Assembly: GCF_029626235.1 (NCBI RefSeq)
Contig: NZ_JARUBO010000005.1
Location: forward strand, 4,062,501 to 4,126,500
DNA from: Micromonospora sp. WMMD1120
Lineage (GTDB): Bacteria; Actinomycetota; Actinomycetes; Mycobacteriales; Micromonosporaceae
DNA length: 64,000 bases
Direction of reading: 5' to 3'
Position numbers and translations under genes: made by a program. Shown here in pieces: positions 1 to 64,000 of this stretch. Position 1 is the stretch's first letter. Each line of letters begins with the position of its first letter. Below the pieces are notes generated by a model. That model was given only the letters and a program-made list of their open reading frames with translations. It was not told the origin of the DNA and did not search any database.

Positions 1-1203
1 GTAGACCCGGGGAGGCCCGGCGGCGATGCCCTCCCCGGTCGGCGCGTCGCGGTCCAGGAAGTCCGCCACCCGGTAGACCAGCTCGGCGGAGTACGCCACC
101 GCCAGGCTGATCCCGGTGGCCGCGACGACGAGAGCGCCCAGCCCGAACAGCGGCGTGGCACCGCGTGGCCGGTCCCGGTGCCAGAGCAGCACCACGCCGA
201 GGGCCACCAGCAGCGCCGTCTGGGCGACGAACACGCCGGCCACCAAGCCGTCCTGGCCGGGCAGTCCCTGCTCGTCGTGCCACGGTCGCGGGTCGGTCAG
301 CACGTGCGCCACGACGCCGACGGTCAGGACGATGGCGCCGGTCCGGAGGGCACGGGTCACCCCGTCGAGCCTCTGGTTGTCGGCGGCCCGATCGATGAGC
401 GGCGGTGTGCAGAGCAGCCCGGCGCAGGCGGTCAGGACCAGTCCGGTGGCCGCCATGAGCGCGATCGTGACGAGCGAGCCGCCGCCCGCGGCACGCGCCA
501 CCAGCAGGCTCAGGTCCAGCGTCGCGAACGCCGCCGCGACGTGGATGGCACGCAACCGGCCCACCAGCGGTTCGGCGTCCCACCGCCCGATCGTGCCGAG
601 CCGCGACGTGGTGAGCCCCTGCTCGGGCGCCCGGAACGCCTCGAAGGTCCGGCCGGGGCGGTTGCTGATCCGCCAGATCAGGCCGATCGCGGCGACCGGG
701 ACCAGCGCGAGCGTCGCCAGCCGTACTCCGACCGGTCGCCCGCCCAGCCAGGACAACCAGCTTCGCCCGGTCAGGCAGTCGGACGAGGCCAGGCATGTCC
801 AGCCGACCAGGTCCAGGGCGACACCGGCGATGGCGAGCACGTACAGCACGGTGAGGGTCAACCCCAGCAGTCGGCACAGGGACTTGACCACCGCCTCGGA
901 GCCGGGGCTCGCCGGGCGCATCCAGATCGCGACGTTGACCAGCATGAAGGGCAGCAGGAAGACCACCGCCAGGGTGCGGGCCACAGTGCCGGAGGGCAGA
1001 TCCCCCCAGCGGTACGCCTCGAGCGTCACCCCGGGCAGGCCGGCCGGGTCCGCGCACCGGGGCCGTGGCCGGTAGAAGCCCCCGGACTGGTCCCCCGCCA
1101 CCTGCCCGGCCTCCCGCAGGTCCAGCACCTGTGCAGCGCTCGCGCCCGAGACCCCGTGCACCCGGAGTTCCACGACGTCGCCGGAGCTGTCCGGCCCGCT
1201 CAA
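1..1203 (-). CDS. Large integral membrane protein, partial (C-terminus beyond left edge)
   Basis: The minus strand is open from 1203 to the window edge and encodes 401 residues. About eight hydrophobic segments can be counted, for example LAVVFLLPFMLVNVAIWM, LTVLYVLAIAGVALDLV and ALLVALGVVLL. The N-terminus after the proposed start reads SGPDSSGDVVELRVHGVSG, a soluble opening with an RVHGVSG motif that I associate with large actinobacterial membrane proteins of unknown function. The start is a TTG at 1203, chosen because no in-frame ATG or GTG lies between it and the end of the upstream regulator; GGATGGG lies about 10 bases before it. A GTG at 1161 is the alternative. Function unknown. Confidence 0.7.
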   Translation of the reverse strand, partial: MSGPDSSGDVVELRVHGVSGASAAQVLDLREAGQVAGDQSGGFYRPRPRCADPAGLPGVTLEAYRWGDLPSGTVARTLAVVFLLPFMLVNVAIWMRPASPGSEAVVKSLCRLLGLTLTVLYVLAIAGVALDLVGWTCLASSDCLTGRSWLSWLGGRPVGVRLATLALVPVAAIGLIWRISNRPGRTFEAFRAPEQGLTTSRLGTIGRWDAEPLVGRLRAIHVAAAFATLDLSLLVARAAGGGSLVTIALMAATGLVLTACAGLLCTPPLIDRAADNQRLDGVTRALRTGAIVLTVGVVAHVLTDPRPWHDEQGLPGQDGLVAGVFVAQTALLVALGVVLLWHRDRPRGATPLFGLGALVVAATGISLAVAYSAELVYRVADFLDRDAPTGEGIAAGPPRVY

Positions 1204-1330
1204 CCGTAGTGACCCATCCGACGTCCCCCCGAGGCGTCGCGTGTCCCGCGGGCCGGCCCCGACGTCCCGCGCCGCCGACCGCGGCGACGGCAGAGCGGGG
1301 TACCCGAACCGGGCGGCCTCAATCGCGGCA

Positions 1331-2302
1331 CTACCGCCCGGGCCGGGTCCGATCCGCCAACGCTGCCGATTCGGGCAGGTCGTCCGGGTGGCCCTTGGCC
1401 AGCTCCGTCCGATAGCTGCGCGGCGACAACCCGGTGGCCCGCTTGAAGGCGACGCTGAGGGCGCTCTCCGAGCCGTACCCGACGGCCTGCGCGATGGTGG
1501 CGACGGTGTCCGTCCCACGCCGGAGGCGCTCTGCCGCGAGCTCGATCCGCCATCCGGTCAGGTATTCCAGCGGGCCCGATCCGACGACCTTCTTGAAGCG
1601 GGCCGCCAGCGTCGACCGGGAGACGGTGGCAGCCCGGGCGACCTCGTCCACCGTCCACCTGTGCGCGGGGCGGGCGTGCATCGCGCGTAACGCGGGCGCG
1701 ACCACCGGGTCGGCGAGACCGGCCAACCAGCCGGCGGAGGACCTGTCGGCGCGCGCCAGATGCAGCCGGAGAACCCGGATCAGCAGTACCAGCGCCAGGT
1801 GCTCGGCGACGAGGTGGGAGCCGAGTCGCGTGGATCGCAGCTCCGCGTCGATCTCGCCGAGGGCCCACTGGACGGTGCCGGCCTCCGGGGTGTCCGCCGG
1901 CACGTGGATGACCGGCGGGAGATCGTCCAGCAGGAGGGTACGGGCCCGCCCGCCCAGGGAGAACGCTCCGCCGATGAGGAGCACGTCGTCGCCGTCGCCG
2001 ACGCGCGCCACGCCGTCGGCGGCGGCGGCGAAGATCGGGTACGCGGGCTGGACCGGCGCGTCGGGGTCGGTGAACAGGGTGTAGGCCACCGGCCGGGTCA
2101 GCAGGAAGCAGTCCCCCTCGCCGAGGCTGATCGGTGCGGCGAGGCCGTCGACGCGCAGCGCGCACCGGCCGCGCCGGACGGCGTTGAACTTGGCCCCGGC
2201 CGGCGGGTCGAACCCGACGGCCCAGCCTCCGCCCCCGACCAGCGCGGCGGAGACGTGGCTTTCCGCGCCGAGCAGGGCCAGGACGTCCTCCAACGGGTCC
2301 AT
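1331..2302 (-). CDS. AraC-family transcriptional regulator with N-terminal cupin
   Basis: This 323-residue protein has an N-terminal cupin-like sensor region (about residues 5-170, AraC_binding/Cupin_6 style). The C-terminus is a two-helix AraC DNA-binding domain (about 215-310) with the typical VDEVARAATVSRSTLAARF and IAQAVGYGSESALSVAFKR segments. The ATG at 2302 is preceded by AGGAGGTGCGG, a near-ideal ribosome site, so longer versions reading into the divergent gene are rejected. It is transcribed divergently from the dehydrogenase starting at 2385, with 82 bases between them. AraC/cupin regulators next to a divergent oxidoreductase usually activate that neighbour; this is inference. The inducer is unknown. 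Confidence 0.9.
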   Translation of the reverse strand: MDPLEDVLALLGAESHVSAALVGGGGWAVGFDPPAGAKFNAVRRGRCALRVDGLAAPISLGEGDCFLLTRPVAYTLFTDPDAPVQPAYPIFAAAADGVARVGDGDDVLLIGGAFSLGGRARTLLLDDLPPVIHVPADTPEAGTVQWALGEIDAELRSTRLGSHLVAEHLALVLLIRVLRLHLARADRSSAGWLAGLADPVVAPALRAMHARPAHRWTVDEVARAATVSRSTLAARFKKVVGSGPLEYLTGWRIELAAERLRRGTDTVATIAQAVGYGSESALSVAFKRATGLSPRSYRTELAKGHPDDLPESAALADRTRPGR

Positions 2303-2384
2303 CCGCACCTCCTGGACGCCCACGAAAGTATGATGGACTCCAGAGTATAGGCAGTCCGAGTCAGTCGTTCGTAGCGTGGGTTGC
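2303..2384. promoter_or_regulatory. Divergent promoter region with AGTAT direct repeats (candidate AraC operator)
   Basis: Two imperfect direct repeats, AGTAT-N5-ACTCC (from 2327) and AGTAT-N4-AGTCC (from 2344), are 17 bp apart. They overlap -10-like sequences on both strands (TATGAT at 2329 forward). AraC proteins typically bind direct repeats spaced by about two helical turns, so this is a plausible operator for the flanking regulator. Confidence 0.45.
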
Positions 2385-3353
2385 ATGACAGCAAACCCAG
2401 GCATCACCACCCCGTTCGATGCCGGCACGACCGCCGCCGAGATCGTCGAGGGTGTCGACCTCACCGGCCGCCGAATGATCGTTACCGGGGGTGCCTCCGG
2501 CATCGGGGCCGAGACGGTGCGCGCGCTGGCCGGTGCCGGCGCCGAGGTCACCGTCGCGACCCGGAATCCACGAGCGGCCGACGGACTCGTCGAGGAGTTC
2601 GGCACCGGCGCCACCCGGGGGACGGTCCGGTCGTCCGCCCTCGACCTCGCCGACCTGGCGTCGGTCGACGCCTTCGTCGCGGCCTGGCAGGGTCCCCTGG
2701 ACGTGCTCGTCGCCAACGCCGGAATCATGGCGCTGCCGTCCCGCCAGTTGACCCCCGAGGGCTGGGAACTCCAGCTCGCGACGAACCACCTCGGCCACTT
2801 CGCGCTCGCCCGAGGGCTGCACGACAACCTGCGGGCCGCCCGGGCGGCCCGGGTCGTCGTGGTCAGCTCCGGCGCGCACCTGGCCGCGCCGTTCGACTTC
2901 GACGATCCGCAGTTCGAGCGGCGCCCGTACGACCCGTGGTCGGCCTACGGCCAGTCGAAGACCGGGGAGGTGCTGCTCGCGGTCGGCATGTCGCGCCGGT
3001 GGGGGAGTGACGGGATCACCGCGAACGCCCTCAACCCCGGGTACATCTTCACCAACCTCCAGCGACACATCGACGACGAGACGATGCGGGCGATGGGTGC
3101 CATGGACGAGGCGGGCAACCTCATCGAGGCGGACTACTACAAGAAGCCCGCCCAGGGCGCGTCGACCACAGTGCTCCTCGCCGGCTCGCCCCTGCTCGAC
3201 GGTGTGAGCGGCCGGTACTTCGAGGACAACCAGGAGGCCCCTGTCGTACCCGGTGGCCCCGACGCCACCGGTGGCGTCGCCGCGCACGCGATGGACCCGG
3301 TCGCCGCCGACCGGCTCTGGGCGTACGCCGAGCAGACCCTTGCCGCACGCTGA
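2385..3353 (+). CDS. Short-chain dehydrogenase/reductase (SDR family)
   Basis: This 322-residue NAD(P)-dependent oxidoreductase has the Rossmann glycine motif TGGASGIG at residues 34-41, the NAG motif (VANAG) and the catalytic Tyr188-x3-Lys192 (YGQSK). The length and the C-terminal extension place it near the retinol dehydrogenase/WW-domain-oxidoreductase-like SDRs. The substrate cannot be told from sequence. ATG 2385 was chosen over GTG 2376 because the reading before it is not conserved-looking; no strong ribosome site is visible. It is divergent from the AraC regulator and probably controlled by it. Confidence 0.9.
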   Translation: MTANPGITTPFDAGTTAAEIVEGVDLTGRRMIVTGGASGIGAETVRALAGAGAEVTVATRNPRAADGLVEEFGTGATRGTVRSSALDLADLASVDAFVAAWQGPLDVLVANAGIMALPSRQLTPEGWELQLATNHLGHFALARGLHDNLRAARAARVVVVSSGAHLAAPFDFDDPQFERRPYDPWSAYGQSKTGEVLLAVGMSRRWGSDGITANALNPGYIFTNLQRHIDDETMRAMGAMDEAGNLIEADYYKKPAQGASTTVLLAGSPLLDGVSGRYFEDNQEAPVVPGGPDATGGVAAHAMDPVAADRLWAYAEQTLAAR

Positions 3354-3410
3354 GCGCGGCCGGCCCCCGGCGGCGAGGATTGAGCAGATCGTGACGGGGT
3401 AGGCGCCGCC

Positions 3411-4559
3411 ATGGTCGCTGCCGGTCGGCGCGGGGCGGAGGCGCGCGCTCCGGTAGTCGTGCGGCTGCGGGACCGCGCGACGGCGACACTGGGCGAACGC
3501 TTCCGTCGGGTACGGACCATCGGCGGCCTGGCAGTGCAGGCCGGGCTCGCCGCGGCGCTGTCCTGGTTGGTGGCGCACGAGGTGCTGCACGTGTCACAGC
3601 CGGTGTTCGCGCCGATCTCGGCCGTCTCGACCCTCGCCGCCTCCGTCGGTCAGCGGCTGCGCCGCACGGTCGAGCTGATCATCGGTGTCACCGTCGGCGT
3701 GCTGATCGGTGACCTGCTGCTCGTGGTGATCGGCACCGGATGGTGGCAACTCGCCCTGATCGTGGTGCTGGCGATCGTCGTCGCGCTGTTCCTCGTCGGC
3801 AGCGCGGCTGTGGTGCTCCAGGCCGGGGCGACGGCGGTGCTGATCTGCACGCTCAGCCCGTCCATCCGCGATCTGGAGATCCCCCGGTTCGTGGACGCGT
3901 TGGTCGGGGGAGGAGTGGCGCTGCTGGTCACCGCGGTGCTGCTGCCGTTGAACCCGCTGCGGGTGCTCAACCGGGCGGCGCGGCCCGCGTTGGACCTCCT
4001 CGTGACCCAGCTCGACGCCACCGCCGACGCGTTGCGCGAGCGCGACGCCGCTCGGGCCCGGACCGCCCGGGACGAGCTGCGGCAGAGCGCTGGCAAGTTG
4101 AAGGCGTTCGTCGAGGCGACCCAGGGCGCCCGGGAGGCCAGCACGCTGTCGCCGGTCTACCGGCACCAGCGGTACGGGCCGATCGGACGCTACGCGCGGG
4201 CGGCCGAGCCGATCGACCGGGCGGTACGCAACAGCGGAACCCTGATCCGGCGGGCCGTGACGCTGATCGAGGACGGGGAACCGGTTCCGGAGCCGCTGCC
4301 GAGGGCGGTGGCCGACCTCGCCGAGGCCGTCCGGTCACTGAAGCGGCAGTTCGCCGCCGGCGTCGAGCCGGACCGCGCGCGGGAGCAGGCGCTGCGGGCG
4401 GTCCGGACGGCGGGTCAAGCCTACCGGGAGGGTGTCGGCTTCTCCGGTGCTGTCGTGGTGGCACAGGTCCGTACGACGGTCAGCGATCTTCTGGCCGCCA
4501 GCGGGTCAGCCCAGGAGGACGCGAACGACCTGGTCCGCAGGGCCTTCGGTGACCTGTGA
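3411..4559 (+). CDS. FUSC-family (aromatic acid exporter-like) membrane protein
   Basis: This 382-residue protein has four to five closely spaced hydrophobic segments in its N-terminal half (about residues 40-185). The cytoplasmic C-terminal half is long, charged and helical, rich in Arg, Glu and Ala. That layout, and the VFAPISAVSTLAASVGQRLRRTVELIIGV segment region, matches the FUSC/ArAE family of putative aromatic-compound exporters. It follows the dehydrogenase by 57 bases on the same strand and may be co-transcribed. Substrate unknown. The ribosome site is weak. Confidence 0.8.
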   Translation: MVAAGRRGAEARAPVVVRLRDRATATLGERFRRVRTIGGLAVQAGLAAALSWLVAHEVLHVSQPVFAPISAVSTLAASVGQRLRRTVELIIGVTVGVLIGDLLLVVIGTGWWQLALIVVLAIVVALFLVGSAAVVLQAGATAVLICTLSPSIRDLEIPRFVDALVGGGVALLVTAVLLPLNPLRVLNRAARPALDLLVTQLDATADALRERDAARARTARDELRQSAGKLKAFVEATQGAREASTLSPVYRHQRYGPIGRYARAAEPIDRAVRNSGTLIRRAVTLIEDGEPVPEPLPRAVADLAEAVRSLKRQFAAGVEPDRAREQALRAVRTAGQAYREGVGFSGAVVVAQVRTTVSDLLAASGSAQEDANDLVRRAFGDL

Positions 4560-4621
4560 GAACGAACCGGCGCAGCGGTTGGCAGTGCTCTGAGCCACTG
4601 GTGTTGCACCCTGAGCCAAAG

Positions 4622-4643
4622 TGGTGCCATGATGGTGCCATGG
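4622..4643. promoter_or_regulatory. Tandem TGGTGCCAT repeats overlapping the start codon (candidate RHH operator)
   Basis: TGGTGCCAT occurs at 4622-4630 and again at 4633-4641, an exact 11-bp period, and the second copy runs into the ATG at 4640. Each copy holds the small palindrome TGGTGCCA. Ribbon-helix-helix repressors bind tandem sites at about one helical turn, and the gene that starts here encodes such a protein, so autoregulation is likely. Confidence 0.4.
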
Positions 4644-5164
4644 AGCTGAGATCGTACGTCGAGAATCTGCGCGCCGAGTTCGCCGTGGCCGCCGAGGGCG
4701 TCGACCCGGAGGCCCGGGTGTTGGCCGAACGACTCTTCACGCAGTTGGAGGCGGCCACCCGTCTCACGCTGCTGGAAGCCCTGTCCGACGCGGCCGACGA
4801 GATCACCCGCGATCTCGCGCCCGGGTCGGTGCACGTCCGCCTGCGCGGGCGTGAGCCCGACTTCGTGGTGACGCCGGCCAGCCCACCGGCCGAGGCGGCG
4901 CCCGAGGTCACCGGCCCGCCTCCGCTGTCGGCGCCACCGCCGGTTCCCGAGGGCGACGACGGCGGCACGTCCCGGATCAACCTGCGGCTCCCCGATCACC
5001 TCAAGGCCAGCGTCGAGGAGGCCGCCGGTCGCGCCGGGCTGTCGGTCAACGCCTGGCTGGTGCGGGCCGTCGCCGCCGCCGTTTCCGGCGGCGAGACGGA
5101 GCGCCGTCCACCCCGCCGTCCGGAGCCGCGCTCCGGCCAGCACATCACCGGCTGGGCCCGCTAA
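4640..5164 (+). CDS. Ribbon-helix-helix (HicB-like) transcriptional regulator
   Basis: This 174-residue protein has an N-terminal helical region (residues 1-70), a Pro/Ala/Glu-rich linker and a C-terminal ribbon-helix-helix domain (about 115-155). The RHH reads as a short beta strand SRINLRLPDHLK followed by two helices ending SVNAWLVRAVA. Proteins like this are usually named HicB-family antitoxins, but no HicA toxin is encoded beside it, so a plain regulator role is more likely. It heads a four-gene set with a DUF4097 protein and an ABC exporter. ATG 4640 is the first ATG giving the conserved N-terminus; it lacks a normal ribosome site. Confidence 0.8.
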   Translation: MELRSYVENLRAEFAVAAEGVDPEARVLAERLFTQLEAATRLTLLEALSDAADEITRDLAPGSVHVRLRGREPDFVVTPASPPAEAAPEVTGPPPLSAPPPVPEGDDGGTSRINLRLPDHLKASVEEAAGRAGLSVNAWLVRAVAAAVSGGETERRPPRRPEPRSGQHITGWAR

Positions 5165-5239
5165 CCCCCCTCCGGTACCCCTCTCCACCGCGCCGCTGAC
5201 CAGCGGCGACCGTCAGCGACCACAGTTCGGGAGAGCACC

Positions 5240-6082
5240 ATGCCTGTTTTCGAGACGCCAGAGCCGATCACCGCGCGGATCGAGATCCCCGTCGGGGATG
5301 TCTGGATCGCCGCCAGCGACCGCACCGACACGGTGGTGACGGTGCGTCCGCGTGACCCGTCCAGCAAGGCCGACGTCAGCGCCGTCGAACAGACGACCGT
5401 CGAGTACGCCGCCGGGCACCTGGTGATCCGGGTGCCGAAGAGCTGGCGCCGCTACGGGTTCGGCACCGGGCCCTCGGTCGACGTCCTGGTCGAGGCGCCG
5501 ACCGGGTCCCGGCTGCACGCCGAGTCGTCCTGGGCGGCGTTCCGGTGCGAGGGGCGACTCGGCGAGTGCCGGATCAAGACCGGAGGCAACGTCCGGCTCG
5601 ACGGGACCGGGCCGCTGGACATCGACTCCAGCCACGGCGAGGTCGCTGTCGAGCACGTCCTGGGCGCCGCCCGGGTGAAGGTCTCGTCCGGCAAGGTGCG
5701 CCTCGGCGCGGTCGACGGCACCACCGAGATCAAGAACTCCTCCGGCGACTGCTGGATCGGCCGCAGCGGCGGCGACGCCCGGGTCAACACCGCGTACGGC
5801 GACATCACGGTGGACGTGGCGGCGGCCTCGGTGACGGCCCGCACCGCGTACGGCAACCTCCGGCTGGGCGAGGTCGCCCGCGGAGCGATCGAGTTGCAGA
5901 CCTCCTACGGGGCCATCGAGGTCGGCATCCGGCGCGGCACCGCCGCCTGGCTCGACGTCAGCTCCAAGCACGGTCGCGTGCACAACGCGCTCGAGTCCAC
6001 CGACAGCCCGGCGGAGACCGACGAGACCGTCGAGGTCCGGGTGAGCACCTCCTACGGCGACATCACGCTCCGCCGCGCCTGA
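5240..6082 (+). CDS. DUF4097 beta-strand-repeat protein
   Basis: This 280-residue protein is made almost wholly of short repeated beta strands, with recurring SSGK, TAYGDI, TAYGNL, TSYGAI and TSYGDITL units spaced about 20 residues apart. This is the DUF4097 (adhesin-like beta-solenoid) fold. No signal peptide or membrane segment is seen, so it is probably cytoplasmic. It lies 75 bases after the RHH regulator and 31 bases before the ABC ATPase gene; this RHH-DUF4097-DrrAB order looks like a conserved exporter module, but its biochemical role is unknown. GGGAGAGCACC precedes the ATG. Confidence 0.85.
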   Translation: MPVFETPEPITARIEIPVGDVWIAASDRTDTVVTVRPRDPSSKADVSAVEQTTVEYAAGHLVIRVPKSWRRYGFGTGPSVDVLVEAPTGSRLHAESSWAAFRCEGRLGECRIKTGGNVRLDGTGPLDIDSSHGEVAVEHVLGAARVKVSSGKVRLGAVDGTTEIKNSSGDCWIGRSGGDARVNTAYGDITVDVAAASVTARTAYGNLRLGEVARGAIELQTSYGAIEVGIRRGTAAWLDVSSKHGRVHNALESTDSPAETDETVEVRVSTSYGDITLRRA

Positions 6083-6113
6083 TCCGCCCCGCGAGACCAC
6101 CGACGAGGAGACC

Positions 6114-7091
6114 ATGAACAGCTCCCTGAACCCCGCGATCGTCGCCACCGACCTGCGTAAGTCCTACCGCGACAAGGTCGTGCTGGACGGCATCGACCTG
6201 ATGATCACCGAAGGCACGATCTTCGCCCTGCTCGGGCCCAACGGGGCCGGCAAGACCACCACCGTGCAGATCCTCTCCACCCTCGTCGACGCCGACGGCG
6301 GCATCGCCCGGATCTTCGGCCACGACCTCACCCGGGAACCCGACGCGGTCCGCCGACTGATCGGTGTCACCGGTCAGTTCTCCGCCGTCGACAACCTGCT
6401 CACCGGGCGGGAGAACCTCAACCTGATGGCCGACCTGTGTCACCTGGACCGGGTCGCCAGGCGGCGACGGAGCAGCGACCTGCTCGAGCAGTTCGACCTG
6501 ACCGAGGCGGCCGGCAAGCCGGTGTCGACGTACTCCGGTGGCATGCGTCGGCGGCTCGACCTCGCGATGACCCTGGTCGGCGAGCCCCGCGTCATCTTCC
6601 TGGACGAGCCGACCACCGGGCTCGACCCGCGCAGCCGCCGGGCCATGTGGGAGGTCATCCGGGGGCTCGTCGCCGAGGGCGTCACCATCCTGCTCACCAC
6701 GCAGTACCTGGAGGAGGCCGACCAGCTCGCCGACCGCGTCGCGTTCCTCGACCACGGTCGACTGATCGCCGAGGGCACGCCCCGCGAGCTCAAGCGGCTC
6801 ATCCCGGGCGGTCACGTCGTGCTGCAGTTCGCCGACGAGGCGGGGCTCGACTCGGCGGCCCGTACGTTCGCCACCGCCACCCGCGACGACGCGGCGCTCA
6901 CCCTCCAGGTGCCGAGCGACGGCGGCGTCGGGTCCCTGCGCGCCCTGCTGGACCAGCTCGATCGCGGCTCGATCGACGTGGCCGGGCTCTCCGTGCACAC
7001 CCCCGACCTCGACGACGTCTTCCTCAGCCTCACCGGTCGACCCGACCCCCGGGCCGGCCGACCCGACCACGAAAGGGCTCCCGCGCGATGA
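6114..7091 (+). CDS. ABC transporter ATP-binding protein, DrrA-like
   Basis: This 325-residue ATPase has Walker A GPNGAGKTT, signature YSGGMRRRLDLA and Walker B VIFLDEPTTGLD. A C-terminal extension of about 90 residues is typical of the DrrA/daunorubicin-resistance subfamily. It should pair with the permease encoded next, whose start codon overlaps this stop (ATGA at 7088-7091), to make an ABC-2 exporter for a hydrophobic compound. GACGAGGAGACC sits just before the ATG. The cargo is unknown. Confidence 0.92.
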   Translation: MNSSLNPAIVATDLRKSYRDKVVLDGIDLMITEGTIFALLGPNGAGKTTTVQILSTLVDADGGIARIFGHDLTREPDAVRRLIGVTGQFSAVDNLLTGRENLNLMADLCHLDRVARRRRSSDLLEQFDLTEAAGKPVSTYSGGMRRRLDLAMTLVGEPRVIFLDEPTTGLDPRSRRAMWEVIRGLVAEGVTILLTTQYLEEADQLADRVAFLDHGRLIAEGTPRELKRLIPGGHVVLQFADEAGLDSAARTFATATRDDAALTLQVPSDGGVGSLRALLDQLDRGSIDVAGLSVHTPDLDDVFLSLTGRPDPRAGRPDHERAPAR

Positions 7092-7876
7092 GCACCCTCT
7101 CCCTCGCCGCCCGCGACTCGGGCACGATGCTGCGGCGCAACCTGCTGCACATGCGCCGCTACCCGTCGATGACCTTCCTGCTCATCGGCATCCCCGTCAT
7201 CCTCCTGCTGCTCTTCGTGTACGTCTTCGGTGGCACCCTCGGCGCCGGCCTCGGGCCGTCCGGCGACCGCGCCGACTACGCCAACTACGTCACGCCGGGC
7301 ATCCTGCTGATCACCGTGGTCAGCGCGGCGCAGGGCACCGCGATCTCGGTCGCGATGGACATGACCGAGGGCATCATCGCCCGTTTCCGGACGATGGCGA
7401 TCTTCCGACCGTCGGTGCTGACCGGCCACGTGTTGGGCAGCCTCATCCAGACCATGCTCGGCCTCGCGGCCGTCGTCGGCGTGGCCCTGCTGATCGGTTT
7501 CCGGTCCACCGCCGGCCCGCTCGAGTGGCTTGCCGCGATCGGGGTCCTCGCCATGATCACCTTCGCGCTGACCTGGCTGTCCGTCGCCCTCGGACTGGTC
7601 AGCGACAGTGTCGAGACGGCCAGCAACCTGCCCATGCCGCTGATTCTCCTGCCGTTCCTGGGCAGTGGGTTCGTGCCGACCGACTCCATGCCGACGGCGG
7701 TGCGCTGGTTTGCCGACCACCAGCCCTTCACGCCCGTCATGGAGACCCTTCGGGGGCTGCTCCTCGGCACCGGGATCGGGGCCAACGGCGTCATCGCTGT
7801 CGCCTGGTGCGCCGTCATCACTGTGCTCTGCTTCCTCTGGGCCAAGACGCTGTACAACCGCAACCGGTCCGCCTGA
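7088..7876 (+). CDS. ABC-2 type exporter permease, DrrB-like
   Basis: This 262-residue membrane protein has about six hydrophobic segments (for example FLLIGIPVILLLLFVYVFGG and LEWLAAIGVLAMITFALTWL). It also has the LPFLGSGFVP and F-T-P-V-M-E-T-L-R-G-L-L segments typical of DrrB-type permeases. It is translationally coupled to the ATPase by a 4-base overlap. A strong hairpin follows at 7912-7943, marking the end of the operon. Confidence 0.92.
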   Translation: MSTLSLAARDSGTMLRRNLLHMRRYPSMTFLLIGIPVILLLLFVYVFGGTLGAGLGPSGDRADYANYVTPGILLITVVSAAQGTAISVAMDMTEGIIARFRTMAIFRPSVLTGHVLGSLIQTMLGLAAVVGVALLIGFRSTAGPLEWLAAIGVLAMITFALTWLSVALGLVSDSVETASNLPMPLILLPFLGSGFVPTDSMPTAVRWFADHQPFTPVMETLRGLLLGTGIGANGVIAVAWCAVITVLCFLWAKTLYNRNRSA

Positions 7877-7911
7877 CCCGATCCGGCCCGACCCGGGCGT
7901 GGACCAGTGAC

Positions 7912-7943
7912 CGACGACCCGGCCCCGGTGGGCCGGGTCGTCG
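7912..7943 (+). terminator. Hairpin terminator after the DrrAB-like operon
   Basis: A 14-bp perfect GC-rich stem (7912-7925 with 7930-7943) has a 4-base loop and lies 35 bases after the permease stop. There is no U-tract, as is usual in actinomycetes. Confidence 0.6.
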
Positions 7944-8451
7944 CCGTGATCTCCGGCTCTGGTGCTGTCGGTTGTCCGGCGCGGTGCCGCCCCGTCATCG
8001 TCGCGGCCGAGTCGATCAGAAGGCCGGCACCGGAAACGTCGATTGTTATCGATAACACCTAGCGGAGGGCTGGCCCGGTCCGACGGGCGGTGTCGTCGAT
8101 GCCGCCCGGTCGTGGGCAGGTGGTCCCGAAAGGCCGTTCCGCGGGATCGATCACGAGGGCGGTGACGGATGATGATGTTATCGCTGACATCGCGGCGGGA
8201 CCCCGACGGTCGCCGCCGCGCCGGACCCTCGCCTGTCGGCGGTGCCTGTCGGGGTCGTCGGCCCCCCGGCGCCCCCGGCGTTCGTCCCCGTGGTTGACCA
8301 GTGACCGGTCGGCACCTTTCGCAGTGGTCTGTCATCAACTCGCCCGAACTCGTCCTCCTTCTGCGTTCCGTTACGGAGCTGTTGCGGGGGGATGTCTTGA
8401 CGACTCTGGATGTGAGCGTTAACACTATCCCCGTTAACGGTGGAGGTGAAC
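7944..8451 (+). promoter_or_regulatory. Regulatory region upstream of araB
   Basis: This stretch of about 500 bases has no convincing gene. It holds three LacI-type operator matches: TGTTATCGATAACA (8044-8057, a perfect palindrome), TGTTATCGCTGACA (8176-8189) and TGTGAGCGTTAACA (8411-8424). The last overlaps a promoter TTGACG (8397-8402), 17 bases, TAACAC (8420-8425). A further palindrome CCGTTAACGG is at 8431-8440. The layout fits repression of araB with looping from upstream sites. Confidence 0.6.
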
Positions 8452-10134
8452 ATGAACCGTGTGGACGGAGCTGACGACCGCTACGTCGTCGGTGTCGACT
8501 TCGGCACCCTGTCCGGGCGAGCTCTGGTGGTCCGTGTCGGTGATGGTGCCGAGTTGGGGACCGCGGTGCACGAGTACGGCGACGGCGTGATCAGCACGGC
8601 CCTTCCGGGAGGGCGACCCCTTCCCCCGGACTGGGCCCTGCAGAACCCGGACGACTACCGCGACGTGCTGCGGTACGCCGTTCCGGCGGCCGTGTCCGCG
8701 GCCGGAGTGGATCCGGCGGCGGTGGTCGGCATCGGCATCGACTTCACCGCCTGCACCGTGCTGCCGACGCTCGCCGACGGCACCCCGCTCTGCGAGACGC
8801 CGGCACTGCGCGACCGTCCGCACGCCTGGGTCAAGCTGTGGAAGCACCACGCCGCGCAGCCGCACGCGGACCGGATCAACGCGCTGGCCCACGAGCGGGG
8901 CGAGCCCTGGATCGGCCGGTACGGCGGCAAGATCTCCGCCGAGTGGCAGTTCGCCAAGGGCCTGCAGATCCTGGAGGAGGACCCAGAGGTCTACGACCTG
9001 GCCGAGCGCTTCGTCGAGGCGGCCGACTGGATCGTCTGGCAGCTCTGCGGCGTCGAGACCCGCAACGTCTGCACCGCCGGTTACAAGGGCATCCTGCAGG
9101 ACGGTCAGTACCCGTCACCGGAGTTCCTGACCGCGCTCAACCCCGCCTTCGGCGACTTCGTGGCCAAGCTGGACGGTCCGCTGCTGCCCCTGGGTGAGCG
9201 GGCCGGCGCGCTCACCGCCGAGGCCGCCGCGTGGACCGGCCTGCCGGAGGGGATCGCGGTGGCCGTCGGCAACGTCGACGCGCACGTCACCGCGGCGTCC
9301 GCCCAGGCCGTGGAGCCCGGTCGGCTCGTCGCCATCATGGGCACCTCCACCTGCCACGTGGTCAACGGCACGGAGGTCGCCGAGGTGGCCGGCATGTGCG
9401 GCGTGGTGGACGGTGGCATCAGCCCCGGCGCCTGGGGGTACGAGGCCGGGCAGAGCGGAGTCGGCGACATCTTCGGCTGGTTCGTCAAGCACGCCGCCCC
9501 GGCCGGTGTCGACTCGCACGAACGCCTCACCGAGCTGGCCGCGAGCCAGCCCGTCGGCGCGCACGGTCTGATCGCCCTGGACTGGTGGAACGGCAACCGA
9601 TCGCTGCTCGTCAACCACGACCTCAGCGGAATGATCGTCGGGATGACCCTGGCCACCCGGCCGCAGGACATCTACCGCGCGCTGCTGGAGTCCACCGCGT
9701 ACGGCACGCGAATGATCATCGAGGCGTTCGTCGACGCCGGGGTCGCGGTGAACGACCTGGTGATCGCCGGCGGCCTCACCAACAACGCGCTGCTGATGCA
9801 GATCTACGCCGACGTGACCAGGCGGCCCTTGAACATCATCGCCTCGGCGCAGGGGCCGGCGCTGGGCTCGGCGATCCACGCCGCCGTCGCCGCCGGCGCG
9901 TACCCGTCGATCCACGAGGCGTCGCGGGCGATGGGCCGGGTGCACGAGGCCGTCTACCGCCCGGACCCCGAGCGGGCCCGTGCCTACGACGCCCTGTATG
10001 CCGAGTACCGGGCGCTGCACGACCACTTCGGACGCGGCGGCAACGACGTCATGCTCCGGCTGCGGGCGATCCGCAACGCGGCGGTCGGCACCGCCGAAAC
10101 CACACCCGAGACCGCGTTGGAGGTGGTCGCGTGA
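8452..10134 (+). CDS. araB: L-ribulokinase
   Basis: This 560-residue FGGY-family carbohydrate kinase phosphorylates L-ribulose to L-ribulose 5-phosphate. It opens with the ribulokinase phosphate-binding segment VDFGTLSGRALVV and has the second-domain motifs GTSTCHVV and VIAGGLTNNALLMQIYADV; the length matches AraB. ATG 8452 is preceded by GGTGGAGGTGAAC. It overlaps araD by four bases (GTGA), so the two enzymes are translationally coupled. Expression is probably controlled by the LacI-type operator across its promoter at 8411-8424. Confidence 0.95.
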   Translation: MNRVDGADDRYVVGVDFGTLSGRALVVRVGDGAELGTAVHEYGDGVISTALPGGRPLPPDWALQNPDDYRDVLRYAVPAAVSAAGVDPAAVVGIGIDFTACTVLPTLADGTPLCETPALRDRPHAWVKLWKHHAAQPHADRINALAHERGEPWIGRYGGKISAEWQFAKGLQILEEDPEVYDLAERFVEAADWIVWQLCGVETRNVCTAGYKGILQDGQYPSPEFLTALNPAFGDFVAKLDGPLLPLGERAGALTAEAAAWTGLPEGIAVAVGNVDAHVTAASAQAVEPGRLVAIMGTSTCHVVNGTEVAEVAGMCGVVDGGISPGAWGYEAGQSGVGDIFGWFVKHAAPAGVDSHERLTELAASQPVGAHGLIALDWWNGNRSLLVNHDLSGMIVGMTLATRPQDIYRALLESTAYGTRMIIEAFVDAGVAVNDLVIAGGLTNNALLMQIYADVTRRPLNIIASAQGPALGSAIHAAVAAGAYPSIHEASRAMGRVHEAVYRPDPERARAYDALYAEYRALHDHFGRGGNDVMLRLRAIRNAAVGTAETTPETALEVVA

Positions 10135-10823
10135 GCGCCGAGGTGACCCGACAGATCCGCGAGCTGCGGGAGACCGTCGCCCGTCTGCACGCCGAGCTGA
10201 CCCGCAACAACCTGGTCGCCTGGACGTCCGGCAACGTTTCCGCGCGGGTTCCGGGCGCGGACCTGCTGGTGATCAAGCCGAGCGGGGTGAGCTATGACGA
10301 CCTCACCCCCGAGACGATGGTGGTGTGCGACCTGGAGGGCGCCCTGGTCGAGGGCGACTTCGCCCCGTCCAGCGACACCGCCGCCCACGCCTACGTCTAC
10401 CGGGCTATGCCCGAGGTGGGCGGCGTCGTGCACACGCACAGCGGGTACGCGACCGCCTGGGCCGCGTGCGGGGAGTCGATCCCCTGCCACCTGACCGCGC
10501 AGGCCGACGAGTTCGGCGGGGAGATCCCGATCGGTCCGTTCGCGCTGATCGGCGGTGACGACATCGGCAAGGGCATCGTCGCGACGCTGGCCGGGCACCG
10601 CTCGCCGGCGGTGTTGATGCGCAACCACGGCGTGTTCACCATCGGCCGCGACGCCCGCGCCGCGGTGAAGGCGGCGGTCATGTGCGAGGACGTGGCACGT
10701 ACCTCGTACCTGGCCCGCACCCTCGGGCGGCCGGTGCCGATGGCCCAGGCCGACATCGACGCCCTCTACGACCGCTACCAGAACGTCTACGGTCAACAAC
10801 CAGTCGCACCGGCGGGTTCCTGA
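10131..10823 (+). CDS. araD: L-ribulose-5-phosphate 4-epimerase
   Basis: This 230-residue class II aldolase/epimerase converts L-ribulose 5-phosphate to D-xylulose 5-phosphate, feeding the pentose phosphate pathway. It has the zinc-binding HTH motif (His101 and His103 in VVHTHSGYATAWA), a third candidate ligand in MRNHGVF (His166) and the ribulose-phosphate binding segment TSGNVSARV. The C-terminus ends NVYGQQ-like, as in AraD proteins. It starts at a GTG overlapping the araB stop. Confidence 0.93.
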   Translation: MSAEVTRQIRELRETVARLHAELTRNNLVAWTSGNVSARVPGADLLVIKPSGVSYDDLTPETMVVCDLEGALVEGDFAPSSDTAAHAYVYRAMPEVGGVVHTHSGYATAWAACGESIPCHLTAQADEFGGEIPIGPFALIGGDDIGKGIVATLAGHRSPAVLMRNHGVFTIGRDARAAVKAAVMCEDVARTSYLARTLGRPVPMAQADIDALYDRYQNVYGQQPVAPAGS

Positions 10824-10952
10824 CCCCTTCCCCGGTCATCGGGGACCCGCCGGTCTGCACCACGACGCACCAGCACGCACCACCCGCGTACGCCGCTCTG
10901 TCCCACCCGGCGGTTGGCGCGGTTACCCACCACATCCAGCCAAGGAGATTCG

Positions 10953-11957
10953 ATGGGAAAGATGCGAACGCAGTCCGTCCGGTGGCGCGCTGTCGCGGTC
11001 CTCGCCAGCGCGTTGCTGGTGGGAGGCGTGGCGGCCTGCGGCAACAGTGACACCGGCGGCGGCGGGTCCAAGGACGACGGCAAGATCACGATGGGCTTCT
11101 CGCAGGTCGGTGCGGAGAGCGGGTGGCGGACGGCGAACACCACCTCGATCAAGGAGGCGGCCGCCGCGGCGGACATCGAGCTCAAGTTCGACGACGCCCA
11201 GCAGAAGCAGGAAAACCAGATCAAGGCGATCCGCAACTACATCCAGCAGAAGGTCGACGTGATCGCCTTCTCGCCGGTGGTGGAGTCCGGCTGGGACACC
11301 GTGCTCAAGGAAGCCAAGGACGCCAAGATCCCGGTCATCCTGACCGACCGCGCGGTGGACTCGGCCGACAAGTCGCTGTACAAGACGTTCCTCGGCTCGG
11401 ACTTCGTCAAGGAGGGCCGACTCGCGGGTGAGTGGCTGGTCGAGCAGAAGAAGACCGCCTCCGGACCGGTGAACATCGTCGAGTTGCAGGGCACCACCGG
11501 TGCGGCGCCGGCCAACGACCGGAAGAAGGGCTTCGCCGAGGCCATCGCGGCCAACCCGAACCTGAAGGTCATCGCCTCGCAGTCCGGCGACTTCACCCGG
11601 GCCGGCGGCAAGCAGGTCATGGAGCAGTTCCTCAAGGCCAACCCGAAGATCGACGTGCTGTTCGCGCACAACGACGACATGGGTCTGGGCGCGCTCGAGG
11701 CGATCACCGCGGCCGGCAAGGTGCCCGGCAAGGACATCATCATCATCACCGTCGACGCGGTGAAGGACGGCATGCAGGCGCTCGCCGACGGGAAGTTCAA
11801 CTTCATCGCGGAGTGCAGCCCGCTGCTCGGCCCGCAGCTGATGGACCTGGCCAAGAAGATCCACGCGGGCGAGGAGGTGCCTGCTCGGATCGAGACCGAG
11901 GAGACCACCTTCACCCAGGAGCAGGCCAAGGAGGCCCTGCCCAACCGTAAGTACTGA
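10953..11957 (+). CDS. ytfQ: Sugar ABC transporter substrate-binding lipoprotein, YtfQ-like
   Basis: This 334-residue extracytoplasmic binding protein has a lipobox (LVGGVAAC, lipidated Cys about residue 29). The mature part is very close to the galactofuranose-binding protein YtfQ of Escherichia coli, sharing QQKQENQIKA, NIVELQGTTGA, DRKKGFAEAI, QSGDFTR and AHNDDMGLGA. The partner ATPase and two permeases follow. Because the genes sit between araBD and araA, the likely cargo here is L-arabinose (perhaps the furanose form). CAAGGAGATTCG precedes ATG 10953, so the longer in-frame GTG start is rejected. Confidence 0.92.
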   Translation: MGKMRTQSVRWRAVAVLASALLVGGVAACGNSDTGGGGSKDDGKITMGFSQVGAESGWRTANTTSIKEAAAAADIELKFDDAQQKQENQIKAIRNYIQQKVDVIAFSPVVESGWDTVLKEAKDAKIPVILTDRAVDSADKSLYKTFLGSDFVKEGRLAGEWLVEQKKTASGPVNIVELQGTTGAAPANDRKKGFAEAIAANPNLKVIASQSGDFTRAGGKQVMEQFLKANPKIDVLFAHNDDMGLGALEAITAAGKVPGKDIIIITVDAVKDGMQALADGKFNFIAECSPLLGPQLMDLAKKIHAGEEVPARIETEETTFTQEQAKEALPNRKY

Positions 11958-11962
11958 TCCAC

Positions 11963-11996
11963 GGCGGGGTCGCCGCGCTTGCGCGGCGACCCCGCC
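11963..11996 (+). terminator. Intercistronic hairpin after the binding-protein gene
   Basis: A perfect 16-bp GC-rich stem (11963-11978 with 11981-11996) starts 6 bases after the binding-protein stop. It sits inside the operon, so it more likely stabilises the upstream mRNA and lowers read-through than ends transcription. Confidence 0.6.
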
Positions 11997-12143
11997 GCGT
12001 CGTTTCCTTACCCACAACGGACCGGGCCTGGCCCGCGACCATCCCGTACGACGCCCACCGAGCGACCCGCAGGGACGAGCGGTGGGGATCGCTGGGGGCG
12101 TCGCGGCCCTTCCGTGTCGACGACCCAGAAGAGGTCTGATGGG

Positions 12144-13681
<1,538 letters not shown>

Positions 13682-13685
<4 letters not shown>

Positions 13686-14752
13686 ACGACACCACGAGCC
13701 GCTATCGGGCGATGACGGGTCACCGGCTGTTCTGGCCCGCCGTCGTGCTGTTCGTCATGCTCGCCGCGAACACTGTCTACCGGCCCGGGTTCCTGTCCAT
13801 CGAGCTGAAGGACGGGCACCTGTACGGCACACCGATCGACATCCTGCGGCTGAGCGCGCCGTTGATCCTCGTCGCGCTGGGCATGACGCTGGTCATCTCC
13901 ACCGGCGGCATCGACCTGTCGGTCGGCTCGCTCTGCGCGATCAGCGGCGCCATCGCCTGCATGTACATCAGCAAGCAGCCCGACCAGAACAGCCTCGGCG
14001 TGGTGGCGACCGCCCTCGCGATGGCGCTGGGCGTCTCGCTCGTGCTCGGGGCCTGGAACGGCGTGCTGGTGGCCGTGATCGGCATCCAGCCGATCATCGC
14101 CACCCTGATCCTGATGGTGGCCGGCCGGGGCCTCGCCCAGCTGATCACCGAGGGGCAGATCATCACCATCAACTCCGAGCCGTACCGGGCGATCGGCCTG
14201 GGGCACCTGCTGACGCTGCCGTTGGCCATCTTCATCGCCCTCGCCGCGGCGCTGCTCGTCGCCGCGTTCACCAGGCGGACCGCGCTCGGCATGATCGTCG
14301 AGTCGGTGGGCGGCAACTCCGAGGCCAGCCGGTTGGCGGGCATCCGCTCCGGCCGGGTGGTGTTCCTGGTGTACGTGGTCGGCGCCGCGTGCGCCGCGGT
14401 GGCCGGCTTCATGATGACCGCCAACGTGTCGAGCGCCGACGGCAACGCCGCCGGCCTCTGGGTGGAGCTGGACGCGATCCTCGCCGTCGTCATCGGCGGC
14501 ACGTCCCTCGCGGGCGGTCGGTTCTTCCTCAGTGGCACGATCCTCGGCGCGCTGATCATCCAGACCCTGACCACCACCGTGTACGCCATGAACATCTCGC
14601 CGCAGACGTCGCTGCTGTTCAAGGCTGTCGTCGTCATCGCCGTCTGCCTCGTCCAGGCGCCGGCCTTCCGGGCCCGGTTCCGCCGCCGCAGGCGCGGCAC
14701 CCCGCCGCCCGTCGCCATCGCCGACAAGCCGAAGGAGCAGGTGCCGGCATGA
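13682..14752 (+). CDS. ytfT: Sugar ABC transporter permease, YtfT-like
   Basis: This 356-residue permease of the RbsC/AraH/YtfT class has about ten hydrophobic segments, the hallmark [12 protein letters not shown] motif near residue 75 and the [18 protein letters not shown] motif in the C-terminal part. It overlaps both neighbours by ATGA junctions, so all three membrane-complex genes are translationally coupled. The C-terminal tail is basic and Pro-rich. Confidence 0.93.
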
Positions 14753-15738
14753 CCACTGGATCGCTCACCGTCCCTCGGACCCGGCTCCGGCTGCCGAGAC
14801 GGCAGATACCGGTGCTGGCGACGCTCGCCCTGCTGCTGGTCATGTACGGCATCGGCGTGTCCCAGTACACGGCGTTCTCCAACGTGCAGGTCATCTTCAA
14901 CGTGTTCATCGACAACGGCTTCCTGCTCGTCGTCGCGGTGGGCATGACCTTCGTGATCCTCACCGGCGGCATCGACCTGTCGGTCGGGTCCGTCGTCGCG
15001 ATGACGGCGATGGTGTCCGCCGCGCTGCTCGAGAACGGCATGCCGGCGGCGCTGGTGCTCGTCATCGCCCTGCTCATCGGCCCCACACTCGGCCTGCTGA
15101 TGGGTTGTGTCATCCACTTCTTCGAGATCCAGCCGTTCATCGTGACGCTCGCCGGGATGTTCTTCGCCCGGGGCATGTGCACGTTCATCTCCGGCGCGTC
15201 GATCCCGATCACCGACGGGTTCTGGACCTCGATGTCGCAGGAGCGGATCGGCAACCCCTCCGGCAACTTCGTGTCGATCAGCGTGCTGATCGCCTTCGCC
15301 GTGGTCCTCGTCGCCGCGTACACGCTGGCCTACACCCGGCTGGGGCGCAACGTGTACGCCATCGGCGGCAACCCGCAGTCGGCGCTGCTGATGGGCCTGC
15401 CGGTGGGGCGCACCCGGATCGCCGTCTACACGATCAGCGGCCTGTGCTCGGCGATCGGCGGCATCCTGCTGTCGTTCTACACCCTCTCCGGCGCTCCGCT
15501 GATCGCCGTGGGGATGGAGCTGGACGTCATCGCCGCCGTCGTCATCGGGGGCACCGTGCTCACCGGTGGCGCCGGCTACGTCTTCGGTACGGTGCTCGGC
15601 GTCCTGGTCCTGGGCGTGATCCAGACCCTGATCACCTTCGACGGCAGCCTCAACTCCTGGTGGACCAAGATCGTGATCGGCGGCCTGCTCTTCGCGTTCA
15701 TCCTCCTTCAGCGTCTCATCGGAATTCGTTACAAGTGA
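14749..15738 (+). CDS. yjfF: Sugar ABC transporter permease, YjfF-like
   Basis: This 329-residue second permease has the [15 protein letters not shown] and [18 protein letters not shown] motifs and about nine membrane segments. The pairing of two different permeases after a YtfQ-like binding protein and YtfR-like ATPase reproduces the gene order of the E. coli galactofuranose importer ytfQRT-yjfF. It is followed after 26 bases by araA. Confidence 0.93.
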
Positions 15739-15764
15739 CCGCCCCTCTCGCGGAAGGCAACCCC

Positions 15765-17267
15765 ATGGCACCACACACCGCACCCGAGATCTGGTTCCTC
15801 ACCGGCAGCCAAGGCATGTACGGCGAGGAGACGCTCCGCCAGGTGGCCGAGCAGTCCCGTCAGATCGCGGCCGCGCTCGACGACTCACCGCAGATTCCCG
15901 CCCGCGTGGTCTGGAAGCCCGTCCTGACCAACAGCGGCGAGATCCTGCAGGTCTGCCGGGACGCCGCCGCCCAGGGCGCGATCGGGGTCATCGCCTGGAT
16001 GCACACGTTCTCACCGGCGAAGATGTGGATCTCCGGCCTGGACGCGCTGCAGACGCCGCTGCTGCACCTGCACACTCAGTCCAACGTTCTGCTGCCGTGG
16101 AACGACATCGACATGGACTTCATGAACCTGAACCAGGCCGCCCACGGCGACCGCGAGTTCGGGTACATCCAGACCCGCCTCGGCGTTGCCCGCAAGACGG
16201 TGGCCGGCCACGTCAGCGACCCGCGGGTCGCCGCTCGGGTCGGCGCCTGGGCGCGCGCCGCGCTGGGTTGGTCGGCGATGCGGTCGCTGCGGCTGGCCCG
16301 CTTCGGTGACAACATGCGCGACGTCGCGGTGACCGAGGGCGACAAGGTCGAGGCGGAGCTGCGCTTCGGGGTGTCGGTGAACACCTACGGCGTCAACGAC
16401 CTGGTCGAGGTGGTCGGCGAGGTCACCGACGCGCAGGTGGACGACCTGGTCAAGGAGTACGAGGACACCTACCGCGTCGTCGGCGAGCTGGCCTCCGGGG
16501 GCGAGCGGCACGACTCGCTGCGCTACGCCGCGCGCCTGGAGCTGGGCCTGCGGGCGTTCCTGGACGCCGGCGGGTTCCGGGCGTTCACCACGAACTTCGA
16601 GGACCTCGGCGGGCTGCGCCAGCTGCCGGGCATCGCCGTGCAGCGGCTGATGGCCGACGGCTACGGCTTCGGTGGCGAGGGCGACTGGAAGACCTCCGTC
16701 CTGGTGCACACCATCAAGTCGATGGCGGTGGGCGTGGACGGCGGCACGTCGTTCATGGAGGACTACACCTACGACCTCACCCCGGGCGAGGAGTTGGTGC
16801 TCGGCGCCCACATGCTCGAGGTCTGCCCGACCATCGCGTCCGACGTACCCAACGTGGAGATCCACCCGCTCAGCATCGGCGGCCGGGAGGACCCGGTCCG
16901 GCTGGTGTTCGACGCCGCGCCCGGCCCGGCGGTCGTGCTGGGGCTGGCCGACATGGGGGAGCGCTTCCGCCTCGTCGCCAACGAGATCGACGTGGTCGCC
17001 CCGCCGCAGCCGCTGCGCCGGCTGCCGGTGGCCCGGGCGGTCTGGCGTCCGCGCCCCGACCTGCCGGTGTCGGCCGAGGCGTGGATCACCGCCGGCGCAC
17101 CGCACCACACGGTGCTCTCGCAGGCGGTGGGCGTGGAGGAGCTGCACGACCTGGCCGAGATGAGCCGTACCGAGCTGGTGGTCATCGACGCCAAGACGGA
17201 GCCTCGCCGCTTCGCCGACGAGTTGCGCTGGAACCAGGCCTACCACCGGCTGGCCCGCGGCTTCTGA
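15765..17267 (+). CDS. araA: L-arabinose isomerase
   Basis: This 500-residue enzyme has the same length as E. coli AraA and converts L-arabinose to L-ribulose. Metal/active-site residues expected in the family are present: Glu305 (GGEGDWK), Glu332 (FMEDYTYD), His349 ([10 protein letters not shown]) and His448 (PHHTVLSQ). The N-terminus [17 protein letters not shown] is diagnostic. It follows the importer permease by 26 bases with CGGAAGG as ribosome site, and completes the araB-D-transport-A operon. Confidence 0.97.
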
Positions 17268-17752
17268 CGATCCTCCGACAGTGATCGACTCGGGCCCGTC
17301 GGCCCGGGTCGCTCACGCCCTGGGCCGTGATCCACTCGGCTTCCTTGACGTCGGGCCTTCCGTGCCCGCCGCATACCGCGCTGTCAAGGAAGCCGAGTGG
17401 ATCACGAGTTTCCGACCCCCGTCGTGTCCTGCCTCGTCACCTGGTTGTCCCTGCCGGGTCATCCCCGTCGTGTCCTGCCTCGCGCCTACCGGCGCCGCGG
17501 TCGCCCGCGCGGCCGCCGACCGATGTTTCGGCTTGACTACGGTCTTGTTATCGATAACAGTAAGCATCAATAGGGTTCGATTCCTGCGCCGCGCCGGCTC
17601 TGATCCGCGTGCCTCCCCGTCGAGGTCGAACGATCTCCGGGTCCGGGCGCAGGTTGCTGTTAGCGATCACATCATCGGTCCGGCGGTGTGCCGACCAGCG
17701 ATGCGGCGGCCGGCTGAGCACGTCCGGCGCCTCAGGCCAGCGAAGGAGGATC
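17268..17752 (+). promoter_or_regulatory. Intergenic region: inverted repeat and GH43 promoter/operators
   Basis: No gene is convincing in these 485 bases. The first part has a long inverted repeat (17326-17406). The second has a promoter TTGACT (17533-17538), 16 bases, TAACAG (17555-17560), overlapped by the perfect palindrome TGTTATCGATAACA (17546-17559). A second operator match, TGTTAGCGATCACA, is at 17658-17671. The GH43 gene is therefore expected to belong to the same LacI regulon as araB. Confidence 0.6.
17326..17406. repeat. 24-bp perfect inverted repeat, possibly a terminator or REP-like element
   Basis: The arms at 17326-17349 and 17383-17406 are perfect reverse complements (starting CGTGATCCACTCGGC) with a 33-base loop. 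It lies 59 bases after araA. The arms are less GC-rich than the other terminators here, so a mobile or REP-type hairpin is possible. Confidence 0.7.
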
Positions 17753-19861
17753 ATGTTTTCCACTGGACGGGTTCCGCGCGGAGCGCCACGCCGGCGCGGG
17801 AGATTGTCAGTACTCGGCGCGGCGGTGGTGGCGGTGGTGATCGGCGCGGCCCTCGCCGCTGTCGCCCCGTCGCCGGCCTCGGCGGCGACCGTGGACACCA
17901 ACGCGTGGTACGTGTTGGTCAACCGCAACAGCGGCAAGGCTCTGGACGTGTACAACCTGGCTACCAACGATGGTGCCCGGATCACGCAGTGGACCCGGAA
18001 CAACGGCAACCAGCAGCAGTGGCAGTTCGTCGACTCCGGTGGTGGGTACTACCGGTTGAAGTCGCGGCTGTCGGGCAAGGTGCTCGACGTCTACCAGCGT
18101 GCGACCGCCAACGGCGCGGCGATCGTGCAGTGGTCGGACAACAACGGCACCAACCAGCAGTTCCGGTTGGCGGACTCGGACGGTGGTTACGTTCGGCTGA
18201 TCAACCGGAACAGCAACCGGGTGATGGAGGTGCAGGGCGCCTCGACCGCCGACGGTGGCAACATCGTGCAGTACGACGACTGGAACGGCGCCAACCAGCA
18301 GTGGCAGCTCGTCCGCGTCGACGGGAGCACGCCGCCCACCACGCCACCCCCGTCGAACGGCACCTTCACGAACCCGGCGATCTGGCAGGACTTCGCCGAC
18401 GTCGACATCATCCGGGTCGACAACGTCTACTACCTGACGTCGTCCACCATGCACTACTCGCCCGGCGCGCCGGTGCTGCGCTCCTACGACCTGGTCAACT
18501 GGGAGTTCGCCGGGCACGCCGTACCGCGCCTGGACTTCGGCTCGAAGTACGACATGAGTGGTGGTAGCAACGCGTACGTCGACGGGATCTGGGCGTCGAC
18601 GCTGAACTACCGGCCGAGCAACAGGCAGTACTACTGGGCCGGGTGCATCGACTTCGCGCAGACGCACATCTACACCGCGTCCGCCGTCGACGGCGCCTGG
18701 AGCAAGCACACCACCATCCCCAACTGCTACTACGACGCCGGCCTGCTGTTCGACGACAACGACACCCCGTACATCGCGTACGGCAACGGCACCATCAGCG
18801 TCGCCCAGCTCTCCGCAGACGGGAAGTCCCAGGTCCGCGCCCAGCAGGTGTACCAGACGCCGTCGAGCATCGGCACGCTGGAAGGTGCCCGGTTCTACAA
18901 GCGCAACGGCGCCTACTACATCTGGCTCACCCGCCCGGCCAACGGCCAGTACGTGCTGAAGTCGACGAACGGCCCGTTCGGTCCGTACGAGCAGCGGCAG
19001 GTCCTGCTCGACCTGCCCGGCCCGATCTCCGGCGGTGGTGTGCCACACCAGGGCGGCCTGGTGCAGACCCAGAACGGCGACTGGTACTACATGTCCTTCG
19101 TCGACGCGTACCCCGGCGGCCGGATGCCGGCCCTGGCGCCGATCACCTGGACCGGCGACGGTTGGCCGGTGCTGCAGACGGTCAACGGCAGGTGGGGCGA
19201 CAGCTACCCGAAGCCGAACCTGCCCGCGCCGCCCCGGGCGGTCAAGCCGCTCATCGGCACGGACACCTTCGCCGGCACCACGCTGGGCCCGCAGTGGGAG
19301 TGGAACCACAACCCGGACACCAGCAGGTTCTCGGTCAACAACGGCCTGAACCTGCAGACCGCCACCGTCACCGGCGACCTGTACAAGGCGCGCAACACCC
19401 TGACCCACCGCATTCAGGGCCCCACCTCGACGGCCACCATCGAGTTGGACTACTCCACCATGCGCGACGGCGACCGCACCGGCCTGGCGGTGCTGCGCAA
19501 CTCGTCGGCCTGGATCGGCGTCCGGCGCGACAACGGCACCACCCGGCTGGTCATGCAGAACGGCCTGACGATGGACGGTAGTTGGAACACCACCAGCACC
19601 GGCAGCGAGGTGGCGAGCACCGCCGTCTCCGGTGGCCGGATCTGGTTGCGCGCCAACGCCGACATCAGACCGGGGTCCGGACGGCAGGCCCGTTTCTCGT
19701 ACAGCACCGACGGTGTCAACTTCACCTCGTTCGGGAACGCCCTGACGCTGGCGAACAACTGGCAGTTCTTCATGGGCTACCGCTTCGCCATCTTCAACCA
19801 CGCCACCCAGGCGCTCGGTGGCGCGGTCACCGTGCGGAGATTCGATCTGACCACACCGTGA
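17753..19861 (+). CDS. Secreted GH43 glycosidase with N-terminal ricin-type (CBM13) domain
   Basis: This 702-residue protein has a signal peptide (hydrophobic GAAVVAVVIGAALAAVA, cleavage after PASA about residue 44) and a ricin-B/CBM13-like region (about 48-190) with three W-type repeats (NNGNQQQWQFVDS, NNGTNQQFRLADS, WNGANQQWQLVRV). A Pro/Thr linker follows, then a five-bladed GH43 catalytic domain (about 205-500, opening PAIWQDFADVDIIRVDNVYYL with the candidate catalytic Asp) and a C-terminal concanavalin-like beta-sandwich (about 520-702). This layout fits a beta-xylosidase/alpha-L-arabinofuranosidase releasing arabinose or xylose from hemicellulose outside the cell. GAAGGAGGATC precedes ATG 17753. 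Confidence 0.9.
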   Translation: MFSTGRVPRGAPRRRGRLSVLGAAVVAVVIGAALAAVAPSPASAATVDTNAWYVLVNRNSGKALDVYNLATNDGARITQWTRNNGNQQQWQFVDSGGGYYRLKSRLSGKVLDVYQRATANGAAIVQWSDNNGTNQQFRLADSDGGYVRLINRNSNRVMEVQGASTADGGNIVQYDDWNGANQQWQLVRVDGSTPPTTPPPSNGTFTNPAIWQDFADVDIIRVDNVYYLTSSTMHYSPGAPVLRSYDLVNWEFAGHAVPRLDFGSKYDMSGGSNAYVDGIWASTLNYRPSNRQYYWAGCIDFAQTHIYTASAVDGAWSKHTTIPNCYYDAGLLFDDNDTPYIAYGNGTISVAQLSADGKSQVRAQQVYQTPSSIGTLEGARFYKRNGAYYIWLTRPANGQYVLKSTNGPFGPYEQRQVLLDLPGPISGGGVPHQGGLVQTQNGDWYYMSFVDAYPGGRMPALAPITWTGDGWPVLQTVNGRWGDSYPKPNLPAPPRAVKPLIGTDTFAGTTLGPQWEWNHNPDTSRFSVNNGLNLQTATVTGDLYKARNTLTHRIQGPTSTATIELDYSTMRDGDRTGLAVLRNSSAWIGVRRDNGTTRLVMQNGLTMDGSWNTTSTGSEVASTAVSGGRIWLRANADIRPGSGRQARFSYSTDGVNFTSFGNALTLANNWQFFMGYRFAIFNHATQALGGAVTVRRFDLTTP

Positions 19862-19887
19862 CGCCTGTCACAACGCTGTCGTAGTGA

Positions 19888-19939
19888 CCGGTGGCGCGGG
19901 CGCCGTACACCTGACGTGGTGGTGTGCCCGCGCCACCGG
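19888..19939 (+). terminator. Hairpin terminator 1 after GH43
   Basis: A 14-bp perfect stem (19888-19901 with 19926-19939) lies 26 bases after the stop; the loop itself has a smaller ACACC/GGTGT pairing. Confidence 0.6.
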
Positions 19940-19950
19940 CAGCCGTCCTC

Positions 19951-19995
19951 GCCGGCCTGCCCGACGCTCTGTCCAGGAGCGTGGGGCAGGCCGGC
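19951..19995 (+). terminator. Hairpin terminator 2 after GH43
   Basis: A 19-bp stem with one mismatch (19951-19969 with 19977-19995) and a 7-base loop follows the first hairpin, giving a double terminator in the 382-base gap before the LacI gene. The rest of the gap (19996-20243) shows no operator matching the regulon motif. Confidence 0.6.
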
Positions 19996-20243
19996 GTTGG
20001 CGCGGCCGTAAGTCGGACGACCGGCGCTCCCGGCGGGAACTGTGTCGCAGGACTCCGGCACGTCGCACAGTCCGGGCAACGCGGTGCCATGTCCGGGGCG
20101 CTTGCTGGCGTAGACTGTCGGCGATCCAGCGCTGGTCACCTGGGATTCAGCACCGGCGTGGTGACTGAGCGAGGGGACCGGGCCGGGCCGCTCCAGTCAA
20201 CGTCGACCGGGCCGCGGGCCGGACACGTAGCGGGGGGAGCGAA

Positions 20244-21251
20244 ATGGCCGTCCACGGTCCCGCGATGACGGACGTCGCCCGTCTCGCCGGTGTCTCCCAT
20301 CAAACCGTGTCGCGGGTGCTCAACGGGCACCCCAACGTCCGTGAGCAGACCCGGCTGCGGGTGCGGGCGGCGATCGCCGAACTCGGCTACCGCCCCAACG
20401 GCGCGGCACGCGCGTTGGTGACCGGTCGATCGCAGGTCATCGGTGTGGTCGCGCAGAACACGACGCTCTACGGCCCGGCCTCGCTGCTCGCCGCGCTGGA
20501 GCAGACCGCCGCCGAGGAGGGCTTCGCGGTCAGCGTCGGCAGTGTGCGCAACCTCGACCACCGTTCCATCTCGGCAGCCGTCGAGCGGCACCTGTCGCAC
20601 CGGGTCGCCGGCATCGTGGTCATCGCGCCGGTCGAGTCGGCGGGTGAGGCGTTGGCCCGCCTGCCGCAGGACGTCCCGCTGGTCACTGTCGACGGTGACC
20701 CGAGCGGGCCGGTGCCGTTGGTGACCGTCGACCAGGTGGCGGGCGCGCGAGCGGCCACCCAACATCTGCTCGACGCGGGCCACCGCACCGTGTGGCACGT
20801 CTCCGGGCCGTCCGACTGGTTCGACAGCGTGGGGCGGATCGACGGCTGGCGGCAGGCGCTGCTGGCCGCCGGACTGGAACCGCCACCGCCGATGCCGGGG
20901 GACTGGTCCGCCGCCTCGGGCTACCGGTCGGGGCAGATGTTGGCACGGATGCCGGAGGTCACCGCCGTCTTCACCGCCAACGACCACCTCGCGCTGGGCG
21001 TGCTGCGGGCGTTGCACGAGTTCGGCCGGCGGGTGCCGGGCGACATCAGCGTCGTCGGCTTCGACGACGTGCCGGAGGCGGCATACTTCATCCCTCCGCT
21101 GACCACTGTGCGGCCGGACTTCGACGCGGTGGCACGCGCGAGCCTGCAGATGCTGCTGACCCAGATCGAGTCGGGCACCGGTGGAGCGCTGCGGCAGACG
21201 ATCGCGCCGGCCCTGGTCGCCCGCGAGAGCGTCGGCCCGCCGCGGCACTGA
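20244..21251 (+). CDS. LacI-family transcriptional regulator (probable regulator of the arabinose region)
   Basis: This 335-residue repressor has an N-terminal LacI helix-turn-helix (MTDVARLAGVSHQTVSRVLNG, residues 8-28) and hinge (YRPNGAARALVTGRS). A periplasmic-binding-protein-like sugar-sensing domain follows, with TANDHLALGVLRAL and SVVGFDDVPEA. GGGGGGAGCGAA precedes ATG 20244. It sits between the GH43 and GH27 genes, both of which carry the same LacI-type operator, so it is the best candidate for the factor binding TGTTANCGNTAACA. No such site lies in front of its own gene, so autoregulation is not indicated. Confidence 0.92.
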   Translation: MAVHGPAMTDVARLAGVSHQTVSRVLNGHPNVREQTRLRVRAAIAELGYRPNGAARALVTGRSQVIGVVAQNTTLYGPASLLAALEQTAAEEGFAVSVGSVRNLDHRSISAAVERHLSHRVAGIVVIAPVESAGEALARLPQDVPLVTVDGDPSGPVPLVTVDQVAGARAATQHLLDAGHRTVWHVSGPSDWFDSVGRIDGWRQALLAAGLEPPPPMPGDWSAASGYRSGQMLARMPEVTAVFTANDHLALGVLRALHEFGRRVPGDISVVGFDDVPEAAYFIPPLTTVRPDFDAVARASLQMLLTQIESGTGGALRQTIAPALVARESVGPPRH

Positions 21252-21434
21252 CGACGGCGCGGCGCCGACGCTGGGCGACGCGGTGGTAGCTATCCGTAGG
21301 CGTCAATGTCACGAAGTCTTGTGCATAAGACGTGCGTCGATCGGACCTGGCACCTCACGCATCGATTATTGATGATGCCGATGCGGGAAGGTATTGAACC
21401 TCGTGAAATGTCGCCGTAACATGACTGGCGTCGC

Positions 21435-21448
21435 TGTTAACGCTAACA
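21435..21448. promoter_or_regulatory. LacI-type operator upstream of GH27
   Basis: TGTTAACGCTAACA is a near-perfect palindrome 75 bases before the GH27 start. It matches the operators at araB, GH43 and chvE. Confidence 0.65.
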
Positions 21449-21523
21449 AAGATTGGCGTCCGGCTATCAGTCCGCTGACCGGCGATCCTCAACACGGGCG
21501 GGCGCCACCGACGAGGAGGCTCG

Positions 21524-23170
21524 ATGAACCGCATCACCCGAGGTCGACGATGGGGCAGTGTGCTGGCGGCGGGACTGCTGCTGGCCGGCGCCCTGGTCGG
21601 CCTGCGTGCCCCCGCCGCCCAGGCGCTGGACAACGGCGTGGCGCGCACTCCCCCGATGGGGTGGAATTCGTGGAACACGTTCGGCTGCAACATCAACGAG
21701 TCGCTGATCCGGACGATGGCTGACGCGATCGTCAGCAGTGGGATGCGCGATGCGGGCTACCAGTACGTCGTCGTCGACGACTGCTGGTTCAACCCCAACC
21801 GGGACAGCTCGGGCAACCTCCAGGGCGACCCGACCCGGTTCCCCAGCGGAATGAAGGCGCTCGGCGACTACCTGCATGCCCGCAACCTCAAGTTCGGTCT
21901 CTACCAGGTGCCCGTCGACAAGACCTGCGCCCAGTACTTCGGCGCCTACCCGGGCGCGACCGGCAGCCGGGGCCACGAGGTCCAGGACGCCCGGCAGTTC
22001 GCCGCCTGGGGAGTGGACTTCCTGAAGTACGACTGGTGCTCGCCGGAGGGCAGCATCAACGACCAGGTGACCACCTTCGCCAAGATGCGCGACGCGCTGG
22101 CCGCCACCGGCCGACCGATCGTCTACAGCATCAACCCGAACAGCATCCACGCCAAGACCGGCCCGCAGCGCAACTGGGGCGACGTGGCCAACATGTGGCG
22201 GACCACCGAGGACATCACCAACGCCTGGGACACCGGCCAGACCAACGGCTACCCGATGGGTATCCAGAACATCATCAACGTGACGGTGCCGTTGGCCTCG
22301 TACGCGCGTCCGGGTGGGTTCAACGACCCGGACATGATGGAGGTCGGCAACGGCGGAATGAACGACACGGAGATGCGCAGCCACTTCGCGATGTGGTCGA
22401 TCATGGCGTCGCCGCTGATCGCCGGCAACGACATCCGCAACATGACCGCCGCGACGCGGACCATCCTCAACAACGCCAACCTGATCGCCATCAACCAGGA
22501 CTCCCTCGGGTTGCAGGGGACGCAGGTGTCGTTCGACGGCACGCGCCGGGTGCTGGCCAAGCGGCTCGCCAACGGTGACGTCGCCGTCGCGCTGTTCAAC
22601 CAGGGCTCCTCGACGACGACGATCTCCACCACGGCCGCCGCCATCGGCAAGTCCGGCTCGTCGTTCACCCTCGTGGAGGCGTGGACCGGCACCACCAGCT
22701 CCAGCACCGGGACCATCAGCGCCAGCGTCCCCGGGCACGGCACGGTGGTCTACCGGGTCAGTGGTGGTGGAACGACCACCCCGCCGCCGACCACGTCGAG
22801 CGCCCTCGTCAGCGCCTCCTCCGGCCGCTGCCTGGATGTGCCGCAGAGCAACACCGCCAACGGCACCCAGCCGGTGATCTGGGACTGCAACGGCGCCGCC
22901 AACCAGAACTGGACCGCCAACGGTCAGGCCCTGCAGTCGCTCGGCAAGTGCCTGGACGCGCCGACGAACGCCACGGCCGGGTCCAAGGTGCAGCTCTGGG
23001 ACTGCAACGGCGGGGCCAACCAGCGGTGGACCAGCAACACCAACGGCACGATCAGTAACGTGCAGACCGGGCTCTGCCTGGACGTGAACAACAACGCCAC
23101 GGCCAACGGCACCACGGTGATCCTCTGGACCTGCACGGGCGCGGCCAACCAGCGCTGGTCGCGGCGGTAG
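21524..23170 (+). CDS. Secreted GH27 glycosidase (alpha-galactosidase / beta-L-arabinopyranosidase family) with CBM13
   Basis: This 548-residue protein has a signal peptide (residues 1-35), a GH27 barrel opening TPPMGWNSWNTFGCNI (about 40-310), a C-terminal beta domain (320-415), a Thr/Pro linker and a ricin-type CBM13 (425-548). It keeps the substrate motif DDCW (85-88), the nucleophile Asp170 (KYDWC) and the acid/base Asp230 (WRTTED). The usual Y-x-D-x-G after the third strand is changed to YQVPVD. GH27 includes alpha-galactosidases and beta-L-arabinopyranosidases; DDCW argues for galactosidase, while regulon membership with araBDA argues for arabinopyranosidase. Specificity is left open. 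Confidence 0.9.
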   Translation: MNRITRGRRWGSVLAAGLLLAGALVGLRAPAAQALDNGVARTPPMGWNSWNTFGCNINESLIRTMADAIVSSGMRDAGYQYVVVDDCWFNPNRDSSGNLQGDPTRFPSGMKALGDYLHARNLKFGLYQVPVDKTCAQYFGAYPGATGSRGHEVQDARQFAAWGVDFLKYDWCSPEGSINDQVTTFAKMRDALAATGRPIVYSINPNSIHAKTGPQRNWGDVANMWRTTEDITNAWDTGQTNGYPMGIQNIINVTVPLASYARPGGFNDPDMMEVGNGGMNDTEMRSHFAMWSIMASPLIAGNDIRNMTAATRTILNNANLIAINQDSLGLQGTQVSFDGTRRVLAKRLANGDVAVALFNQGSSTTTISTTAAAIGKSGSSFTLVEAWTGTTSSSTGTISASVPGHGTVVYRVSGGGTTTPPPTTSSALVSASSGRCLDVPQSNTANGTQPVIWDCNGAANQNWTANGQALQSLGKCLDAPTNATAGSKVQLWDCNGGANQRWTSNTNGTISNVQTGLCLDVNNNATANGTTVILWTCTGAANQRWSRR

Positions 23171-23221
23171 CCGATCGGGCGTCGCGCCCGACCGGGTCGC
23201 GGCAGCCGATCTGAACGCTGG

Positions 23222-23254
23222 TGCCCGCGGACGACACGCCGTCGTCCGCGGGCA
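23222..23254 (+). terminator. Hairpin terminator after GH27
   Basis: A 14-bp perfect stem (23222-23235 with 23241-23254) with a 5-base loop lies 52 bases after the GH27 stop. Confidence 0.6.
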
Positions 23255-23443
23255 TCGGTCTGTCCGGCGCCGGGTCGTCGGGCGCCGGTCGGTCCGGCGA
23301 CCGATCCGCCGGGGTGGTCTGTCGGGCGTCGCCGCGATGATGCAGAGTCGTCATGTTCCGCCCTTCCGGCGGATCGACCACATGACTACGCTCGCCTGGA
23401 TGCTCCGTTACGAGACCGTGACACCGGTATTTCCGGCCAGGTG

Positions 23444-23472
23444 TTGACGCAATCTATGTGAGCGCTAACACT
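23444..23472 (+). promoter_or_regulatory. chvE promoter with overlapping LacI-type operator
   Basis: TTGACG (23444-23449), a 16-base spacer and TAACAC (23466-23471) form a promoter. TGTGAGCGCTAACA (23457-23470) covers the spacer and the -10, where a bound repressor would block polymerase. It is almost identical to the araB promoter arrangement. Confidence 0.65.
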
Positions 23473-23532
23473 ACCCGAAAGATGACAGTTGGCCCCGGCA
23501 GTCGGCGGGGGAGTCCAAGAGAGGAGAACCCC

Positions 23533-24675
23533 GTGGGCAGGAGATTCCTGGTTGCTCTCAGCACCGCGGCACTGGCGTTGAGCCTGACGGCGTGCAGTGG
23601 TGAGGGCGCGGGTGGCGGTGGTGACACCGGCAGTGACAAGCCCGGCGACCTGACCATCGGCGTGTCGATGCCGACCCAGACGTCCGAGCGGTGGATCGCC
23701 GACGGCAACGCGGTGAAGTCGAAGCTGGAGGCGAAGGGCTACAAGGTCGACCTCCAGTACGCCGGCGACGACATCCCCACCCAGTCGCAGCAGGTCGACC
23801 AGATGATCACCCGGGGCGCGGACGTCCTGGTCATCGCGGCGATCGACGGCACCGCGCTCAGCAGCCAGTTGCAGGCTGCCGCTGACGCGAAGATCCCGGT
23901 CATCTCCTACGACCGGCTCATCCGCGGCAGCAAGAACGTCGACTTCTACGTCAGCTTCGACAACTACAAGGTCGGCGTCGCCCAGGCCACCGGCCTGCTC
24001 GTCGGCCTCGGCCTGCAGAACAAGGACGGTTCGAAGGGCACGGCGAAGGGCCCGTTCAACATCGAGCTGTTCGCGGGTTCGCTGGACGACAACAACACCC
24101 AGTTCTTCTTCGGCGGCGCGATGGACACGCTGAAGCCGTTCATCGAGAACGGCACGCTGCGGGTGAAGTCCAAGCAGACCACCATCGAGCAGGTGGCCAC
24201 CCTGCGCTGGCAGCAGGAGACGGCGCAGAAGCGCATGGAGGACCTGCTGACCTCCAGCTACAACGACGGCTCGAAGGTCGACGGCGTGCTCTCCCCGTAC
24301 GACGGCATCTCCCGGGGCATCATCACCGCCCTGCAGAACGCCGGCTACGGCACCGCGGCCAAGAAGCTCCCGGCGGTGACCGGCCAGGACGCCGAGATCG
24401 CGTCGATCAAGCTGATCAACGACGGGGTGCAGACCTGCACCGTCTTCAAGGACACCCGTCTGCTGGCCGAGCAGGCCGTGAACGCCGCCGAGGCGTTCCT
24501 GCAGAAGAAGCAGCCGCAGGCCAACGACACGCAGACGTACAACAACGGCGTCAAGGTCGTTCCGTCCTACCTGCTGCCGATCGTCACGGTCTACAAGGAC
24601 GACATCAAGACCGCGCTGATCGACTCCGGCTACTGGACGGCGGAAGAGGTCGCCGCCGGTCAGGCCAAGAAGTAA
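23533..24675 (+). CDS. chvE: Multiple-monosaccharide ABC transporter substrate-binding lipoprotein, ChvE-like
   Basis: This 380-residue binding protein has a lipobox (LSLTACSG, Cys about residue 21) and a ribose-binding-protein fold. It resembles ChvE, which binds arabinose, xylose, galactose and related sugars: VSMPTQTSERWIADG, YAGDDIPTQSQQVDQMI, YDRLIRGSKNVDFYVSFDN and VTGQDAEIASIKLI. The start is GTG 23533 with AGGAG seven bases upstream; upstream in-frame codons overlap the operator and are rejected. It is followed by its ATPase and permease. Confidence 0.92.
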   Translation: MGRRFLVALSTAALALSLTACSGEGAGGGGDTGSDKPGDLTIGVSMPTQTSERWIADGNAVKSKLEAKGYKVDLQYAGDDIPTQSQQVDQMITRGADVLVIAAIDGTALSSQLQAAADAKIPVISYDRLIRGSKNVDFYVSFDNYKVGVAQATGLLVGLGLQNKDGSKGTAKGPFNIELFAGSLDDNNTQFFFGGAMDTLKPFIENGTLRVKSKQTTIEQVATLRWQQETAQKRMEDLLTSSYNDGSKVDGVLSPYDGISRGIITALQNAGYGTAAKKLPAVTGQDAEIASIKLINDGVQTCTVFKDTRLLAEQAVNAAEAFLQKKQPQANDTQTYNNGVKVVPSYLLPIVTVYKDDIKTALIDSGYWTAEEVAAGQAKK

Positions 24676-24681
24676 GCCAAT

Positions 24682-24714
24682 CGTCGGGCCCGGCGGTCAC
24701 CGCCGGGCCCGACG
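24682..24714 (+). terminator. Intercistronic hairpin after chvE
   Basis: A perfect 15-bp stem (24682-24696 with 24700-24714) and 3-base loop start 6 bases after the chvE stop, exactly the position of the hairpin after the ytfQ-like gene. It probably protects the upstream mRNA and sets a higher level for the binding protein. Confidence 0.6.
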
Positions 24715-24756
24715 TCTGGGCGGAGGACGTCCAGACCTCACCGGAGGACAGTGACA

Positions 24757-26291
<1,535 letters not shown>

Positions 26292-26295
<4 letters not shown>

Positions 26296-27542
26296 CCAGC
26301 ATCAAGACCCCTTCGACGGAGCGTCCGACGCCACCGGAGAGCACACCCGCCGCCGCCCTGCACAGCGGGACGAGCGACCTGCGGGCGCTGGTGTTGAACA
26401 ACCTGCGACAGAGCGGCATCTACGTCGCCCTGGTCGTCATCGTCGCGCTCTTCGCGGTGCTGACCGACGGGGTGCTGCTGAGCCCCGGCAACATCACCAA
26501 CATCGTGCTCCAGTACTCGTACATCCTGGTGCTGGCGATCGGCATGGTCATCCTGATCATCGGTGGGCACATCGACCTGTCGGTCGGGTCGGTGGTCGCG
26601 TTGACCGGAGCGGTCTCCGCGGTCCTGGTGATCCAGCAGGGTCACCCGTGGTGGATCGGCGTGCTGGCTGCGCTGGCCGTGGGCATCGCGGTCGGAGCGT
26701 GGCACGGCTTCTGGGTGGCGTACGCGGGCATCCCGGCCTTCATCGTGACCCTGGCCGGCATGCTGCTGTTCCGGGGTCTCACCCTCCGGGTGCTCGACAA
26801 CATCTCGCTGTCGCCGTTCCCCGCCGAGTACCAGAAGGTCGCCGCGGGCTTCCTCAACGGCCTGCTCGGTGGCAACGGGTTCGACGCCTTCACGTTGCTG
26901 ATCGGCGCGATCGCCGTCGCCGGGTACGCGGTGAGTGGGTTCCGCACCCGGGTGGCGCGGATCCGCTACCAGCAGCCTGTGGAGTCGTTCCCGCTGTTCG
27001 TCGCCCGGGTCGTGGTGGTCGGTTCGGTCATCATGTACTTCGCCTGGCAGTTGGCGCACGCCCGCGGTCTGCCGATCGTGTTGATCATCCTGGCGTTCCT
27101 GGTGCTGGTCTACGGCCTGCTCACCCGGCGTACCGTCTTCGGTCGTCAGGTCTACGCGATCGGCGGCAACCTGTCGGCGGCGGCGCTGTCCGGGGTGAAG
27201 GTGCGCACCGTCAACTTCTGGATGTTCGTCAACATGGGCTTCCTGGCGGCGGTGGCTGGCGTCATCTACTCGTCGCGGTCCAACGGCGCACAGCCCGCGG
27301 CCGGCAACATGTTCGAGTTGGACGCGATCGCCGCGGCCTTCATCGGCGGCGCGGCGGTCACCGGCGGTGTCGGCACCGTGGTGGGCGCGATGGTCGGTGG
27401 TCTGATCATGGCGGTGATGAGCAACGGCATGCAGCTGATGGGCATCGACCAGTCGACGCAGTCGGTGGTGAAGGGCCTGGTGCTGCTCGTCGCTGTCGCC
27501 TTCGACGTCTACAACAAGCGCCGGGCCGGCACGGCCCGCTGA
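26292..27542 (+). CDS. mmsB: Multiple-monosaccharide ABC transporter permease
   Basis: This 416-residue permease has an N-terminal cytoplasmic stretch of about 40 residues and ten or more hydrophobic segments. The family motifs [16 protein letters not shown] and [24 protein letters not shown] are present. An insertion with two extra membrane segments between about residues 205 and 260 is normal for the MmsB/GguB group and explains the length. It ends the chvE operon; a 17-bp hairpin follows. Confidence 0.92.
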
Positions 27543-27557
27543 CGGCTCGACAGCACC

Positions 27558-27597
27558 CACGCGCGCCCCTGCCCGTCCGCGGGCAGGGGCGCGCGTG
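27558..27597 (+). terminator. Hairpin terminator after mmsB
   Basis: A perfect 17-bp stem (27558-27574 with 27581-27597) has a 6-base loop and is followed by CTTCTC; it lies 15 bases after the permease stop. Confidence 0.7.
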
Positions 27598-27780
27598 CTT
27601 CTCGGCCGTGCTCGCGCCGCCGGCCACCTCCCCTCGCCAGGGTCGGACTTCATCCGTCGCGGCGCTGTAGAGCTGCCCCGGATATGGGGCGTGGGCGCCG
27701 AGGCCGCCGCCGAGGAGCCCAGCGGATACGGAAGTGCCGGCGCCGTTGGCGCTGTCCCACTGCTGGATGGGCCTCGTCTC

Positions 27781-28064
27781 GTGCGGTGCTGTAGAGCTGC
27801 CCCGGAGACGGGGCGCGGTGCGACTGCGTGCCCGCGGCGACGTTGTGCCTGCCGCAACGTTGTGCCTGCCGCGACGTTGTGCCACTGCCATGACTGGGCG
27901 CGGCCGGTCGCCTCGTCAGCTCGTGCGGTGCTGTAGAGCTGCCCCGGAGACGGGGCGCGGCGCGACTCCGTGCCCGCGACGACGTTGTGCCTGCCGCGGC
28001 GTTGTGCCTGCCGCGGCGTTGTGCCACTACCACGACTGCGCGTCGCCGGTCGCCTCGTCAGCAG
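27781..28064. repeat. 142-bp tandem duplication inside the repeat island
   Basis: The segment 27781-27922 is repeated, with scattered substitutions, at 27923-28064. Each unit starts GTGCGGTGCTGTAGAGC and carries three spaced CGTTGTGCC motifs. The last unit breaks off after GCCTCGTCAGC. Confidence 0.75.
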
Positions 28065-28074
28065 GGCCAACCGG

Positions 28075-28121
28075 AGATCTTGGCCAGGCCTGTCCGGAAA
28101 GGACGGACCTGGCCAAGATCT
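28075..28121. repeat. Long hairpin with perfect 14-bp arms
   Basis: The arms AGATCTTGGCCAGG (28075-28088) and CCTGGCCAAGATCT (28108-28121) pair perfectly, and most of the 19 inner bases can extend the stem. It resembles a REP-type palindrome and abuts the tandem repeats. Confidence 0.7.
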
Positions 28122-28134
28122 GCCGTGGGCCGTG

Positions 28135-28182
28135 GGCCGTGGGCCGGGGTGGCCGTGGGCCGGGGTGGCCGTGGGCCGGGGT
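28135..28182. repeat. Three perfect tandem copies of a 16-bp unit
   Basis: GGCCGTGGGCCGGGGT is repeated three times without change, preceded by partial CCGTGGG units. Confidence 0.8.
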
Positions 28183-28299
28183 GGCCGGTGCTCACGCTCC
28201 GCCGTGCTGCCCCATATCCGGGGCAGCTCTACAGGGCGCGGCTCCCGGACCTGCCCCCGCCGTCGGCCGGTCGGTCCGGCCGTCCGGCGGTCTCGTCGG

Positions 28300-29673
28300 T
28301 CAGTGGCAGTTGCCGGTGCCGCTGTCGGTGTAGCTCTGCCCGGCGACCGGCACGAACTGCCAGTCGTAGCTGCCGGAGTGCAGGGTGAACTTCAGTACGC
28401 CCCAGGCCGAGCTGTTGCGCGCCTCGCTGTTGGGCTGGATGGTGCCGAAGCCGTAGTGGCTGGCGCCGCCCATGCCGGCCACGAAGCTGCGCAGACCCCG
28501 GCTGGAGTCGGCGCCACCGGACGGGTTCATCGGCGCGAACCGCTCGTACACGTGGTTGTGCCCCCAGACCACGACGTCGGCGTTGTAGTCGTAGAGCGCC
28601 TGGTAGAGCGGTCGGGTCGACGTCGACGGCGCGTGGTTGGAGCTGGACGTGAACAGCGGGTGGTGCCAGTACGCGATGGTGCACGGCTTGCTGCTGGCGG
28701 CCAGGTCGGCGCGCAGCCACTGCTCCTGCGCCGAGCCGGCCGACATGCTGATGTTCGAGTTCAACGACACGACGTGCCAGTTGCCGAGGTCGTACGAGTA
28801 GTAGCCCCGCCCGCTCGGGCCGGCGTTCGTACCGAAGTAGTTGTAGTAGCCGGTCGCGCCGGACGTGTTGTAGTCGTGGTTGCCCGGCGACGGGCGGGTG
28901 CGGCTCTTGTGCCGACCCCAGGTGGGCTCGTAGTAGCTGGCGAACTGCGACGCGGTGCCGCTGTCGTAGACGTTGTCACCGGTGGTGAAGACCGTGCCGG
29001 AGATGTTGTCGAGCAGCGCCGCGGTGGCGCTGTCCCCGGAGCCGGAGTCGGCGATGTCGCCGGCGCCGACGAGCACCGGGTCCCCGGTGGGCGGCGTGGT
29101 GGTGCCGGTGGTGACCACCAGCTGCGGGGCGTCCGCGCCGGACTCGCGGGTGTCGTAGTACGCGCCGTCGCCGCTGGCCGAGGTGGCACCGAAGCTGTAC
29201 GTGCCGTTGCCCGTGACGGCCGAGGTGACGTCGATCTCGTACCAGGTGTTGCCGCTGACCGCGCCGATCGTGCCGAGCGTGGCGCCGTCGATGGCCGGCT
29301 GGTTGTTCCAGGTGGTCCCGGTCTCCGACCACGTCGTGTTGGACATCCGGCGGAACGTGCCACCGGCGTCGCTGCCGCTGTTGCCGCTGATCGTGCGCAG
29401 CCGCAACTTCGCGCTGGTGACAGTGCCGCTGACATTGCTCACTGTGAAGCGCAGGAACGAGCGGCGTACCGGTGAGTTGTCGACGACGAACTGGGTGGCC
29501 GTGCCGTAGTTGGTGGCGGCGGTGTCGTTCTGCACGTAGGTGTCGGCGACGGGCGTGAACGTCACGCTCGCCGCCGACGCCACGCCGGCGCCGGTCACGA
29601 CGAGGGCGGTCGCGCCGAGGACCACAGTGGCCACTCCCAGCGTCACCGACCGACGGGGGGATCGAATGTCCAT
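28300..29673 (-). CDS. Secreted metallophosphoesterase with N-terminal DNRLRE-type beta-sandwich domain
   Basis: This 457-residue protein has a signal peptide (residues 1-33, ending GVASAA), an N-terminal DNRLRE/CBM96-like beta-sandwich (about 35-165, ADTYVQNDTAATNYGT and a WNNQP motif), a Thr/Pro linker and a calcineurin-like phosphoesterase domain (about 180-457). All metal-binding motifs are present: GAGDIADSG, TTGDNVYD, PGNHDYN, WHHPLF and GHNHVYERF. It probably hydrolyses extracellular phosphoesters. ATG 29673 follows AAGGAGTCCTGG. It is convergent with the mmsB operon across the repeat island and divergent from the MFS gene. Confidence 0.9.
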   Translation of the reverse strand: MDIRSPRRSVTLGVATVVLGATALVVTGAGVASAASVTFTPVADTYVQNDTAATNYGTATQFVVDNSPVRRSFLRFTVSNVSGTVTSAKLRLRTISGNSGSDAGGTFRRMSNTTWSETGTTWNNQPAIDGATLGTIGAVSGNTWYEIDVTSAVTGNGTYSFGATSASGDGAYYDTRESGADAPQLVVTTGTTTPPTGDPVLVGAGDIADSGSGDSATAALLDNISGTVFTTGDNVYDSGTASQFASYYEPTWGRHKSRTRPSPGNHDYNTSGATGYYNYFGTNAGPSGRGYYSYDLGNWHVVSLNSNISMSAGSAQEQWLRADLAASSKPCTIAYWHHPLFTSSSNHAPSTSTRPLYQALYDYNADVVVWGHNHVYERFAPMNPSGGADSSRGLRSFVAGMGGASHYGFGTIQPNSEARNSSAWGVLKFTLHSGSYDWQFVPVAGQSYTDSGTGNCH

Positions 29674-29767
29674 CCAGGACTCCTTACATCGCGGGAAGAG
29701 CGCAAGGAATGTAGGAGAGTCGACGGTCCGGTGGGCCACTGCCACATGAACAGTACGCTCAGACAGT

Positions 29768-29785
29768 CAAACATCTCGATGTTTG
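29768..29785. promoter_or_regulatory. 18-bp palindrome in the phosphoesterase/MFS divergent promoter
   Basis: CAAACATCTCGATGTTTG has perfect 8-bp arms around TC and lies in the intergenic region between divergent genes. The same GATGTT half-site recurs as inverted pairs at 39993-40030 and 59092-59113. Confidence 0.55.
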
Positions 29786-29887
29786 TCGGATGTTCACCCG
29801 CCGCACGCCTGCCGGACCCCGACGAGCCCTTGCCGCCCCCGCGCCCGGTCGCCACGATGGCTGACCGTCAGCTACCGACCGGAGGAG

Positions 29888-31174
29888 ATGCGCGTGTACC
29901 TGTCGACCGTCTCCCGACCGGCCGACGACCCACCCGGACCCGCGCGGCGAGGGCGACGGTTCGCGCTGGTCAGCGGCAACGTCGTCGCGCTCGGCACGGT
30001 CAGTCTGATCACCGACGTCTCGGCCGAGATGGTGGCCGCGGTGCTGCCGCTCTACCTGGTGCTGGGCCTGCACCTCAGCCCGGTGGCCTTCGGGCTGCTC
30101 GACGGGGTGCACACCGGCGCGACGGCCCTGCTGCGCGTCGTCGGTGGGTTCCTCGCCGACCGGTTCCGGCGGCGCAAGCTGGTCGCCGGCGTCGGCTACG
30201 CGCTCTCGGCGGTCGCGAAACTCGGCCTGCTGCTCGCCGGCCGGTCGGTGCCGGCGATCGGCGCCGTCATCGCCGTCGACCGGCTCGGCAAGGGGATCCG
30301 CAGCGCGCCGCGCGACGCGCTGATCACGCTCTCCACCCCACCGGAGGCGCTGGGCCGGGCGTTCGGGGTGCATCGGGCGATGGACAGCGTCGGCGCGTTC
30401 CTCGGTCCGCTCGCGGCGTTCGCGGTCCTGCTCGTCGTCGGCCAGTCGTACGACGCGGTCTTCGTCACCAGTTTCTGCGTCGCCGCGCTGGCCGTCGTGG
30501 TGCTCGTGCTGTTCGTTCGGGAACGTACCCCGGAGGAGCCGGCCGACGGCGGCGGCGAGCCGACGGTGAGCGTCCGCGAGGCGTTCGGCCTGTTCCGCGC
30601 CGCCCCGGCCCGCCGGCTGGTGCTCGCCGCGGCGCTGCTCGGGTTGGCCACCATCGGCGACGGGTTCGTCTACCTGCTGCTGCAACGCCGCGAAGACCTC
30701 GGTCTGCGCTGGTTCCCCCTGCTCGCGGTGGGGACCAGTCTCGCCTACCTGCTGCTCGCCGCCCCGCTCGGCGTACTGGCCGACCGGATCGGCCGGCTGC
30801 CCGTCGTGGTCGGCGGCTACACCGCTCTGGGACTGACGTACCTGCTGCTGGCCGGGCCGGTCGACGGCCTGCCGCTGATCGCGCTGACCCTGACGCTGTA
30901 CGGCGCGTTCTACGCGGCCACCGACGGCGTGCTCATCGCGCTCGCCGGCCCGGTGCTGCCGGCGCGGCTGCGCACCACCGGCATCGCGCTGGTGCAGACC
31001 GGGCAGGCGCTGGCGTACCTCGTCTCGTCGGTCCTGTTCGGTCTCGCCTGGCAGGTGTGGGGCCCGGAGAACGCGGTCCGGGCGGCGGCGGTGGCCGTGG
31101 CCGCCGTCCTGGCCGGCACGGTGCTCCTGCTGGCTCCGCCCATCCGATCCACCACCCGGAAGGTTCCCCGATGA
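29888..31174 (+). CDS. MFS transporter
   Basis: This 428-residue protein has twelve predicted membrane segments and the major-facilitator loop motif FLADRFRRRKLV between segments 2 and 3, repeated more loosely in the second half (GVLADRIGRLPVV). The DRLGKGIRSAPRDALI segment occurs in a subgroup of putative multidrug or metabolite exporters; the substrate is unknown. ATG 29888 lies very close to GGAGGAG; GTG 29894, with an eight-base spacing, is an equally good or better start. It overlaps the next gene by ATGA, so the two are coupled. Confidence 0.88.
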   Translation: MRVYLSTVSRPADDPPGPARRGRRFALVSGNVVALGTVSLITDVSAEMVAAVLPLYLVLGLHLSPVAFGLLDGVHTGATALLRVVGGFLADRFRRRKLVAGVGYALSAVAKLGLLLAGRSVPAIGAVIAVDRLGKGIRSAPRDALITLSTPPEALGRAFGVHRAMDSVGAFLGPLAAFAVLLVVGQSYDAVFVTSFCVAALAVVVLVLFVRERTPEEPADGGGEPTVSVREAFGLFRAAPARRLVLAAALLGLATIGDGFVYLLLQRREDLGLRWFPLLAVGTSLAYLLLAAPLGVLADRIGRLPVVVGGYTALGLTYLLLAGPVDGLPLIALTLTLYGAFYAATDGVLIALAGPVLPARLRTTGIALVQTGQALAYLVSSVLFGLAWQVWGPENAVRAAAVAVAAVLAGTVLLLAPPIRSTTRKVPR

Positions 31175-32154
31175 CCGCGATGTCGACCCGAGCGAAGCTC
31201 GGCGTGGTGACCGCCGCGACAGTGCTGCTGGGCAGCGTGGCCGCCGGCTACGTGGCCACGGCGGCGCAACCGCAGCGGACCCCGCCGCCGGCCACCGGCG
31301 AGCAGGCGGTCACCCTGACGCCCGGCCCGCGCCTGCTGGCCATCACCGACCGGCACCTCTCCACCGTCGCCGCGACCGACCCCGCCGGGTCGCGCACCGT
31401 CGCCGGCCTGGAGTGCCTGCGGGTGTACGCCGCCGCCGGCACCGGGGTCTGCCTTAAGCCGGAGACCGCGTGGTCGTACCAGGTGGTGGTCCTGGACGCC
31501 GCGCTGCGCGAGACCCGGGCGGTGAGTGTGCCGGGCCTGCCGAACCGGGCCCGGGTCTCGGCGTCCGGCCGGATGGTCTCCTGGACGACGTTCGTCGGCG
31601 GCGACTCCTACACCTCCAGCGGGTTCTCCACCCGCACCGGCATCATCGACACCAGGAACGGCGTCACCGTCGCCTCGTTGGAGGAGTTCGCGATCACGCG
31701 GGACGGCCGCGGCTACCGCAACCCGGATGTCAACTACTGGGGCGTCACCTTCACCGCGGACGACAACCGCTTCTACGCGACCATGTCCACCGGAGGCAAG
31801 AGGTACCTGGTCCGGGGTGATCTCGCCGCCCGCCGGGTGGAGACGGTGAAGGAGAACGTCGAGTGCCCGTCGCTGTCCCCGGACGGCACCCGCATCGCGT
31901 TCAAGGAGGCGATCGACGCCGACCCGGCGAAGGGCTGGCGGCTGTCGGTCCTCGACCTGGCGAGCATGCGCGTCACGGCGACGGCCGAGACGGCCAGCGT
32001 GGACGACCAGGCCGCCTGGCTGGGCGGCGGCACGCTGGCGTACACGCTGCGGAAGGACGACGGTCAGCCCGACGTCTGGAGCGTCAGGGCGGACGGGTCC
32101 GGGGCGCCGACGCTGCTGATCCCCGGCGCCGAGTCGCCGTCCCCGCTCAGCTGA
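31171..32154 (+). CDS. Membrane-anchored or secreted TolB-like beta-propeller protein
   Basis: This 327-residue protein has one N-terminal hydrophobic segment (LGVVTAATVLLGSVAAGYVA) acting as anchor or signal. A series of WD40/PD40-type blades follows, with the typical CPSLSPDGTRIAFKE and GVTFTADDNRFYATM units and a closing PDVWSVRADGSG. TolB-like propellers bind partner proteins or ligands. It is translationally coupled to the MFS transporter, so it may help that transporter or monitor its cargo; this is inference. Confidence 0.8.
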   Translation: MTAMSTRAKLGVVTAATVLLGSVAAGYVATAAQPQRTPPPATGEQAVTLTPGPRLLAITDRHLSTVAATDPAGSRTVAGLECLRVYAAAGTGVCLKPETAWSYQVVVLDAALRETRAVSVPGLPNRARVSASGRMVSWTTFVGGDSYTSSGFSTRTGIIDTRNGVTVASLEEFAITRDGRGYRNPDVNYWGVTFTADDNRFYATMSTGGKRYLVRGDLAARRVETVKENVECPSLSPDGTRIAFKEAIDADPAKGWRLSVLDLASMRVTATAETASVDDQAAWLGGGTLAYTLRKDDGQPDVWSVRADGSGAPTLLIPGAESPSPLS

Positions 32155-32270
32155 GACGAACGTGCCGGGCGGCCAGGACACCTGACCGCCTTGGCGCGGC
32201 CAACAGCACGTCATGTCCGATTCCGCGACGCACCCATCGCCGTTCATCGACGTTGCCGAGGCTGTCGACC

Positions 32271-33797
32271 ATGACAAGGCTCAGTCGTCGCATCTTCGTC
32301 CTCAGTGGACTGGTGACCGCCGGTGTCGCTGTGACACCACGCCAGAACGCCCGCGCCGCGGTGCCGTACCCCTTCAAGCTCGGTGTCGCGTCGGGTGACC
32401 CCGCGCCGGACAGCGTGGTCCTCTGGACCCGGCTGGCGCCCTCGCCGCTCAACGCCGACGGGCAGGGTGGCATGGCCAACGCCGACGTGACTGTCGAGTG
32501 GCAGGTGTCCACCACCGACCGGTTCGCCTCGCTGGTCGCCTCCGGATCGGTGGTGGCCCGGTACGCCGACGCGCACTCCGTGCACGCCATCGCCGGTGGG
32601 CTCGCCGCCGACTCCGACTACTACTACCGGTTCCGGGCCCAGGGCCAGATCTCCCCGGTCGGACGGACCCGGACTGCCCCGGCGCCCAGCAGCTTCGGCC
32701 GGGACCTGGTGATGGCATTCGCCTCCTGCTCCCACTACGAGGCCGGTTACTACACCGCGTACCGCCGGATGGCCGAGGACAACCCGGGGCTGATCCTGCA
32801 CCTCGGCGACTACATCTACGAGGGCGGCGTCGGCAGCTCCGGGGTTCGCCAGCACGTCGGCGCCGAGATCGTGTCGCTGGCCGACTACCGCCGCCGGTAC
32901 GCGCTCTACAAGTCCGACCCGGACCTCCAGGCGGCGCACGCGGCGGCGCCCTGGCTGGTGGTGCCGGACGACCACGAGGTGGAGAACAACTACGCCAACA
33001 TGGTCCGCAACGACAGCAGCCCGACGCTGACCGCCGCGCAGTGGACCGCCCGGCGGACCGCCGCGTACCGCGCCTACTACGAGAACATGCCGCTGCGCCC
33101 CGCGTCGGCGGCGAACGGCAACAGCATCCCGCTGTACCGGCGCGTGCGGTGGGGGCAGCTCGCCACCTTCCACATGCTCGACACCCGGCAGTTCCGCGAC
33201 GACCAGGCGTGCGGTGACGGCTGGAAGGTCTGCGCGGACGCGGACCTGGCGTCCCGTTCACTGACCGGCGCGACCCAGGAGGCGTGGCTGCTCGACGGGC
33301 TGGCCCAGCGCTACGGCACCTGGGACATCCTCGGCCAGCAGGTCTTCTTCGCCCAGCAGTTGGACGCGAACGGGGCGATGAGCATGGACGCCTGGGACGG
33401 CTACCGGGCCTCCCGCAGCCGGATCCAGACCGGCTGGCAGCAGCGCGGCGTACGCAACCCGCTGGTGCTCACCGGTGACGTGCACCGGTCGTGGGCCAAC
33501 GACCTCAAGGCCGACTACGCCAACCCGTCCTCGGCCACCATCGGCACCGAGCTGGTCTGCACGTCGATCAGCTCGACCGGCAACGGCAGCGGCAGCACCA
33601 CGGTCCCGAACGCGGCGGCCAACCCGCACCTGAAGTTCTACTCGGACCGGCGCGGCTACGTCCGTACCACGATCAGCCGCAGCCAGGTCCGCGCGGACTT
33701 CCGCGCGGTGAACTCGGTGACCGAGCACGGCGCGGCGGCCTCCACAATCCGTTCGTTCGTCATCCTCGACGGCCAGCCCGGCCTCCAGGCCGGTTAG
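32271..33797 (+). CDS. phoD: PhoD-like alkaline phosphatase with Tat signal
   Basis: This 508-residue protein has a twin-arginine signal (LSRRIFVLSG, residues 4-13) and an N-terminal PhoD_N beta domain (LGVASGDPAPDSVVLWTRLAP). The PhoD metallophosphatase core has ASCSHYEAGYYTAY, LHLGDYIYEGG, VPDDHEVENNYA and LTGDVHRSW. It should release phosphate from phosphodiesters or teichoic acids outside the cell using Ca/Fe. It starts 116 bases after the TolB-like gene with GAGG upstream of ATG 32271. No obvious PHO box was recognised. Confidence 0.93.
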   Translation: MTRLSRRIFVLSGLVTAGVAVTPRQNARAAVPYPFKLGVASGDPAPDSVVLWTRLAPSPLNADGQGGMANADVTVEWQVSTTDRFASLVASGSVVARYADAHSVHAIAGGLAADSDYYYRFRAQGQISPVGRTRTAPAPSSFGRDLVMAFASCSHYEAGYYTAYRRMAEDNPGLILHLGDYIYEGGVGSSGVRQHVGAEIVSLADYRRRYALYKSDPDLQAAHAAAPWLVVPDDHEVENNYANMVRNDSSPTLTAAQWTARRTAAYRAYYENMPLRPASAANGNSIPLYRRVRWGQLATFHMLDTRQFRDDQACGDGWKVCADADLASRSLTGATQEAWLLDGLAQRYGTWDILGQQVFFAQQLDANGAMSMDAWDGYRASRSRIQTGWQQRGVRNPLVLTGDVHRSWANDLKADYANPSSATIGTELVCTSISSTGNGSGSTTVPNAAANPHLKFYSDRRGYVRTTISRSQVRADFRAVNSVTEHGAAASTIRSFVILDGQPGLQAG

Positions 33798-33809
33798 GGG
33801 AGCGCCACC

Positions 33810-35123
33810 ATGACCGCGATCACCGCACTGCTCACCGCGTCCCTGCTGGTGCCGAACCTGGCGCTGGCACCGACGGTGATGACCGCCGAGGCGGTCACCT
33901 GGACCACGGCGAACAGCGTCGCCACCGGCGACCAGGACCTGCCCGCCATCGCCATGAACCGCGCCGGTCACGTCGCGGTGGTGTGGGAGGACGACCGGGA
34001 CAGCACCGCCCCGGAGGACGACACGCACAGCGAGGTCTACCTGCGACTGTTCCGCGACGGCACGCCCGCGTACGAGCTGAAGCTCTCCGGCGGGGGAACG
34101 AGCGGAGCCGCCTGGCGGCACATCAGCCCCGACGTGGGGCTCGACGACCGGGGCAACGCCGTGGTGGTCTGGGCCGCCGACGGCGACGGCAACGGCTACT
34201 ACAACATCCAGTACCGGGTGGTGTCGCCCGCCGGGGCGGTGCTCGGCTCGGGACAGGCCAACGCCGACGACGCCGGGCAGCAGATCTGGCCGAAGGTCGC
34301 CGTCGACCCGGACGGCGCGCCGAGCAACGCCGCCGCCGTGGGTTTCAGCGTGGTCTGGGAGGACGTGCAGGGGACCGCGCCGGCCACCGTCCGGGCCGCC
34401 GGCTTCACCGCGGCCACCACCAAGGCGTACGAGGTGACCGCCTCGCAGACGACAGGCGCGCACCACCGCCCCGACGTGGCGGTGTCCGCCTCCGGCGAGG
34501 CGCTGGTGGTCTGGGACGAGGACGCCGACGCGAACGGCTCGTACAACATCGGTCTGACCCGACTGGCGCGGGAGAACGGCGCGGTGGCGCTGTCCCGTCG
34601 CACGGCCAACGTACAGGGCGGCGGGCAGCAGCAGCGCGCCTCGGTCGCGGCGAACTACGCCGGTGACTTCACCGTCGCCTGGGAATCCGACCACACCGGC
34701 GCCCGGGGCGTCTGGTCCCGGTCGTTCACGGCGACGGGGACCGCCCGGCACGACGAGGTCCCGGTGTCCACCGGGACCGGTGCCGGCGTACCCAGCGTCG
34801 GCATCGACGACCAGGACAACGTGGTGGTGGGCTGGACGGTCGCGGGTGCCAACCCGGACGTCTGGGCGCGTGGCCTCAACCCGGACGGTACGTCCGCCGG
34901 TCGGCTGCCGGCCCAGGCGCTGAGCCAGACCACCACCGGTCGTCAGGAGCACATGGCCGTCGCCGCGTCGCCCTGGGGTGAGGTGAGCGTCTGCTACACC
35001 GACGACAACGACGGGAACGGGTTCGACCAGGTGCTTCTGGGCCTGGGCACGACGAACTCCACCTGGCTGATGTCCGCCGAGGAGCTGCGCCGACTGAAGG
35101 CCCGGGCCCGCGTCACGCACTGA
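33810..35123 (+). CDS. Secreted repeat protein with calcium-loop-like motifs
   Basis: This 437-residue protein has a short signal peptide (LLTASLLVPNLALA). The rest is six or so beta-propeller-like repeats of about 60 residues of the form D-x-x-G-x-x-VVVW-x-D. Several repeats end in Asp-rich loops, ADGDGNGYYNIQ, DEDADANGSYNI and TDDNDGNGFDQV, resembling DxDxDG calcium-binding loops. It follows phoD by 12 bases and is probably co-transcribed, so it may be a calcium-dependent surface partner. The family is not recognised. Confidence 0.8.
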   Translation: MTAITALLTASLLVPNLALAPTVMTAEAVTWTTANSVATGDQDLPAIAMNRAGHVAVVWEDDRDSTAPEDDTHSEVYLRLFRDGTPAYELKLSGGGTSGAAWRHISPDVGLDDRGNAVVVWAADGDGNGYYNIQYRVVSPAGAVLGSGQANADDAGQQIWPKVAVDPDGAPSNAAAVGFSVVWEDVQGTAPATVRAAGFTAATTKAYEVTASQTTGAHHRPDVAVSASGEALVVWDEDADANGSYNIGLTRLARENGAVALSRRTANVQGGGQQQRASVAANYAGDFTVAWESDHTGARGVWSRSFTATGTARHDEVPVSTGTGAGVPSVGIDDQDNVVVGWTVAGANPDVWARGLNPDGTSAGRLPAQALSQTTTGRQEHMAVAASPWGEVSVCYTDDNDGNGFDQVLLGLGTTNSTWLMSAEELRRLKARARVTH

Positions 35124-35139
35124 GCCGACCTGCCGACGA

Positions 35140-35179
35140 GCACGGGGCTGCGTCCGCACGGTCGGATGTGGCCCCGTGC
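35140..35179. terminator. Bidirectional hairpin between convergent genes
   Basis: GCACGGGGC (35140-35148) pairs with GCCCCGTGC (35171-35179); inner bases add more pairing. It can serve both converging operons. Confidence 0.45.
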
Positions 35180-35200
35180 CCGGACCGCCCGGCGGTGGCC

Positions 35201-36136
35201 TCAGGCGGTCGGGTCCGGCCCGTCGCTGGCCCTCGCCCCGTCGTTGACGGCCGGGGACGACGGGTTCGTCGAGGCGCGCAGGGTGATCGACTGGTCCGTG
35301 TGGTCGACCTCGAAGAGCGTCCCGGCCGGGAAGGCCGCGAACGTCTCGGGTGGCAACTGGAGCGTGCCATCCCCGGCCACCACGGCGAAGTCCCGGCCGT
35401 TTCGCCCCTCGGCGCCGACGCGACCGTCCCGGATGGTGACGGCTCGGCCCAGCCGAGCGCCGACCTTGTCGTCGTGGGTCACCACCACCACCGTCGTGCC
35501 CCGCTCCGCATTGACGGTGGTCAGAGCCGCGATCACCTCGTCCCGGCCGGACGCGTCGAGCTGGCTTGTCGGCTCGTCGACCAGCAGCAGCCCCGGACCG
35601 GCGGCGAGCCCCTGCGCCAGCGCGGCCCGCTGACGTTGCCCGGGGGACAGCTCGCCCACCCGCCGGGCACCTGCGCCGGCGAGGCCGACGAGGTCCAGGA
35701 GCGCCTCCGGCGGATCGAGCCGGCGTCCGGCGAGACGTGCCGCGGGTCGCTGCGCCAGCCACACGTTGCGCGACAGCGACAGGTACGGCAGGAGGTTGCG
35801 TTCGGCACCCTGCAACACCGTGCCGACCGTGCCTCCACGGAGGGCAGCGAGACCCTTTGTGGAGAGCCGGGACAGCTCGTGGTCGCCCACGTACACCCGG
35901 CCGGCGGACGGTTGCATGAGCCCGCCGAGGATCGCCACCAGCGTGGACTTGCCCGAGCCGGACGGACCCACCAGCGCCAACATCTCGCCGGCCGCGATGT
36001 CCAGGTCCACCCCGGAGAGAGCGACGACATCGCCGGTGGCGGTCGGATAGATGTGGATCAGCCGGTGGCAGGTGACGGCCACTCCGCCGGACGAGTGTGC
36101 GACGGGCGCCGGCTTCTCCCGCCGCGCGAGGGTCAT
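35201..36136 (-). CDS. ABC transporter ATP-binding protein (MacB/LolD-type)
   Basis: This 311-residue ATPase has Walker A GPSGSGKST, an unusual signature LSPGQRQRAALAQ (Pro replaces the second Gly) and Walker B LLLVDEPTSQLD. A C-terminal tail of about 70 residues follows. It overlaps the big permease gene by four bases (ATGA), so it is its coupled partner. It is the third gene of an ATPase-permease-ATPase operon on the minus strand. Confidence 0.9.
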   Translation of the reverse strand: MTLARREKPAPVAHSSGGVAVTCHRLIHIYPTATGDVVALSGVDLDIAAGEMLALVGPSGSGKSTLVAILGGLMQPSAGRVYVGDHELSRLSTKGLAALRGGTVGTVLQGAERNLLPYLSLSRNVWLAQRPAARLAGRRLDPPEALLDLVGLAGAGARRVGELSPGQRQRAALAQGLAAGPGLLLVDEPTSQLDASGRDEVIAALTTVNAERGTTVVVVTHDDKVGARLGRAVTIRDGRVGAEGRNGRDFAVVAGDGTLQLPPETFAAFPAGTLFEVDHTDQSITLRASTNPSSPAVNDGARASDGPDPTA

Positions 36137-39100
36137 CGACCGCTCCGGCGGCGTACCGAGGTGGCGACGACCCGACCGAGCACGACAGCGGTGAGGGCGA
36201 ACAGGGTGAGCGCGGGCACCGCGAACAACAGCAGCCGGCCGGCGTCCGGCCAGTCGGGTATCGGAGCCGGTGAACGGCCGTCACTGAACAGGCGTTGCCC
36301 GCTGCGGGTGAGAAGCCAGATCACCACTGTGACGAGGGTGCCCGACCCGGCCGCGAACGCGACCGGCCACCCGTAACCACCACGCACGGCACGCGGTGAG
36401 AGCCCTTGCCGGCGGAGCGCCACCAGCATCGCCACCCGGGCACGCTGCTCCGCGGCAGCCGTCGCCACCATGCCGGCCGCCCCGATCAGCACCCCGGCCA
36501 GCGCGGCGAACACGTTGAAGCGCAGCGCCAGCGCCGCGCCCTGCCGGTCGAACCCCTCTCGTACCTGGGCGATCGTCCGGTCCGACCGCACTACCAGACC
36601 CTGGGCGCGCAGCCGGTCGAGGACGTCGGCGGGCGCCGAACGGGCCAACCAGACCTCCTCGTTGCCGTTCTGGCTGGCGACGGCGAGCCGGTCCGCGTAC
36701 TCCAGGTCGGCGATCAGCCCGGCGCCACCGAGCCTCGGCAGGCGGTCGGCCAGGCCCAGAACCGACCCACTGGTCGGTGTCCCGTCGACGCCGTCGTACG
36801 CGTACAACCCGCGCAGCGTGGTCCCCCTCGACCGGGTCAGGTAGATCGGCAGCGGGGAGGGCGCGTCGACGACGGCGACGCCCGCCGGGGCCGACCGCCG
36901 GTTCTCCGACACATCGAGGACCAGCCCCTCCCTCGTTCCGCTCGCGGTGTCGAGGGAGGTGTCGTCAGGATCGAGCAGCCGCCAGCGTCGCAGGTCGGCA
37001 AGGTGTGCCCCGGTCAGCACGACCGTCTCGGCGGCGCCGTCGCCCTCCGTGGCGCGCAGCTGCTCGAACTGGACCCTGAGTTGTCGGGACACCACCGGAG
37101 CGACGATTTCGATCTTGGCTAGTCGGCACTCCCGCGCGCACTCGGGCACCTGGAGGACGTAGTCCCCGCGGCCGGGCTGGATGTCGTCGCGGGGCAGGAC
37201 CACCCGGGTGCCGTCGCGGCCGGAGATGGTGAGCGCGAGGCGGACCCGGTTGCCGGCGAAGACCTCGGCGTCGAAGTCGGCGGAGACGGTCATGATGAGC
37301 TGTCGCCCGCGCAGGTACACCGGTGTCCCCGGTGTGGGCGGGTGGATCGTGCGGGCGATGTCCGCCAGCGACACGCCGTAGGACGGATGCGGTGCCGCCA
37401 CCCTCGCCAGCCGCTCGGAGTCCACCGCCAGCAGTGGAGTGCCAGCTGCGTCGGGCGAGCCGGAGACCACCGCTGCCATCGCGAACGCCCCTTGCGGATC
37501 AACCGCACGCACGGCCGTCAACAGGTGTGAGCGGGATGTCGCGTCGACCTCGACCACGCGCGGCGCGCCGACCTCGACAGTCGCCCGGTCGCGGTAGGCG
37601 GCCGAGGCGACCTCGCTCGCCGCGACGGTGAAGGCGAGCATCGCGACCACCACTGTGAGCAGCGCGATCAGCGGCCGGAAGCGGGGTTGCCGGGCCACCT
37701 GCACAAGGGCCAGGCCGGCAGTCGTCCGGCCGCGGGCCAGCAGCGCCGCACCCACCGCCGCGCCGGCGATCATCGCGAGCCGGGCCAGCAGCACCGCCGC
37801 GGCCAGCGCCCCGGCGACCGGCGCCACCAGCGCCAGCCCGCTGGGCGATCCGCCGGAGCGCAACTGCACCACGGCGGCCACGGCGACGGAGACCGCTACG
37901 ACGTCACCGATCGTCGCCCGCCACCCTCGTACCCGCGCCGGCACCCGACGCAGCAGCTCGACGACCGGCGCGGAGATCATCCGAGCCTGGGCCAGCAGCA
38001 CGGCGGCGAGGGCGCCGAGAGCGCCGACGGCGGCGAACCCGATCACTGTGGCGTCCATCGTGACGTCGGCGTCCGTCGCGAGGGTGTGCGTGGCGAGCAG
38101 CTTCGCGGCGGCCAGGCCGCCCAGGCAACCGAGGGGGATCGCGACCACCACGGGCGCGGCGTGCTCGGCGATCGCCAGCGCCCACAGTCGTCGGCGCTGC
38201 ACTCCGCGGAGCAGGAGCAGGCCCTGCTCCGGCCGGCGCTGGTCCACCGCCGAACCGATCGCGACGAAGAGCACCAGCCAGCAGAGCAGGACGAGCAAAC
38301 CGGCGCCCAGCGCCACACCGTCGGCCAGTTGCCCGCGCTGTCGCGTGACGCGGTCGAGCAGGCTGGCCAGGCTGTTGCCGGCACCGAAGCCCTCGCGGCT
38401 CCCGTCGCGCTGCACCACGTTGACGACGGCCAGCAGGTCCGGTGCGGGCCGGGAGGCCAGCAATTCCTCGGTGAGGTAGAGGTCGGCCGTGGAGCGGTAG
38501 AGGATGGCCTGGTCGTCGACGAGGGGGGAGGCGTCGGCGGTGAAGATGGCGTCCTCGGCGCTGCCCGCGATCGACGTGACGGCCGAGCCGGCGGCGGGTG
38601 GCCGGATGAACTCCGCGCCCAGCCAGAACGGCTCGGTGACGTCGAGCGGTCGGTAGACACCCGTCACCCGCACGGGTACGCCGTCGAACGTGAACTGGTC
38701 ACCGACGGCGACACCCAGCCGCGCGGCGGTGTGCGTGCTGACCATGACCTCGGGCGGTTGGCCCTTCGACGTGGCGCGGGGGCAGGCCCCGACCACGGCG
38801 ACGCGCTCGCAGACACCCGACCGGAAGGTCAGGTTCGAGGTCACCCGGCCCGCCCGGCCGGCGGCGACGCCACCGCTCTGCGAGCCCAGGACGACCTCGA
38901 ACCCGGCCGGCGTGAGCCGCCTGACCTGGTCACCGAACACGGTTCGACCGGGGTCGTTGGGCATGCCTGGATATTCGACCGGGTCGGTGAGTCGTACCCG
39001 GAGCTCGTTGGGGTTCGCGCTGGACAGTTCGCGATCGGCCAGGGCCCGACCGGCGGCGGCGACGTAGCTCGGTGCCGCCGCGGCGGCGGCACCGGCGAGC

Positions 39101-39171
39101 ACCGCGAGCAGGAGCACCACCAGCGCCTGCGCCCGGCGGGCCACCAGCGCGCCCCAGATGACTGTCAGCAT
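36133..39171 (-). CDS. Large FtsX-like ABC permease
   Basis: This 1012-residue membrane protein has an N-terminal membrane helix, an extracytoplasmic MacB-like periplasmic-core domain, then FtsX-type membrane segments around residues 290-530. A second large extracellular domain follows, with three C-terminal helices at about 880-1000. The doubled layout is typical of actinobacterial FtsX permeases that move lipids or peptides or shape the envelope rather than import nutrients. It lies between two ATPase genes on the same strand. Confidence 0.9.
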   Translation of the reverse strand: MLTVIWGALVARRAQALVVLLLAVLAGAAAAAAPSYVAAAGRALADRELSSANPNELRVRLTDPVEYPGMPNDPGRTVFGDQVRRLTPAGFEVVLGSQSGGVAAGRAGRVTSNLTFRSGVCERVAVVGACPRATSKGQPPEVMVSTHTAARLGVAVGDQFTFDGVPVRVTGVYRPLDVTEPFWLGAEFIRPPAAGSAVTSIAGSAEDAIFTADASPLVDDQAILYRSTADLYLTEELLASRPAPDLLAVVNVVQRDGSREGFGAGNSLASLLDRVTRQRGQLADGVALGAGLLVLLCWLVLFVAIGSAVDQRRPEQGLLLLRGVQRRRLWALAIAEHAAPVVVAIPLGCLGGLAAAKLLATHTLATDADVTMDATVIGFAAVGALGALAAVLLAQARMISAPVVELLRRVPARVRGWRATIGDVVAVSVAVAAVVQLRSGGSPSGLALVAPVAGALAAAVLLARLAMIAGAAVGAALLARGRTTAGLALVQVARQPRFRPLIALLTVVVAMLAFTVAASEVASAAYRDRATVEVGAPRVVEVDATSRSHLLTAVRAVDPQGAFAMAAVVSGSPDAAGTPLLAVDSERLARVAAPHPSYGVSLADIARTIHPPTPGTPVYLRGRQLIMTVSADFDAEVFAGNRVRLALTISGRDGTRVVLPRDDIQPGRGDYVLQVPECARECRLAKIEIVAPVVSRQLRVQFEQLRATEGDGAAETVVLTGAHLADLRRWRLLDPDDTSLDTASGTREGLVLDVSENRRSAPAGVAVVDAPSPLPIYLTRSRGTTLRGLYAYDGVDGTPTSGSVLGLADRLPRLGGAGLIADLEYADRLAVASQNGNEEVWLARSAPADVLDRLRAQGLVVRSDRTIAQVREGFDRQGAALALRFNVFAALAGVLIGAAGMVATAAAEQRARVAMLVALRRQGLSPRAVRGGYGWPVAFAAGSGTLVTVVIWLLTRSGQRLFSDGRSPAPIPDWPDAGRLLLFAVPALTLFALTAVVLGRVVATSVRRRSGR

Positions 39172-39250
39172 TGACGGCGATGCTAGCCGTGGAAGCGGCA
39201 GCGTACTGCCCCGCGCGGGCCGGGCGCGATCCGCCGGTCAGCGCACTGTC

Positions 39251-39898
39251 TCAGCTCCGGACGATCTCCGCCCGCCCCTCGACGAGGTGCAGCTCCGCCT
39301 CGCAGGCGGCGGCCACCTCCGGGTCGTGGGTGGCGAACACGACGGCGGCGCCCCGGCGTGCCTCGTCGTGCAGGAGATCCAGAACCCGCTGCCGATTCCG
39401 CGCGTCCAGTTCGCTGGTCACCTCGTCGGCCAGCACCACATCGCCGCGTAGGGCCAGCCCGCGGGCGACCGCCGTCCGCTGCTGCTGGCCGCCGGACAGC
39501 TCCTCGACGAGTTGGTCGGCCTGCCCGGTGAGGCCAAGGTCAGCCAACATGGCGGCGGCCCGCCGACGGGCCTCGGGCGGTGTCACACCGTCGGCGACGA
39601 GTGTCACCTGCAGATTCTCGGTGGCGGTCAGGATGGGTGCCAGGCCGTTGTCCTGCGGAATCAGGACGATCCGGCTTTCCACCGCGTGATCACGGTCGCG
39701 TAGCGGCTGCCCGTCGACGATCACCGCTCCGTCTCGTGGTCGCAGCAGCCCCGCCATCGTGTTGAGCAGTGTGGTCTTGCCGGCACCCGAGGAGCCCGTC
39801 AACGCGAGCACCCGGCCAGGACGCACGGCCACCGAGATCCCCCGGAGCAGGGGTGGCGCGTCGCCGTAGCCGACGGACACCCCTTGGATGGTCAACAT
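39251..39898 (-). CDS. ABC transporter ATP-binding protein (LolD/MacB-type)
   Basis: This 215-residue ATPase has Walker A GSSGAGKTT, signature LSGGQQQRTAVARGLA and Walker B VVLADEVTSELD followed by the switch His in FATHDPEV. It is compact, as for LolD-like ATPases of FtsX transporters. ATG 39898 is preceded by GGAGAGGAGCGGTGAC; the longer in-frame start at 39940 has no such site. First gene of the operon; the permease starts 79 bases later. Confidence 0.92.
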   Translation of the reverse strand: MLTIQGVSVGYGDAPPLLRGISVAVRPGRVLALTGSSGAGKTTLLNTMAGLLRPRDGAVIVDGQPLRDRDHAVESRIVLIPQDNGLAPILTATENLQVTLVADGVTPPEARRRAAAMLADLGLTGQADQLVEELSGGQQQRTAVARGLALRGDVVLADEVTSELDARNRQRVLDLLHDEARRGAAVVFATHDPEVAAACEAELHLVEGRAEIVRS

Positions 39899-39992
39899 GT
39901 CACCGCTCCTCTCCGGCACCGACGATCCGCAGACTGCCACGGTGGACGGAGCCGCACAATCACGTAGGAAACCTTCGCTACGTCCGTTGACT

Positions 39993-40030
39993 TCGATGTT
40001 TTGCTACACAACAATCAGCATCAACATCGA
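39993..40030. promoter_or_regulatory. Inverted TCGATGTT/AACATCGA pair upstream of the FtsX operon
   Basis: TCGATGTT (39993-40000) and AACATCGA (40023-40030) form an 8-bp inverted repeat 22 bases apart, in an AT-rich gap between the ABC operon and the M23 remnant. The half-site matches those at 29768 and 59092. Confidence 0.45.
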
Positions 40031-40077
40031 TATCTGTCTCTTTGTTCGGCGGCTACCGCAGCGGGAGTGAGGGCACG

Positions 40078-40745
40078 ATGAGACACGGTCGACGACTGGT
40101 CGGCGGCGCGGCCGCGGCCCTGTTGGTGTGGTGCGGGCGGCCCGGGCCGGCACGGCGTACACGATGTGTCAGGGGTGGATCCGCGTCATCCACGACCGGG
40201 GCTACTCGACCGACTACTACCACTTGTGGAACAGCATCTCCGTCAACGGCGCCAGCGTCGGCCAGGGCGCTGTCCTGGGCAACACCGGCACCGATGTCAC
40301 CTGTGGCGGCGCCGCTTCCGGTCGGCACGTGCACTTCGGGCTGCGGCAGAACAGCGCCTACGTGCCGATCGCCGACCACTCCATCGGCAAGTGGGTGCTG
40401 GCCAACGGGGCCGCCGCCTACCAGGGTGGGGCGCGGCACGGCTCGGCCTGGGCCGGCGTCGGCGGTGGGCTGTACAACTACGGCGCGCTCGGCCTGAACC
40501 AGGCGGTCGTCGACGCGAACGGCGGTGGCACGCTCACCCGGCGCTCCGGGCCGGGCACCGGCTACGGCGCGGTCGGCTCGGTGGGCGACGGCGCGACGGT
40601 CACCGTCTCCTGCTCCGCCAACGGCACCTCGCACACCGGGCGGTACGGCGCCACCGCCCTGTGGAACCGCCTGAGCGACGGCAGTTGGGTGTCCGACGCG
40701 TTCCTCTGGACCGGCCTGAACGGGCCGGTCAACGGCTGGTGCTGA
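40078..40745 (+). pseudogene. Decayed M23 peptidase with SH3 tail (frameshift plus internal deletion)
   Basis: A good ribosome site and ATG 40078 open a signal peptide (MRHGRRLVGGAAAALLV), but this frame soon turns into Arg/Ser/Thr-rich nonsense. From about 40128 a different frame carries the second half of an M23 (LytM) metallopeptidase: YHLWNSISVNGASVGQG and the zinc motif GRHVHFGL. A bacterial SH3 domain follows (SGPGTGYGAVGSVGDGATV to about residue 200). The N-terminal half of the peptidase with the first His/Asp zinc ligands is missing. The simplest reading is a deletion that fused the signal region out of frame to the domain's end. Confidence 0.75.
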
Positions 40746-40787
40746 CCGGTTCGACGCTCGCCAACCCCGACACCGCGAGGAGTGCCC

Positions 40788-42155
40788 ATGTCCGTTCGCG
40801 CCATCCGCCGGCTCCTAGTCGTCCTGACCACCACGGTGAGCGCCGTCGTCACGGTCGCCGCACCGGCCGTCGCCGACCCGGTGGGCACGCCGGCGTCGGC
40901 CACCCCGCTGTCCGCCGCGTTCGACGCCGCCGCCGCCAGGTACGACGTCCCCCGCGACCTGCTGGTGGCGCTGGCGTACGCCGAGTCGCGGCTGGACCCG
41001 CACGGCGGTACGGCGAGCGCGGCCGGCGGGTACGGGCCCATGCACCTGGTGAGCAGCCCCGGCGTGCGCACCCTGGACGAAGCGGCAGCGCTCACCCGGC
41101 TCAGCCCTGCCGTGCTGCGCGCCGAACCCGCGGCGAACGTCCTCGGGGCGGCGGCCGTGCTGCGCTCGTACGCCGATCAGGCCGGCCTGAACGCCCTGAC
41201 CCGCGACGACGTGAACGGGTGGTACGTGCCGGTCGCCCGGTACGGCGGCGCCACCGACGCGTCGGTCGCGCGGCTCTCCGCCGACACGGTCTACGACCTG
41301 CTGCGTACCGGGTTCGCCGGGCCCGGCGAGACGGTGCCGGGGCGGCCGGTCGCACCCCGGCGCGGCGGTCTGGAGCGGGCCGCCGTGCTCGGTGACGTAG
41401 GCACCCTGAGCACCGACTACGGGCCGGCGGCGTGGGCCCCGGCCAGCACGAGCAACTACACGGTGGCCAGCCGGCCGGGCAGTCACCCGGTGGACCGCAT
41501 CGTCATCCACGTGACGCAGGGCTCGTACGGCGGGAGCATCAGCTGGTTCCAGAACCCGGCCGCGAGGGTCAGCGCCCACTACACCGTCCGCTCCTCGGAC
41601 GGGGCTGTCACCCAGTCGGTGCGGGAGAAGGACATCGCCTGGCACGCCGGCAACTGGACGTACAACACCCGGTCGATCGGCATCGAGCACGAGGGGTACG
41701 TGGACAACCCGGCCTGGTTCACCGATGCCATGTACCGCGCGTCCGCCGCGCTGACCCGCACCCTCGCCGCGCGGTACGGCGTCCCGAGGGACCGGTCGCA
41801 CATCATCGGGCACGTCGAGGTGCCCGGTGCGACCCACACCGATCCCGGACCGAACTGGAACTGGACCTACTACCTGCAGCTGGTCAACGGGATCACCGGC
41901 ATCGGTTCCGGCACCGTGAACACCGAGTCGTCCAGCCTGAACGTGCGCTCCGGCCCCGGCACCGGCTACCCGGTCGTCGGCTCGGTCGCCGACGGCGCCA
42001 CGGTCGCCGTCTACTGTCAGGCCGTCGGCAGCACCGTCACCGGGCCGCTCGGCACGACAGCCATCTGGAACCGGATCGGCACCAACCGCTACGTCTCCGA
42101 CGCGTACGTGTTCACCGGCCACGACGGGTACATCCCGAACGTGCCGCGTTGTTGA
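40788..42155 (+). CDS. Secreted muralytic enzyme: lytic-transglycosylase-like plus N-acetylmuramoyl-L-alanine amidase plus SH3
   Basis: This 455-residue protein has a signal peptide (1-31) and an N-terminal SLT-like region (about 40-170) with LVALAYAESRLDP, where the Glu is the candidate catalytic acid. An Amidase_2/PGRP domain follows (about 235-370) with IVIHVTQGSYGGSISWF and the HVEVPGATHTDPG zinc/His motif, then a C-terminal bacterial SH3 domain (380-455). It should cut both glycan and stem-peptide bonds of peptidoglycan. GAGGAG precedes ATG 40788. Its SH3 domain is close to that of the decayed M23 gene just upstream. Confidence 0.9.
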   Translation: MSVRAIRRLLVVLTTTVSAVVTVAAPAVADPVGTPASATPLSAAFDAAAARYDVPRDLLVALAYAESRLDPHGGTASAAGGYGPMHLVSSPGVRTLDEAAALTRLSPAVLRAEPAANVLGAAAVLRSYADQAGLNALTRDDVNGWYVPVARYGGATDASVARLSADTVYDLLRTGFAGPGETVPGRPVAPRRGGLERAAVLGDVGTLSTDYGPAAWAPASTSNYTVASRPGSHPVDRIVIHVTQGSYGGSISWFQNPAARVSAHYTVRSSDGAVTQSVREKDIAWHAGNWTYNTRSIGIEHEGYVDNPAWFTDAMYRASAALTRTLAARYGVPRDRSHIIGHVEVPGATHTDPGPNWNWTYYLQLVNGITGIGSGTVNTESSSLNVRSGPGTGYPVVGSVADGATVAVYCQAVGSTVTGPLGTTAIWNRIGTNRYVSDAYVFTGHDGYIPNVPRC

Positions 42156-42181
42156 CCGGCGCGACCCGACGCCGGGATCGA

Positions 42182-42763
42182 TCAGGTGGGGGTCGGCGGG
42201 GCGAAGAGCAGGTCGAGCTGGGCGTCCAGCGCGTCCAGTGCCTGCTCGGGCGTGTACTGCCCACCCAGCAGGTAGACGCCGAGCCCCTCCATCAGCGCCA
42301 GCAGGCCGGCCGCGGCGGGCTCGCCCCGCCCCTCGGGCAGGACGCCGGCGATGAAGTCCGTCAGCTGGCGGGTGCCGGCACGGAGACCGGTCGCGGCGGC
42401 CGGACGCACCGCCGTGTAGGCGAGGAACGCCAGCGCCACCCGCCCGTCGTCCCGGGTGCTCTCGTCGAGGGGCAGTAGCGCGGCGAGCAGCGTCCGCAGC
42501 AGCAGCCGGGGCGGTGGACGCTCGCCCAGTCGCGCCACCGCCTCGGTGACCCGGATCTGGCTGCGCTCGCGGACCACGCTCAGCGCGAACGCCATCATCT
42601 CGTCCTTGGTCCGGAAGTAGTGCTGGACCATCCCGGCGGACACGCCGGCCTCGGTCGCCACGTGGCGGAGGCTCACCGCCTCCAGGCCCTGGTCGGCGGC
42701 GACCCGCATCAGCGCGTTCGCGATGAGGGTGCGTCGCTCCTGGTGGTCGACCTTCTTGGGCAT
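42182..42763 (-). CDS. TetR-family regulator, BetI-like
   Basis: This 193-residue protein has an N-terminal TetR helix-turn-helix (about residues 25-47, VSLRHVATEAGVSAGMVQHYF) and a C-terminal ligand domain of the BetI/TetR_C_6 kind. It is the last gene of a minus-strand operon with a small membrane protein and a rifampicin-phosphotransferase-like enzyme. The 53 bases before it have no clear promoter, so it is probably made from the operon promoter near 45950 and may repress it there. Confidence 0.9.
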   Translation of the reverse strand: MPKKVDHQERRTLIANALMRVAADQGLEAVSLRHVATEAGVSAGMVQHYFRTKDEMMAFALSVVRERSQIRVTEAVARLGERPPPRLLLRTLLAALLPLDESTRDDGRVALAFLAYTAVRPAAATGLRAGTRQLTDFIAGVLPEGRGEPAAAGLLALMEGLGVYLLGGQYTPEQALDALDAQLDLLFAPPTPT

Positions 42764-42816
42764 GACCTCGATCGTTTCACAGGGGTTGGTCCGGGCGCCG
42801 CTTCCGTGGGCGACGG

Positions 42817-43482
42817 TTACCGGCGGGCGGTCTCTCCGGCCGGGGTGCCCCGCGCGCTGCGCAGCAGACCGTCCGGGTCGTCGGCGTACAGTCGCAGCTC
42901 GTCGACCGGCGCGGACCTGGCCCTGGGCAGGTCGAGGGTGAGCGGCCGGCGCAGCAGGACGTCGACGCTCGTCTGGCTGCCGACCGACACGGACACCACC
43001 CGACGGTCACCGTCCTGCTCGACCTGCACCGACCGGCTCGACGGCAGTGAGCGGTGACGTTTGCGCAGCGCCTCGACGTCCGTCCACGGCAGCCAGACGT
43101 CGATGCCGGAGCTGAGCCGCACCCGCAGGCCCCGGTCGCCCACCACGTGCGGGTGGATCGTCATGCTCGCGTACAGCCCGATCATCCAGAGCAGACCCCA
43201 GACGCCCAGGCCGAGCACGATCCACCGGGCTGGCCGCCACGGCACCACGTGGGTGACGACGAGGTCGAAGACCGGGATCTCGACTGCCGACAGGGCGATG
43301 AAGATGCCCAGGATCGGCTTGACCACGCCGAGGTAGCCGAACGGCTCGTCGCCGGGCCCCAGCGGCAGCGGGCGACGCCGCGCCCACAGGTAGAGGCTGC
43401 GCCACATGGCGGCCTCGGCCACCACCGCCCGGCGCAGCAGCTGTCCCACACCCGGCCGGGTCGGTGTCTTCGTCTCGGTCAT
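42817..43482 (-). CDS. Membrane protein with PH-like C-terminal region
   Basis: This 221-residue protein has two or three membrane segments between residues 50 and 120 (PILGIFIALSAVEIPVFDLVV, WIVLGLGVWGLLWMIGLYASM). A soluble C-terminus follows (WLPWTDVEALRKRH, VSVSVGSQTSVDVLL) resembling bacterial PH-like membrane proteins. ATG 43482 was chosen because GTGAGGACG stands just before it. It lies between the phosphotransferase-like and TetR genes and is likely co-regulated with them. Function unknown. Confidence 0.8.
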   Translation of the reverse strand: MTETKTPTRPGVGQLLRRAVVAEAAMWRSLYLWARRRPLPLGPGDEPFGYLGVVKPILGIFIALSAVEIPVFDLVVTHVVPWRPARWIVLGLGVWGLLWMIGLYASMTIHPHVVGDRGLRVRLSSGIDVWLPWTDVEALRKRHRSLPSSRSVQVEQDGDRRVVSVSVGSQTSVDVLLRRPLTLDLPRARSAPVDELRLYADDPDGLLRSARGTPAGETARR

Positions 43483-43507
43483 CGTCGTCCTCACGGTGGG
43501 GTGCTGG

Positions 43508-45910
43508 TCAGTGGACGGTGACGGTTCCGGCGCCGCCGTCGACGGTGACGAGCTGCCCGGTGGTGATCGTCCGGGTGGCGTCCGGTACGCAGATGACGGC
43601 GGGGATGCCGTACTCCCGGGCCACCGTCGGGCCGTGGGCCATGACCGCCCCGGTCTCGGTGACCAGCGCGGCGGCGGTGAGGAAGAGCGGCGTCCACCCG
43701 GGGTCGGTGGTCGCGGCCACCAGCACGTCGCCCGGTTCGACGTGGGCGCTGCCCGGATCGTGGACGACCCGGGCCGGTCCGGTCACCCGGCCCGCTGCCG
43801 CGCCCACACCCGCGAGAGTCCCGTCGCCGGCGGCCGTCGCCGGCAGCGTCGTCTCGACGTCGGTGCCGTCGGAGAGCAGCGCCACCGGCACCGAGCGACG
43901 ACGCAGCTCCCGGCGGTGCGCGGCCCGCCGGGCGGCGACAGCGCCGCGCAGGTCGACACCCTGGTGTACGACGGTGTGCACCTCGTCGAGCGTCAGGAAC
44001 ATGATGTCGTCGGGCCGGTCCAGCAACCCCGTGCCCCGCAGGTCCGCGCCGATCAGCAGCAGTTGTCGGCGGCTCTCGCGCAGCGGGTACAGGCCGGCGA
44101 ACTTTCCCGCCTCGCGCAGACCGGCGAGCGACCGGGCCCGGCGCAGCAGGAACCCGGCGATCGTGCCCCGGACGGGCCGCCGACGTCGGGTGCGCGCTAC
44201 CAGCTCCTCCAACGCCGTCTCCGCCGCCGCGGCGGCCTGCTGGAAGCGCCGGTCGGGGCCCTGCTCCGGGTCGGTGACCCGCAGGTAGTTGGCGAGCGCG
44301 GCGAAGACCGGCGTCGGGTCCTCGGCCCAGCGCGGCACACCGAGGTCGACCTCGGCGACGCCCCGGTGACCGTAGTTGTCGAGGAAGGCCCCGATGCCGA
44401 GATCGGGCAGCGTTCCGTCTAGCTGGCGGGCGGCCAACTCGGACGGTGGTGTGTCCAGCAGGAGTCGCCGGTGCTCGCCCACGCCCTGGGCGATCCGCCA
44501 GAGGGCCAGGTCCATCTCGATGGTCACGTTGTGCGGCATGCCGGCCAGCGTCGCGTGGATCTCGTCCGCCTCGGCGACGCCCTTGAGCAGAGCGGCGGGC
44601 AGCGCGGCGGCGAGCATCCCGGCGACGATCGGCCACATGATCGCGTCGGCCCGGTCGTCGTCAGGCGCCTGGAGGAACCGCAGCCGGTCGGCGGCGGTCC
44701 GCAGGTCGGCGGGGGCCGCCGAGCGTGCTCTCAGCTGCTCGATGGCCGCGAACATCCGGGTGCGCGCGGTGTCGGGACGGGCCAGGGCCCGCAGGATGCC
44801 GACCACGGCGCGGCCGGCGGTGCGCAGCGACGCGGCGCCCTGCGCCCGACCGCGTCCGGCGCGGCCGGCGGTCGGGGCGAAGCGCGGGTCGGCGAGGACG
44901 TGGCGCATCACCGCCTGCGCCCGGGGGCCGAAGTCGACAGCCAGCAGCTTGACCAGTCGCCTGCGCGACGACCGGTCGCGGGCCAGGTCGGTCAGGTCGC
45001 CGTAGAGCCGGCCGCCGATGTCGACGATCTCCACCCGGACGCCGAGCGCGGCGAGCATCGCGGTGATCTGCGCCCGGAGGGTCGCCATGCCCATCGGCGT
45101 GACCGGGCGCAGCATCCCCTGGACGTGCCCGAACTCCAGGTAGACGCGGGGGAGGGGCTTGTCGGTGGCCGGTGGCGGGGGGAACAGGCTGGTGATCGGA
45201 CGCGACTGCAGCAACCACAGCACGTCGTCGGCGTCGAGCGCCCACTCGATGTCCTGCGGGCAGCCGAAGTGACCCGCCAGCCGCTGGCCGACGGCCCGCA
45301 GCCGAGCCAGGTGCGCGGGCGCCAGGCACCCGGTGTCGTCGCGCGCGACGTCGTCGTCGAGGACGTAGTGGTCCACCGCCGTCGCGCCGTCCACCACAGC
45401 GGTGCCGAGGCCCGGCGCGGCGTCGACCACCATCTCGTCGCGGCGGCCGGTGAGCGGGTTCGCGGTGTAGAGCACGCCCGCCACCACGGGCGTGACCATG
45501 CGTTGCACGACGACCGCCATCGCCAACCCGTGCTCGTCGATCTCGTGGGCCCTGCGGTAGGCGATCGCGCGGTCGCTGTGCAGGGAGGCCCAGCACTTCT
45601 CGATGGCGGCGACCAGCTCCGCCGTGCCGGTGACGTCGAGGACGCTGTCCTGCTGCCCGGCGAAGCTCGCGTCCGGCAGGTCCTCGGCGGTGGCGCTGGA
45701 GCGTACCGCCACCCGGCCCGCCCCGAGCCGTTCGTACGCGGCGACGACCTCGGCGACGGGAACGACGCCCAGCCGGTGCGCCTCGGTGGTGAGGCAGAAG
45801 CCGTCCGGGACCCGTTCGCCGTGCCGGATCAGCGCGCCGAGCCCGGCCGCCTTGCCGCCGACCAGGTCGGTCATGTCGGCGGTCAGCTCGGACAACCCGA
45901 TCACGCGCAT
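43508..45910 (-). CDS. PEP/pyruvate-binding enzyme, rifampicin-phosphotransferase-like
   Basis: This 800-residue protein has an ATP-grasp-like PPDK N-terminal domain (about residues 10-300, GGKAAGLGALIRHGERVPDGF, VRSSATAEDLPDASFAGQQDS, QDIEWALDADDVLWLLQSRP), a variable helical middle region and a C-terminal swivelling phosphohistidine domain. In that last domain GAVMAHGPTVAREYGIPAV keeps the catalytic His. The order matches rifampicin phosphotransferase and related dikinases, which move a phosphate from ATP through His onto a small molecule; the acceptor here is unknown. ATG 45910 has only a weak ribosome site. Confidence 0.85.
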   Translation of the reverse strand: MRVIGLSELTADMTDLVGGKAAGLGALIRHGERVPDGFCLTTEAHRLGVVPVAEVVAAYERLGAGRVAVRSSATAEDLPDASFAGQQDSVLDVTGTAELVAAIEKCWASLHSDRAIAYRRAHEIDEHGLAMAVVVQRMVTPVVAGVLYTANPLTGRRDEMVVDAAPGLGTAVVDGATAVDHYVLDDDVARDDTGCLAPAHLARLRAVGQRLAGHFGCPQDIEWALDADDVLWLLQSRPITSLFPPPPATDKPLPRVYLEFGHVQGMLRPVTPMGMATLRAQITAMLAALGVRVEIVDIGGRLYGDLTDLARDRSSRRRLVKLLAVDFGPRAQAVMRHVLADPRFAPTAGRAGRGRAQGAASLRTAGRAVVGILRALARPDTARTRMFAAIEQLRARSAAPADLRTAADRLRFLQAPDDDRADAIMWPIVAGMLAAALPAALLKGVAEADEIHATLAGMPHNVTIEMDLALWRIAQGVGEHRRLLLDTPPSELAARQLDGTLPDLGIGAFLDNYGHRGVAEVDLGVPRWAEDPTPVFAALANYLRVTDPEQGPDRRFQQAAAAAETALEELVARTRRRRPVRGTIAGFLLRRARSLAGLREAGKFAGLYPLRESRRQLLLIGADLRGTGLLDRPDDIMFLTLDEVHTVVHQGVDLRGAVAARRAAHRRELRRRSVPVALLSDGTDVETTLPATAAGDGTLAGVGAAAGRVTGPARVVHDPGSAHVEPGDVLVAATTDPGWTPLFLTAAALVTETGAVMAHGPTVAREYGIPAVICVPDATRTITTGQLVTVDGGAGTVTVH

Positions 45911-45927
45911 GCGATCCCACTTTCTTG

Positions 45928-45979
45928 GCAATGCGACTGTATTGCTTACGACCGTAGCTCTTTTGCGATGCGACTGCAA
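45928..45979. promoter_or_regulatory. Two operator-like repeats in the phosphotransferase-operon promoter
   Basis: GCAATGCGACTG (45928-45939, extended to a GCAAT...ATTGC inverted repeat to 45945) and GCGATGCGACTG (45965-45976, within TTGCGATGCGACTGCAA) are 37 bases apart. On the minus strand TTGCAG (45979-45974), 17 bases and TACGGT form a possible promoter overlapped by the second site. Confidence 0.5.
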
Positions 45980-46030
45980 TGTGATCACTTCCGTGACGGG
46001 TGGTGGGTGGCGGCGTTGCCGGGGTCTGCC

Positions 46031-46690
46031 ATGCTCGGCCGCGTGAGCACCGGCCGCCCGACCCGAGCCCGTTCCCACCGCCGCCCCCGCAGGCGGGCCC
46101 TGTACGTCCTGCTCGCGCTGGTCGCGGCGGCCGTCGTCCTCGGCGTCGCGGTGGTCGTGGTGCCGATGCTGCGACCGGCCGGGCCGCGCCCGCTCTTCCA
46201 GATGCCGGTCGCCTGCGGTGAGACCTGGCAGCTCAGCACCTATCCCGGCCACGACGACTACGACGTCGACTTCTTTCCGGTCGAGGGTGAGGCGTGGGGC
46301 CGCCCGGTCCTCGCCTCCGCCGCCGGCACGGTCTCCGTGGCGGGCATCAACGGGTCACTGGGCGGGCGTACCCCGGAGAACCCGGAGGGGCCGCGCGGTC
46401 GCGGTGGCGGCTACTGGGTGAAGATCGACCATGGCGGCAGGTGGGAGACGCAGTACCTGCACCTGCTCGAACCGCCGCTGGTGCGGGTGGGCCAGGAGGT
46501 CGCCCAGGGGGAGCAGATCGGGCGGCTCGGCAGCACCGGCAACTCCGGCGCGCCGCACCTGCACTACGAGCAGCGTCGAGGCTGGGAGAAGGTGGAGACG
46601 CACTTCGACGGCGCGCCCTCGGGCATCACCACGGACGAACGCGAACAGATCCTGCGGCGGGTGAGCAACAACTGCCCGACCGTCCCCTGA
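46031..46690 (+). CDS. Membrane-anchored M23 family metallopeptidase
   Basis: This 219-residue protein has a basic N-terminus, one membrane segment (ALYVLLALVAAAVVLGVAVVV) and an M23/LytM domain with the HDDYDVDF zinc ligands and the PHLHYE HxH motif, so a complete catalytic set. It is expected to cut peptidoglycan peptides outside the membrane. It is divergent from the phosphotransferase operon and shares its promoter region. ATG 46031 was preferred; GTG 46043 is possible as no clear ribosome site is seen. Confidence 0.85.
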   Translation: MLGRVSTGRPTRARSHRRPRRRALYVLLALVAAAVVLGVAVVVVPMLRPAGPRPLFQMPVACGETWQLSTYPGHDDYDVDFFPVEGEAWGRPVLASAAGTVSVAGINGSLGGRTPENPEGPRGRGGGYWVKIDHGGRWETQYLHLLEPPLVRVGQEVAQGEQIGRLGSTGNSGAPHLHYEQRRGWEKVETHFDGAPSGITTDEREQILRRVSNNCPTVP

Positions 46691-46762
46691 GGACCGCGGT
46701 TTACCCGCCCCGGCTCGGGGCACTGGTCTGGGGACAGCGCAGCCGCAGGGGAGGAGTTGGCG

Positions 46763-46993
46763 ATGACCAAGGGCGACGTCGAGACGTACCACGAGAACGG
46801 GCAGTGGAAGAACAAGCCCGAGGGCAACCAGCGGGCCAGCAGCACCCATGACGCGAAGGCCGAGGCGCAGGCCGAGGGCCGCGAGATGGCCGCCGACCGT
46901 GGCGTCGAGCACGTCATCAAGAAGCAGGACGGCACGATCGGGGAGAAGAACACCTACCCGCGTAGCCGGGACCCCCGGGAGATCCCGGGCTGA
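46763..46993 (+). CDS. Small DUF2188-type protein
   Basis: This 76-residue hydrophilic protein reads MTKGDVETYHENGQWKNK at its start and has the VIKKQDGTIGEKNTYPR end typical of DUF2188. GGGGAGGAGTTGGCG gives a strong ribosome site for ATG 46763. It is charged, without signal or membrane segment. Function unknown; such proteins are found as single genes across actinobacteria. A 15-bp hairpin follows. Confidence 0.85.
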   Translation: MTKGDVETYHENGQWKNKPEGNQRASSTHDAKAEAQAEGREMAADRGVEHVIKKQDGTIGEKNTYPRSRDPREIPG

Positions 46994-47013
46994 ACGCTTT
47001 CTCGCGGTGGTGA

Positions 47014-47044
47014 CCGACCTCCCCGGCCAGGCCGGGGAGGTCGG
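47014..47044 (+). terminator. Hairpin terminator after the DUF2188 gene
   Basis: A 15-bp stem (47014-47028 with 47030-47044) with a minimal loop is followed by ATCGTTT, 20 bases after the stop. Confidence 0.65.
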
Positions 47045-47075
47045 ATCGTTTCACGCCCAGGCCAGGCCAGCTTTG

Positions 47076-47110
47076 TCCCTTTAAGTACGTTTTAGAGGGA
47101 TATAGTCCCT
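47076..47110 (+). promoter_or_regulatory. AT-rich promoter region with AGGGA-TATAG-TCCCT palindrome
   Basis: The 47096-47110 inverted repeat AGGGATATAGTCCCT contains the good -10 hexamer TATAGT (47101-47106). GTCCCTT also occurs at 47075. This is the most AT-rich stretch nearby and lies 31 bases before the surface-protein start. Confidence 0.4.
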
Positions 47111-47140
47111 TCGGGGCTGGAGTGAAAGCTGGGAGTGGGC

Positions 47141-50100
47141 ATGTCGTTTTGGGTCCGGCGTCGTCCGACCAGGATCGCGGTGCTGGCGGTGGCCGTGACC
47201 GTGGGGGCTCTCGCCGTCGCGCCGCCTTCGGCGTCGGCGGCCGGTTCGGTGCTGTTCGACCAGCCGTTCCGCAACAACACAGCGAACGGCGTCGGCGCGG
47301 TGGCGGTGCCGGGCGTGCCCGTCGCCCTCGCCACGAACGCCGCCTGCCTCACCGCGGCGGGCAACTCGACCACCGGGCCGCTGCTCAGCTGCACCACGTC
47401 CACCGACCCGCAGGGCTCGGGCAAGCTGCGCCTCACCCCCGCCACCACCAACCGCGAGGGTGGCGTGTTCGGCGCGGTGAGCGTGCCCACCTCGCAGGGC
47501 CTGCACGTCACCTTCAACACCTACCAGTACGGCGGCAGCGGCACCGGCGCGGACGGCCTCGCCTTCGTGCTGGCCGCCGTCGACCCCGCGAACCCCAGAG
47601 CCCCGGCGACCCTCGGCCAGCCGGGCGGCTCGCTCGGCTACTCGGCGGCGTTCAATGGTGTGTCGGCGGGGCTGTCCAACGGGTACCTGGGCATCGGGCT
47701 GGACGTCTTCGGCAACTTCAGCAACAGCGTCTACCAGGGCACCGGCTGCACGAATCCGCCGTACATCTCGACCACCGGCGGGCGCGTCCCCGGTCAGGTC
47801 GTGATCCGTGGGCCGGGTCGCAACAGCGTCGGCTACTGCGCGATCAACAGCACCGCCACCACCACCTCATCGGCAGCGCTGCCGCTGCGGGCGAGCACCC
47901 GTGCGGCCTCGGTGGTGCCGGTCGAGGTGGTCGCCAACACCACCGGCTCCCCGTTCACCACCGACACCGGCATCACGGTTCCCGCCGGTCAGTACCGGGT
48001 CAGGTTCACCCCGGTCGGTGGGTCGGCGCGGACCCTGGAGGGCGCGCTCCCGGTGGTGTCGCCGAGCCTCTACCCGTCGCCGACCTGGTTGAACGCCAGC
48101 GGCTACCCCCGGCAACTCGCGTTCGGCTGGGTGGGCTCGACCGGCTCGGTCACCGACTTCCACGAGATCGACAACGCCCGCGCGGTCAGCTTCAACCCGG
48201 TGCCGGACCTCAACGTGTCGCAGACCAGCGCGGTCGGGGCGTCCCCACAGCCCGGTGACCCGGTCACCTACTCGATCACCGCCGGGGTCGACGCGGGGGC
48301 CGCCGAGACGTCGCCGATCTCGGTCACCCAGACCGCCCCCGCCGGTGTCGTGCCGCGCGGGGCCTTCGGGTCCGGCTGGGTCTGCGCCGCGCCCGTCGGG
48401 CAGAGCGTCACCTGCACCAACAGCAACGGTCCCTTCGCCGGGGGAACCGCGCTGCCGCCGATCACCGTCGTCGCGACAGTCACCGGCACCGGAGTGACGC
48501 CGACGCTGATCCAGACCGCCACCGTGGCGACCTCGTCCTCGATCGACGCGAACCCCGGCCTGTCCACCTCCACCACGCCGGTCACCCCGGCCACCGCGCC
48601 CAGCGGCGTCACCGTCACCCCGGCCTCGGGCTCGATCTCCGGGGGTGGCGCGGTCACCGTGGGCGGCAGCAACCTCGCCGGTGCCACGGCGATCACCATC
48701 GGTACGACGGCGGAGCAGCAGGCCGGCACGTCGGTGCTGCTGTTGCCGTGTACCTCCGGCCCGGCGGCCGGCTGCTTCACGGTGAACCCGGACGGCACCC
48801 TCGGCATCTCCGCCATGCCCGCCCGGTCCAGCCCGGCTCCGGTGACCGTCAGCGTCGTGACCCGGGGGTCCGCCGGATCGGGGGCCTACACGTACGCGTC
48901 CACGCCGGGCACACCGGCCACGCCCACCGCCGTCGCCGGCGTCACCAGCGCCACGGTGAGCTGGACCGCACCGGCGAGCAACGGCAGCCCGATCACCGGA
49001 TACCTGATCACTCCGATCCGCGACGGCGTCACCCAGCCGACGCTCTCCTTCGACGCCTCCACCACCAGCCGTACCCTGACCGGCCTGACCGCGGGCGCCT
49101 CGTACGCCTTTCGGGTGGCGGCGGTGAACGCGTTCGGCACCGGCGCGGCGAGCCCCGCTTCGGCGGCGGTGGTCCCGTACACACTGCCCGGCGCACCGAC
49201 GATCACCTCCGCCACGGCGGGGACCACCGCCGCCACGGTGAGCTGGACCGCCCCGGCGAACGGAGGCGCGCCGATCACCGGCTACACGGTGACGCCGTAC
49301 CTGAATGGTGTGGCGCAGACCCCGCAGACCTTCACCGGAACCGCCACGACCCAGGTCGTCACCGGGCTGACCGGCGGTGCCACGTACACCTTCCGGTTGG
49401 CCGCGACCAACGCCGCCGGCACCGGCCCACAGTCGGCCCCCTCCGCGTCGGTGACCGTCAATCCGCCACCGACCCTCACCTTCCCACCGCCACCGCCGGG
49501 CAAGGCGTACGTCGAGTACCAGTACCAGCTCACCGTTGCCGGCGGCACCGCACCGTACGCCTGGTCGGTGAGCGCCGGGAGCCTGCCCGCCGGGCTGACC
49601 CTGGACCCGGCGACCGGCCTGCTCTCCGGCACGCCCACCGCGTCCGGGACGTTTTCGTTCACCGTGCGGGTGACCGACTCGTTCAACCAGTCCGCGACCC
49701 GTGGCGTCGAGCTGGTGATCAGCCCGCTCGGTGGGCTGGCCATCAGCGTCCCGGCGATCTCCCACCTGGGCACCGTCAGCTCGGGAACGACAGGCGTCTC
49801 TGGTCAACTCGGCCCGGTGACCGTCACCGACGACCGTGGACCGTTCTCCGGGAACTGGGTGAGCGTCGTCTCCAGCACGAACTTCACCACGGGCTCCGGG
49901 TCGAGTGGCGAGACCATTCCCAACGCCAGCATCACGTACGCCTCGGGCGCCGCGGTGGCCGCCAGCGGTGTCGGCACCTTCGTCCCGCAGCCCGGCGCGG
50001 TGCTCGACACCCCGCGTACGGCCGCCGGTTGGTCCGGGCAGGCCGGAGGCCCGAACTCCGCCACCTGGAATCCGACGCTGTTCGTGCGGCTTCCGTCCGG

Positions 50101-50149
50101 GGTGGTGGTCGGCGACTACCGGGCGGTCGTGACGCACTCGGTCATCTGA
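47141..50149 (+). CDS. Large secreted lectin/IPT/FN3 surface protein with C-terminal WxL-like domain
   Basis: This 1002-residue protein has a signal peptide (to PPSASAA), a legume-lectin-like domain (about 35-240, VLFDQPFRNNTANG, GTGADGLAFVLAAVD) and a DUF11-like conserved-repeat region (about 355-470). An IPT/TIG fold (490-590), two fibronectin type III domains (590-775, each with VSWTAPA-NG-P-ITGY) and a putative Ig (He_PIG) domain (777-860, SLPAGLTLDPATGLLSGTP) follow. The final 135 residues (GSGSSGETIPN, SATWNPTLFVRLP, VTHSVI) match the protein encoded at 52088-52633. It is likely a cell-surface adhesin or glycan-binding protein. GGGAG precedes ATG 47141. Confidence 0.88.
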   Translation: MSFWVRRRPTRIAVLAVAVTVGALAVAPPSASAAGSVLFDQPFRNNTANGVGAVAVPGVPVALATNAACLTAAGNSTTGPLLSCTTSTDPQGSGKLRLTPATTNREGGVFGAVSVPTSQGLHVTFNTYQYGGSGTGADGLAFVLAAVDPANPRAPATLGQPGGSLGYSAAFNGVSAGLSNGYLGIGLDVFGNFSNSVYQGTGCTNPPYISTTGGRVPGQVVIRGPGRNSVGYCAINSTATTTSSAALPLRASTRAASVVPVEVVANTTGSPFTTDTGITVPAGQYRVRFTPVGGSARTLEGALPVVSPSLYPSPTWLNASGYPRQLAFGWVGSTGSVTDFHEIDNARAVSFNPVPDLNVSQTSAVGASPQPGDPVTYSITAGVDAGAAETSPISVTQTAPAGVVPRGAFGSGWVCAAPVGQSVTCTNSNGPFAGGTALPPITVVATVTGTGVTPTLIQTATVATSSSIDANPGLSTSTTPVTPATAPSGVTVTPASGSISGGGAVTVGGSNLAGATAITIGTTAEQQAGTSVLLLPCTSGPAAGCFTVNPDGTLGISAMPARSSPAPVTVSVVTRGSAGSGAYTYASTPGTPATPTAVAGVTSATVSWTAPASNGSPITGYLITPIRDGVTQPTLSFDASTTSRTLTGLTAGASYAFRVAAVNAFGTGAASPASAAVVPYTLPGAPTITSATAGTTAATVSWTAPANGGAPITGYTVTPYLNGVAQTPQTFTGTATTQVVTGLTGGATYTFRLAATNAAGTGPQSAPSASVTVNPPPTLTFPPPPPGKAYVEYQYQLTVAGGTAPYAWSVSAGSLPAGLTLDPATGLLSGTPTASGTFSFTVRVTDSFNQSATRGVELVISPLGGLAISVPAISHLGTVSSGTTGVSGQLGPVTVTDDRGPFSGNWVSVVSSTNFTTGSGSSGETIPNASITYASGAAVAASGVGTFVPQPGAVLDTPRTAAGWSGQAGGPNSATWNPTLFVRLPSGVVVGDYRAVVTHSVI

Positions 50150-51013
50150 GAGGGCGGTCCGCGGTAGAACGTCGAAGGCACCCGCGCGAAGCTAGAGCGC
50201 ATGGTCAACCACCACGTCCTCACCGTAGACGAGCCCGGAAGATTCACCCTCGCCCAGCAACAGAACTAATCCTCCGAACCGCCCTCTCACAGGTGATCGA
50301 ATTCGCCGTGGCGGTTGCGCCACAAACTGAGGACCAGGAGAACCGGATACACGGCGAGGAGCCGGCTGAGGTAGAAGGCCGCCGCGCAGATCAGGATGGT
50401 CGACACTCCAGACCGGTAGGTCACGTACCCGAGAAGTCCGGTCGACGAGAGCACCAGAGCCATCTGGAGGTGTGGCGACAGTGCGTCGCTGAGCCTCGCC
50501 CATGGCCTGATGCTGATGACGAAGAGGGCCGGCGGCCCGAGCACGGTCACGATGAAGACGGCCCACCAGCGCGACTCGTGCACCACGATGCCGTTGACGA
50601 ACAGCGGGACGGCGATGATCAGAACGTGCAACGAGTACGTCAGCATCTCGGGGAACCACCCTCGTACCGGGAGGACATCGGCCGCGCCAGGTTCGAAGTC
50701 GTCGCCGTCGGAAGGCGCAGGTCGGCTCGCTGACGGCGACGCACTCGACAGTGATGGCTCCCATCCATTGTCTTCGCTGCCGAGCGCGTTCTGCAACGAG
50801 AATCGCCGAGTGACCCTGATCTGCCGCCCGGATCGCGGTCACAGGCGATGTGAGCACCGGCTCCGGCGCGGAAGCCTCTTGCTCCCGGCGGGCGCTCAGC
50901 CTCAGAACTCACATTCAACCCATCGAGCCACCGCTATCAACAGCGAGCCCGCCGGAAGGACGCCAACCGGACGCAACGCATAGGTCAGGTCAAGTTACTG
51001 CGGACCGCCCTCT
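50149..51013. repeat. 865-bp segment bounded by 14-bp perfect inverted repeats
   Basis: AGAGGGCGGTCCGC (50149-50162) and its exact reverse complement GCGGACCGCCCTCT (51000-51013) bound the segment. A third, shorter copy (ACCGCCCTCT) is at 50278-50287. The enclosed DNA is less GC-rich than its surroundings and carries one membrane-protein gene. Nothing else is seen in 50150-50286 or 50797-51087. No clear target-site duplication is visible. Confidence 0.5.
50287..50796 (-). CDS. Small membrane protein of unknown function
   Basis: This reading frame of up to 169 residues has a hydrophilic N-terminus of about 50 residues and four hydrophobic segments (LTYSLHVLIIAVPLFVNGIV, WAVFIVTVLGPPALFVISI, LQMALVLSSTGLLGYVTY, STILICAAAFYLSRLLAVYPVLL). 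Their alternation looks like a genuine membrane protein. The start is uncertain: TTG 50796 gives the longest version; ATG 50646, with GAGGGTGG upstream, would give only the membrane part. Its base composition is lower in GC than the neighbours. Confidence 0.5.
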   Translation of the reverse strand: MQNALGSEDNGWEPSLSSASPSASRPAPSDGDDFEPGAADVLPVRGWFPEMLTYSLHVLIIAVPLFVNGIVVHESRWWAVFIVTVLGPPALFVISIRPWARLSDALSPHLQMALVLSSTGLLGYVTYRSGVSTILICAAAFYLSRLLAVYPVLLVLSLWRNRHGEFDHL

Positions 51014-51087
51014 GCGGACCGTCGCCGGAGACGGCGCTGCCCGGCCGCTCCGGAGGGAACAGCCGGGCAGTCGTGTGGGCGGGGACG

Positions 51088-52047
51088 TCAGGCCAGTTGG
51101 GCCCGTTGCCGGCGGACGAGGTACCAGCCGGCGAGGGTGAGCAGCACCAGCACGGCGACCGCGCCGACCGCGTAGACCAGCCAGCCCGGGCCGGTGGGCT
51201 TCCCCACGGCCATCGGCGCCGCGACCGGCAGGACGATCTTCCCGGTGGCGGTGCGCTCCACGGTGCCGCTGGCGAGCTTCGCGTGCACCTCCCAGGTCCC
51301 GGCGGGCAGGGCCTGGTTGACCTCGATCCGGACCTGGCCGTTCTGGCCGGGCAGGATCGTCACACCGTTCGTCACCTTGAAGGGGCCGGCCCGAACCGCC
51401 GCCTTGCTCAGCGTCAGCGTGCCGGTCATGTCCAGCGCGCGCTCGCCGGTGTTGGTGACAGTGGCGGTGACCACCGGGAACTCGCCGGGGCCGGGCTCCG
51501 CCGCCAGCCCGTCGATACGGAAGTCCGTCGGTGGCTCACCGCCCGGCCCGATGTCGAGGTAGACGCGGATGCCGACCCGGTGGATCTGGGTGACGTTGCC
51601 GGTGCGCTCCTTCGCGCTGGTGACCTGCGCCCAGATCGCCGCGTACCGCTCGCCCTTCGACGCCTTCCTCGGTACGGCGATCTCGACCTCGACGGGCCGG
51701 CGCTCGCCCGGGTCCAACTCCATCGTGGCGGTCTTCAGCCTGATCCACCCGCTCAGCTCGTTGCCGGTACGCCCCTCGGGCACCGTGAACGAGTTGTTCT
51801 CGACCGACGCCGCCCCGGAGTAGAACTCGACCTTCTGCGTCTCGCCGGAGGTGTTGCGCACCTCGACCCGACGGTTGATCGTCGTCCCGGGCTTCAGGTG
51901 GTCCACGATGTAGACCTGGGCACGGGGGTCCTGCACCCGGCTGGCCGGGATGTCCAGCATGCGGATGCTGATCGCCGCGCCGTCGGTCGGCTGCTGTCGG
52001 TGCTCCCGCACGGCAACGGCTGGCGCCGCCGGAACCCCGAGCGCCAC
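51088..52047 (-). CDS. DUF916-type (WxL-system) membrane-anchored surface protein
   Basis: The 319-residue frame from GTG 52047 has two Ig-like beta domains of the DUF916/DUF3324 kind (GTTINRRVEVRNTSGETQKVEFY, AIWAQVTSAKE, PVVTATVTNTGERALDMTGTLTLSK). A C-terminal membrane helix (WLVYAVGAVAVLVLLTLAGWYLV) and a short basic tail follow. In Firmicutes such proteins work with WxL surface proteins and bind peptidoglycan. It follows the WxL-like gene by 40 bases. The signal peptide is cut short by the GTG start: the open frame continues upstream to 52101 with a hydrophobic LGRLALLASVALVALG stretch but no ATG, GTG or TTG, so a CTG or ATT start may be used. Confidence 0.8.
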   Translation of the reverse strand: MALGVPAAPAVAVREHRQQPTDGAAISIRMLDIPASRVQDPRAQVYIVDHLKPGTTINRRVEVRNTSGETQKVEFYSGAASVENNSFTVPEGRTGNELSGWIRLKTATMELDPGERRPVEVEIAVPRKASKGERYAAIWAQVTSAKERTGNVTQIHRVGIRVYLDIGPGGEPPTDFRIDGLAAEPGPGEFPVVTATVTNTGERALDMTGTLTLSKAAVRAGPFKVTNGVTILPGQNGQVRIEVNQALPAGTWEVHAKLASGTVERTATGKIVLPVAAPMAVGKPTGPGWLVYAVGAVAVLVLLTLAGWYLVRRQRAQLA

Positions 52048-52087
52048 GAGGGCGACCGAGGCCAGCAGCGCCAGCCGGCCGAGCGGC

Positions 52088-52633
52088 TCAGAACACCGAA
52101 TGTGTCACCGTCCCGGTGTAGACACCCTGGACGGTGCCGACGGGCACGTTCACCACCAGGGTCGGGTTCCAGGTGGCGAAGTTGTTGCCGGTGCCGCCGG
52201 TGTGGCTCATCGCCGTCCGGGGGACGTTGATGATGACCTGCTGGGCGGCGGTCGGCTGGCCCGCCGTGAAGGTGCCGCCACCGGCGGTCGCCGTCGGGGG
52301 ACCGGACCAGTACAGGACGTTGATGTTGGGGATCGTCTCCCCGGAGCTGCCGCCGCCGGTCACGAAGTCCGTGGAGATGACCGTGGCGTTCCAGTTGGGG
52401 GTGAGCGACCCGCGCTGGTCCAGGACGGTCACCGGGCCGAGCTGACCGGTGATGGTCGAGCCCTCCACGCCGTGCCCGATGTTGGCCGACGCCGGTACGG
52501 TGATCGACAGGCCACCGGCGGCGTCGACGGTGAGGGTCACGATGGTGTCGCCCGTCGTGTCCGCGGCGGCCGGCCCGGCGAGCGTGACGGCGGCGGCGAT
52601 GCCGGCCAGGCCCGCGAGAAGTTTCCTGCGCAT
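52088..52633 (-). CDS. Small secreted WxL-like domain protein
   Basis: This 181-residue protein has a signal peptide (LLAGLAGIAAAVTLAGPAAA) followed by one beta-rich domain. The features GQLGPVTVLDQRG, SSGETIPNINVLYWSG, FATWNPTLVVNVPVG and final VTHSVF align with the C-terminus of the 1002-residue protein at 47141-50149. AAAGGAGACTTG precedes ATG 52633. It is the first gene of a pair with the DUF916-type protein, the usual partner of WxL-domain proteins. Probably non-covalently bound to the cell surface. Confidence 0.85.
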   Translation of the reverse strand: MRRKLLAGLAGIAAAVTLAGPAAADTTGDTIVTLTVDAAGGLSITVPASANIGHGVEGSTITGQLGPVTVLDQRGSLTPNWNATVISTDFVTGGGSSGETIPNINVLYWSGPPTATAGGGTFTAGQPTAAQQVIINVPRTAMSHTGGTGNNFATWNPTLVVNVPVGTVQGVYTGTVTHSVF

Positions 52634-52781
52634 CAAGTCTCCTTTGGTCTCCGAATCGCCTATCAATGGCTCTTCGAGACTATCCACGCAAAACGGTCAT
52701 AAGGGTTGAATTCGCGAGCGTCACCCGGTGGTCGGCGTCCGCGCTTCGCCGTGTCCGCCCAGACGATGGTCCGGAACGTGT

Positions 52782-53804
52782 CTAGGCCGGGACCACGTAC
52801 GGGAACGTGGCGGCGCGGGCGGCCTTCGTGACGTCCGGGGTGAGCCCGGACGTGGTGCCCGTGTTGAGGATCAGGGAGAACATCACCTCGGGCGCGTTGT
52901 CCGCCATGGTCCGGCCGTTGCGCACCGCGAAGCCGTAGTTGGCGGCCGTGCCGACCTTGTAGGACAGCATGTCCGGGTAGAGCTGCCGCGCGACGTTCCA
53001 GCCGTACGCCTGTGGGTCCGGCGCGGTGCCGTTCGCCGCGACCACCCGCGCGACCGCGTTCGCGATCTCCGCGCCGTCCTCGGTGAGGTCCCTGCTCGGG
53101 TGCCGGAGGTTGGCGGGGTTGGAGAAGTCGGTGTCGTGGGGCCAGAAGATCGGCCACATCATCGGGTGGCCGGCGCGGTTGATCTGCCGCCAGCCACCGG
53201 CGTCGGTGGCCAGCATGGTGCGGCACCACACGCCGATCTCGGTGCCATCGCGCAGCAGTGGCTCGTCGTGGGAGACCTCGAGAACGATCGACTCGACTGT
53301 CGTGCCGGCGAAGCTGTTCCTGGCCTGGTCGGCGCGCCAGGCGGAGTGGTCCACCGCCGACCCGTCCTTGACCGCGCCGTTGATGGTGGCGAGTTCGTCG
53401 AGGTCGACGAAGAACGGGTCGGTGATCCGCCCGGCCCAGACCCGGACGGTGCCGCCGCTCGTCACCTCGCCGGTGCGTCCCTCGGCGACGGGGGTGCCCA
53501 TGGCGGCGTCGTCGCGGGCGTCGGCGCCGGTCAACTCGTACAGCTGGAAGGTCTGGATGCCTTCGCCGTTCGGCTCGCCGAAGGCGAACCGGTAGGTCAG
53601 GTCCTCCAGTTCGGAGCCGTTGATATGGATCTTGATCTCGTAGCGGGCCTCGGCGTGGAACCCGCGCTTGATGTCAGCCCTGGTCACCGAGCTGTTGACG
53701 TCCATGACGAACACCGTCGCGCGGTCGCCGTCGAAGACGTACAGGTCGTCGATGTAGAGCTGCCCGCTCTGGGCGGCGAGGGGGGTATCGAGATGATGCG
53801 ACAT
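52782..53804 (-). CDS. DUF4331 family protein
   Basis: This 340-residue protein starts MSHHLDTPLAAQSGQLYIDDLYVFDG, the typical DUF4331 opening, and continues with VFVMDVNSS, FFVDLDELATINGA, VLEVSHDEPLL and the conserved NPANLRHPSRDLTEDG. No signal peptide is seen. The family has no assigned activity. GGGAGTGAGTTC precedes ATG 53804. It is downstream of GH16 on the same strand, beyond a hairpin. Confidence 0.88.
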   Translation of the reverse strand: MSHHLDTPLAAQSGQLYIDDLYVFDGDRATVFVMDVNSSVTRADIKRGFHAEARYEIKIHINGSELEDLTYRFAFGEPNGEGIQTFQLYELTGADARDDAAMGTPVAEGRTGEVTSGGTVRVWAGRITDPFFVDLDELATINGAVKDGSAVDHSAWRADQARNSFAGTTVESIVLEVSHDEPLLRDGTEIGVWCRTMLATDAGGWRQINRAGHPMMWPIFWPHDTDFSNPANLRHPSRDLTEDGAEIANAVARVVAANGTAPDPQAYGWNVARQLYPDMLSYKVGTAANYGFAVRNGRTMADNAPEVMFSLILNTGTTSGLTPDVTKAARAATFPYVVPA

Positions 53805-53866
53805 GAACTCACTCCCGGATCGGCCACAAATGGACTAATCCGAAAATAGGGGCATGCCGACATGGT

Positions 53867-53901
53867 GGTGGGCCGTTCGCGATGATCCCGAACGGCCCAC
53901 C
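53867..53901 (-). terminator. Hairpin terminator after GH16
   Basis: A 12-bp perfect stem (53867-53878 with 53890-53901) and 11-base loop lie 18 bases beyond the GH16 stop on the minus strand. Confidence 0.6.
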
Positions 53902-53918
53902 CGATCGCCTCCGCGTGG

Positions 53919-55163
53919 TCAGAAGCGGGACCACTTCTGGTTGGCGGCGCCGAGGCAGTCCCACAGGTGCAGCTTGCCGCCGTTGTTGGGGTTGGCCTCA
54001 CGGACGTCCACGCACCTGTTGGCGTTGAGATTGACCAGGTCGCCGGCGGCGTTGAGGGTGAACCGCTGAGCGCTGTTGCCGTTGCAGCTCACCAGGTTCA
54101 CCTCGGTGCCGTTGGCGGTGCCGGCCCAGGCCGGGTCCATGCACTTGCCCATCGCGCGGATGGTCCCGTCGGCGGCGAAGGTCCAGCTCTGGGCCGCCGT
54201 GGTGTTGCAGTCCCAGATCTGGAGCTTGGCGCCCTCGACCGGGTTCGCGCCGGGGATGTCGATGCACCGGCCGCTCTGGGCGCCCCTGATCCGGCTGGTG
54301 CCGGGAGCCGGGTCGCCCCCGCCCGGGGTGTAACCGTTCACCCGCACGTAGTCGACGAGCATCTGCTGCGGGAACTGGGTGGAGCCGTCCGGGTAGCCGG
54401 GCCAGTTGCCGCCCACCGCCACGTTGAGGATCATGAAGAAGGGGTGGTCGAACACCCACCGGTTGCCGCCGAGTCGGGCCGGGTCGACCCGGTGGTACTG
54501 CACCCCGTCGACGTACCAGGTGATCACGTTCGGCTCCCAGTCCACCCGGTAGGTGTGGAAGCCGTCGGCGAGCGGGCTGCCGAGGGTCCGGCTGCCGGTG
54601 ATGCCTCCACCGCCCGAGTAGCCGGGGCCGTGCACGGTGCCGTAGACGGTGTTGGGTTCCCGCCCGATGTTCTCCATGATGTCGATCTCGCCGGCGTCGG
54701 GCCAGCCGCCGCCGGTGCCGAGCATCCAGAACGCCGGCCAGATGCCCTGGCCGCGCGGGAGCTTGATGCGGGCCTCGAAACGCCCGTACGTCTGGGTGAA
54801 GGTGGCGGCGGTCAGCAGCCGGGCCGAGGTGTACTCGCAGCGCCCGTAGTGGCACTGGTAGTTGGCGGGGTTGTCTCGGCGGGCGGTGATCACCAGGTTG
54901 CCCTGCCCGTCGTGGACGGCGTTGCTGGTGCTGTTGGTGTAGTACTGCCGTTCGTTGTTGCCCCAACCGCCGCCGCCGATGTCGAACCGCCACTTGCTCT
55001 GGTCGACGGGCGTGCCGGCGGGAGAGTTGAACTCGTCCTGCCAGGTGATCCCGCCGATGGCGGCCTCGGCTCGGTCCGGTTGCGGAGGGAGGACGAGGGC
55101 TGAGGCGGTCGCGACGAGGGCGGCCGCCATGAGTACGAGGGGGCGGAAGCGGGCTCTGTGCAC
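53919..55163 (-). CDS. Secreted GH16 beta-glucanase (laminarinase-like) with CBM13
   Basis: This 414-residue protein has a signal peptide (VLMAAALVATASALVL, to about residue 35) and a GH16 jelly-roll domain (about 38-285) with the catalytic E159-I-D161-I-M-E164 motif (GEIDIMENIG) and WPAFWMLG. A short linker and a ricin-type CBM13 follow (about 290-414), with three repeats ending AQSWTF, AQRFTL and NQKWSRF. The expected activity is endo-beta-1,3(4)-glucan hydrolysis. The start is GTG 55163, seven bases after GAGGAG; longer frames are Pro-rich and run into the promoter. Confidence 0.92.
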   Translation of the reverse strand: MHRARFRPLVLMAAALVATASALVLPPQPDRAEAAIGGITWQDEFNSPAGTPVDQSKWRFDIGGGGWGNNERQYYTNSTSNAVHDGQGNLVITARRDNPANYQCHYGRCEYTSARLLTAATFTQTYGRFEARIKLPRGQGIWPAFWMLGTGGGWPDAGEIDIMENIGREPNTVYGTVHGPGYSGGGGITGSRTLGSPLADGFHTYRVDWEPNVITWYVDGVQYHRVDPARLGGNRWVFDHPFFMILNVAVGGNWPGYPDGSTQFPQQMLVDYVRVNGYTPGGGDPAPGTSRIRGAQSGRCIDIPGANPVEGAKLQIWDCNTTAAQSWTFAADGTIRAMGKCMDPAWAGTANGTEVNLVSCNGNSAQRFTLNAAGDLVNLNANRCVDVREANPNNGGKLHLWDCLGAANQKWSRF

Positions 55164-55203
55164 GGGAGGCTCCTCGGCGGGTGGTGGAGGCGGTGAGTGA
55201 GGC

Positions 55204-55217
55204 GGAGAGCGCTCTCC
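55204..55217. promoter_or_regulatory. CebR-like palindrome upstream of GH16
   Basis: GGAGAGCGCTCTCC is a perfect 14-bp palindrome 41 bases before the GH16 start. It differs by two symmetric bases from the TGGGAGCGCTCCCA box of the LacI-family cellulose regulator CebR/CelR in streptomycetes and relatives. No LacI gene is adjacent, so the regulator would act in trans. Confidence 0.6.
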
Positions 55218-55481
55218 ATAACGAAGCATGTCGATACTCCGTCTTATCTGTCAAGAGTGTTTCCAATGCCGCGACCGTCCGTTACCATCCGATGACCGGC
55301 GATCCCTCCGAGCTGGACGCCGCCGACCCGCCGTCGCGGGCGGGAGTTACTCGATAGCTGTCGAATCGACCTTTCCTATTGCCGTGGGGCGTCCAGCCGG
55401 GACAGGATGGCGAGGCGTGCCGGAAACGTTCCCGTAACCTGCGCGCTGCTGGTCTCTGTCACGAGGAAGTGGGAGTCAGTC

Positions 55482-55880
55482 ATGAGCGAGGCGTCGACGG
55501 CGCTGGGTGTGCGCCTCTATCCGGACCTGGTCGAGCGGGGCGGTCTGGCTCCCGCGATCATCGAAGCCGCTGCCCGGCACGGGCTCGACGTCGGCCAGGT
55601 GACCGCCCCCGAGCAGGGCCGGGCCCGCTTCACCTGCGCCGATCTGGGGTCCAGCGAGGGCGTCGTCTGCGTGAAGCTCGGATCGCAGGCTCGCTACTTC
55701 ATGATCGACGTACGGGTCGCGGGCGAGGTCGTCGTCCGTGGCGATGTCATGGACCTGGCGCAGGTCGTCGAGGTCGCCGCAGCCTGGTGCGCCGGCCTGA
55801 CGGTCGCCGAGCTCACCGCACGGTTCCCGTTCATGGAGGAGATCAAGCACCGTCCCGCGCCGATGGCCCAGGCCGGCTGA
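55482..55880 (+). CDS. Small conserved protein, possibly DUF6193
   Basis: This 132-residue soluble protein has GGGAGTCAGTC before ATG 55482. The pattern YPDLVERGGLAPAI, VKLGSQARYFMIDV and the end VVEVAAAWCAGLTVAELTARFPF recall the DUF6193 family, but this is a weak recognition. No signal or membrane segment. It is convergent with the aminotransferase gene and has no obvious operon partner. Function unknown. Confidence 0.7.
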   Translation: MSEASTALGVRLYPDLVERGGLAPAIIEAAARHGLDVGQVTAPEQGRARFTCADLGSSEGVVCVKLGSQARYFMIDVRVAGEVVVRGDVMDLAQVVEVAAAWCAGLTVAELTARFPFMEEIKHRPAPMAQAG

Positions 55881-55892
55881 CCGGCCCCGGTC

Positions 55893-57362
55893 TCAGCAGC
55901 GCAGCCGGGGCGGCAGCGGCGACCCGGCGTCCACCGTGCGGTTCAGGTAGGTCGACGCGACGAAGGCGACGAGGCGTTCCGCGTCAGTCGCCGTGGAGGC
56001 AAGCCCGAAGGAGGCGCGGACCGCCCCGCCCGTCGGCAGGTCCAGGGCCGACAGATACTGGTCGATGGTGTCGACCCGGGCCAGCAGTCGCCGCCGCGTC
56101 GACGTCCGGCTGATCCCGAACGCGCCCTCACCCGCGCCCGGATTGCAGAAGCAGCCGGTACGCAGGGAGAAGCCCGCCGCCGCCGATTCCCGGGCGACGA
56201 GCCGTTCGTCGACGAGCGTGCCGTCGGGCTGGCGGAGGTTGAACGTCACGGTGCCGCCTCGCCCCAGGGCCGTCGTCGGCCCGTACACCTGGACCAGCGG
56301 CCCGCCGGTGTCGTGCCGCAGCGTGGTCAGCCGCTCCAGCAACCACCCGGTGAGCAGGTCGACCCGGGTGTGCACGAGGTCCACACCGATCGAGTCGAGC
56401 CAGCGCAGACCGAACTCCACGTCGGGGATGCTGAGGAAGTTGAGCGTGCCGTCCTCGAACGCCGACTCGTCGTCCATCGGCCGGTGCCAGTCGCCCTGCA
56501 CACTGACCGCGCGGATCGTGCCGCCCGCGAACCACGGCCGGCGCAGCCGGGCCAGCGCCTCGCGGCGGGCGAGCAGCGCACCGATTCCGGTCGGGTAGCC
56601 GAACATCTTGTAGAAGCTGAGGCAGACGAAGTCCGGCCGGACGACACCGAGGTCCAGCCGGTTCGTCGGCGTGAAGGCCGCGGCGTCCAGCAGCACGTCG
56701 TAGCCGCGCTGCTGGGCCACCGTCACCCAGCCCAGCGGGTGCTGCACGCCGGAGAAGTTGCTCTGCGCCGGGAACGCGAACAAGCCACGACGACCGGTCC
56801 GGCTGGACCGGCGGAGCAGACCACCGCGGCCGGCGTCGAGCGTCGCCACCAGATCGGACTCGGCGACCCGCAGCTCCGGGCCGACCACCGGCACGTACCG
56901 GACGGGCGCGCCGGCCGACCGGGCGTACTCCCGGATGCCGTTCACCGAGTTGTGGTTGTCCCAGGTCAGCACCAGCGGCGCGGCAGGGCCGAAGGCGAAG
57001 GCCTCACCGACCAGTCGGCAGGCGCCGCTGGCGTTCGGGGTGAAGACGACCGCGTACTCGGCCGGGTCCGCGCGGAAGAAGTCGAGCACCGCCCGCCGCG
57101 CCGACTCCACCAGGGCGTCCGCCGCCGCGCTCGTCGGGTTCTCCGAGTGCGGGTTGCCGAACAGGCCGGCGAGCAGCCGGTCGTGGTGGTGGCGCACCTG
57201 GGCCTGGGCCGCGACCCCGGCTCCGGCGTAGTCGAGGTACACCTGTCCGTCGGTGTCCAGGTGCTGGTACTCGGTCGCGCGCAGGTCGTCGATCCGCCGG
57301 GTGCTGGTGTAGCCCGGCAGCGTGGCGGGGGAGGTGTGCGGCATCGGTTCAGGCCGCGTCAC
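55893..57362 (-). CDS. Class V aminotransferase (cysteine-desulfurase/MOCOS-like, PLP-dependent)
   Basis: This 489-residue enzyme has the fold-type I PLP pattern of class V aminotransferases. It shows VYLDYAGAGVAAQAQV near the N-terminus, NPHSENPTS, FTPNASGACRLV, VLTWDNHNSVNGIREYA, LLDAAAFTP and the PLP lysine in FVCLSFYKMFGYPTGIGALL. The late Cys-containing segment LRTGCFCNPGAGE resembles the MOCOS/molybdenum-cofactor sulfurase group. GTG 57362 has GAGG five bases upstream and overlaps the exporter gene by 14 bases; ATG 57344 is the alternative. It probably shares the exporter's transcript. The substrate is unknown. Confidence 0.88.
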   Translation of the reverse strand: MTRPEPMPHTSPATLPGYTSTRRIDDLRATEYQHLDTDGQVYLDYAGAGVAAQAQVRHHHDRLLAGLFGNPHSENPTSAAADALVESARRAVLDFFRADPAEYAVVFTPNASGACRLVGEAFAFGPAAPLVLTWDNHNSVNGIREYARSAGAPVRYVPVVGPELRVAESDLVATLDAGRGGLLRRSSRTGRRGLFAFPAQSNFSGVQHPLGWVTVAQQRGYDVLLDAAAFTPTNRLDLGVVRPDFVCLSFYKMFGYPTGIGALLARREALARLRRPWFAGGTIRAVSVQGDWHRPMDDESAFEDGTLNFLSIPDVEFGLRWLDSIGVDLVHTRVDLLTGWLLERLTTLRHDTGGPLVQVYGPTTALGRGGTVTFNLRQPDGTLVDERLVARESAAAGFSLRTGCFCNPGAGEGAFGISRTSTRRRLLARVDTIDQYLSALDLPTGGAVRASFGLASTATDAERLVAFVASTYLNRTVDAGSPLPPRLRC

Positions 57363-59052
57363 GGGAACCTCGTCGCGCCAGCACCGCACACGCGGCGACC
57401 AGGAAGAGGACCGTGAAACCGGCGAGTATCAGCCAGTTCACCCACACCGGACGGGCGAAGCTGTCGCCGTACGTGGCCAGCAGCGGCGGGCCGAGCGGGG
57501 AGCCGCCGTCGCGCCACAGCCGCTCGACGCCGGCGGTGTGCCCCAACCCCTCGAACGCCCACCGGTTGGACATCGCGTAGCTGAGCCACTGACCGCCGAC
57601 CGCCATCGCCGGGACCGGCAGGATCGCGCCGACGAACAGCACCTGCGGGAAGCACAACATCGGCAGCATGAGAGTCGCCTGGGCCGCGTCGGACACCGCC
57701 GCCGAGCACAGCAGACCGAGGGCGAGCGCCGCGGCCGACGAGAGCAGCAGTGTCGCGTACAGGGCGGCGAAGTCCCGCGCGCCGACCGGCGGCAGCCGGT
57801 CGATGCCGCGCAGCACGCCGAGTAGCGCCAGGTCCACCAGGGCCAGCAGCGGTAAGAGCACCGCGACCTTCGCCAACAGGTACGGCGCCAGGCGTACGCC
57901 CGCCAGTCGCTCGCGGCGCAGGATGGGCAGCTCGGTGCAGATCTGGAGCAGCCCGTAGGTGAGCCCGAAGAAGAAGCCACCGAAGGCGATCCAGAACAGG
58001 ATCATCACGGTGACGGTAGGGCTCGGCCGGCTCGGCTCGAACGCTCCGGGACGGAACAGCAGCGCGAACATGCCGAGCACCAGCAGCGGTGAGCCGAGCA
58101 GGATCGCCAGGGTCAGCCGGTTGCGGGCGACGATCTCCGCGTTGCGCGCGGTGAGCACCGCCCACTGCCGTAGCCGGCCGACCCGCCGGGGCGGCGGTCC
58201 GTGCCCGTCGCCGGTGACAGCGAGCGGTCGGCCCGTGTCATGCGGCGTCGTCGCGGTGGGCGGCCGGTCGTCGCGCTGCGCGGCGAAGCGTTCGGGCCAC
58301 TCGGCGGGGTGTGCCACCTGGTCGAGCCGCAGGTGCACCTCGACGAGCGACGGTAGGTCGAAGAACTCCCGGGCGGCGTCCGGTGTGCCGGCGAACGCCA
58401 GGCGGCCCTGGCGGGTCAACACGATGACCCGGTCGCAGTGGTCCACGTCGGTGACCTGGTGGGTGGTGAGCACCACCGTCGTCCCGGTGTCCGCGAGCGC
58501 GCGGAGCACCCGGAGCAGCTCCACGGCGATCGTCGGATCCAGCCCCGTCGTGGGCTCGTCCAGGAAGAACACCCCGGGTCGGGCGAGCAGTTCGACGGCG
58601 ATGCTGGCGCGTTTGCGCTCACCGCCGCTGAGCAGGCCCACCGGCGTGGCGGCCCGTTCGGTGAGCCGCAGCTCGGCCAGCACCTCGGCGACGCGGTCAC
58701 CAGCACCGACCGGCCCGGCGGGGCGCAGCCGGGCGGCGTAGCGCAGGGTGCGGGCCAGTGGTAGTTCCCGGTGGATGATGTCGTCCTGCGGAACGAGGCC
58801 CACCGCGCCCGTGGTGCCGGGGCCGTGGTGCGTCACGCTGCCCGCCGTCGGCCCGCGTACTCCGGCGAGGGTTTCCAGCAGGGTGGTCTTGCCGGCGCCG
58901 CTGGCGCCGATGATCGCGACAAGCTCGCCCGGCGCGATGCCCAGGGAGATGTCGTCCAGGACCTGGCGACCGCCCCGGACGCGCTGCCCGAGACCACTGG
59001 TGGCGATGCCGACGCCGGTGCACGGGGGAGTCGTGGTCTGCTCGGTCGTCAT
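57349..59052 (-). CDS. ABCG-like half transporter (ATPase fused to ABC-2 permease)
   Basis: This 567-residue fusion has an N-terminal ATPase with GASGAGKTT, signature LLSGGERKRASIAVELL and FFLDEPTTGLD (about residues 20-240). An ABC-2 membrane domain with six segments follows (about 310-560). The order ATPase-then-membrane matches ABCG/White half transporters, which dimerise to export lipids or drugs. The class V aminotransferase gene overlaps its end, suggesting that the product of that enzyme may be exported. ATG 59052 has a weak ribosome site. An inverted AACATCG/CGATGTT pair lies upstream. Confidence 0.88.
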   Translation of the reverse strand: MTTEQTTTPPCTGVGIATSGLGQRVRGGRQVLDDISLGIAPGELVAIIGASGAGKTTLLETLAGVRGPTAGSVTHHGPGTTGAVGLVPQDDIIHRELPLARTLRYAARLRPAGPVGAGDRVAEVLAELRLTERAATPVGLLSGGERKRASIAVELLARPGVFFLDEPTTGLDPTIAVELLRVLRALADTGTTVVLTTHQVTDVDHCDRVIVLTRQGRLAFAGTPDAAREFFDLPSLVEVHLRLDQVAHPAEWPERFAAQRDDRPPTATTPHDTGRPLAVTGDGHGPPPRRVGRLRQWAVLTARNAEIVARNRLTLAILLGSPLLVLGMFALLFRPGAFEPSRPSPTVTVMILFWIAFGGFFFGLTYGLLQICTELPILRRERLAGVRLAPYLLAKVAVLLPLLALVDLALLGVLRGIDRLPPVGARDFAALYATLLLSSAAALALGLLCSAAVSDAAQATLMLPMLCFPQVLFVGAILPVPAMAVGGQWLSYAMSNRWAFEGLGHTAGVERLWRDGGSPLGPPLLATYGDSFARPVWVNWLILAGFTVLFLVAACAVLARRGSRDAA

Positions 59053-59091
59053 GTCCGTCGCCCGATCCGGTCGGTGAGGGGTCCACCTGAA

Positions 59092-59113
59092 CATCGTTCC
59101 TCACCGATGTTAC
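59092..59113. promoter_or_regulatory. Inverted AACATCG-N8-CGATGTT upstream of the ABCG-like exporter
   Basis: Perfect 7-bp arms (59092-59098 and 59107-59113) lie 40-61 bases before the exporter start. The half-site is shared with the palindromes at 29768 and 39993. Confidence 0.5.
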
Positions 59114-59164
59114 TGAGTGGACGGGTCGGTGTACCGGCCGGATCGGCCGTCGCTGCCAGCCCAC

Positions 59165-59785
59165 TCAGTCGATCGGGGTCCGTGCCTCCGCCGGCACCTG
59201 GAGAAGGTCCAGGCAGTTACGCCACAGCGTCTCCAGCTGGGTCGGATCGTTGAGCAGCTTCGCGAGCAGGACCCGTCCCTCGATCTGGGCCACGATGGAC
59301 CGGGCGGCCTCCCGGACGTCGACCGACGGGCCGGCCAGCCCGCGGTCCTTCGCCTCGACGACGACCTTCTCGATGAGGGCGATCTGCTCTTCGAAGATCT
59401 CCTGGAGCCGACCACGGATCTCCTCGGCCTGGTTGCTGAGTTCGAGGGCGAGGTTGCCGAACAGGCAGCCGGTGACCACCCCGGACTTCTGCTGGCCGAC
59501 GCGCTGGATCTCCTCGGTCGCCACGAACAGGTCCCGTAGCCGCCGCAGCGGGTCGTGCTCGGTGCCGAGCAGTTGCTCCCACTGGCGGCGCTGGGCGACC
59601 CAGTGCTCGTCGATGACGGTGCGGGCGAGGGCCTGCTTGGATTCGAAGAAGTAGTAGAAGCTGCCCTTTGGCACGCCGGCCGTGGCGCAGATCTCGGCCA
59701 CCCCCAGGGCCGAGTAGCCCCGCTGCTCGATCAACGTGGCGGCAGCGTCGAGGATCTTGTTCCGCGCGTCACTGGTCCGTCCCAT
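59165..59785 (-). CDS. TetR-family regulator
   Basis: This 206-residue protein has a clear TetR helix-turn-helix (about residues 25-47, LGVAEICATAGVPKGSFYYFF) and a C-terminal domain of the LmrA/YxaF-like type with the GCLFGNLALELS segment. It is divergent from an SDR/tautomerase gene pair, and two operator-like palindromes lie between them. It probably represses both itself and that pair until an unknown small, perhaps phenolic or quinone, ligand binds. Confidence 0.92.
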   Translation of the reverse strand: MGRTSDARNKILDAAATLIEQRGYSALGVAEICATAGVPKGSFYYFFESKQALARTVIDEHWVAQRRQWEQLLGTEHDPLRRLRDLFVATEEIQRVGQQKSGVVTGCLFGNLALELSNQAEEIRGRLQEIFEEQIALIEKVVVEAKDRGLAGPSVDVREAARSIVAQIEGRVLLAKLLNDPTQLETLWRNCLDLLQVPAEARTPID

Positions 59786-59800
59786 GCATTGGAGAATACA

Positions 59801-59837
59801 CGACCGGTCGGCTAGCTTTTAGTAGACCAGTCGTCTA
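59801..59837. promoter_or_regulatory. TetR operator pair in the TetR/SDR divergent promoter
   Basis: ACGACCGGTCGGCTA (59801-59815) and TAGACCAGTCGTCTA (59823-59837) are related palindromes (TAGAC...GTCTA arms) 22 bases apart, both between the divergent starts. TAGACC-type boxes are usual for this TetR subfamily. Confidence 0.6.
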
Positions 59838-59902
59838 GTGATCGTCCGGTCGGACTACCAGGTCCGGCCCCGCAGGGCTTCGGCCAGTCAGGAAGGGTTT
59901 CC

Positions 59903-60619
59903 ATGAGCACCAGTCAGGCACAGAAGGTCGTCGTGATCACCGGTGCGTCCCAGGGCATCGGCGCGGGCCTGGTGGACGCCTACCGCAAGCTCGGCTACGG
60001 CGTGGTCGCCACGTCGCGCTCGATCGGCGCGTCCGACGACCCGCAGGTCGTCACCGTTCGGGGCGACATCGCGGACGCCGACACGGCGCAGCGGGTGGTG
60101 GACGCCGCCCTCGACCGCTTCGGGCGTGTCGACACCCTGGTGAACAACGCCGGCGTCTTCGTCGCCAAGCCGTTCACCGACTACACCGACGAGGATTTCG
60201 ACAAGGTGACCGGGATCAACCTCGCCGGGTTCTTCCACCTCACCCGGCGCGTCATGCCGCACCTGCTGGCCAGTGGCGCCGGCCACATCGTCAGCATCAC
60301 GACCAGCTTCGTCGACCAGCCCAACTCGAACGTCCCCTCGGTGCTCGCGTCGTTGACCAAGGGCGGCCTCAGCTCGGCCACCAAGTCCCTGGCCATCGAG
60401 TACGCGGGTCGCGGGGTGCGGGTCAACGCCGTCGCGCCCGGCGTCATCAAGACCCCGATGCACCCGGTCGAGACGCACGAGACGCTCGCCGGCCTGCACC
60501 CGGTGGGCCGGATGGGCGAAACCAGTGACGTGGTCGAGGCCGTCGTCTACCTCGAGTCCGCCCCGTTCGTCACCGGCGAGATCCTGCACGTCGACGGTGG
60601 CCAGAACGCCGGTCACTGA
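59903..60619 (+). CDS. SDR-family protein lacking the catalytic tyrosine
   Basis: This 238-residue Rossmann-fold protein has TGASQGIG at residues 14-21, NNAG and the VNAVAPGVIKTPMH end-region typical of SDRs. The usual YxxxK is replaced: the lysine is kept in SVLASLTKGG but Ala stands where Tyr is expected. Activity may therefore differ (another proton donor, isomerase-like chemistry or loss of activity). It is followed after 28 bases by a tautomerase gene and is divergent from a TetR regulator. Confidence 0.88.
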   Translation: MSTSQAQKVVVITGASQGIGAGLVDAYRKLGYGVVATSRSIGASDDPQVVTVRGDIADADTAQRVVDAALDRFGRVDTLVNNAGVFVAKPFTDYTDEDFDKVTGINLAGFFHLTRRVMPHLLASGAGHIVSITTSFVDQPNSNVPSVLASLTKGGLSSATKSLAIEYAGRGVRVNAVAPGVIKTPMHPVETHETLAGLHPVGRMGETSDVVEAVVYLESAPFVTGEILHVDGGQNAGH

Positions 60620-60647
60620 CCTGACCCGATCCGCAGAGGAGCAGACG

Positions 60648-60878
60648 ATGCCGATCGTCACCATCCAGATCACCCGCGAGGGCAGCACGCCCGGCACGTC
60701 CGCGGCGACCGCCGAGGAGAAGGCCGCCCTGATCAAGGGGGTGAGCGAGCTGCTGCGCGACGTCCTGAACAAGCCATTGACGTCGACCTTCGTGGTGATC
60801 GACGAGGTCGCGACCGAGAACTGGGGTCGTGGCGGCCTCCCGGTCGCTCAGTTCCGGCGACAGCAGAGCGCCGAGTAG
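60648..60878 (+). CDS. 4-oxalocrotonate tautomerase-like protein
   Basis: This 76-residue protein begins MPIVTIQITREG, so the catalytic Pro is exposed after Met removal, and has the ENWGRGG segment typical of the family. It would interconvert keto and enol forms of a small molecule. GAGGAGCAGACG precedes ATG 60648. Co-transcribed with the SDR-like protein under the TetR regulator. Confidence 0.9.
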   Translation: MPIVTIQITREGSTPGTSAATAEEKAALIKGVSELLRDVLNKPLTSTFVVIDEVATENWGRGGLPVAQFRRQQSAE

Positions 60879-60943
60879 GCCCGGCCCTCGCCGGTGCGGT
60901 GTGTCTCCGCGCCGGCGGGGGCCCGCTGAGCGTCGCGCTCGGG

Positions 60944-61774
60944 CTACCCCGCGACCTCGGCGAAGAACCGCCGCAGAGCGTCGGCGACCAGGATGGGTGC
61001 CGTCATCGTCACGAAGTGCGACTGGCCCGGCCAGACGACACGACGTGCCGTCGGCATCGCCGCGGCCAGAGCGCTGACTGTCGTGGGCATCGGCTCCCAC
61101 GTGTCGGCGCCCGCCAGCAGGAGCGTCGGCACGCTGATCGAGGACCACCGCGCGATGTCCGTGCTGTCCGCGGCGAGGGCCTCGAGATCGTGCAGCCAGC
61201 CGATCGCCGAGCGTCGGGCCTCGACCGGGTCGGGCGTCCGGTCGCCGGCCGAGGCGGCGAGCGCGGCGACGATCTCGGCCGGAACCCGCGTCACGTCGTT
61301 CAACGCCGCTGCCATCGCCGGGGCGTCGTCGCGTGCGAAGGCGGAACGGTACCTGGCGAGCAGCGGTGCGATCCCTGCTCCGGCGGCGTAGAGCGGAGGC
61401 TCGAAGACGGCCAGCGAACGTAGGCCCTGAGGGTCGGCCGAGGCGGTGTGCAGCGCCACTGTCGCTCCGTAGGACGCTCCGACGAGATGGACCGGCTTGC
61501 CCGAGGGACGGCGTGCCGCCTCGATGACGGCCAGCAGGTCGGCGGTCTCGTCCGGGAAGGACTTGGGGCCCGGCGGAACGTCGCTGGGACCGTACCCGCG
61601 CCGGGCCGGCATCCACACCGTGTGCTCCCGGGCGAGGCCGCCCGCGACGGCGGCCCACGAGTGCAGCCCGCCACCCGAACCGTGCACGAGTACGACGGGG
61701 TCCCCGGCCCCGAGACGCCGCACCACCAGACGGGTCCCGTCGGGGGATTCGATGGTCAGGTCTTCGCTGTTCAC
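60944..61774 (-). CDS. Alpha/beta hydrolase
   Basis: This 276-residue hydrolase has the oxyanion segment VLVHGSGGGLHSW, the nucleophile elbow GASYG (Ser about residue 100), a late Asp (LLLAGADTWEP) and the catalytic His in WPGQSHFV, so a complete triad. No signal peptide. It is the second gene after a TetR regulator, overlapping it by ATGA (61771-61774), and should be controlled by it. Substrate unknown. Confidence 0.9.
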   Translation of the reverse strand: MNSEDLTIESPDGTRLVVRRLGAGDPVVLVHGSGGGLHSWAAVAGGLAREHTVWMPARRGYGPSDVPPGPKSFPDETADLLAVIEAARRPSGKPVHLVGASYGATVALHTASADPQGLRSLAVFEPPLYAAGAGIAPLLARYRSAFARDDAPAMAAALNDVTRVPAEIVAALAASAGDRTPDPVEARRSAIGWLHDLEALAADSTDIARWSSISVPTLLLAGADTWEPMPTTVSALAAAMPTARRVVWPGQSHFVTMTAPILVADALRRFFAEVAG

Positions 61775-62355
61775 TTCTGCTCCCGAGGGCCGGTCGGCCA
61801 GTTGCTCAGTGTGGTGTGCACCGCGTCGAGGATCGAGTGCCAGGACGCGTCGACGGCGCGCGGATGCCCGAACCCGTCGACGGTCTCGAGGCTCGTGAAC
61901 CCGTGCAGGGTGCTGCGGACGAACCGGATCGCGTCGGTCAGCGCGGGCTCGTCCAACCCGTAGCCGCGCAGCATCGCGTAACTCAGGTCGATTAAGCGCA
62001 GGTGCCCGGCGGAACGTGTGCCGACCTCGGGCGGCAGCGGGAGTTGGGTCGCCGCGTACTGCCCCGGGTGGGCGAGGGCGAACGCGCGCCAGGCGTCGGC
62101 GAACGCGTCGAGCGCGTGGCGGCCCGCACGACCGGCCACGGCGATCGCGAGCCGGTCGGCGAACCCGGCCGCGGCCCGCACCGCGACCTGCTCGATCAAC
62201 GCGTCACGACTGCGGACGTGCGCGTACAACGCGGCGTCGGACACCCCGAAGTGCCGAGCGACGGCCGCGACGGTCAGTCGTGCCAGGCCGACCGTGTCCG
62301 CCAGGTCGACCGCGGCGGCGATGACGCGCTCGCTGGTGAGGCCCTGTCGCGGCAT
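61771..62355 (-). CDS. TetR-family regulator (WHG-type ligand domain)
   Basis: This 194-residue protein has the helix-turn-helix at about residues 27-50 (LTVAAVARHFGVSDAALYAHV). The C-terminal domain, AFADAWRAFALAHPGQYAAT with RFVRSTLHGFTSLE, is the TetR_C_33/WHG type. It is the first gene of a two-gene operon with the alpha/beta hydrolase. A palindrome lies 29 bases before the start. Confidence 0.92.
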   Translation of the reverse strand: MPRQGLTSERVIAAAVDLADTVGLARLTVAAVARHFGVSDAALYAHVRSRDALIEQVAVRAAAGFADRLAIAVAGRAGRHALDAFADAWRAFALAHPGQYAATQLPLPPEVGTRSAGHLRLIDLSYAMLRGYGLDEPALTDAIRFVRSTLHGFTSLETVDGFGHPRAVDASWHSILDAVHTTLSNWPTGPREQK

Positions 62356-62383
62356 GGCAATCCTTTGGTAGGCTAGGAAACTA

Positions 62384-62398
62384 CTTAGGTGCCCTAAG
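62384..62398. promoter_or_regulatory. TetR operator-like palindrome CTTAGG-N3-CCTAAG
   Basis: A perfect 6-bp inverted repeat with a 3-base centre lies directly upstream of the TetR-hydrolase operon. It is the only strong palindrome in that promoter. Confidence 0.6.
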
Positions 62399-62494
62399 AT
62401 AGCACGTGCCCTGATCCAGCCGGCCGGCCCGTGACATGAACGGGGCGCTGGGGGAAAGACCGGCCGTCGCCGATCAGGAGGGCCGGGACGAGAG

Positions 62495-62635
62495 TCGTCG
62501 TCTCATCGCGGCACCCTGGCCGACGCACCGGAGTTGTACCGCCGCTTCGACCGCCGGGAGGACGGGGTCATCAAGGCGGTGCTGCGTCCGGGCTGCCGCA
62601 CGGACGGCGGCCGGTGTCCGTCGAATCGGCCTTAA
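62495..62635 (+). pseudogene. C-terminal remnant of a zinc-dependent alcohol dehydrogenase
   Basis: From about 62504 one frame reads HRGTLADAPELYRRFDRR followed by EDGVIKAVLRPG, the closing segment of zinc-binding medium-chain dehydrogenases. It then runs to a TAA at 62633. No start, catalytic domain or zinc site is upstream; the preceding bases are unrelated. It is the scar of a lost or rearranged gene in the 750-base gap between 62356 and 63102. Confidence 0.6.
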
Positions 62636-63102
62636 GGGGCGTTAGGTCACGATCCCTGCCCTGGTGGCGGGCGCGTCGAGGTGACAGTCGCCGATCCGGC
62701 TCTTCGGGAGAGGTGAGGGTCACACCAGCCGCCGCTGGGTTCGCGTGGTGTGCCGGAGGCGCTGCCGACCTCGCGACCCGATCAAGGTCATTCGATGGTG
62801 TCGAGCGCGCGGGCGCGTCCACCGTCGTCAGGTCACCGCGGATCATGCCTGGTCGCGGCGCGTGTCAGGGGGGCGCCGGGCCTGGTCGCCGCAGAGCTAT
62901 CGTTTGACAACGTTGCCACCGGCGCGCGAAGGTGCCGGGAGGGGCTGCGGATGCGGCTGTGACGGGCGAATACTGCGCTACGTCTATATTGCCGGATTGT
63001 TACATTTTCAACAGGCCCTCGCCTTGCGGATGACCCTCCGGCCGCAATACGTTGCCGTCAACAACAAAACCAAGTGAAGGTTCAACCTTCCGGAGGCAAC
63101 CG
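62636..63102 (+). promoter_or_regulatory. Upstream region of the right-edge sugar transporter
   Basis: No gene is supported here. It has a LacI-like near-palindrome TGACAACGTTGCCA (62905-62918), an unusually AT-rich stretch around 62965-63070 (for example CTATATTG and TTACATTTTC) and the perfect palindrome GAAGGTTCAACCTTC (63076-63090). This last lies just before the leader ORF's ribosome site. These are likely promoter and operator elements of the next operon. Confidence 0.45.
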
Positions 63103-63132
63103 ATGACGTTGGCGAGGTGGTACGAGCGATGA
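63103..63132 (+). CDS. Nine-codon leader ORF (MTLARWYER)
   Basis: CCGGAGGCAACCG is an excellent ribosome site for ATG 63103. The frame encodes MTLARWYER and stops at TGA 63130-63132, overlapping the ATG of the transporter ATPase (63129) by the ATGA junction. Ribosomes that finish it could restart on the main gene. It may be only a coupling device. Confidence 0.45.
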
Positions 63133-64000
63133 GCGACGTGCCGACCCTCCTTGAGATGCGCTCCATCACCAAGGAGTTCCCCGGAGTCAAGGCCCTCTCC
63201 GACGTCAACCTGGTGGTTCGCGCCGGCGAGATCCATGCCATCTGCGGCGAGAACGGTGCGGGCAAGTCCACGCTGATGAAGGTGCTCAGCGGGGTCTACC
63301 CACACGGCAGCTACGACGGCCAGATCGTCTACCAGGGTGCGGAGGCGCGGTTCTCCGACATCCGGGCGAGCGAGAACGCCGGAATCGTGATCATCCACCA
63401 GGAGCTCGCGCTCATTCCCGGGATGTCGATCGCCGAGAACATCTTCCTCGGCAACGAACCGCGCAAGCGGGGCTCGATCGACTGGAAGGCCGCGAACCGG
63501 ATGGCACTGGACCTGATGGCCCGGGTCGGTCTGGAAGAGGACCCGGACACCCTGGTCAAGGACATCGGTGTCGGCAAGCAGCAGCTCGTGGAGATCGCCA
63601 AGGCGTTCGCCAAGGACGTGAAGCTGCTCATCCTGGACGAGCCCACGGCCGCGCTGAACGAGGCGGACTCCCAGCACCTGCTGGACCTGCTGCGCGGATT
63701 CCGCTCGCGGGGCATCACCTCGATCATGATCTCGCACAAGCTGAACGAGATCGAGGCGATCGCCGACCAGATCACCATCCTGCGCGACGGCCGGACCGTG
63801 GAGACCCTCGACGTCAAGGCCGACGGGGTCGACGAGGACCGGATCGTGCGGGGCATGGTCGGCCGCGAGCTGAGCAGCCGCTTCCCGGACCACACCCCGA
63901 AGATCGGGGAGGTCTTCTTCGAGGTGCGCAACTGGAACGTCCGGCACCCGATCTCCGCGGAGCGGCAGGTCTGCAAGAACGAGAGCTTCGTGGTGCGTCG
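63129..64000 (+). CDS. MmsA/GguA-like sugar ABC transporter ATP-binding protein, partial (right edge)
   Basis: The open frame of 290 residues runs off the window. It has Walker [11 protein letters not shown], the [20 protein letters not shown] segment, the degenerate signature [15 protein letters not shown], Walker [13 protein letters not shown] and the switch [14 protein letters not shown]. The start of the second domain follows ([14 protein letters not shown]). It is a clear paralogue of the ATPase at 24757-26295. Unlike that operon, no binding-protein gene precedes it; the partners may follow beyond the edge. Confidence 0.92.

Follow-up and report, generated by a model that had tools for sequence, protein, structure and literature searches.

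A candidate AraQ-like LacI regulon connecting L-arabinose catabolism with arabinoxylan breakdown in Micromonospora

Micromonospora is a soil bacterium, and the 64,000-nucleotide stretch of its genome analyzed here (the window) raises the question of whether one regulator could govern hemicellulose cleavage, sugar uptake, and sugar catabolism together. A sequence-only reading of the window had proposed that seven copies of a 14-bp palindrome place araBDA, two glycosidases, and two sugar importers under a LacI-type protein encoded among them. Here we consider whether these palindromes resemble operators, how far such a regulon extends, which protein would bind them, and how it would act.

Results

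Table 1. Genes and candidate operators in the window
Feature	Coordinates	Strand	Basis or remark
Operator TGTTATCGATAACA, distal	8044..8057	.	~0.4 kb upstream of araB
Operator TGTTATCGCTGACA	8176..8189	.	Upstream of araB; tight pattern with one mismatch
Operator TGTGAGCGTTAACA, proximal	8411..8424	.	Overlaps araB promoter-like boxes
araB, L-ribulokinase, first gene of ara operon	8452..10134	+	TIGR01234, 747.5 bits; start by eye
araD, L-ribulose-5-phosphate 4-epimerase	10131..10823	+	NF005123, 373.7 bits; start uncertain
Sugar-binding protein, GafA/YtfQ type	10953..11957	+	6hbd/6hbm, E 3.5e-135
Importer ATPase, YtfR/GafB type	12144..13685	+	NF041861, 697.9 bits (under the curated cut-off of 850); start codon uncertain
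Importer permease, YtfT type	13682..14752	+	
Importer permease, YjfF type	14749..15738	+	NF008630, 389.1 bits, over cut-off
araA, L-arabinose isomerase	15765..17267	+	PF02610, PF24856, PF11762
Operator TGTTATCGATAACA	17546..17559	.	GH43 promoter-like region
Operator TGTTAGCGATCACA	17658..17671	.	Second GH43 operator, 112 bp downstream of first
GH43 with ricin-type lectin domain	17753..19861	+	PF04616; signal-peptide-like start
LacI-family repressor, proposed regulator	20244..21251	+	Recognition helix GVSHQTVS
Operator TGTTAACGCTAACA	21435..21448	.	Upstream of GH27
GH27 with ricin-type lectin	21524..23170	+	Signal-peptide-like start; Asp at specificity position
Operator TGTGAGCGCTAACA	23457..23470	.	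Overlaps chvE promoter-like boxes
ChvE-type sugar-binding protein	23533..24675	+	3urm/3uug ChvE, E 5.3e-110 (second-best; top match 4wwh, "ABC transporter")
gguA-type importer ATPase	24757..26295	+	PF00005; name from position beside chvE
gguB-type permease	26292..27542	+	PF02653; name from position beside chvE

All seven 14-mers were found exactly where the sequence-only reading had placed them (Table 1), upstream of araB, GH43, GH27, and chvE, and they look like genuine operators. With a loose pattern that allowed three mismatches, the excess in the window was modest: 25 matches against a mean of 15.06, with 3 of 100 shuffles reaching 25. A tight pattern, TGTKADCGHTMACA, was scanned over the whole 7.15-Mb genome; it matched exactly at 20 places, comprising six of the seven window sites and 14 sites outside the window, and at 13 further places with one mismatch. 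The same pattern reversed matched nowhere in the genome at up to one mismatch. As a control we used a composition-matched palindrome with K and M swapped, which had no exact match genome-wide and eight with one mismatch, site 8176 being one of the eight; its reversed form matched at two places.

Each of the 14 remote exact sites has as neighbor a gene for a hemicellulose enzyme, an esterase, or a sugar importer, with GH62, GH43, GH127, GH27, feruloyl esterase, and GH10 among the target kinds. The proposed regulon thus held for the window operons but was drawn too small, and what emerges appears to be an L-arabinose/arabinoxylan regulon spanning the genome, with at least 21 sites at about 18 promoter regions. 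One operator is common to a GH43 gene and a gene for a 513-amino-acid protein with no Pfam or PDB match, which makes the latter a candidate new enzyme. The window GH43 is nearest, among solved structures, to 3zxj (HiAXHd3; E 3.4e-156), an arabinoxylan arabinofuranosidase.

The two GH27 enzymes differ at the specificity position. In beta-L-arabinopyranosidases, Glu, Ile, or another bulky residue is described at the position of SaArap27A Glu99, although this residue alone is described as not decisive (PMC5853685). The window GH27 has its best PDB match in the S. avermitilis enzyme; we withdrew its assignment as a beta-L-arabinopyranosidase despite this match, since it has Asp at the key position (VDDCWF), as in rice alpha-galactosidase, and judged by that residue it looks like an alpha-galactosidase-type enzyme. 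The remote GH27 (L141) has GsAbp as its nearest match, carries Trp at this position (read by eye), and may be a beta-L-arabinopyranosidase.

Conservation in relatives was scored with the tight pattern; genes were taken as the best tblastn match at 40% identity or more, and loci whose match fell short of the first 60 residues, or for which less than 500 bp of upstream sequence was present, were excluded, which for araB left 28 of 80 loci. By these counts, which like the TTGAC-spacing counts and the 200-genome rank tests below ignore kinship among genomes, 25 of 28 araB loci have an exact site within 500 bp upstream and 38 of 43 GH43 loci have a site within the same distance, while sites are kept upstream of GH27 in 20 of 27 and of chvE in 26 of 34. 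Operon-internal genes had none upstream (araD, 0/27; ATPase, 0/51; permeases, 0/49 and 0/54; gguA and gguB, 0/34 each) or rarely had one (sugar-binding protein, 2/50; araA, 2/65). The sites are therefore kept in related genomes at the same four genes and nearly absent before operon-internal ones; loss of conservation would have spoken against the proposal. When any base was allowed at position 6, six additional loci (L075, L077, L078, L079, L082, and L099) had a site between lacI and a divergent GH27 gene. In Lentzea, Umezawaea, Crossiella, Saccharothrix, and some Actinoplanes, lacI directly adjoins araB or araA and sites lie upstream of both; this adjacency occurs in 18 of 20 loci (L110 to L129). 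Seven of the 80 ortholog loci had no site in the locus DNA examined.

The window LacI has a LacI-type HTH and a periplasmic-binding-like sensor domain, scores 73.8 bits against PF00356 and 120.7 bits against PF13377 (both above cut-offs), and matches lac repressor at E ~5e-56; CG-centred palindromic operators near target genes, a LacI/GalR trait, are present as well. Its gene lacks a site of its own, as first read, and so do 65 of 80 orthologs (tight pattern, up to 500 bp upstream). Among the 24 LacI-family genes of the genome, the SHQTVS helix is found only in the window LacI and one paralog (6213595-6214581), which is 52% identical and has an identical recognition helix. The helix is kept in 79 of 80 orthologs; the sole exception (L101; QM for HQ) has no site in its locus and 17 in its genome.

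The shared helix allows for the sites being common to the window LacI and the paralog, or split between them by half-site position 6. The paralog gene ends a same-strand run comprising a second LacI, an esterase, unannotated ORFs in ABC-importer position, and an IlvD/EDD-type dehydratase, but the 19.5 kb around it hold no exact site and a single one-mismatch site, upstream of the LacI that heads the run. We surveyed 200 family genomes, scoring the ten best first-look candidates in each and tallying by hand, with an ortholog defined by a best E of ~1e-135 or lower and absence by nothing at 1e-80. By this scoring, 92 genomes had an ortholog (median, 10 sites; none without sites), 66 had only weaker homologs (best E, 1e-80 to ~1e-113; median, 9 sites), and 42 had no homolog, of which 29 had no site and 13 had one to four. 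Across the family, site number tracks the presence of the window LacI clade. The 66 homolog-only genomes indicate that the ortholog is dispensable in some genomes, and in three genomes without it (G131, G172, and G188) araB and chvE carry the same kind of site while araB is flanked by two 52 to 54% homologs with the same recognition helix. Against sharing or splitting stands G155, which has the ortholog and no second match at 1e-80, yet has 20 sites, and in which 12 of the 14 remote sites adjoin genes 86 to 96% identical to targets in our genome; two of our 14 remote targets, the feruloyl esterase (L131) and GH43 (L134), were not encountered next to a site in that genome. Fourteen other same-genus genomes with the ortholog as single match still have 2 to 17 sites. 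We regard a role for the paralog at these sites as rather unlikely.

The four Micromonospora genomes without LacI are missing araB as well, so that loss of sites may reflect loss of targets. A GH62 search in seven genomes, made to check for targets where LacI is missing, found none, and likewise none in control genomes, so that it carries little weight. GH10 is present in G143 and G149, which have no sites genome-wide, and absent from G134 and G174.

Promoter-like boxes at araB, GH43, and chvE, read by eye, are as originally described: TTGACG-17-TAACAC at 8397-8425 for araB (TTGACG, 8397-8402; TAACAC, 8420-8425), TTGACT-16-TAACAG at 17533-17560 for GH43 (TTGACT, 17533-17538), and TTGACG-16-TAACAC at 23444-23471 for chvE (TTGACG, 23444-23449). 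The TAACA "-10" boxes deviate from the sigma-70 consensus, and a sigma-70 consensus scan of 7900-24000 returned no promoters. Among 412 site-strands (L050 to L129), TTGAC starts 13 or 14 bases ahead of the operator, leaving a gap of 8 or 9 bases, in 97, against 8 for every other offset from 8 to 55 combined. Such a constant gap is expected if repression works by promoter occlusion.

Sites 8044 and 8176 lie ~260 to 410 bp upstream of the araB start. In G155, too, the proximal araB site is accompanied by another one 391 bp farther out, and G180, judged by site position, has a pair 438 bp apart. At promoters with operators this far from the -35 box the regulator might activate, AraQ of Bifidobacterium having been proposed as repressor or activator by site position (PMC5928203). 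We regard this as improbable, given that the proximal araB, GH43, and chvE sites and the constant TTGAC spacing indicate occlusion. Separately, 38 pairs of adjacent exact sites (L050 to L129), mostly those upstream of GH43, are 99 to 116 bp apart; their spacings share no single helical phase, and DNA looping with fixed phase was rejected as a requirement.

Discussion

We consider it probable that one genome-wide regulon is controlled by an arabinose-responsive LacI repressor acting through promoter occlusion. Read from sequence, the case consists of the sites and how well they are conserved, the genes around them, the promoter geometry, and co-occurrence with the LacI clade, from which we infer the window LacI to be the binder. 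The protein would bind TGTKANCGNTMACA operators, presumably as a dimer, at araBDA-gaf, GH43, GH27, and chvE-gguAB and at ~14 further places, nearly all upstream of enzymes predicted to cleave arabinoxylan and further polysaccharides that carry arabinose. In several promoters, the operator would start 8 or 9 bases after TTGAC and span the spacer and -10 region, so that bound repressor would exclude RNA polymerase. Release would come through L-arabinose, the most likely inducing sugar over galactose or xylose, or through an early product (L-ribulose or its phosphate); debranching enzymes, importers, and catabolism would then be induced together, the remote enzymes probably being secreted. The coordination originally proposed is thus supported by conservation and by site number following the LacI clade.

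The closest known systems are AraQ of Bifidobacterium and CebR of Streptomyces. AraQ is described as the LacI-family regulator of araBDA; in other Actinobacteria, including Stackebrandtia, its orthologs are reported to be linked both to araBDA and to an ABC importer (PMC4746261, PMC5928203, PMC6882875). The window gene order shows the same linkage; the AraQ consensus TGTGAGCGCTCACA (PMC4746261) fits the broader pattern TGTKANCGNTMACA, and site 8411 agrees with that consensus at 12 of 14 positions. In contrast, the bifidobacterial core regulon includes central carbon metabolism, whereas the 14 remote exact sites have no annotated neighbor of the gap, eno, pyk, or tkt-tal type; central glycolysis control belongs to the bifidobacterial AraQ regulon and not to the local form of regulation put forward for other Actinomycetales. 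For these, the authors report finding no distant AraQ sites (PMC4746261), whereas here distant sites lie near hemicellulose enzymes and an importer. By linkage and operator, judged against published descriptions of AraQ, the window LacI is AraQ-like; assignment as an ortholog would further call for an HTH up to 90% identical to bifidobacterial AraQ and for placement by tree.

Among solved structures, the sugar-binding protein of the ara operon is nearest to that of M. smegmatis (6hbd/6hbm), described as an L-arabinofuranose/D-galactofuranose binder (PMC10191376), and so resembles the GafABCD L-arabinofuranose importer. Phe40 of Shewanella GafA is reported to exclude galactofuranose (PMC10191376); in our reading both the protein here and that of M. 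smegmatis have Asn at the aligned position, which may allow either furanose to bind.

E. coli LacI has a similar recognition helix by alignment (YQTVSR; HQTVSR here). The ideal lac operator core is TGTGAGCGCTCACA, from which the sites here differ at half-site position 4, occupied by G or T. Length and alignment also suggest that the C-terminal tetramerisation segment of E. coli LacI is missing here, and neighboring operators, unlike those of E. coli LacI, are spaced without helical fixation.

CebR is described as the LacI-family repressor of a cellulose/cello-oligosaccharide regulon, predicted for six strains to comprise 6 to 30 genes per genome, and it too has a 14-bp CG-centred palindrome ahead of many carbohydrate-active enzyme genes (PMC4898821). 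Its cue, however, is cello-oligosaccharides, its targets are cellulases, and its motif, TGGGAGCGCTCCCA (PMC4898821), has GG at positions 3 and 4 where the sites here have T and G/T; unlike CebR, the regulon here includes the ara operon and many debranching-enzyme targets. With 24 LacI-family genes in the genome, and one-mismatch sites ~0.4 to 0.5 kb from L034 and L023, most sites might instead belong to a global catabolite repressor or a different LacI-type protein (e.g., one whose helix reads VPTVS or RATVS), leaving the central LacI a bystander. That is very improbable: site number follows the window LacI clade across the 200 genomes, LacI, araB, and sites stay linked in several genera, the remaining LacI genes of the genome all lie more than 10 kb from any exact site, and the CebR motif differs. 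A reading of the palindromes as chance matches or structural repeats with no regulatory role, to which the weak three-mismatch excess might point, is contradicted by the exact-match excess, the matched control, conservation, and the coherent targets, and can be set aside.

The proposed occlusion regulon provides a testable map, based on one motif, of the way in which the attack on arabinoxylan is switched on across a large group of soil actinomycetes, with 14 distant sites here against none reported in the earlier account of non-bifidobacterial Actinomycetales (PMC4746261). The motif can serve to find new enzymes, such as the 513-amino-acid protein, and removal of one repressor could boost the entire debranching secretome. 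It is an evenly balanced proposition that, in the Micromonosporaceae, an ara repressor captured an arabinose-debranching secretome (GH62, GH43, GH127, GH27, feruloyl esterase, and GH10) together with furanose-type and ChvE-type importers, the regulon growing by spread of a fixed promoter module of TTGAC, 8 or 9 bases, and operator. If so, L-arabinose would be the sole cue for attacking arabinoxylan and related polymers, and genes that lie under such operators but lack annotation would encode new hemicellulases.

The proposed operator motif and its probable targets

All seven 14-bp palindromes that the sequence-only reading had located in the window were found at their positions. Under a loose pattern the excess in the window is slight (25 places versus a mean of 15.1 in shuffles, with 3 of 100 shuffles reaching 25). 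The tight pattern, TGTKADCGHTMACA, has 20 exact places in the genome, six of which are among these palindromes; the site at 8176 differs from it by one mismatch. Neither the tight pattern read backwards nor a control palindrome with K and M exchanged has any exact place in the genome. When one mismatch was allowed, the true pattern had 33 places and the K/M-exchanged palindrome 8, site 8176 being among those 8.

The surroundings of the 14 exact sites outside the window were retrieved, and the adjoining genes were named by Pfam and PDB matches. Genes of carbohydrate attack or uptake, many of them for arabinose-bearing polymers, adjoin all 14. The coordinated LacI regulon proposed earlier is both supported and enlarged. 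Three of the five GH10 genes in the genome have a site. The 513-aa protein, encoded across a shared divergent operator from a GH43 gene, is a candidate new enzyme, and through the amidohydrolase, permease, and binding-protein genes of L136, a remote site region, the regulon may reach a further sugar.

Features of the window, its genome, and related loci
Feature	Position (strand)	Description
Window	G000:C5:4062501-4126500	araB, araD, GafA/YtfQ-type ABC importer, araA, GH43-lectin, lacI, GH27-lectin, chvE-gguA-gguB; genome size 7.15 Mb
Window sites	8044, 8176, 8411, 17546, 17658, 21435, 23457	before araB, GH43, GH27, chvE
Window lacI	20244-21251 (+)	proposed regulator
Hairpins	window 19889-20005	two, long and near-perfect, in the GH43-lacI gap; fold z -6.0
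Open reading frame	window 27970-29475	501 aa, after gguB, no Pfam match
LacI paralog	6213595-6214581	52%
Paralog gene run	L142:5028-15698	one strand: paralog, second LacI, esterase, three ORFs, IlvD/EDD dehydratase
Plantactinospora alkalitolerans ortholog	L101:7695-8693	83%
513-aa protein	L134:4754-6295 (-)	no Pfam or PDB match
Amidohydrolase-importer region	L136:13190-16796	one-mismatch site before amidohydrolase-family gene; then permease and binding-protein genes preceded by exact site
Remote exact site		GH62 with lectin
Remote exact site		CBM2 protein matching feruloyl esterase 8jh8, E 7.4e-75
Remote exact site		GH3-CBM6 and GDSL esterase, divergent pair
Remote exact site		GH10 and CBM2 esterase, divergent pair
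Remote exact site		GH43 and the 513-aa protein, which fits no known family; divergent pair
Remote exact site		GH62-CBM2
Remote exact site		sugar importer, permease and binding protein
Remote exact site		GH127
Remote exact site		GH43-CBM6
Remote exact site		GH10-CBM2
Remote exact site		esterase with lectin
Remote exact site		GH43 with AbfB domain
Remote exact site		GH10-GH62 fusion
Remote exact site		GH27, nearest match a beta-L-arabinopyranosidase (4nx0, E 1e-111)

Conservation and promoter geometry

Exact sites were sought within 500 bp upstream of each gene in 80 loci encoding an ortholog of the window LacI, counting only loci that contain the gene start and the 500 bp before it. Sites are kept upstream of araB (25/28), GH43 (38/43), GH27 (20/27), and chvE (26/34), and are nearly absent inside operons: araD 0/27, the ATPase 0/51, the permeases 0/49 and 0/54, gguA and gguB 0/34 each, the binding protein 2/50, and araA 2/65. 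In all eight loci where chvE lacks a site, it follows araA closely, as in one operon. In seven of the 80 loci the DNA examined shows no site; the six of their genomes in which sites were counted have them elsewhere (L101, 17; L100, 5; L103, 9; L072, 6; L087, 3; L114, 14).

In Micromonospora, an exact site is missing upstream of most lacI genes. Such a site precedes lacI in 15 of the 80 loci, two of them from Micromonospora (L067 and L094); the other 13 are from Lentzea, Umezawaea, Crossiella, Saccharothrix, Actinoplanes, and a MAG, and have lacI directly before araB or araA; an autoregulated lacI-ara unit thus appears to be widespread. In the window, the hairpins ahead of lacI possibly mark a transcription end, in which case lacI may have its own promoter. 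The 501-aa frame after gguB may not be the coding frame.

Of 412 site-strands from the 80 loci, 83 have a TTGAC that starts 13 bases ahead of the operator and 14 have one that starts 14 bases ahead, compared with 8 at every other offset from 8 to 55 combined; each site counts as two strands, and the loci are related, so that the events are not independent. The gap between TTGAC and the operator is thus eight or nine bases. Over the remote regions L130-L141 of this genome and the regions of G155, another genome of the family, the two offsets account for 10 of 68 and other offsets for 4, two of them at 15. Occlusion of the spacer and the -10 region would require just such a fixed spacing. The -10 box departs from the sigma-70 consensus.

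Which LacI protein probably reads the sites

The recognition helix GVSHQTVS occurs, among the 24 LacI-family genes of the genome, only in the window LacI and its 52% paralog. E. coli LacI, which has YQ where these proteins have HQ, reads TGTGAGC, making it plausible by analogy that the HQ helix reads TGTKAN(C). Across 200 genomes of the family, the 92 with an ortholog have a median of 10 sites and none has zero; the 66 in which the only homologs are more distant ones have a median of 9, three having zero; and of the 42 with no homolog at 1e-80, 29 have zero and the others 1 to 4. Within the genus (41 genomes), 34 with an ortholog have 2 to 23 sites, three with only distant homologs have 3, 6, and 7, and in the four that have no homolog both sites and araB are missing. 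G131, G172, and G188 lack an ortholog and have sites at araB and chvE. From this we conclude that the protein binding the motif is most likely a member of this HQ LacI clade.

In this genome the sites may be shared by the window LacI and the paralog, since both have the same helix. G155, however, has no second LacI hit at 1e-80 and yet 20 sites, and at 12 of its 14 remote sites the neighboring genes are 86-96% identical to remote targets of this genome; we conclude that in some species the window LacI alone would suffice for the whole regulon.

The nearest named ortholog is that of Micromonospora tarensis (99%). That of P. alkalitolerans has QM instead of HQ, with no site in its 12.8-kb locus. 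In G131 (L165, L187, and L191), G172, and G188, two different HQ LacI genes (52-54%) flank the ara operon. M. matsumotoense and M. antibiotica (L107/L115 and L108/L114) each have two copies of the window-type LacI (78-79% and 82% to that of the window), >150 kb apart on one contig. The three ORFs beside the paralog may encode an ABC importer, and the gene run is a possible second sugar-acid route.

The sugar

The araBDA genes define L-arabinose catabolism. The ara-operon importer consists of a binding protein, an ATPase, and two permeases, and the nearest relative of its binding protein is M. smegmatis GafA (6hbd/6hbm), which binds L-arabinofuranose and D-galactofuranose (PMC10191376); the Phe that restricts Shewanella GafA aligns with Asn in the window protein. 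The second importer is ChvE-type, and the two side by side would fit the pairing in Clostridium beijerinckii and Acidovorax citrulli, where the same paper places genes for furanose and pyranose systems together. The window GH43 is closest to HiAXHd3, and GH27, with Asp at the specificity position, looks like an alpha-galactosidase; both have a ricin-type lectin and, by eye, a typical signal peptide. The probable effector is L-arabinose or an early product of it. In vitro tests on AraQ of B. breve gave no consistent effect for any of the compounds tried (PMC6882875).

Relation to known regulators

AraQ is the LacI-family regulator of araBDA in Bifidobacterium (PMC5928203), and CebR is the cellulose counterpart in Streptomyces (PMC4898821). 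A BxlR homolog of Streptomyces SirexAA-E is proposed to read CGAANNTTTCG, and S. thermoviolaceus BxlR to read CGAANxTTCG (both PMC12772271). According to a review, arabinanase and xylanase genes are repressed by the LacI-family proteins AraR and XylR (PMC10766802). Neither arabinose nor AraR was found in the passages of PMC4052901 examined, and no such regulon from Micromonospora or the wider actinobacteria appeared among the listed titles and abstract openings of open-licence PMC papers. As far as those listings show, this is a known kind of regulator whose reach is much wider and unreported. The regulon is coherent, deeply conserved, and directly testable, and familiar in type.
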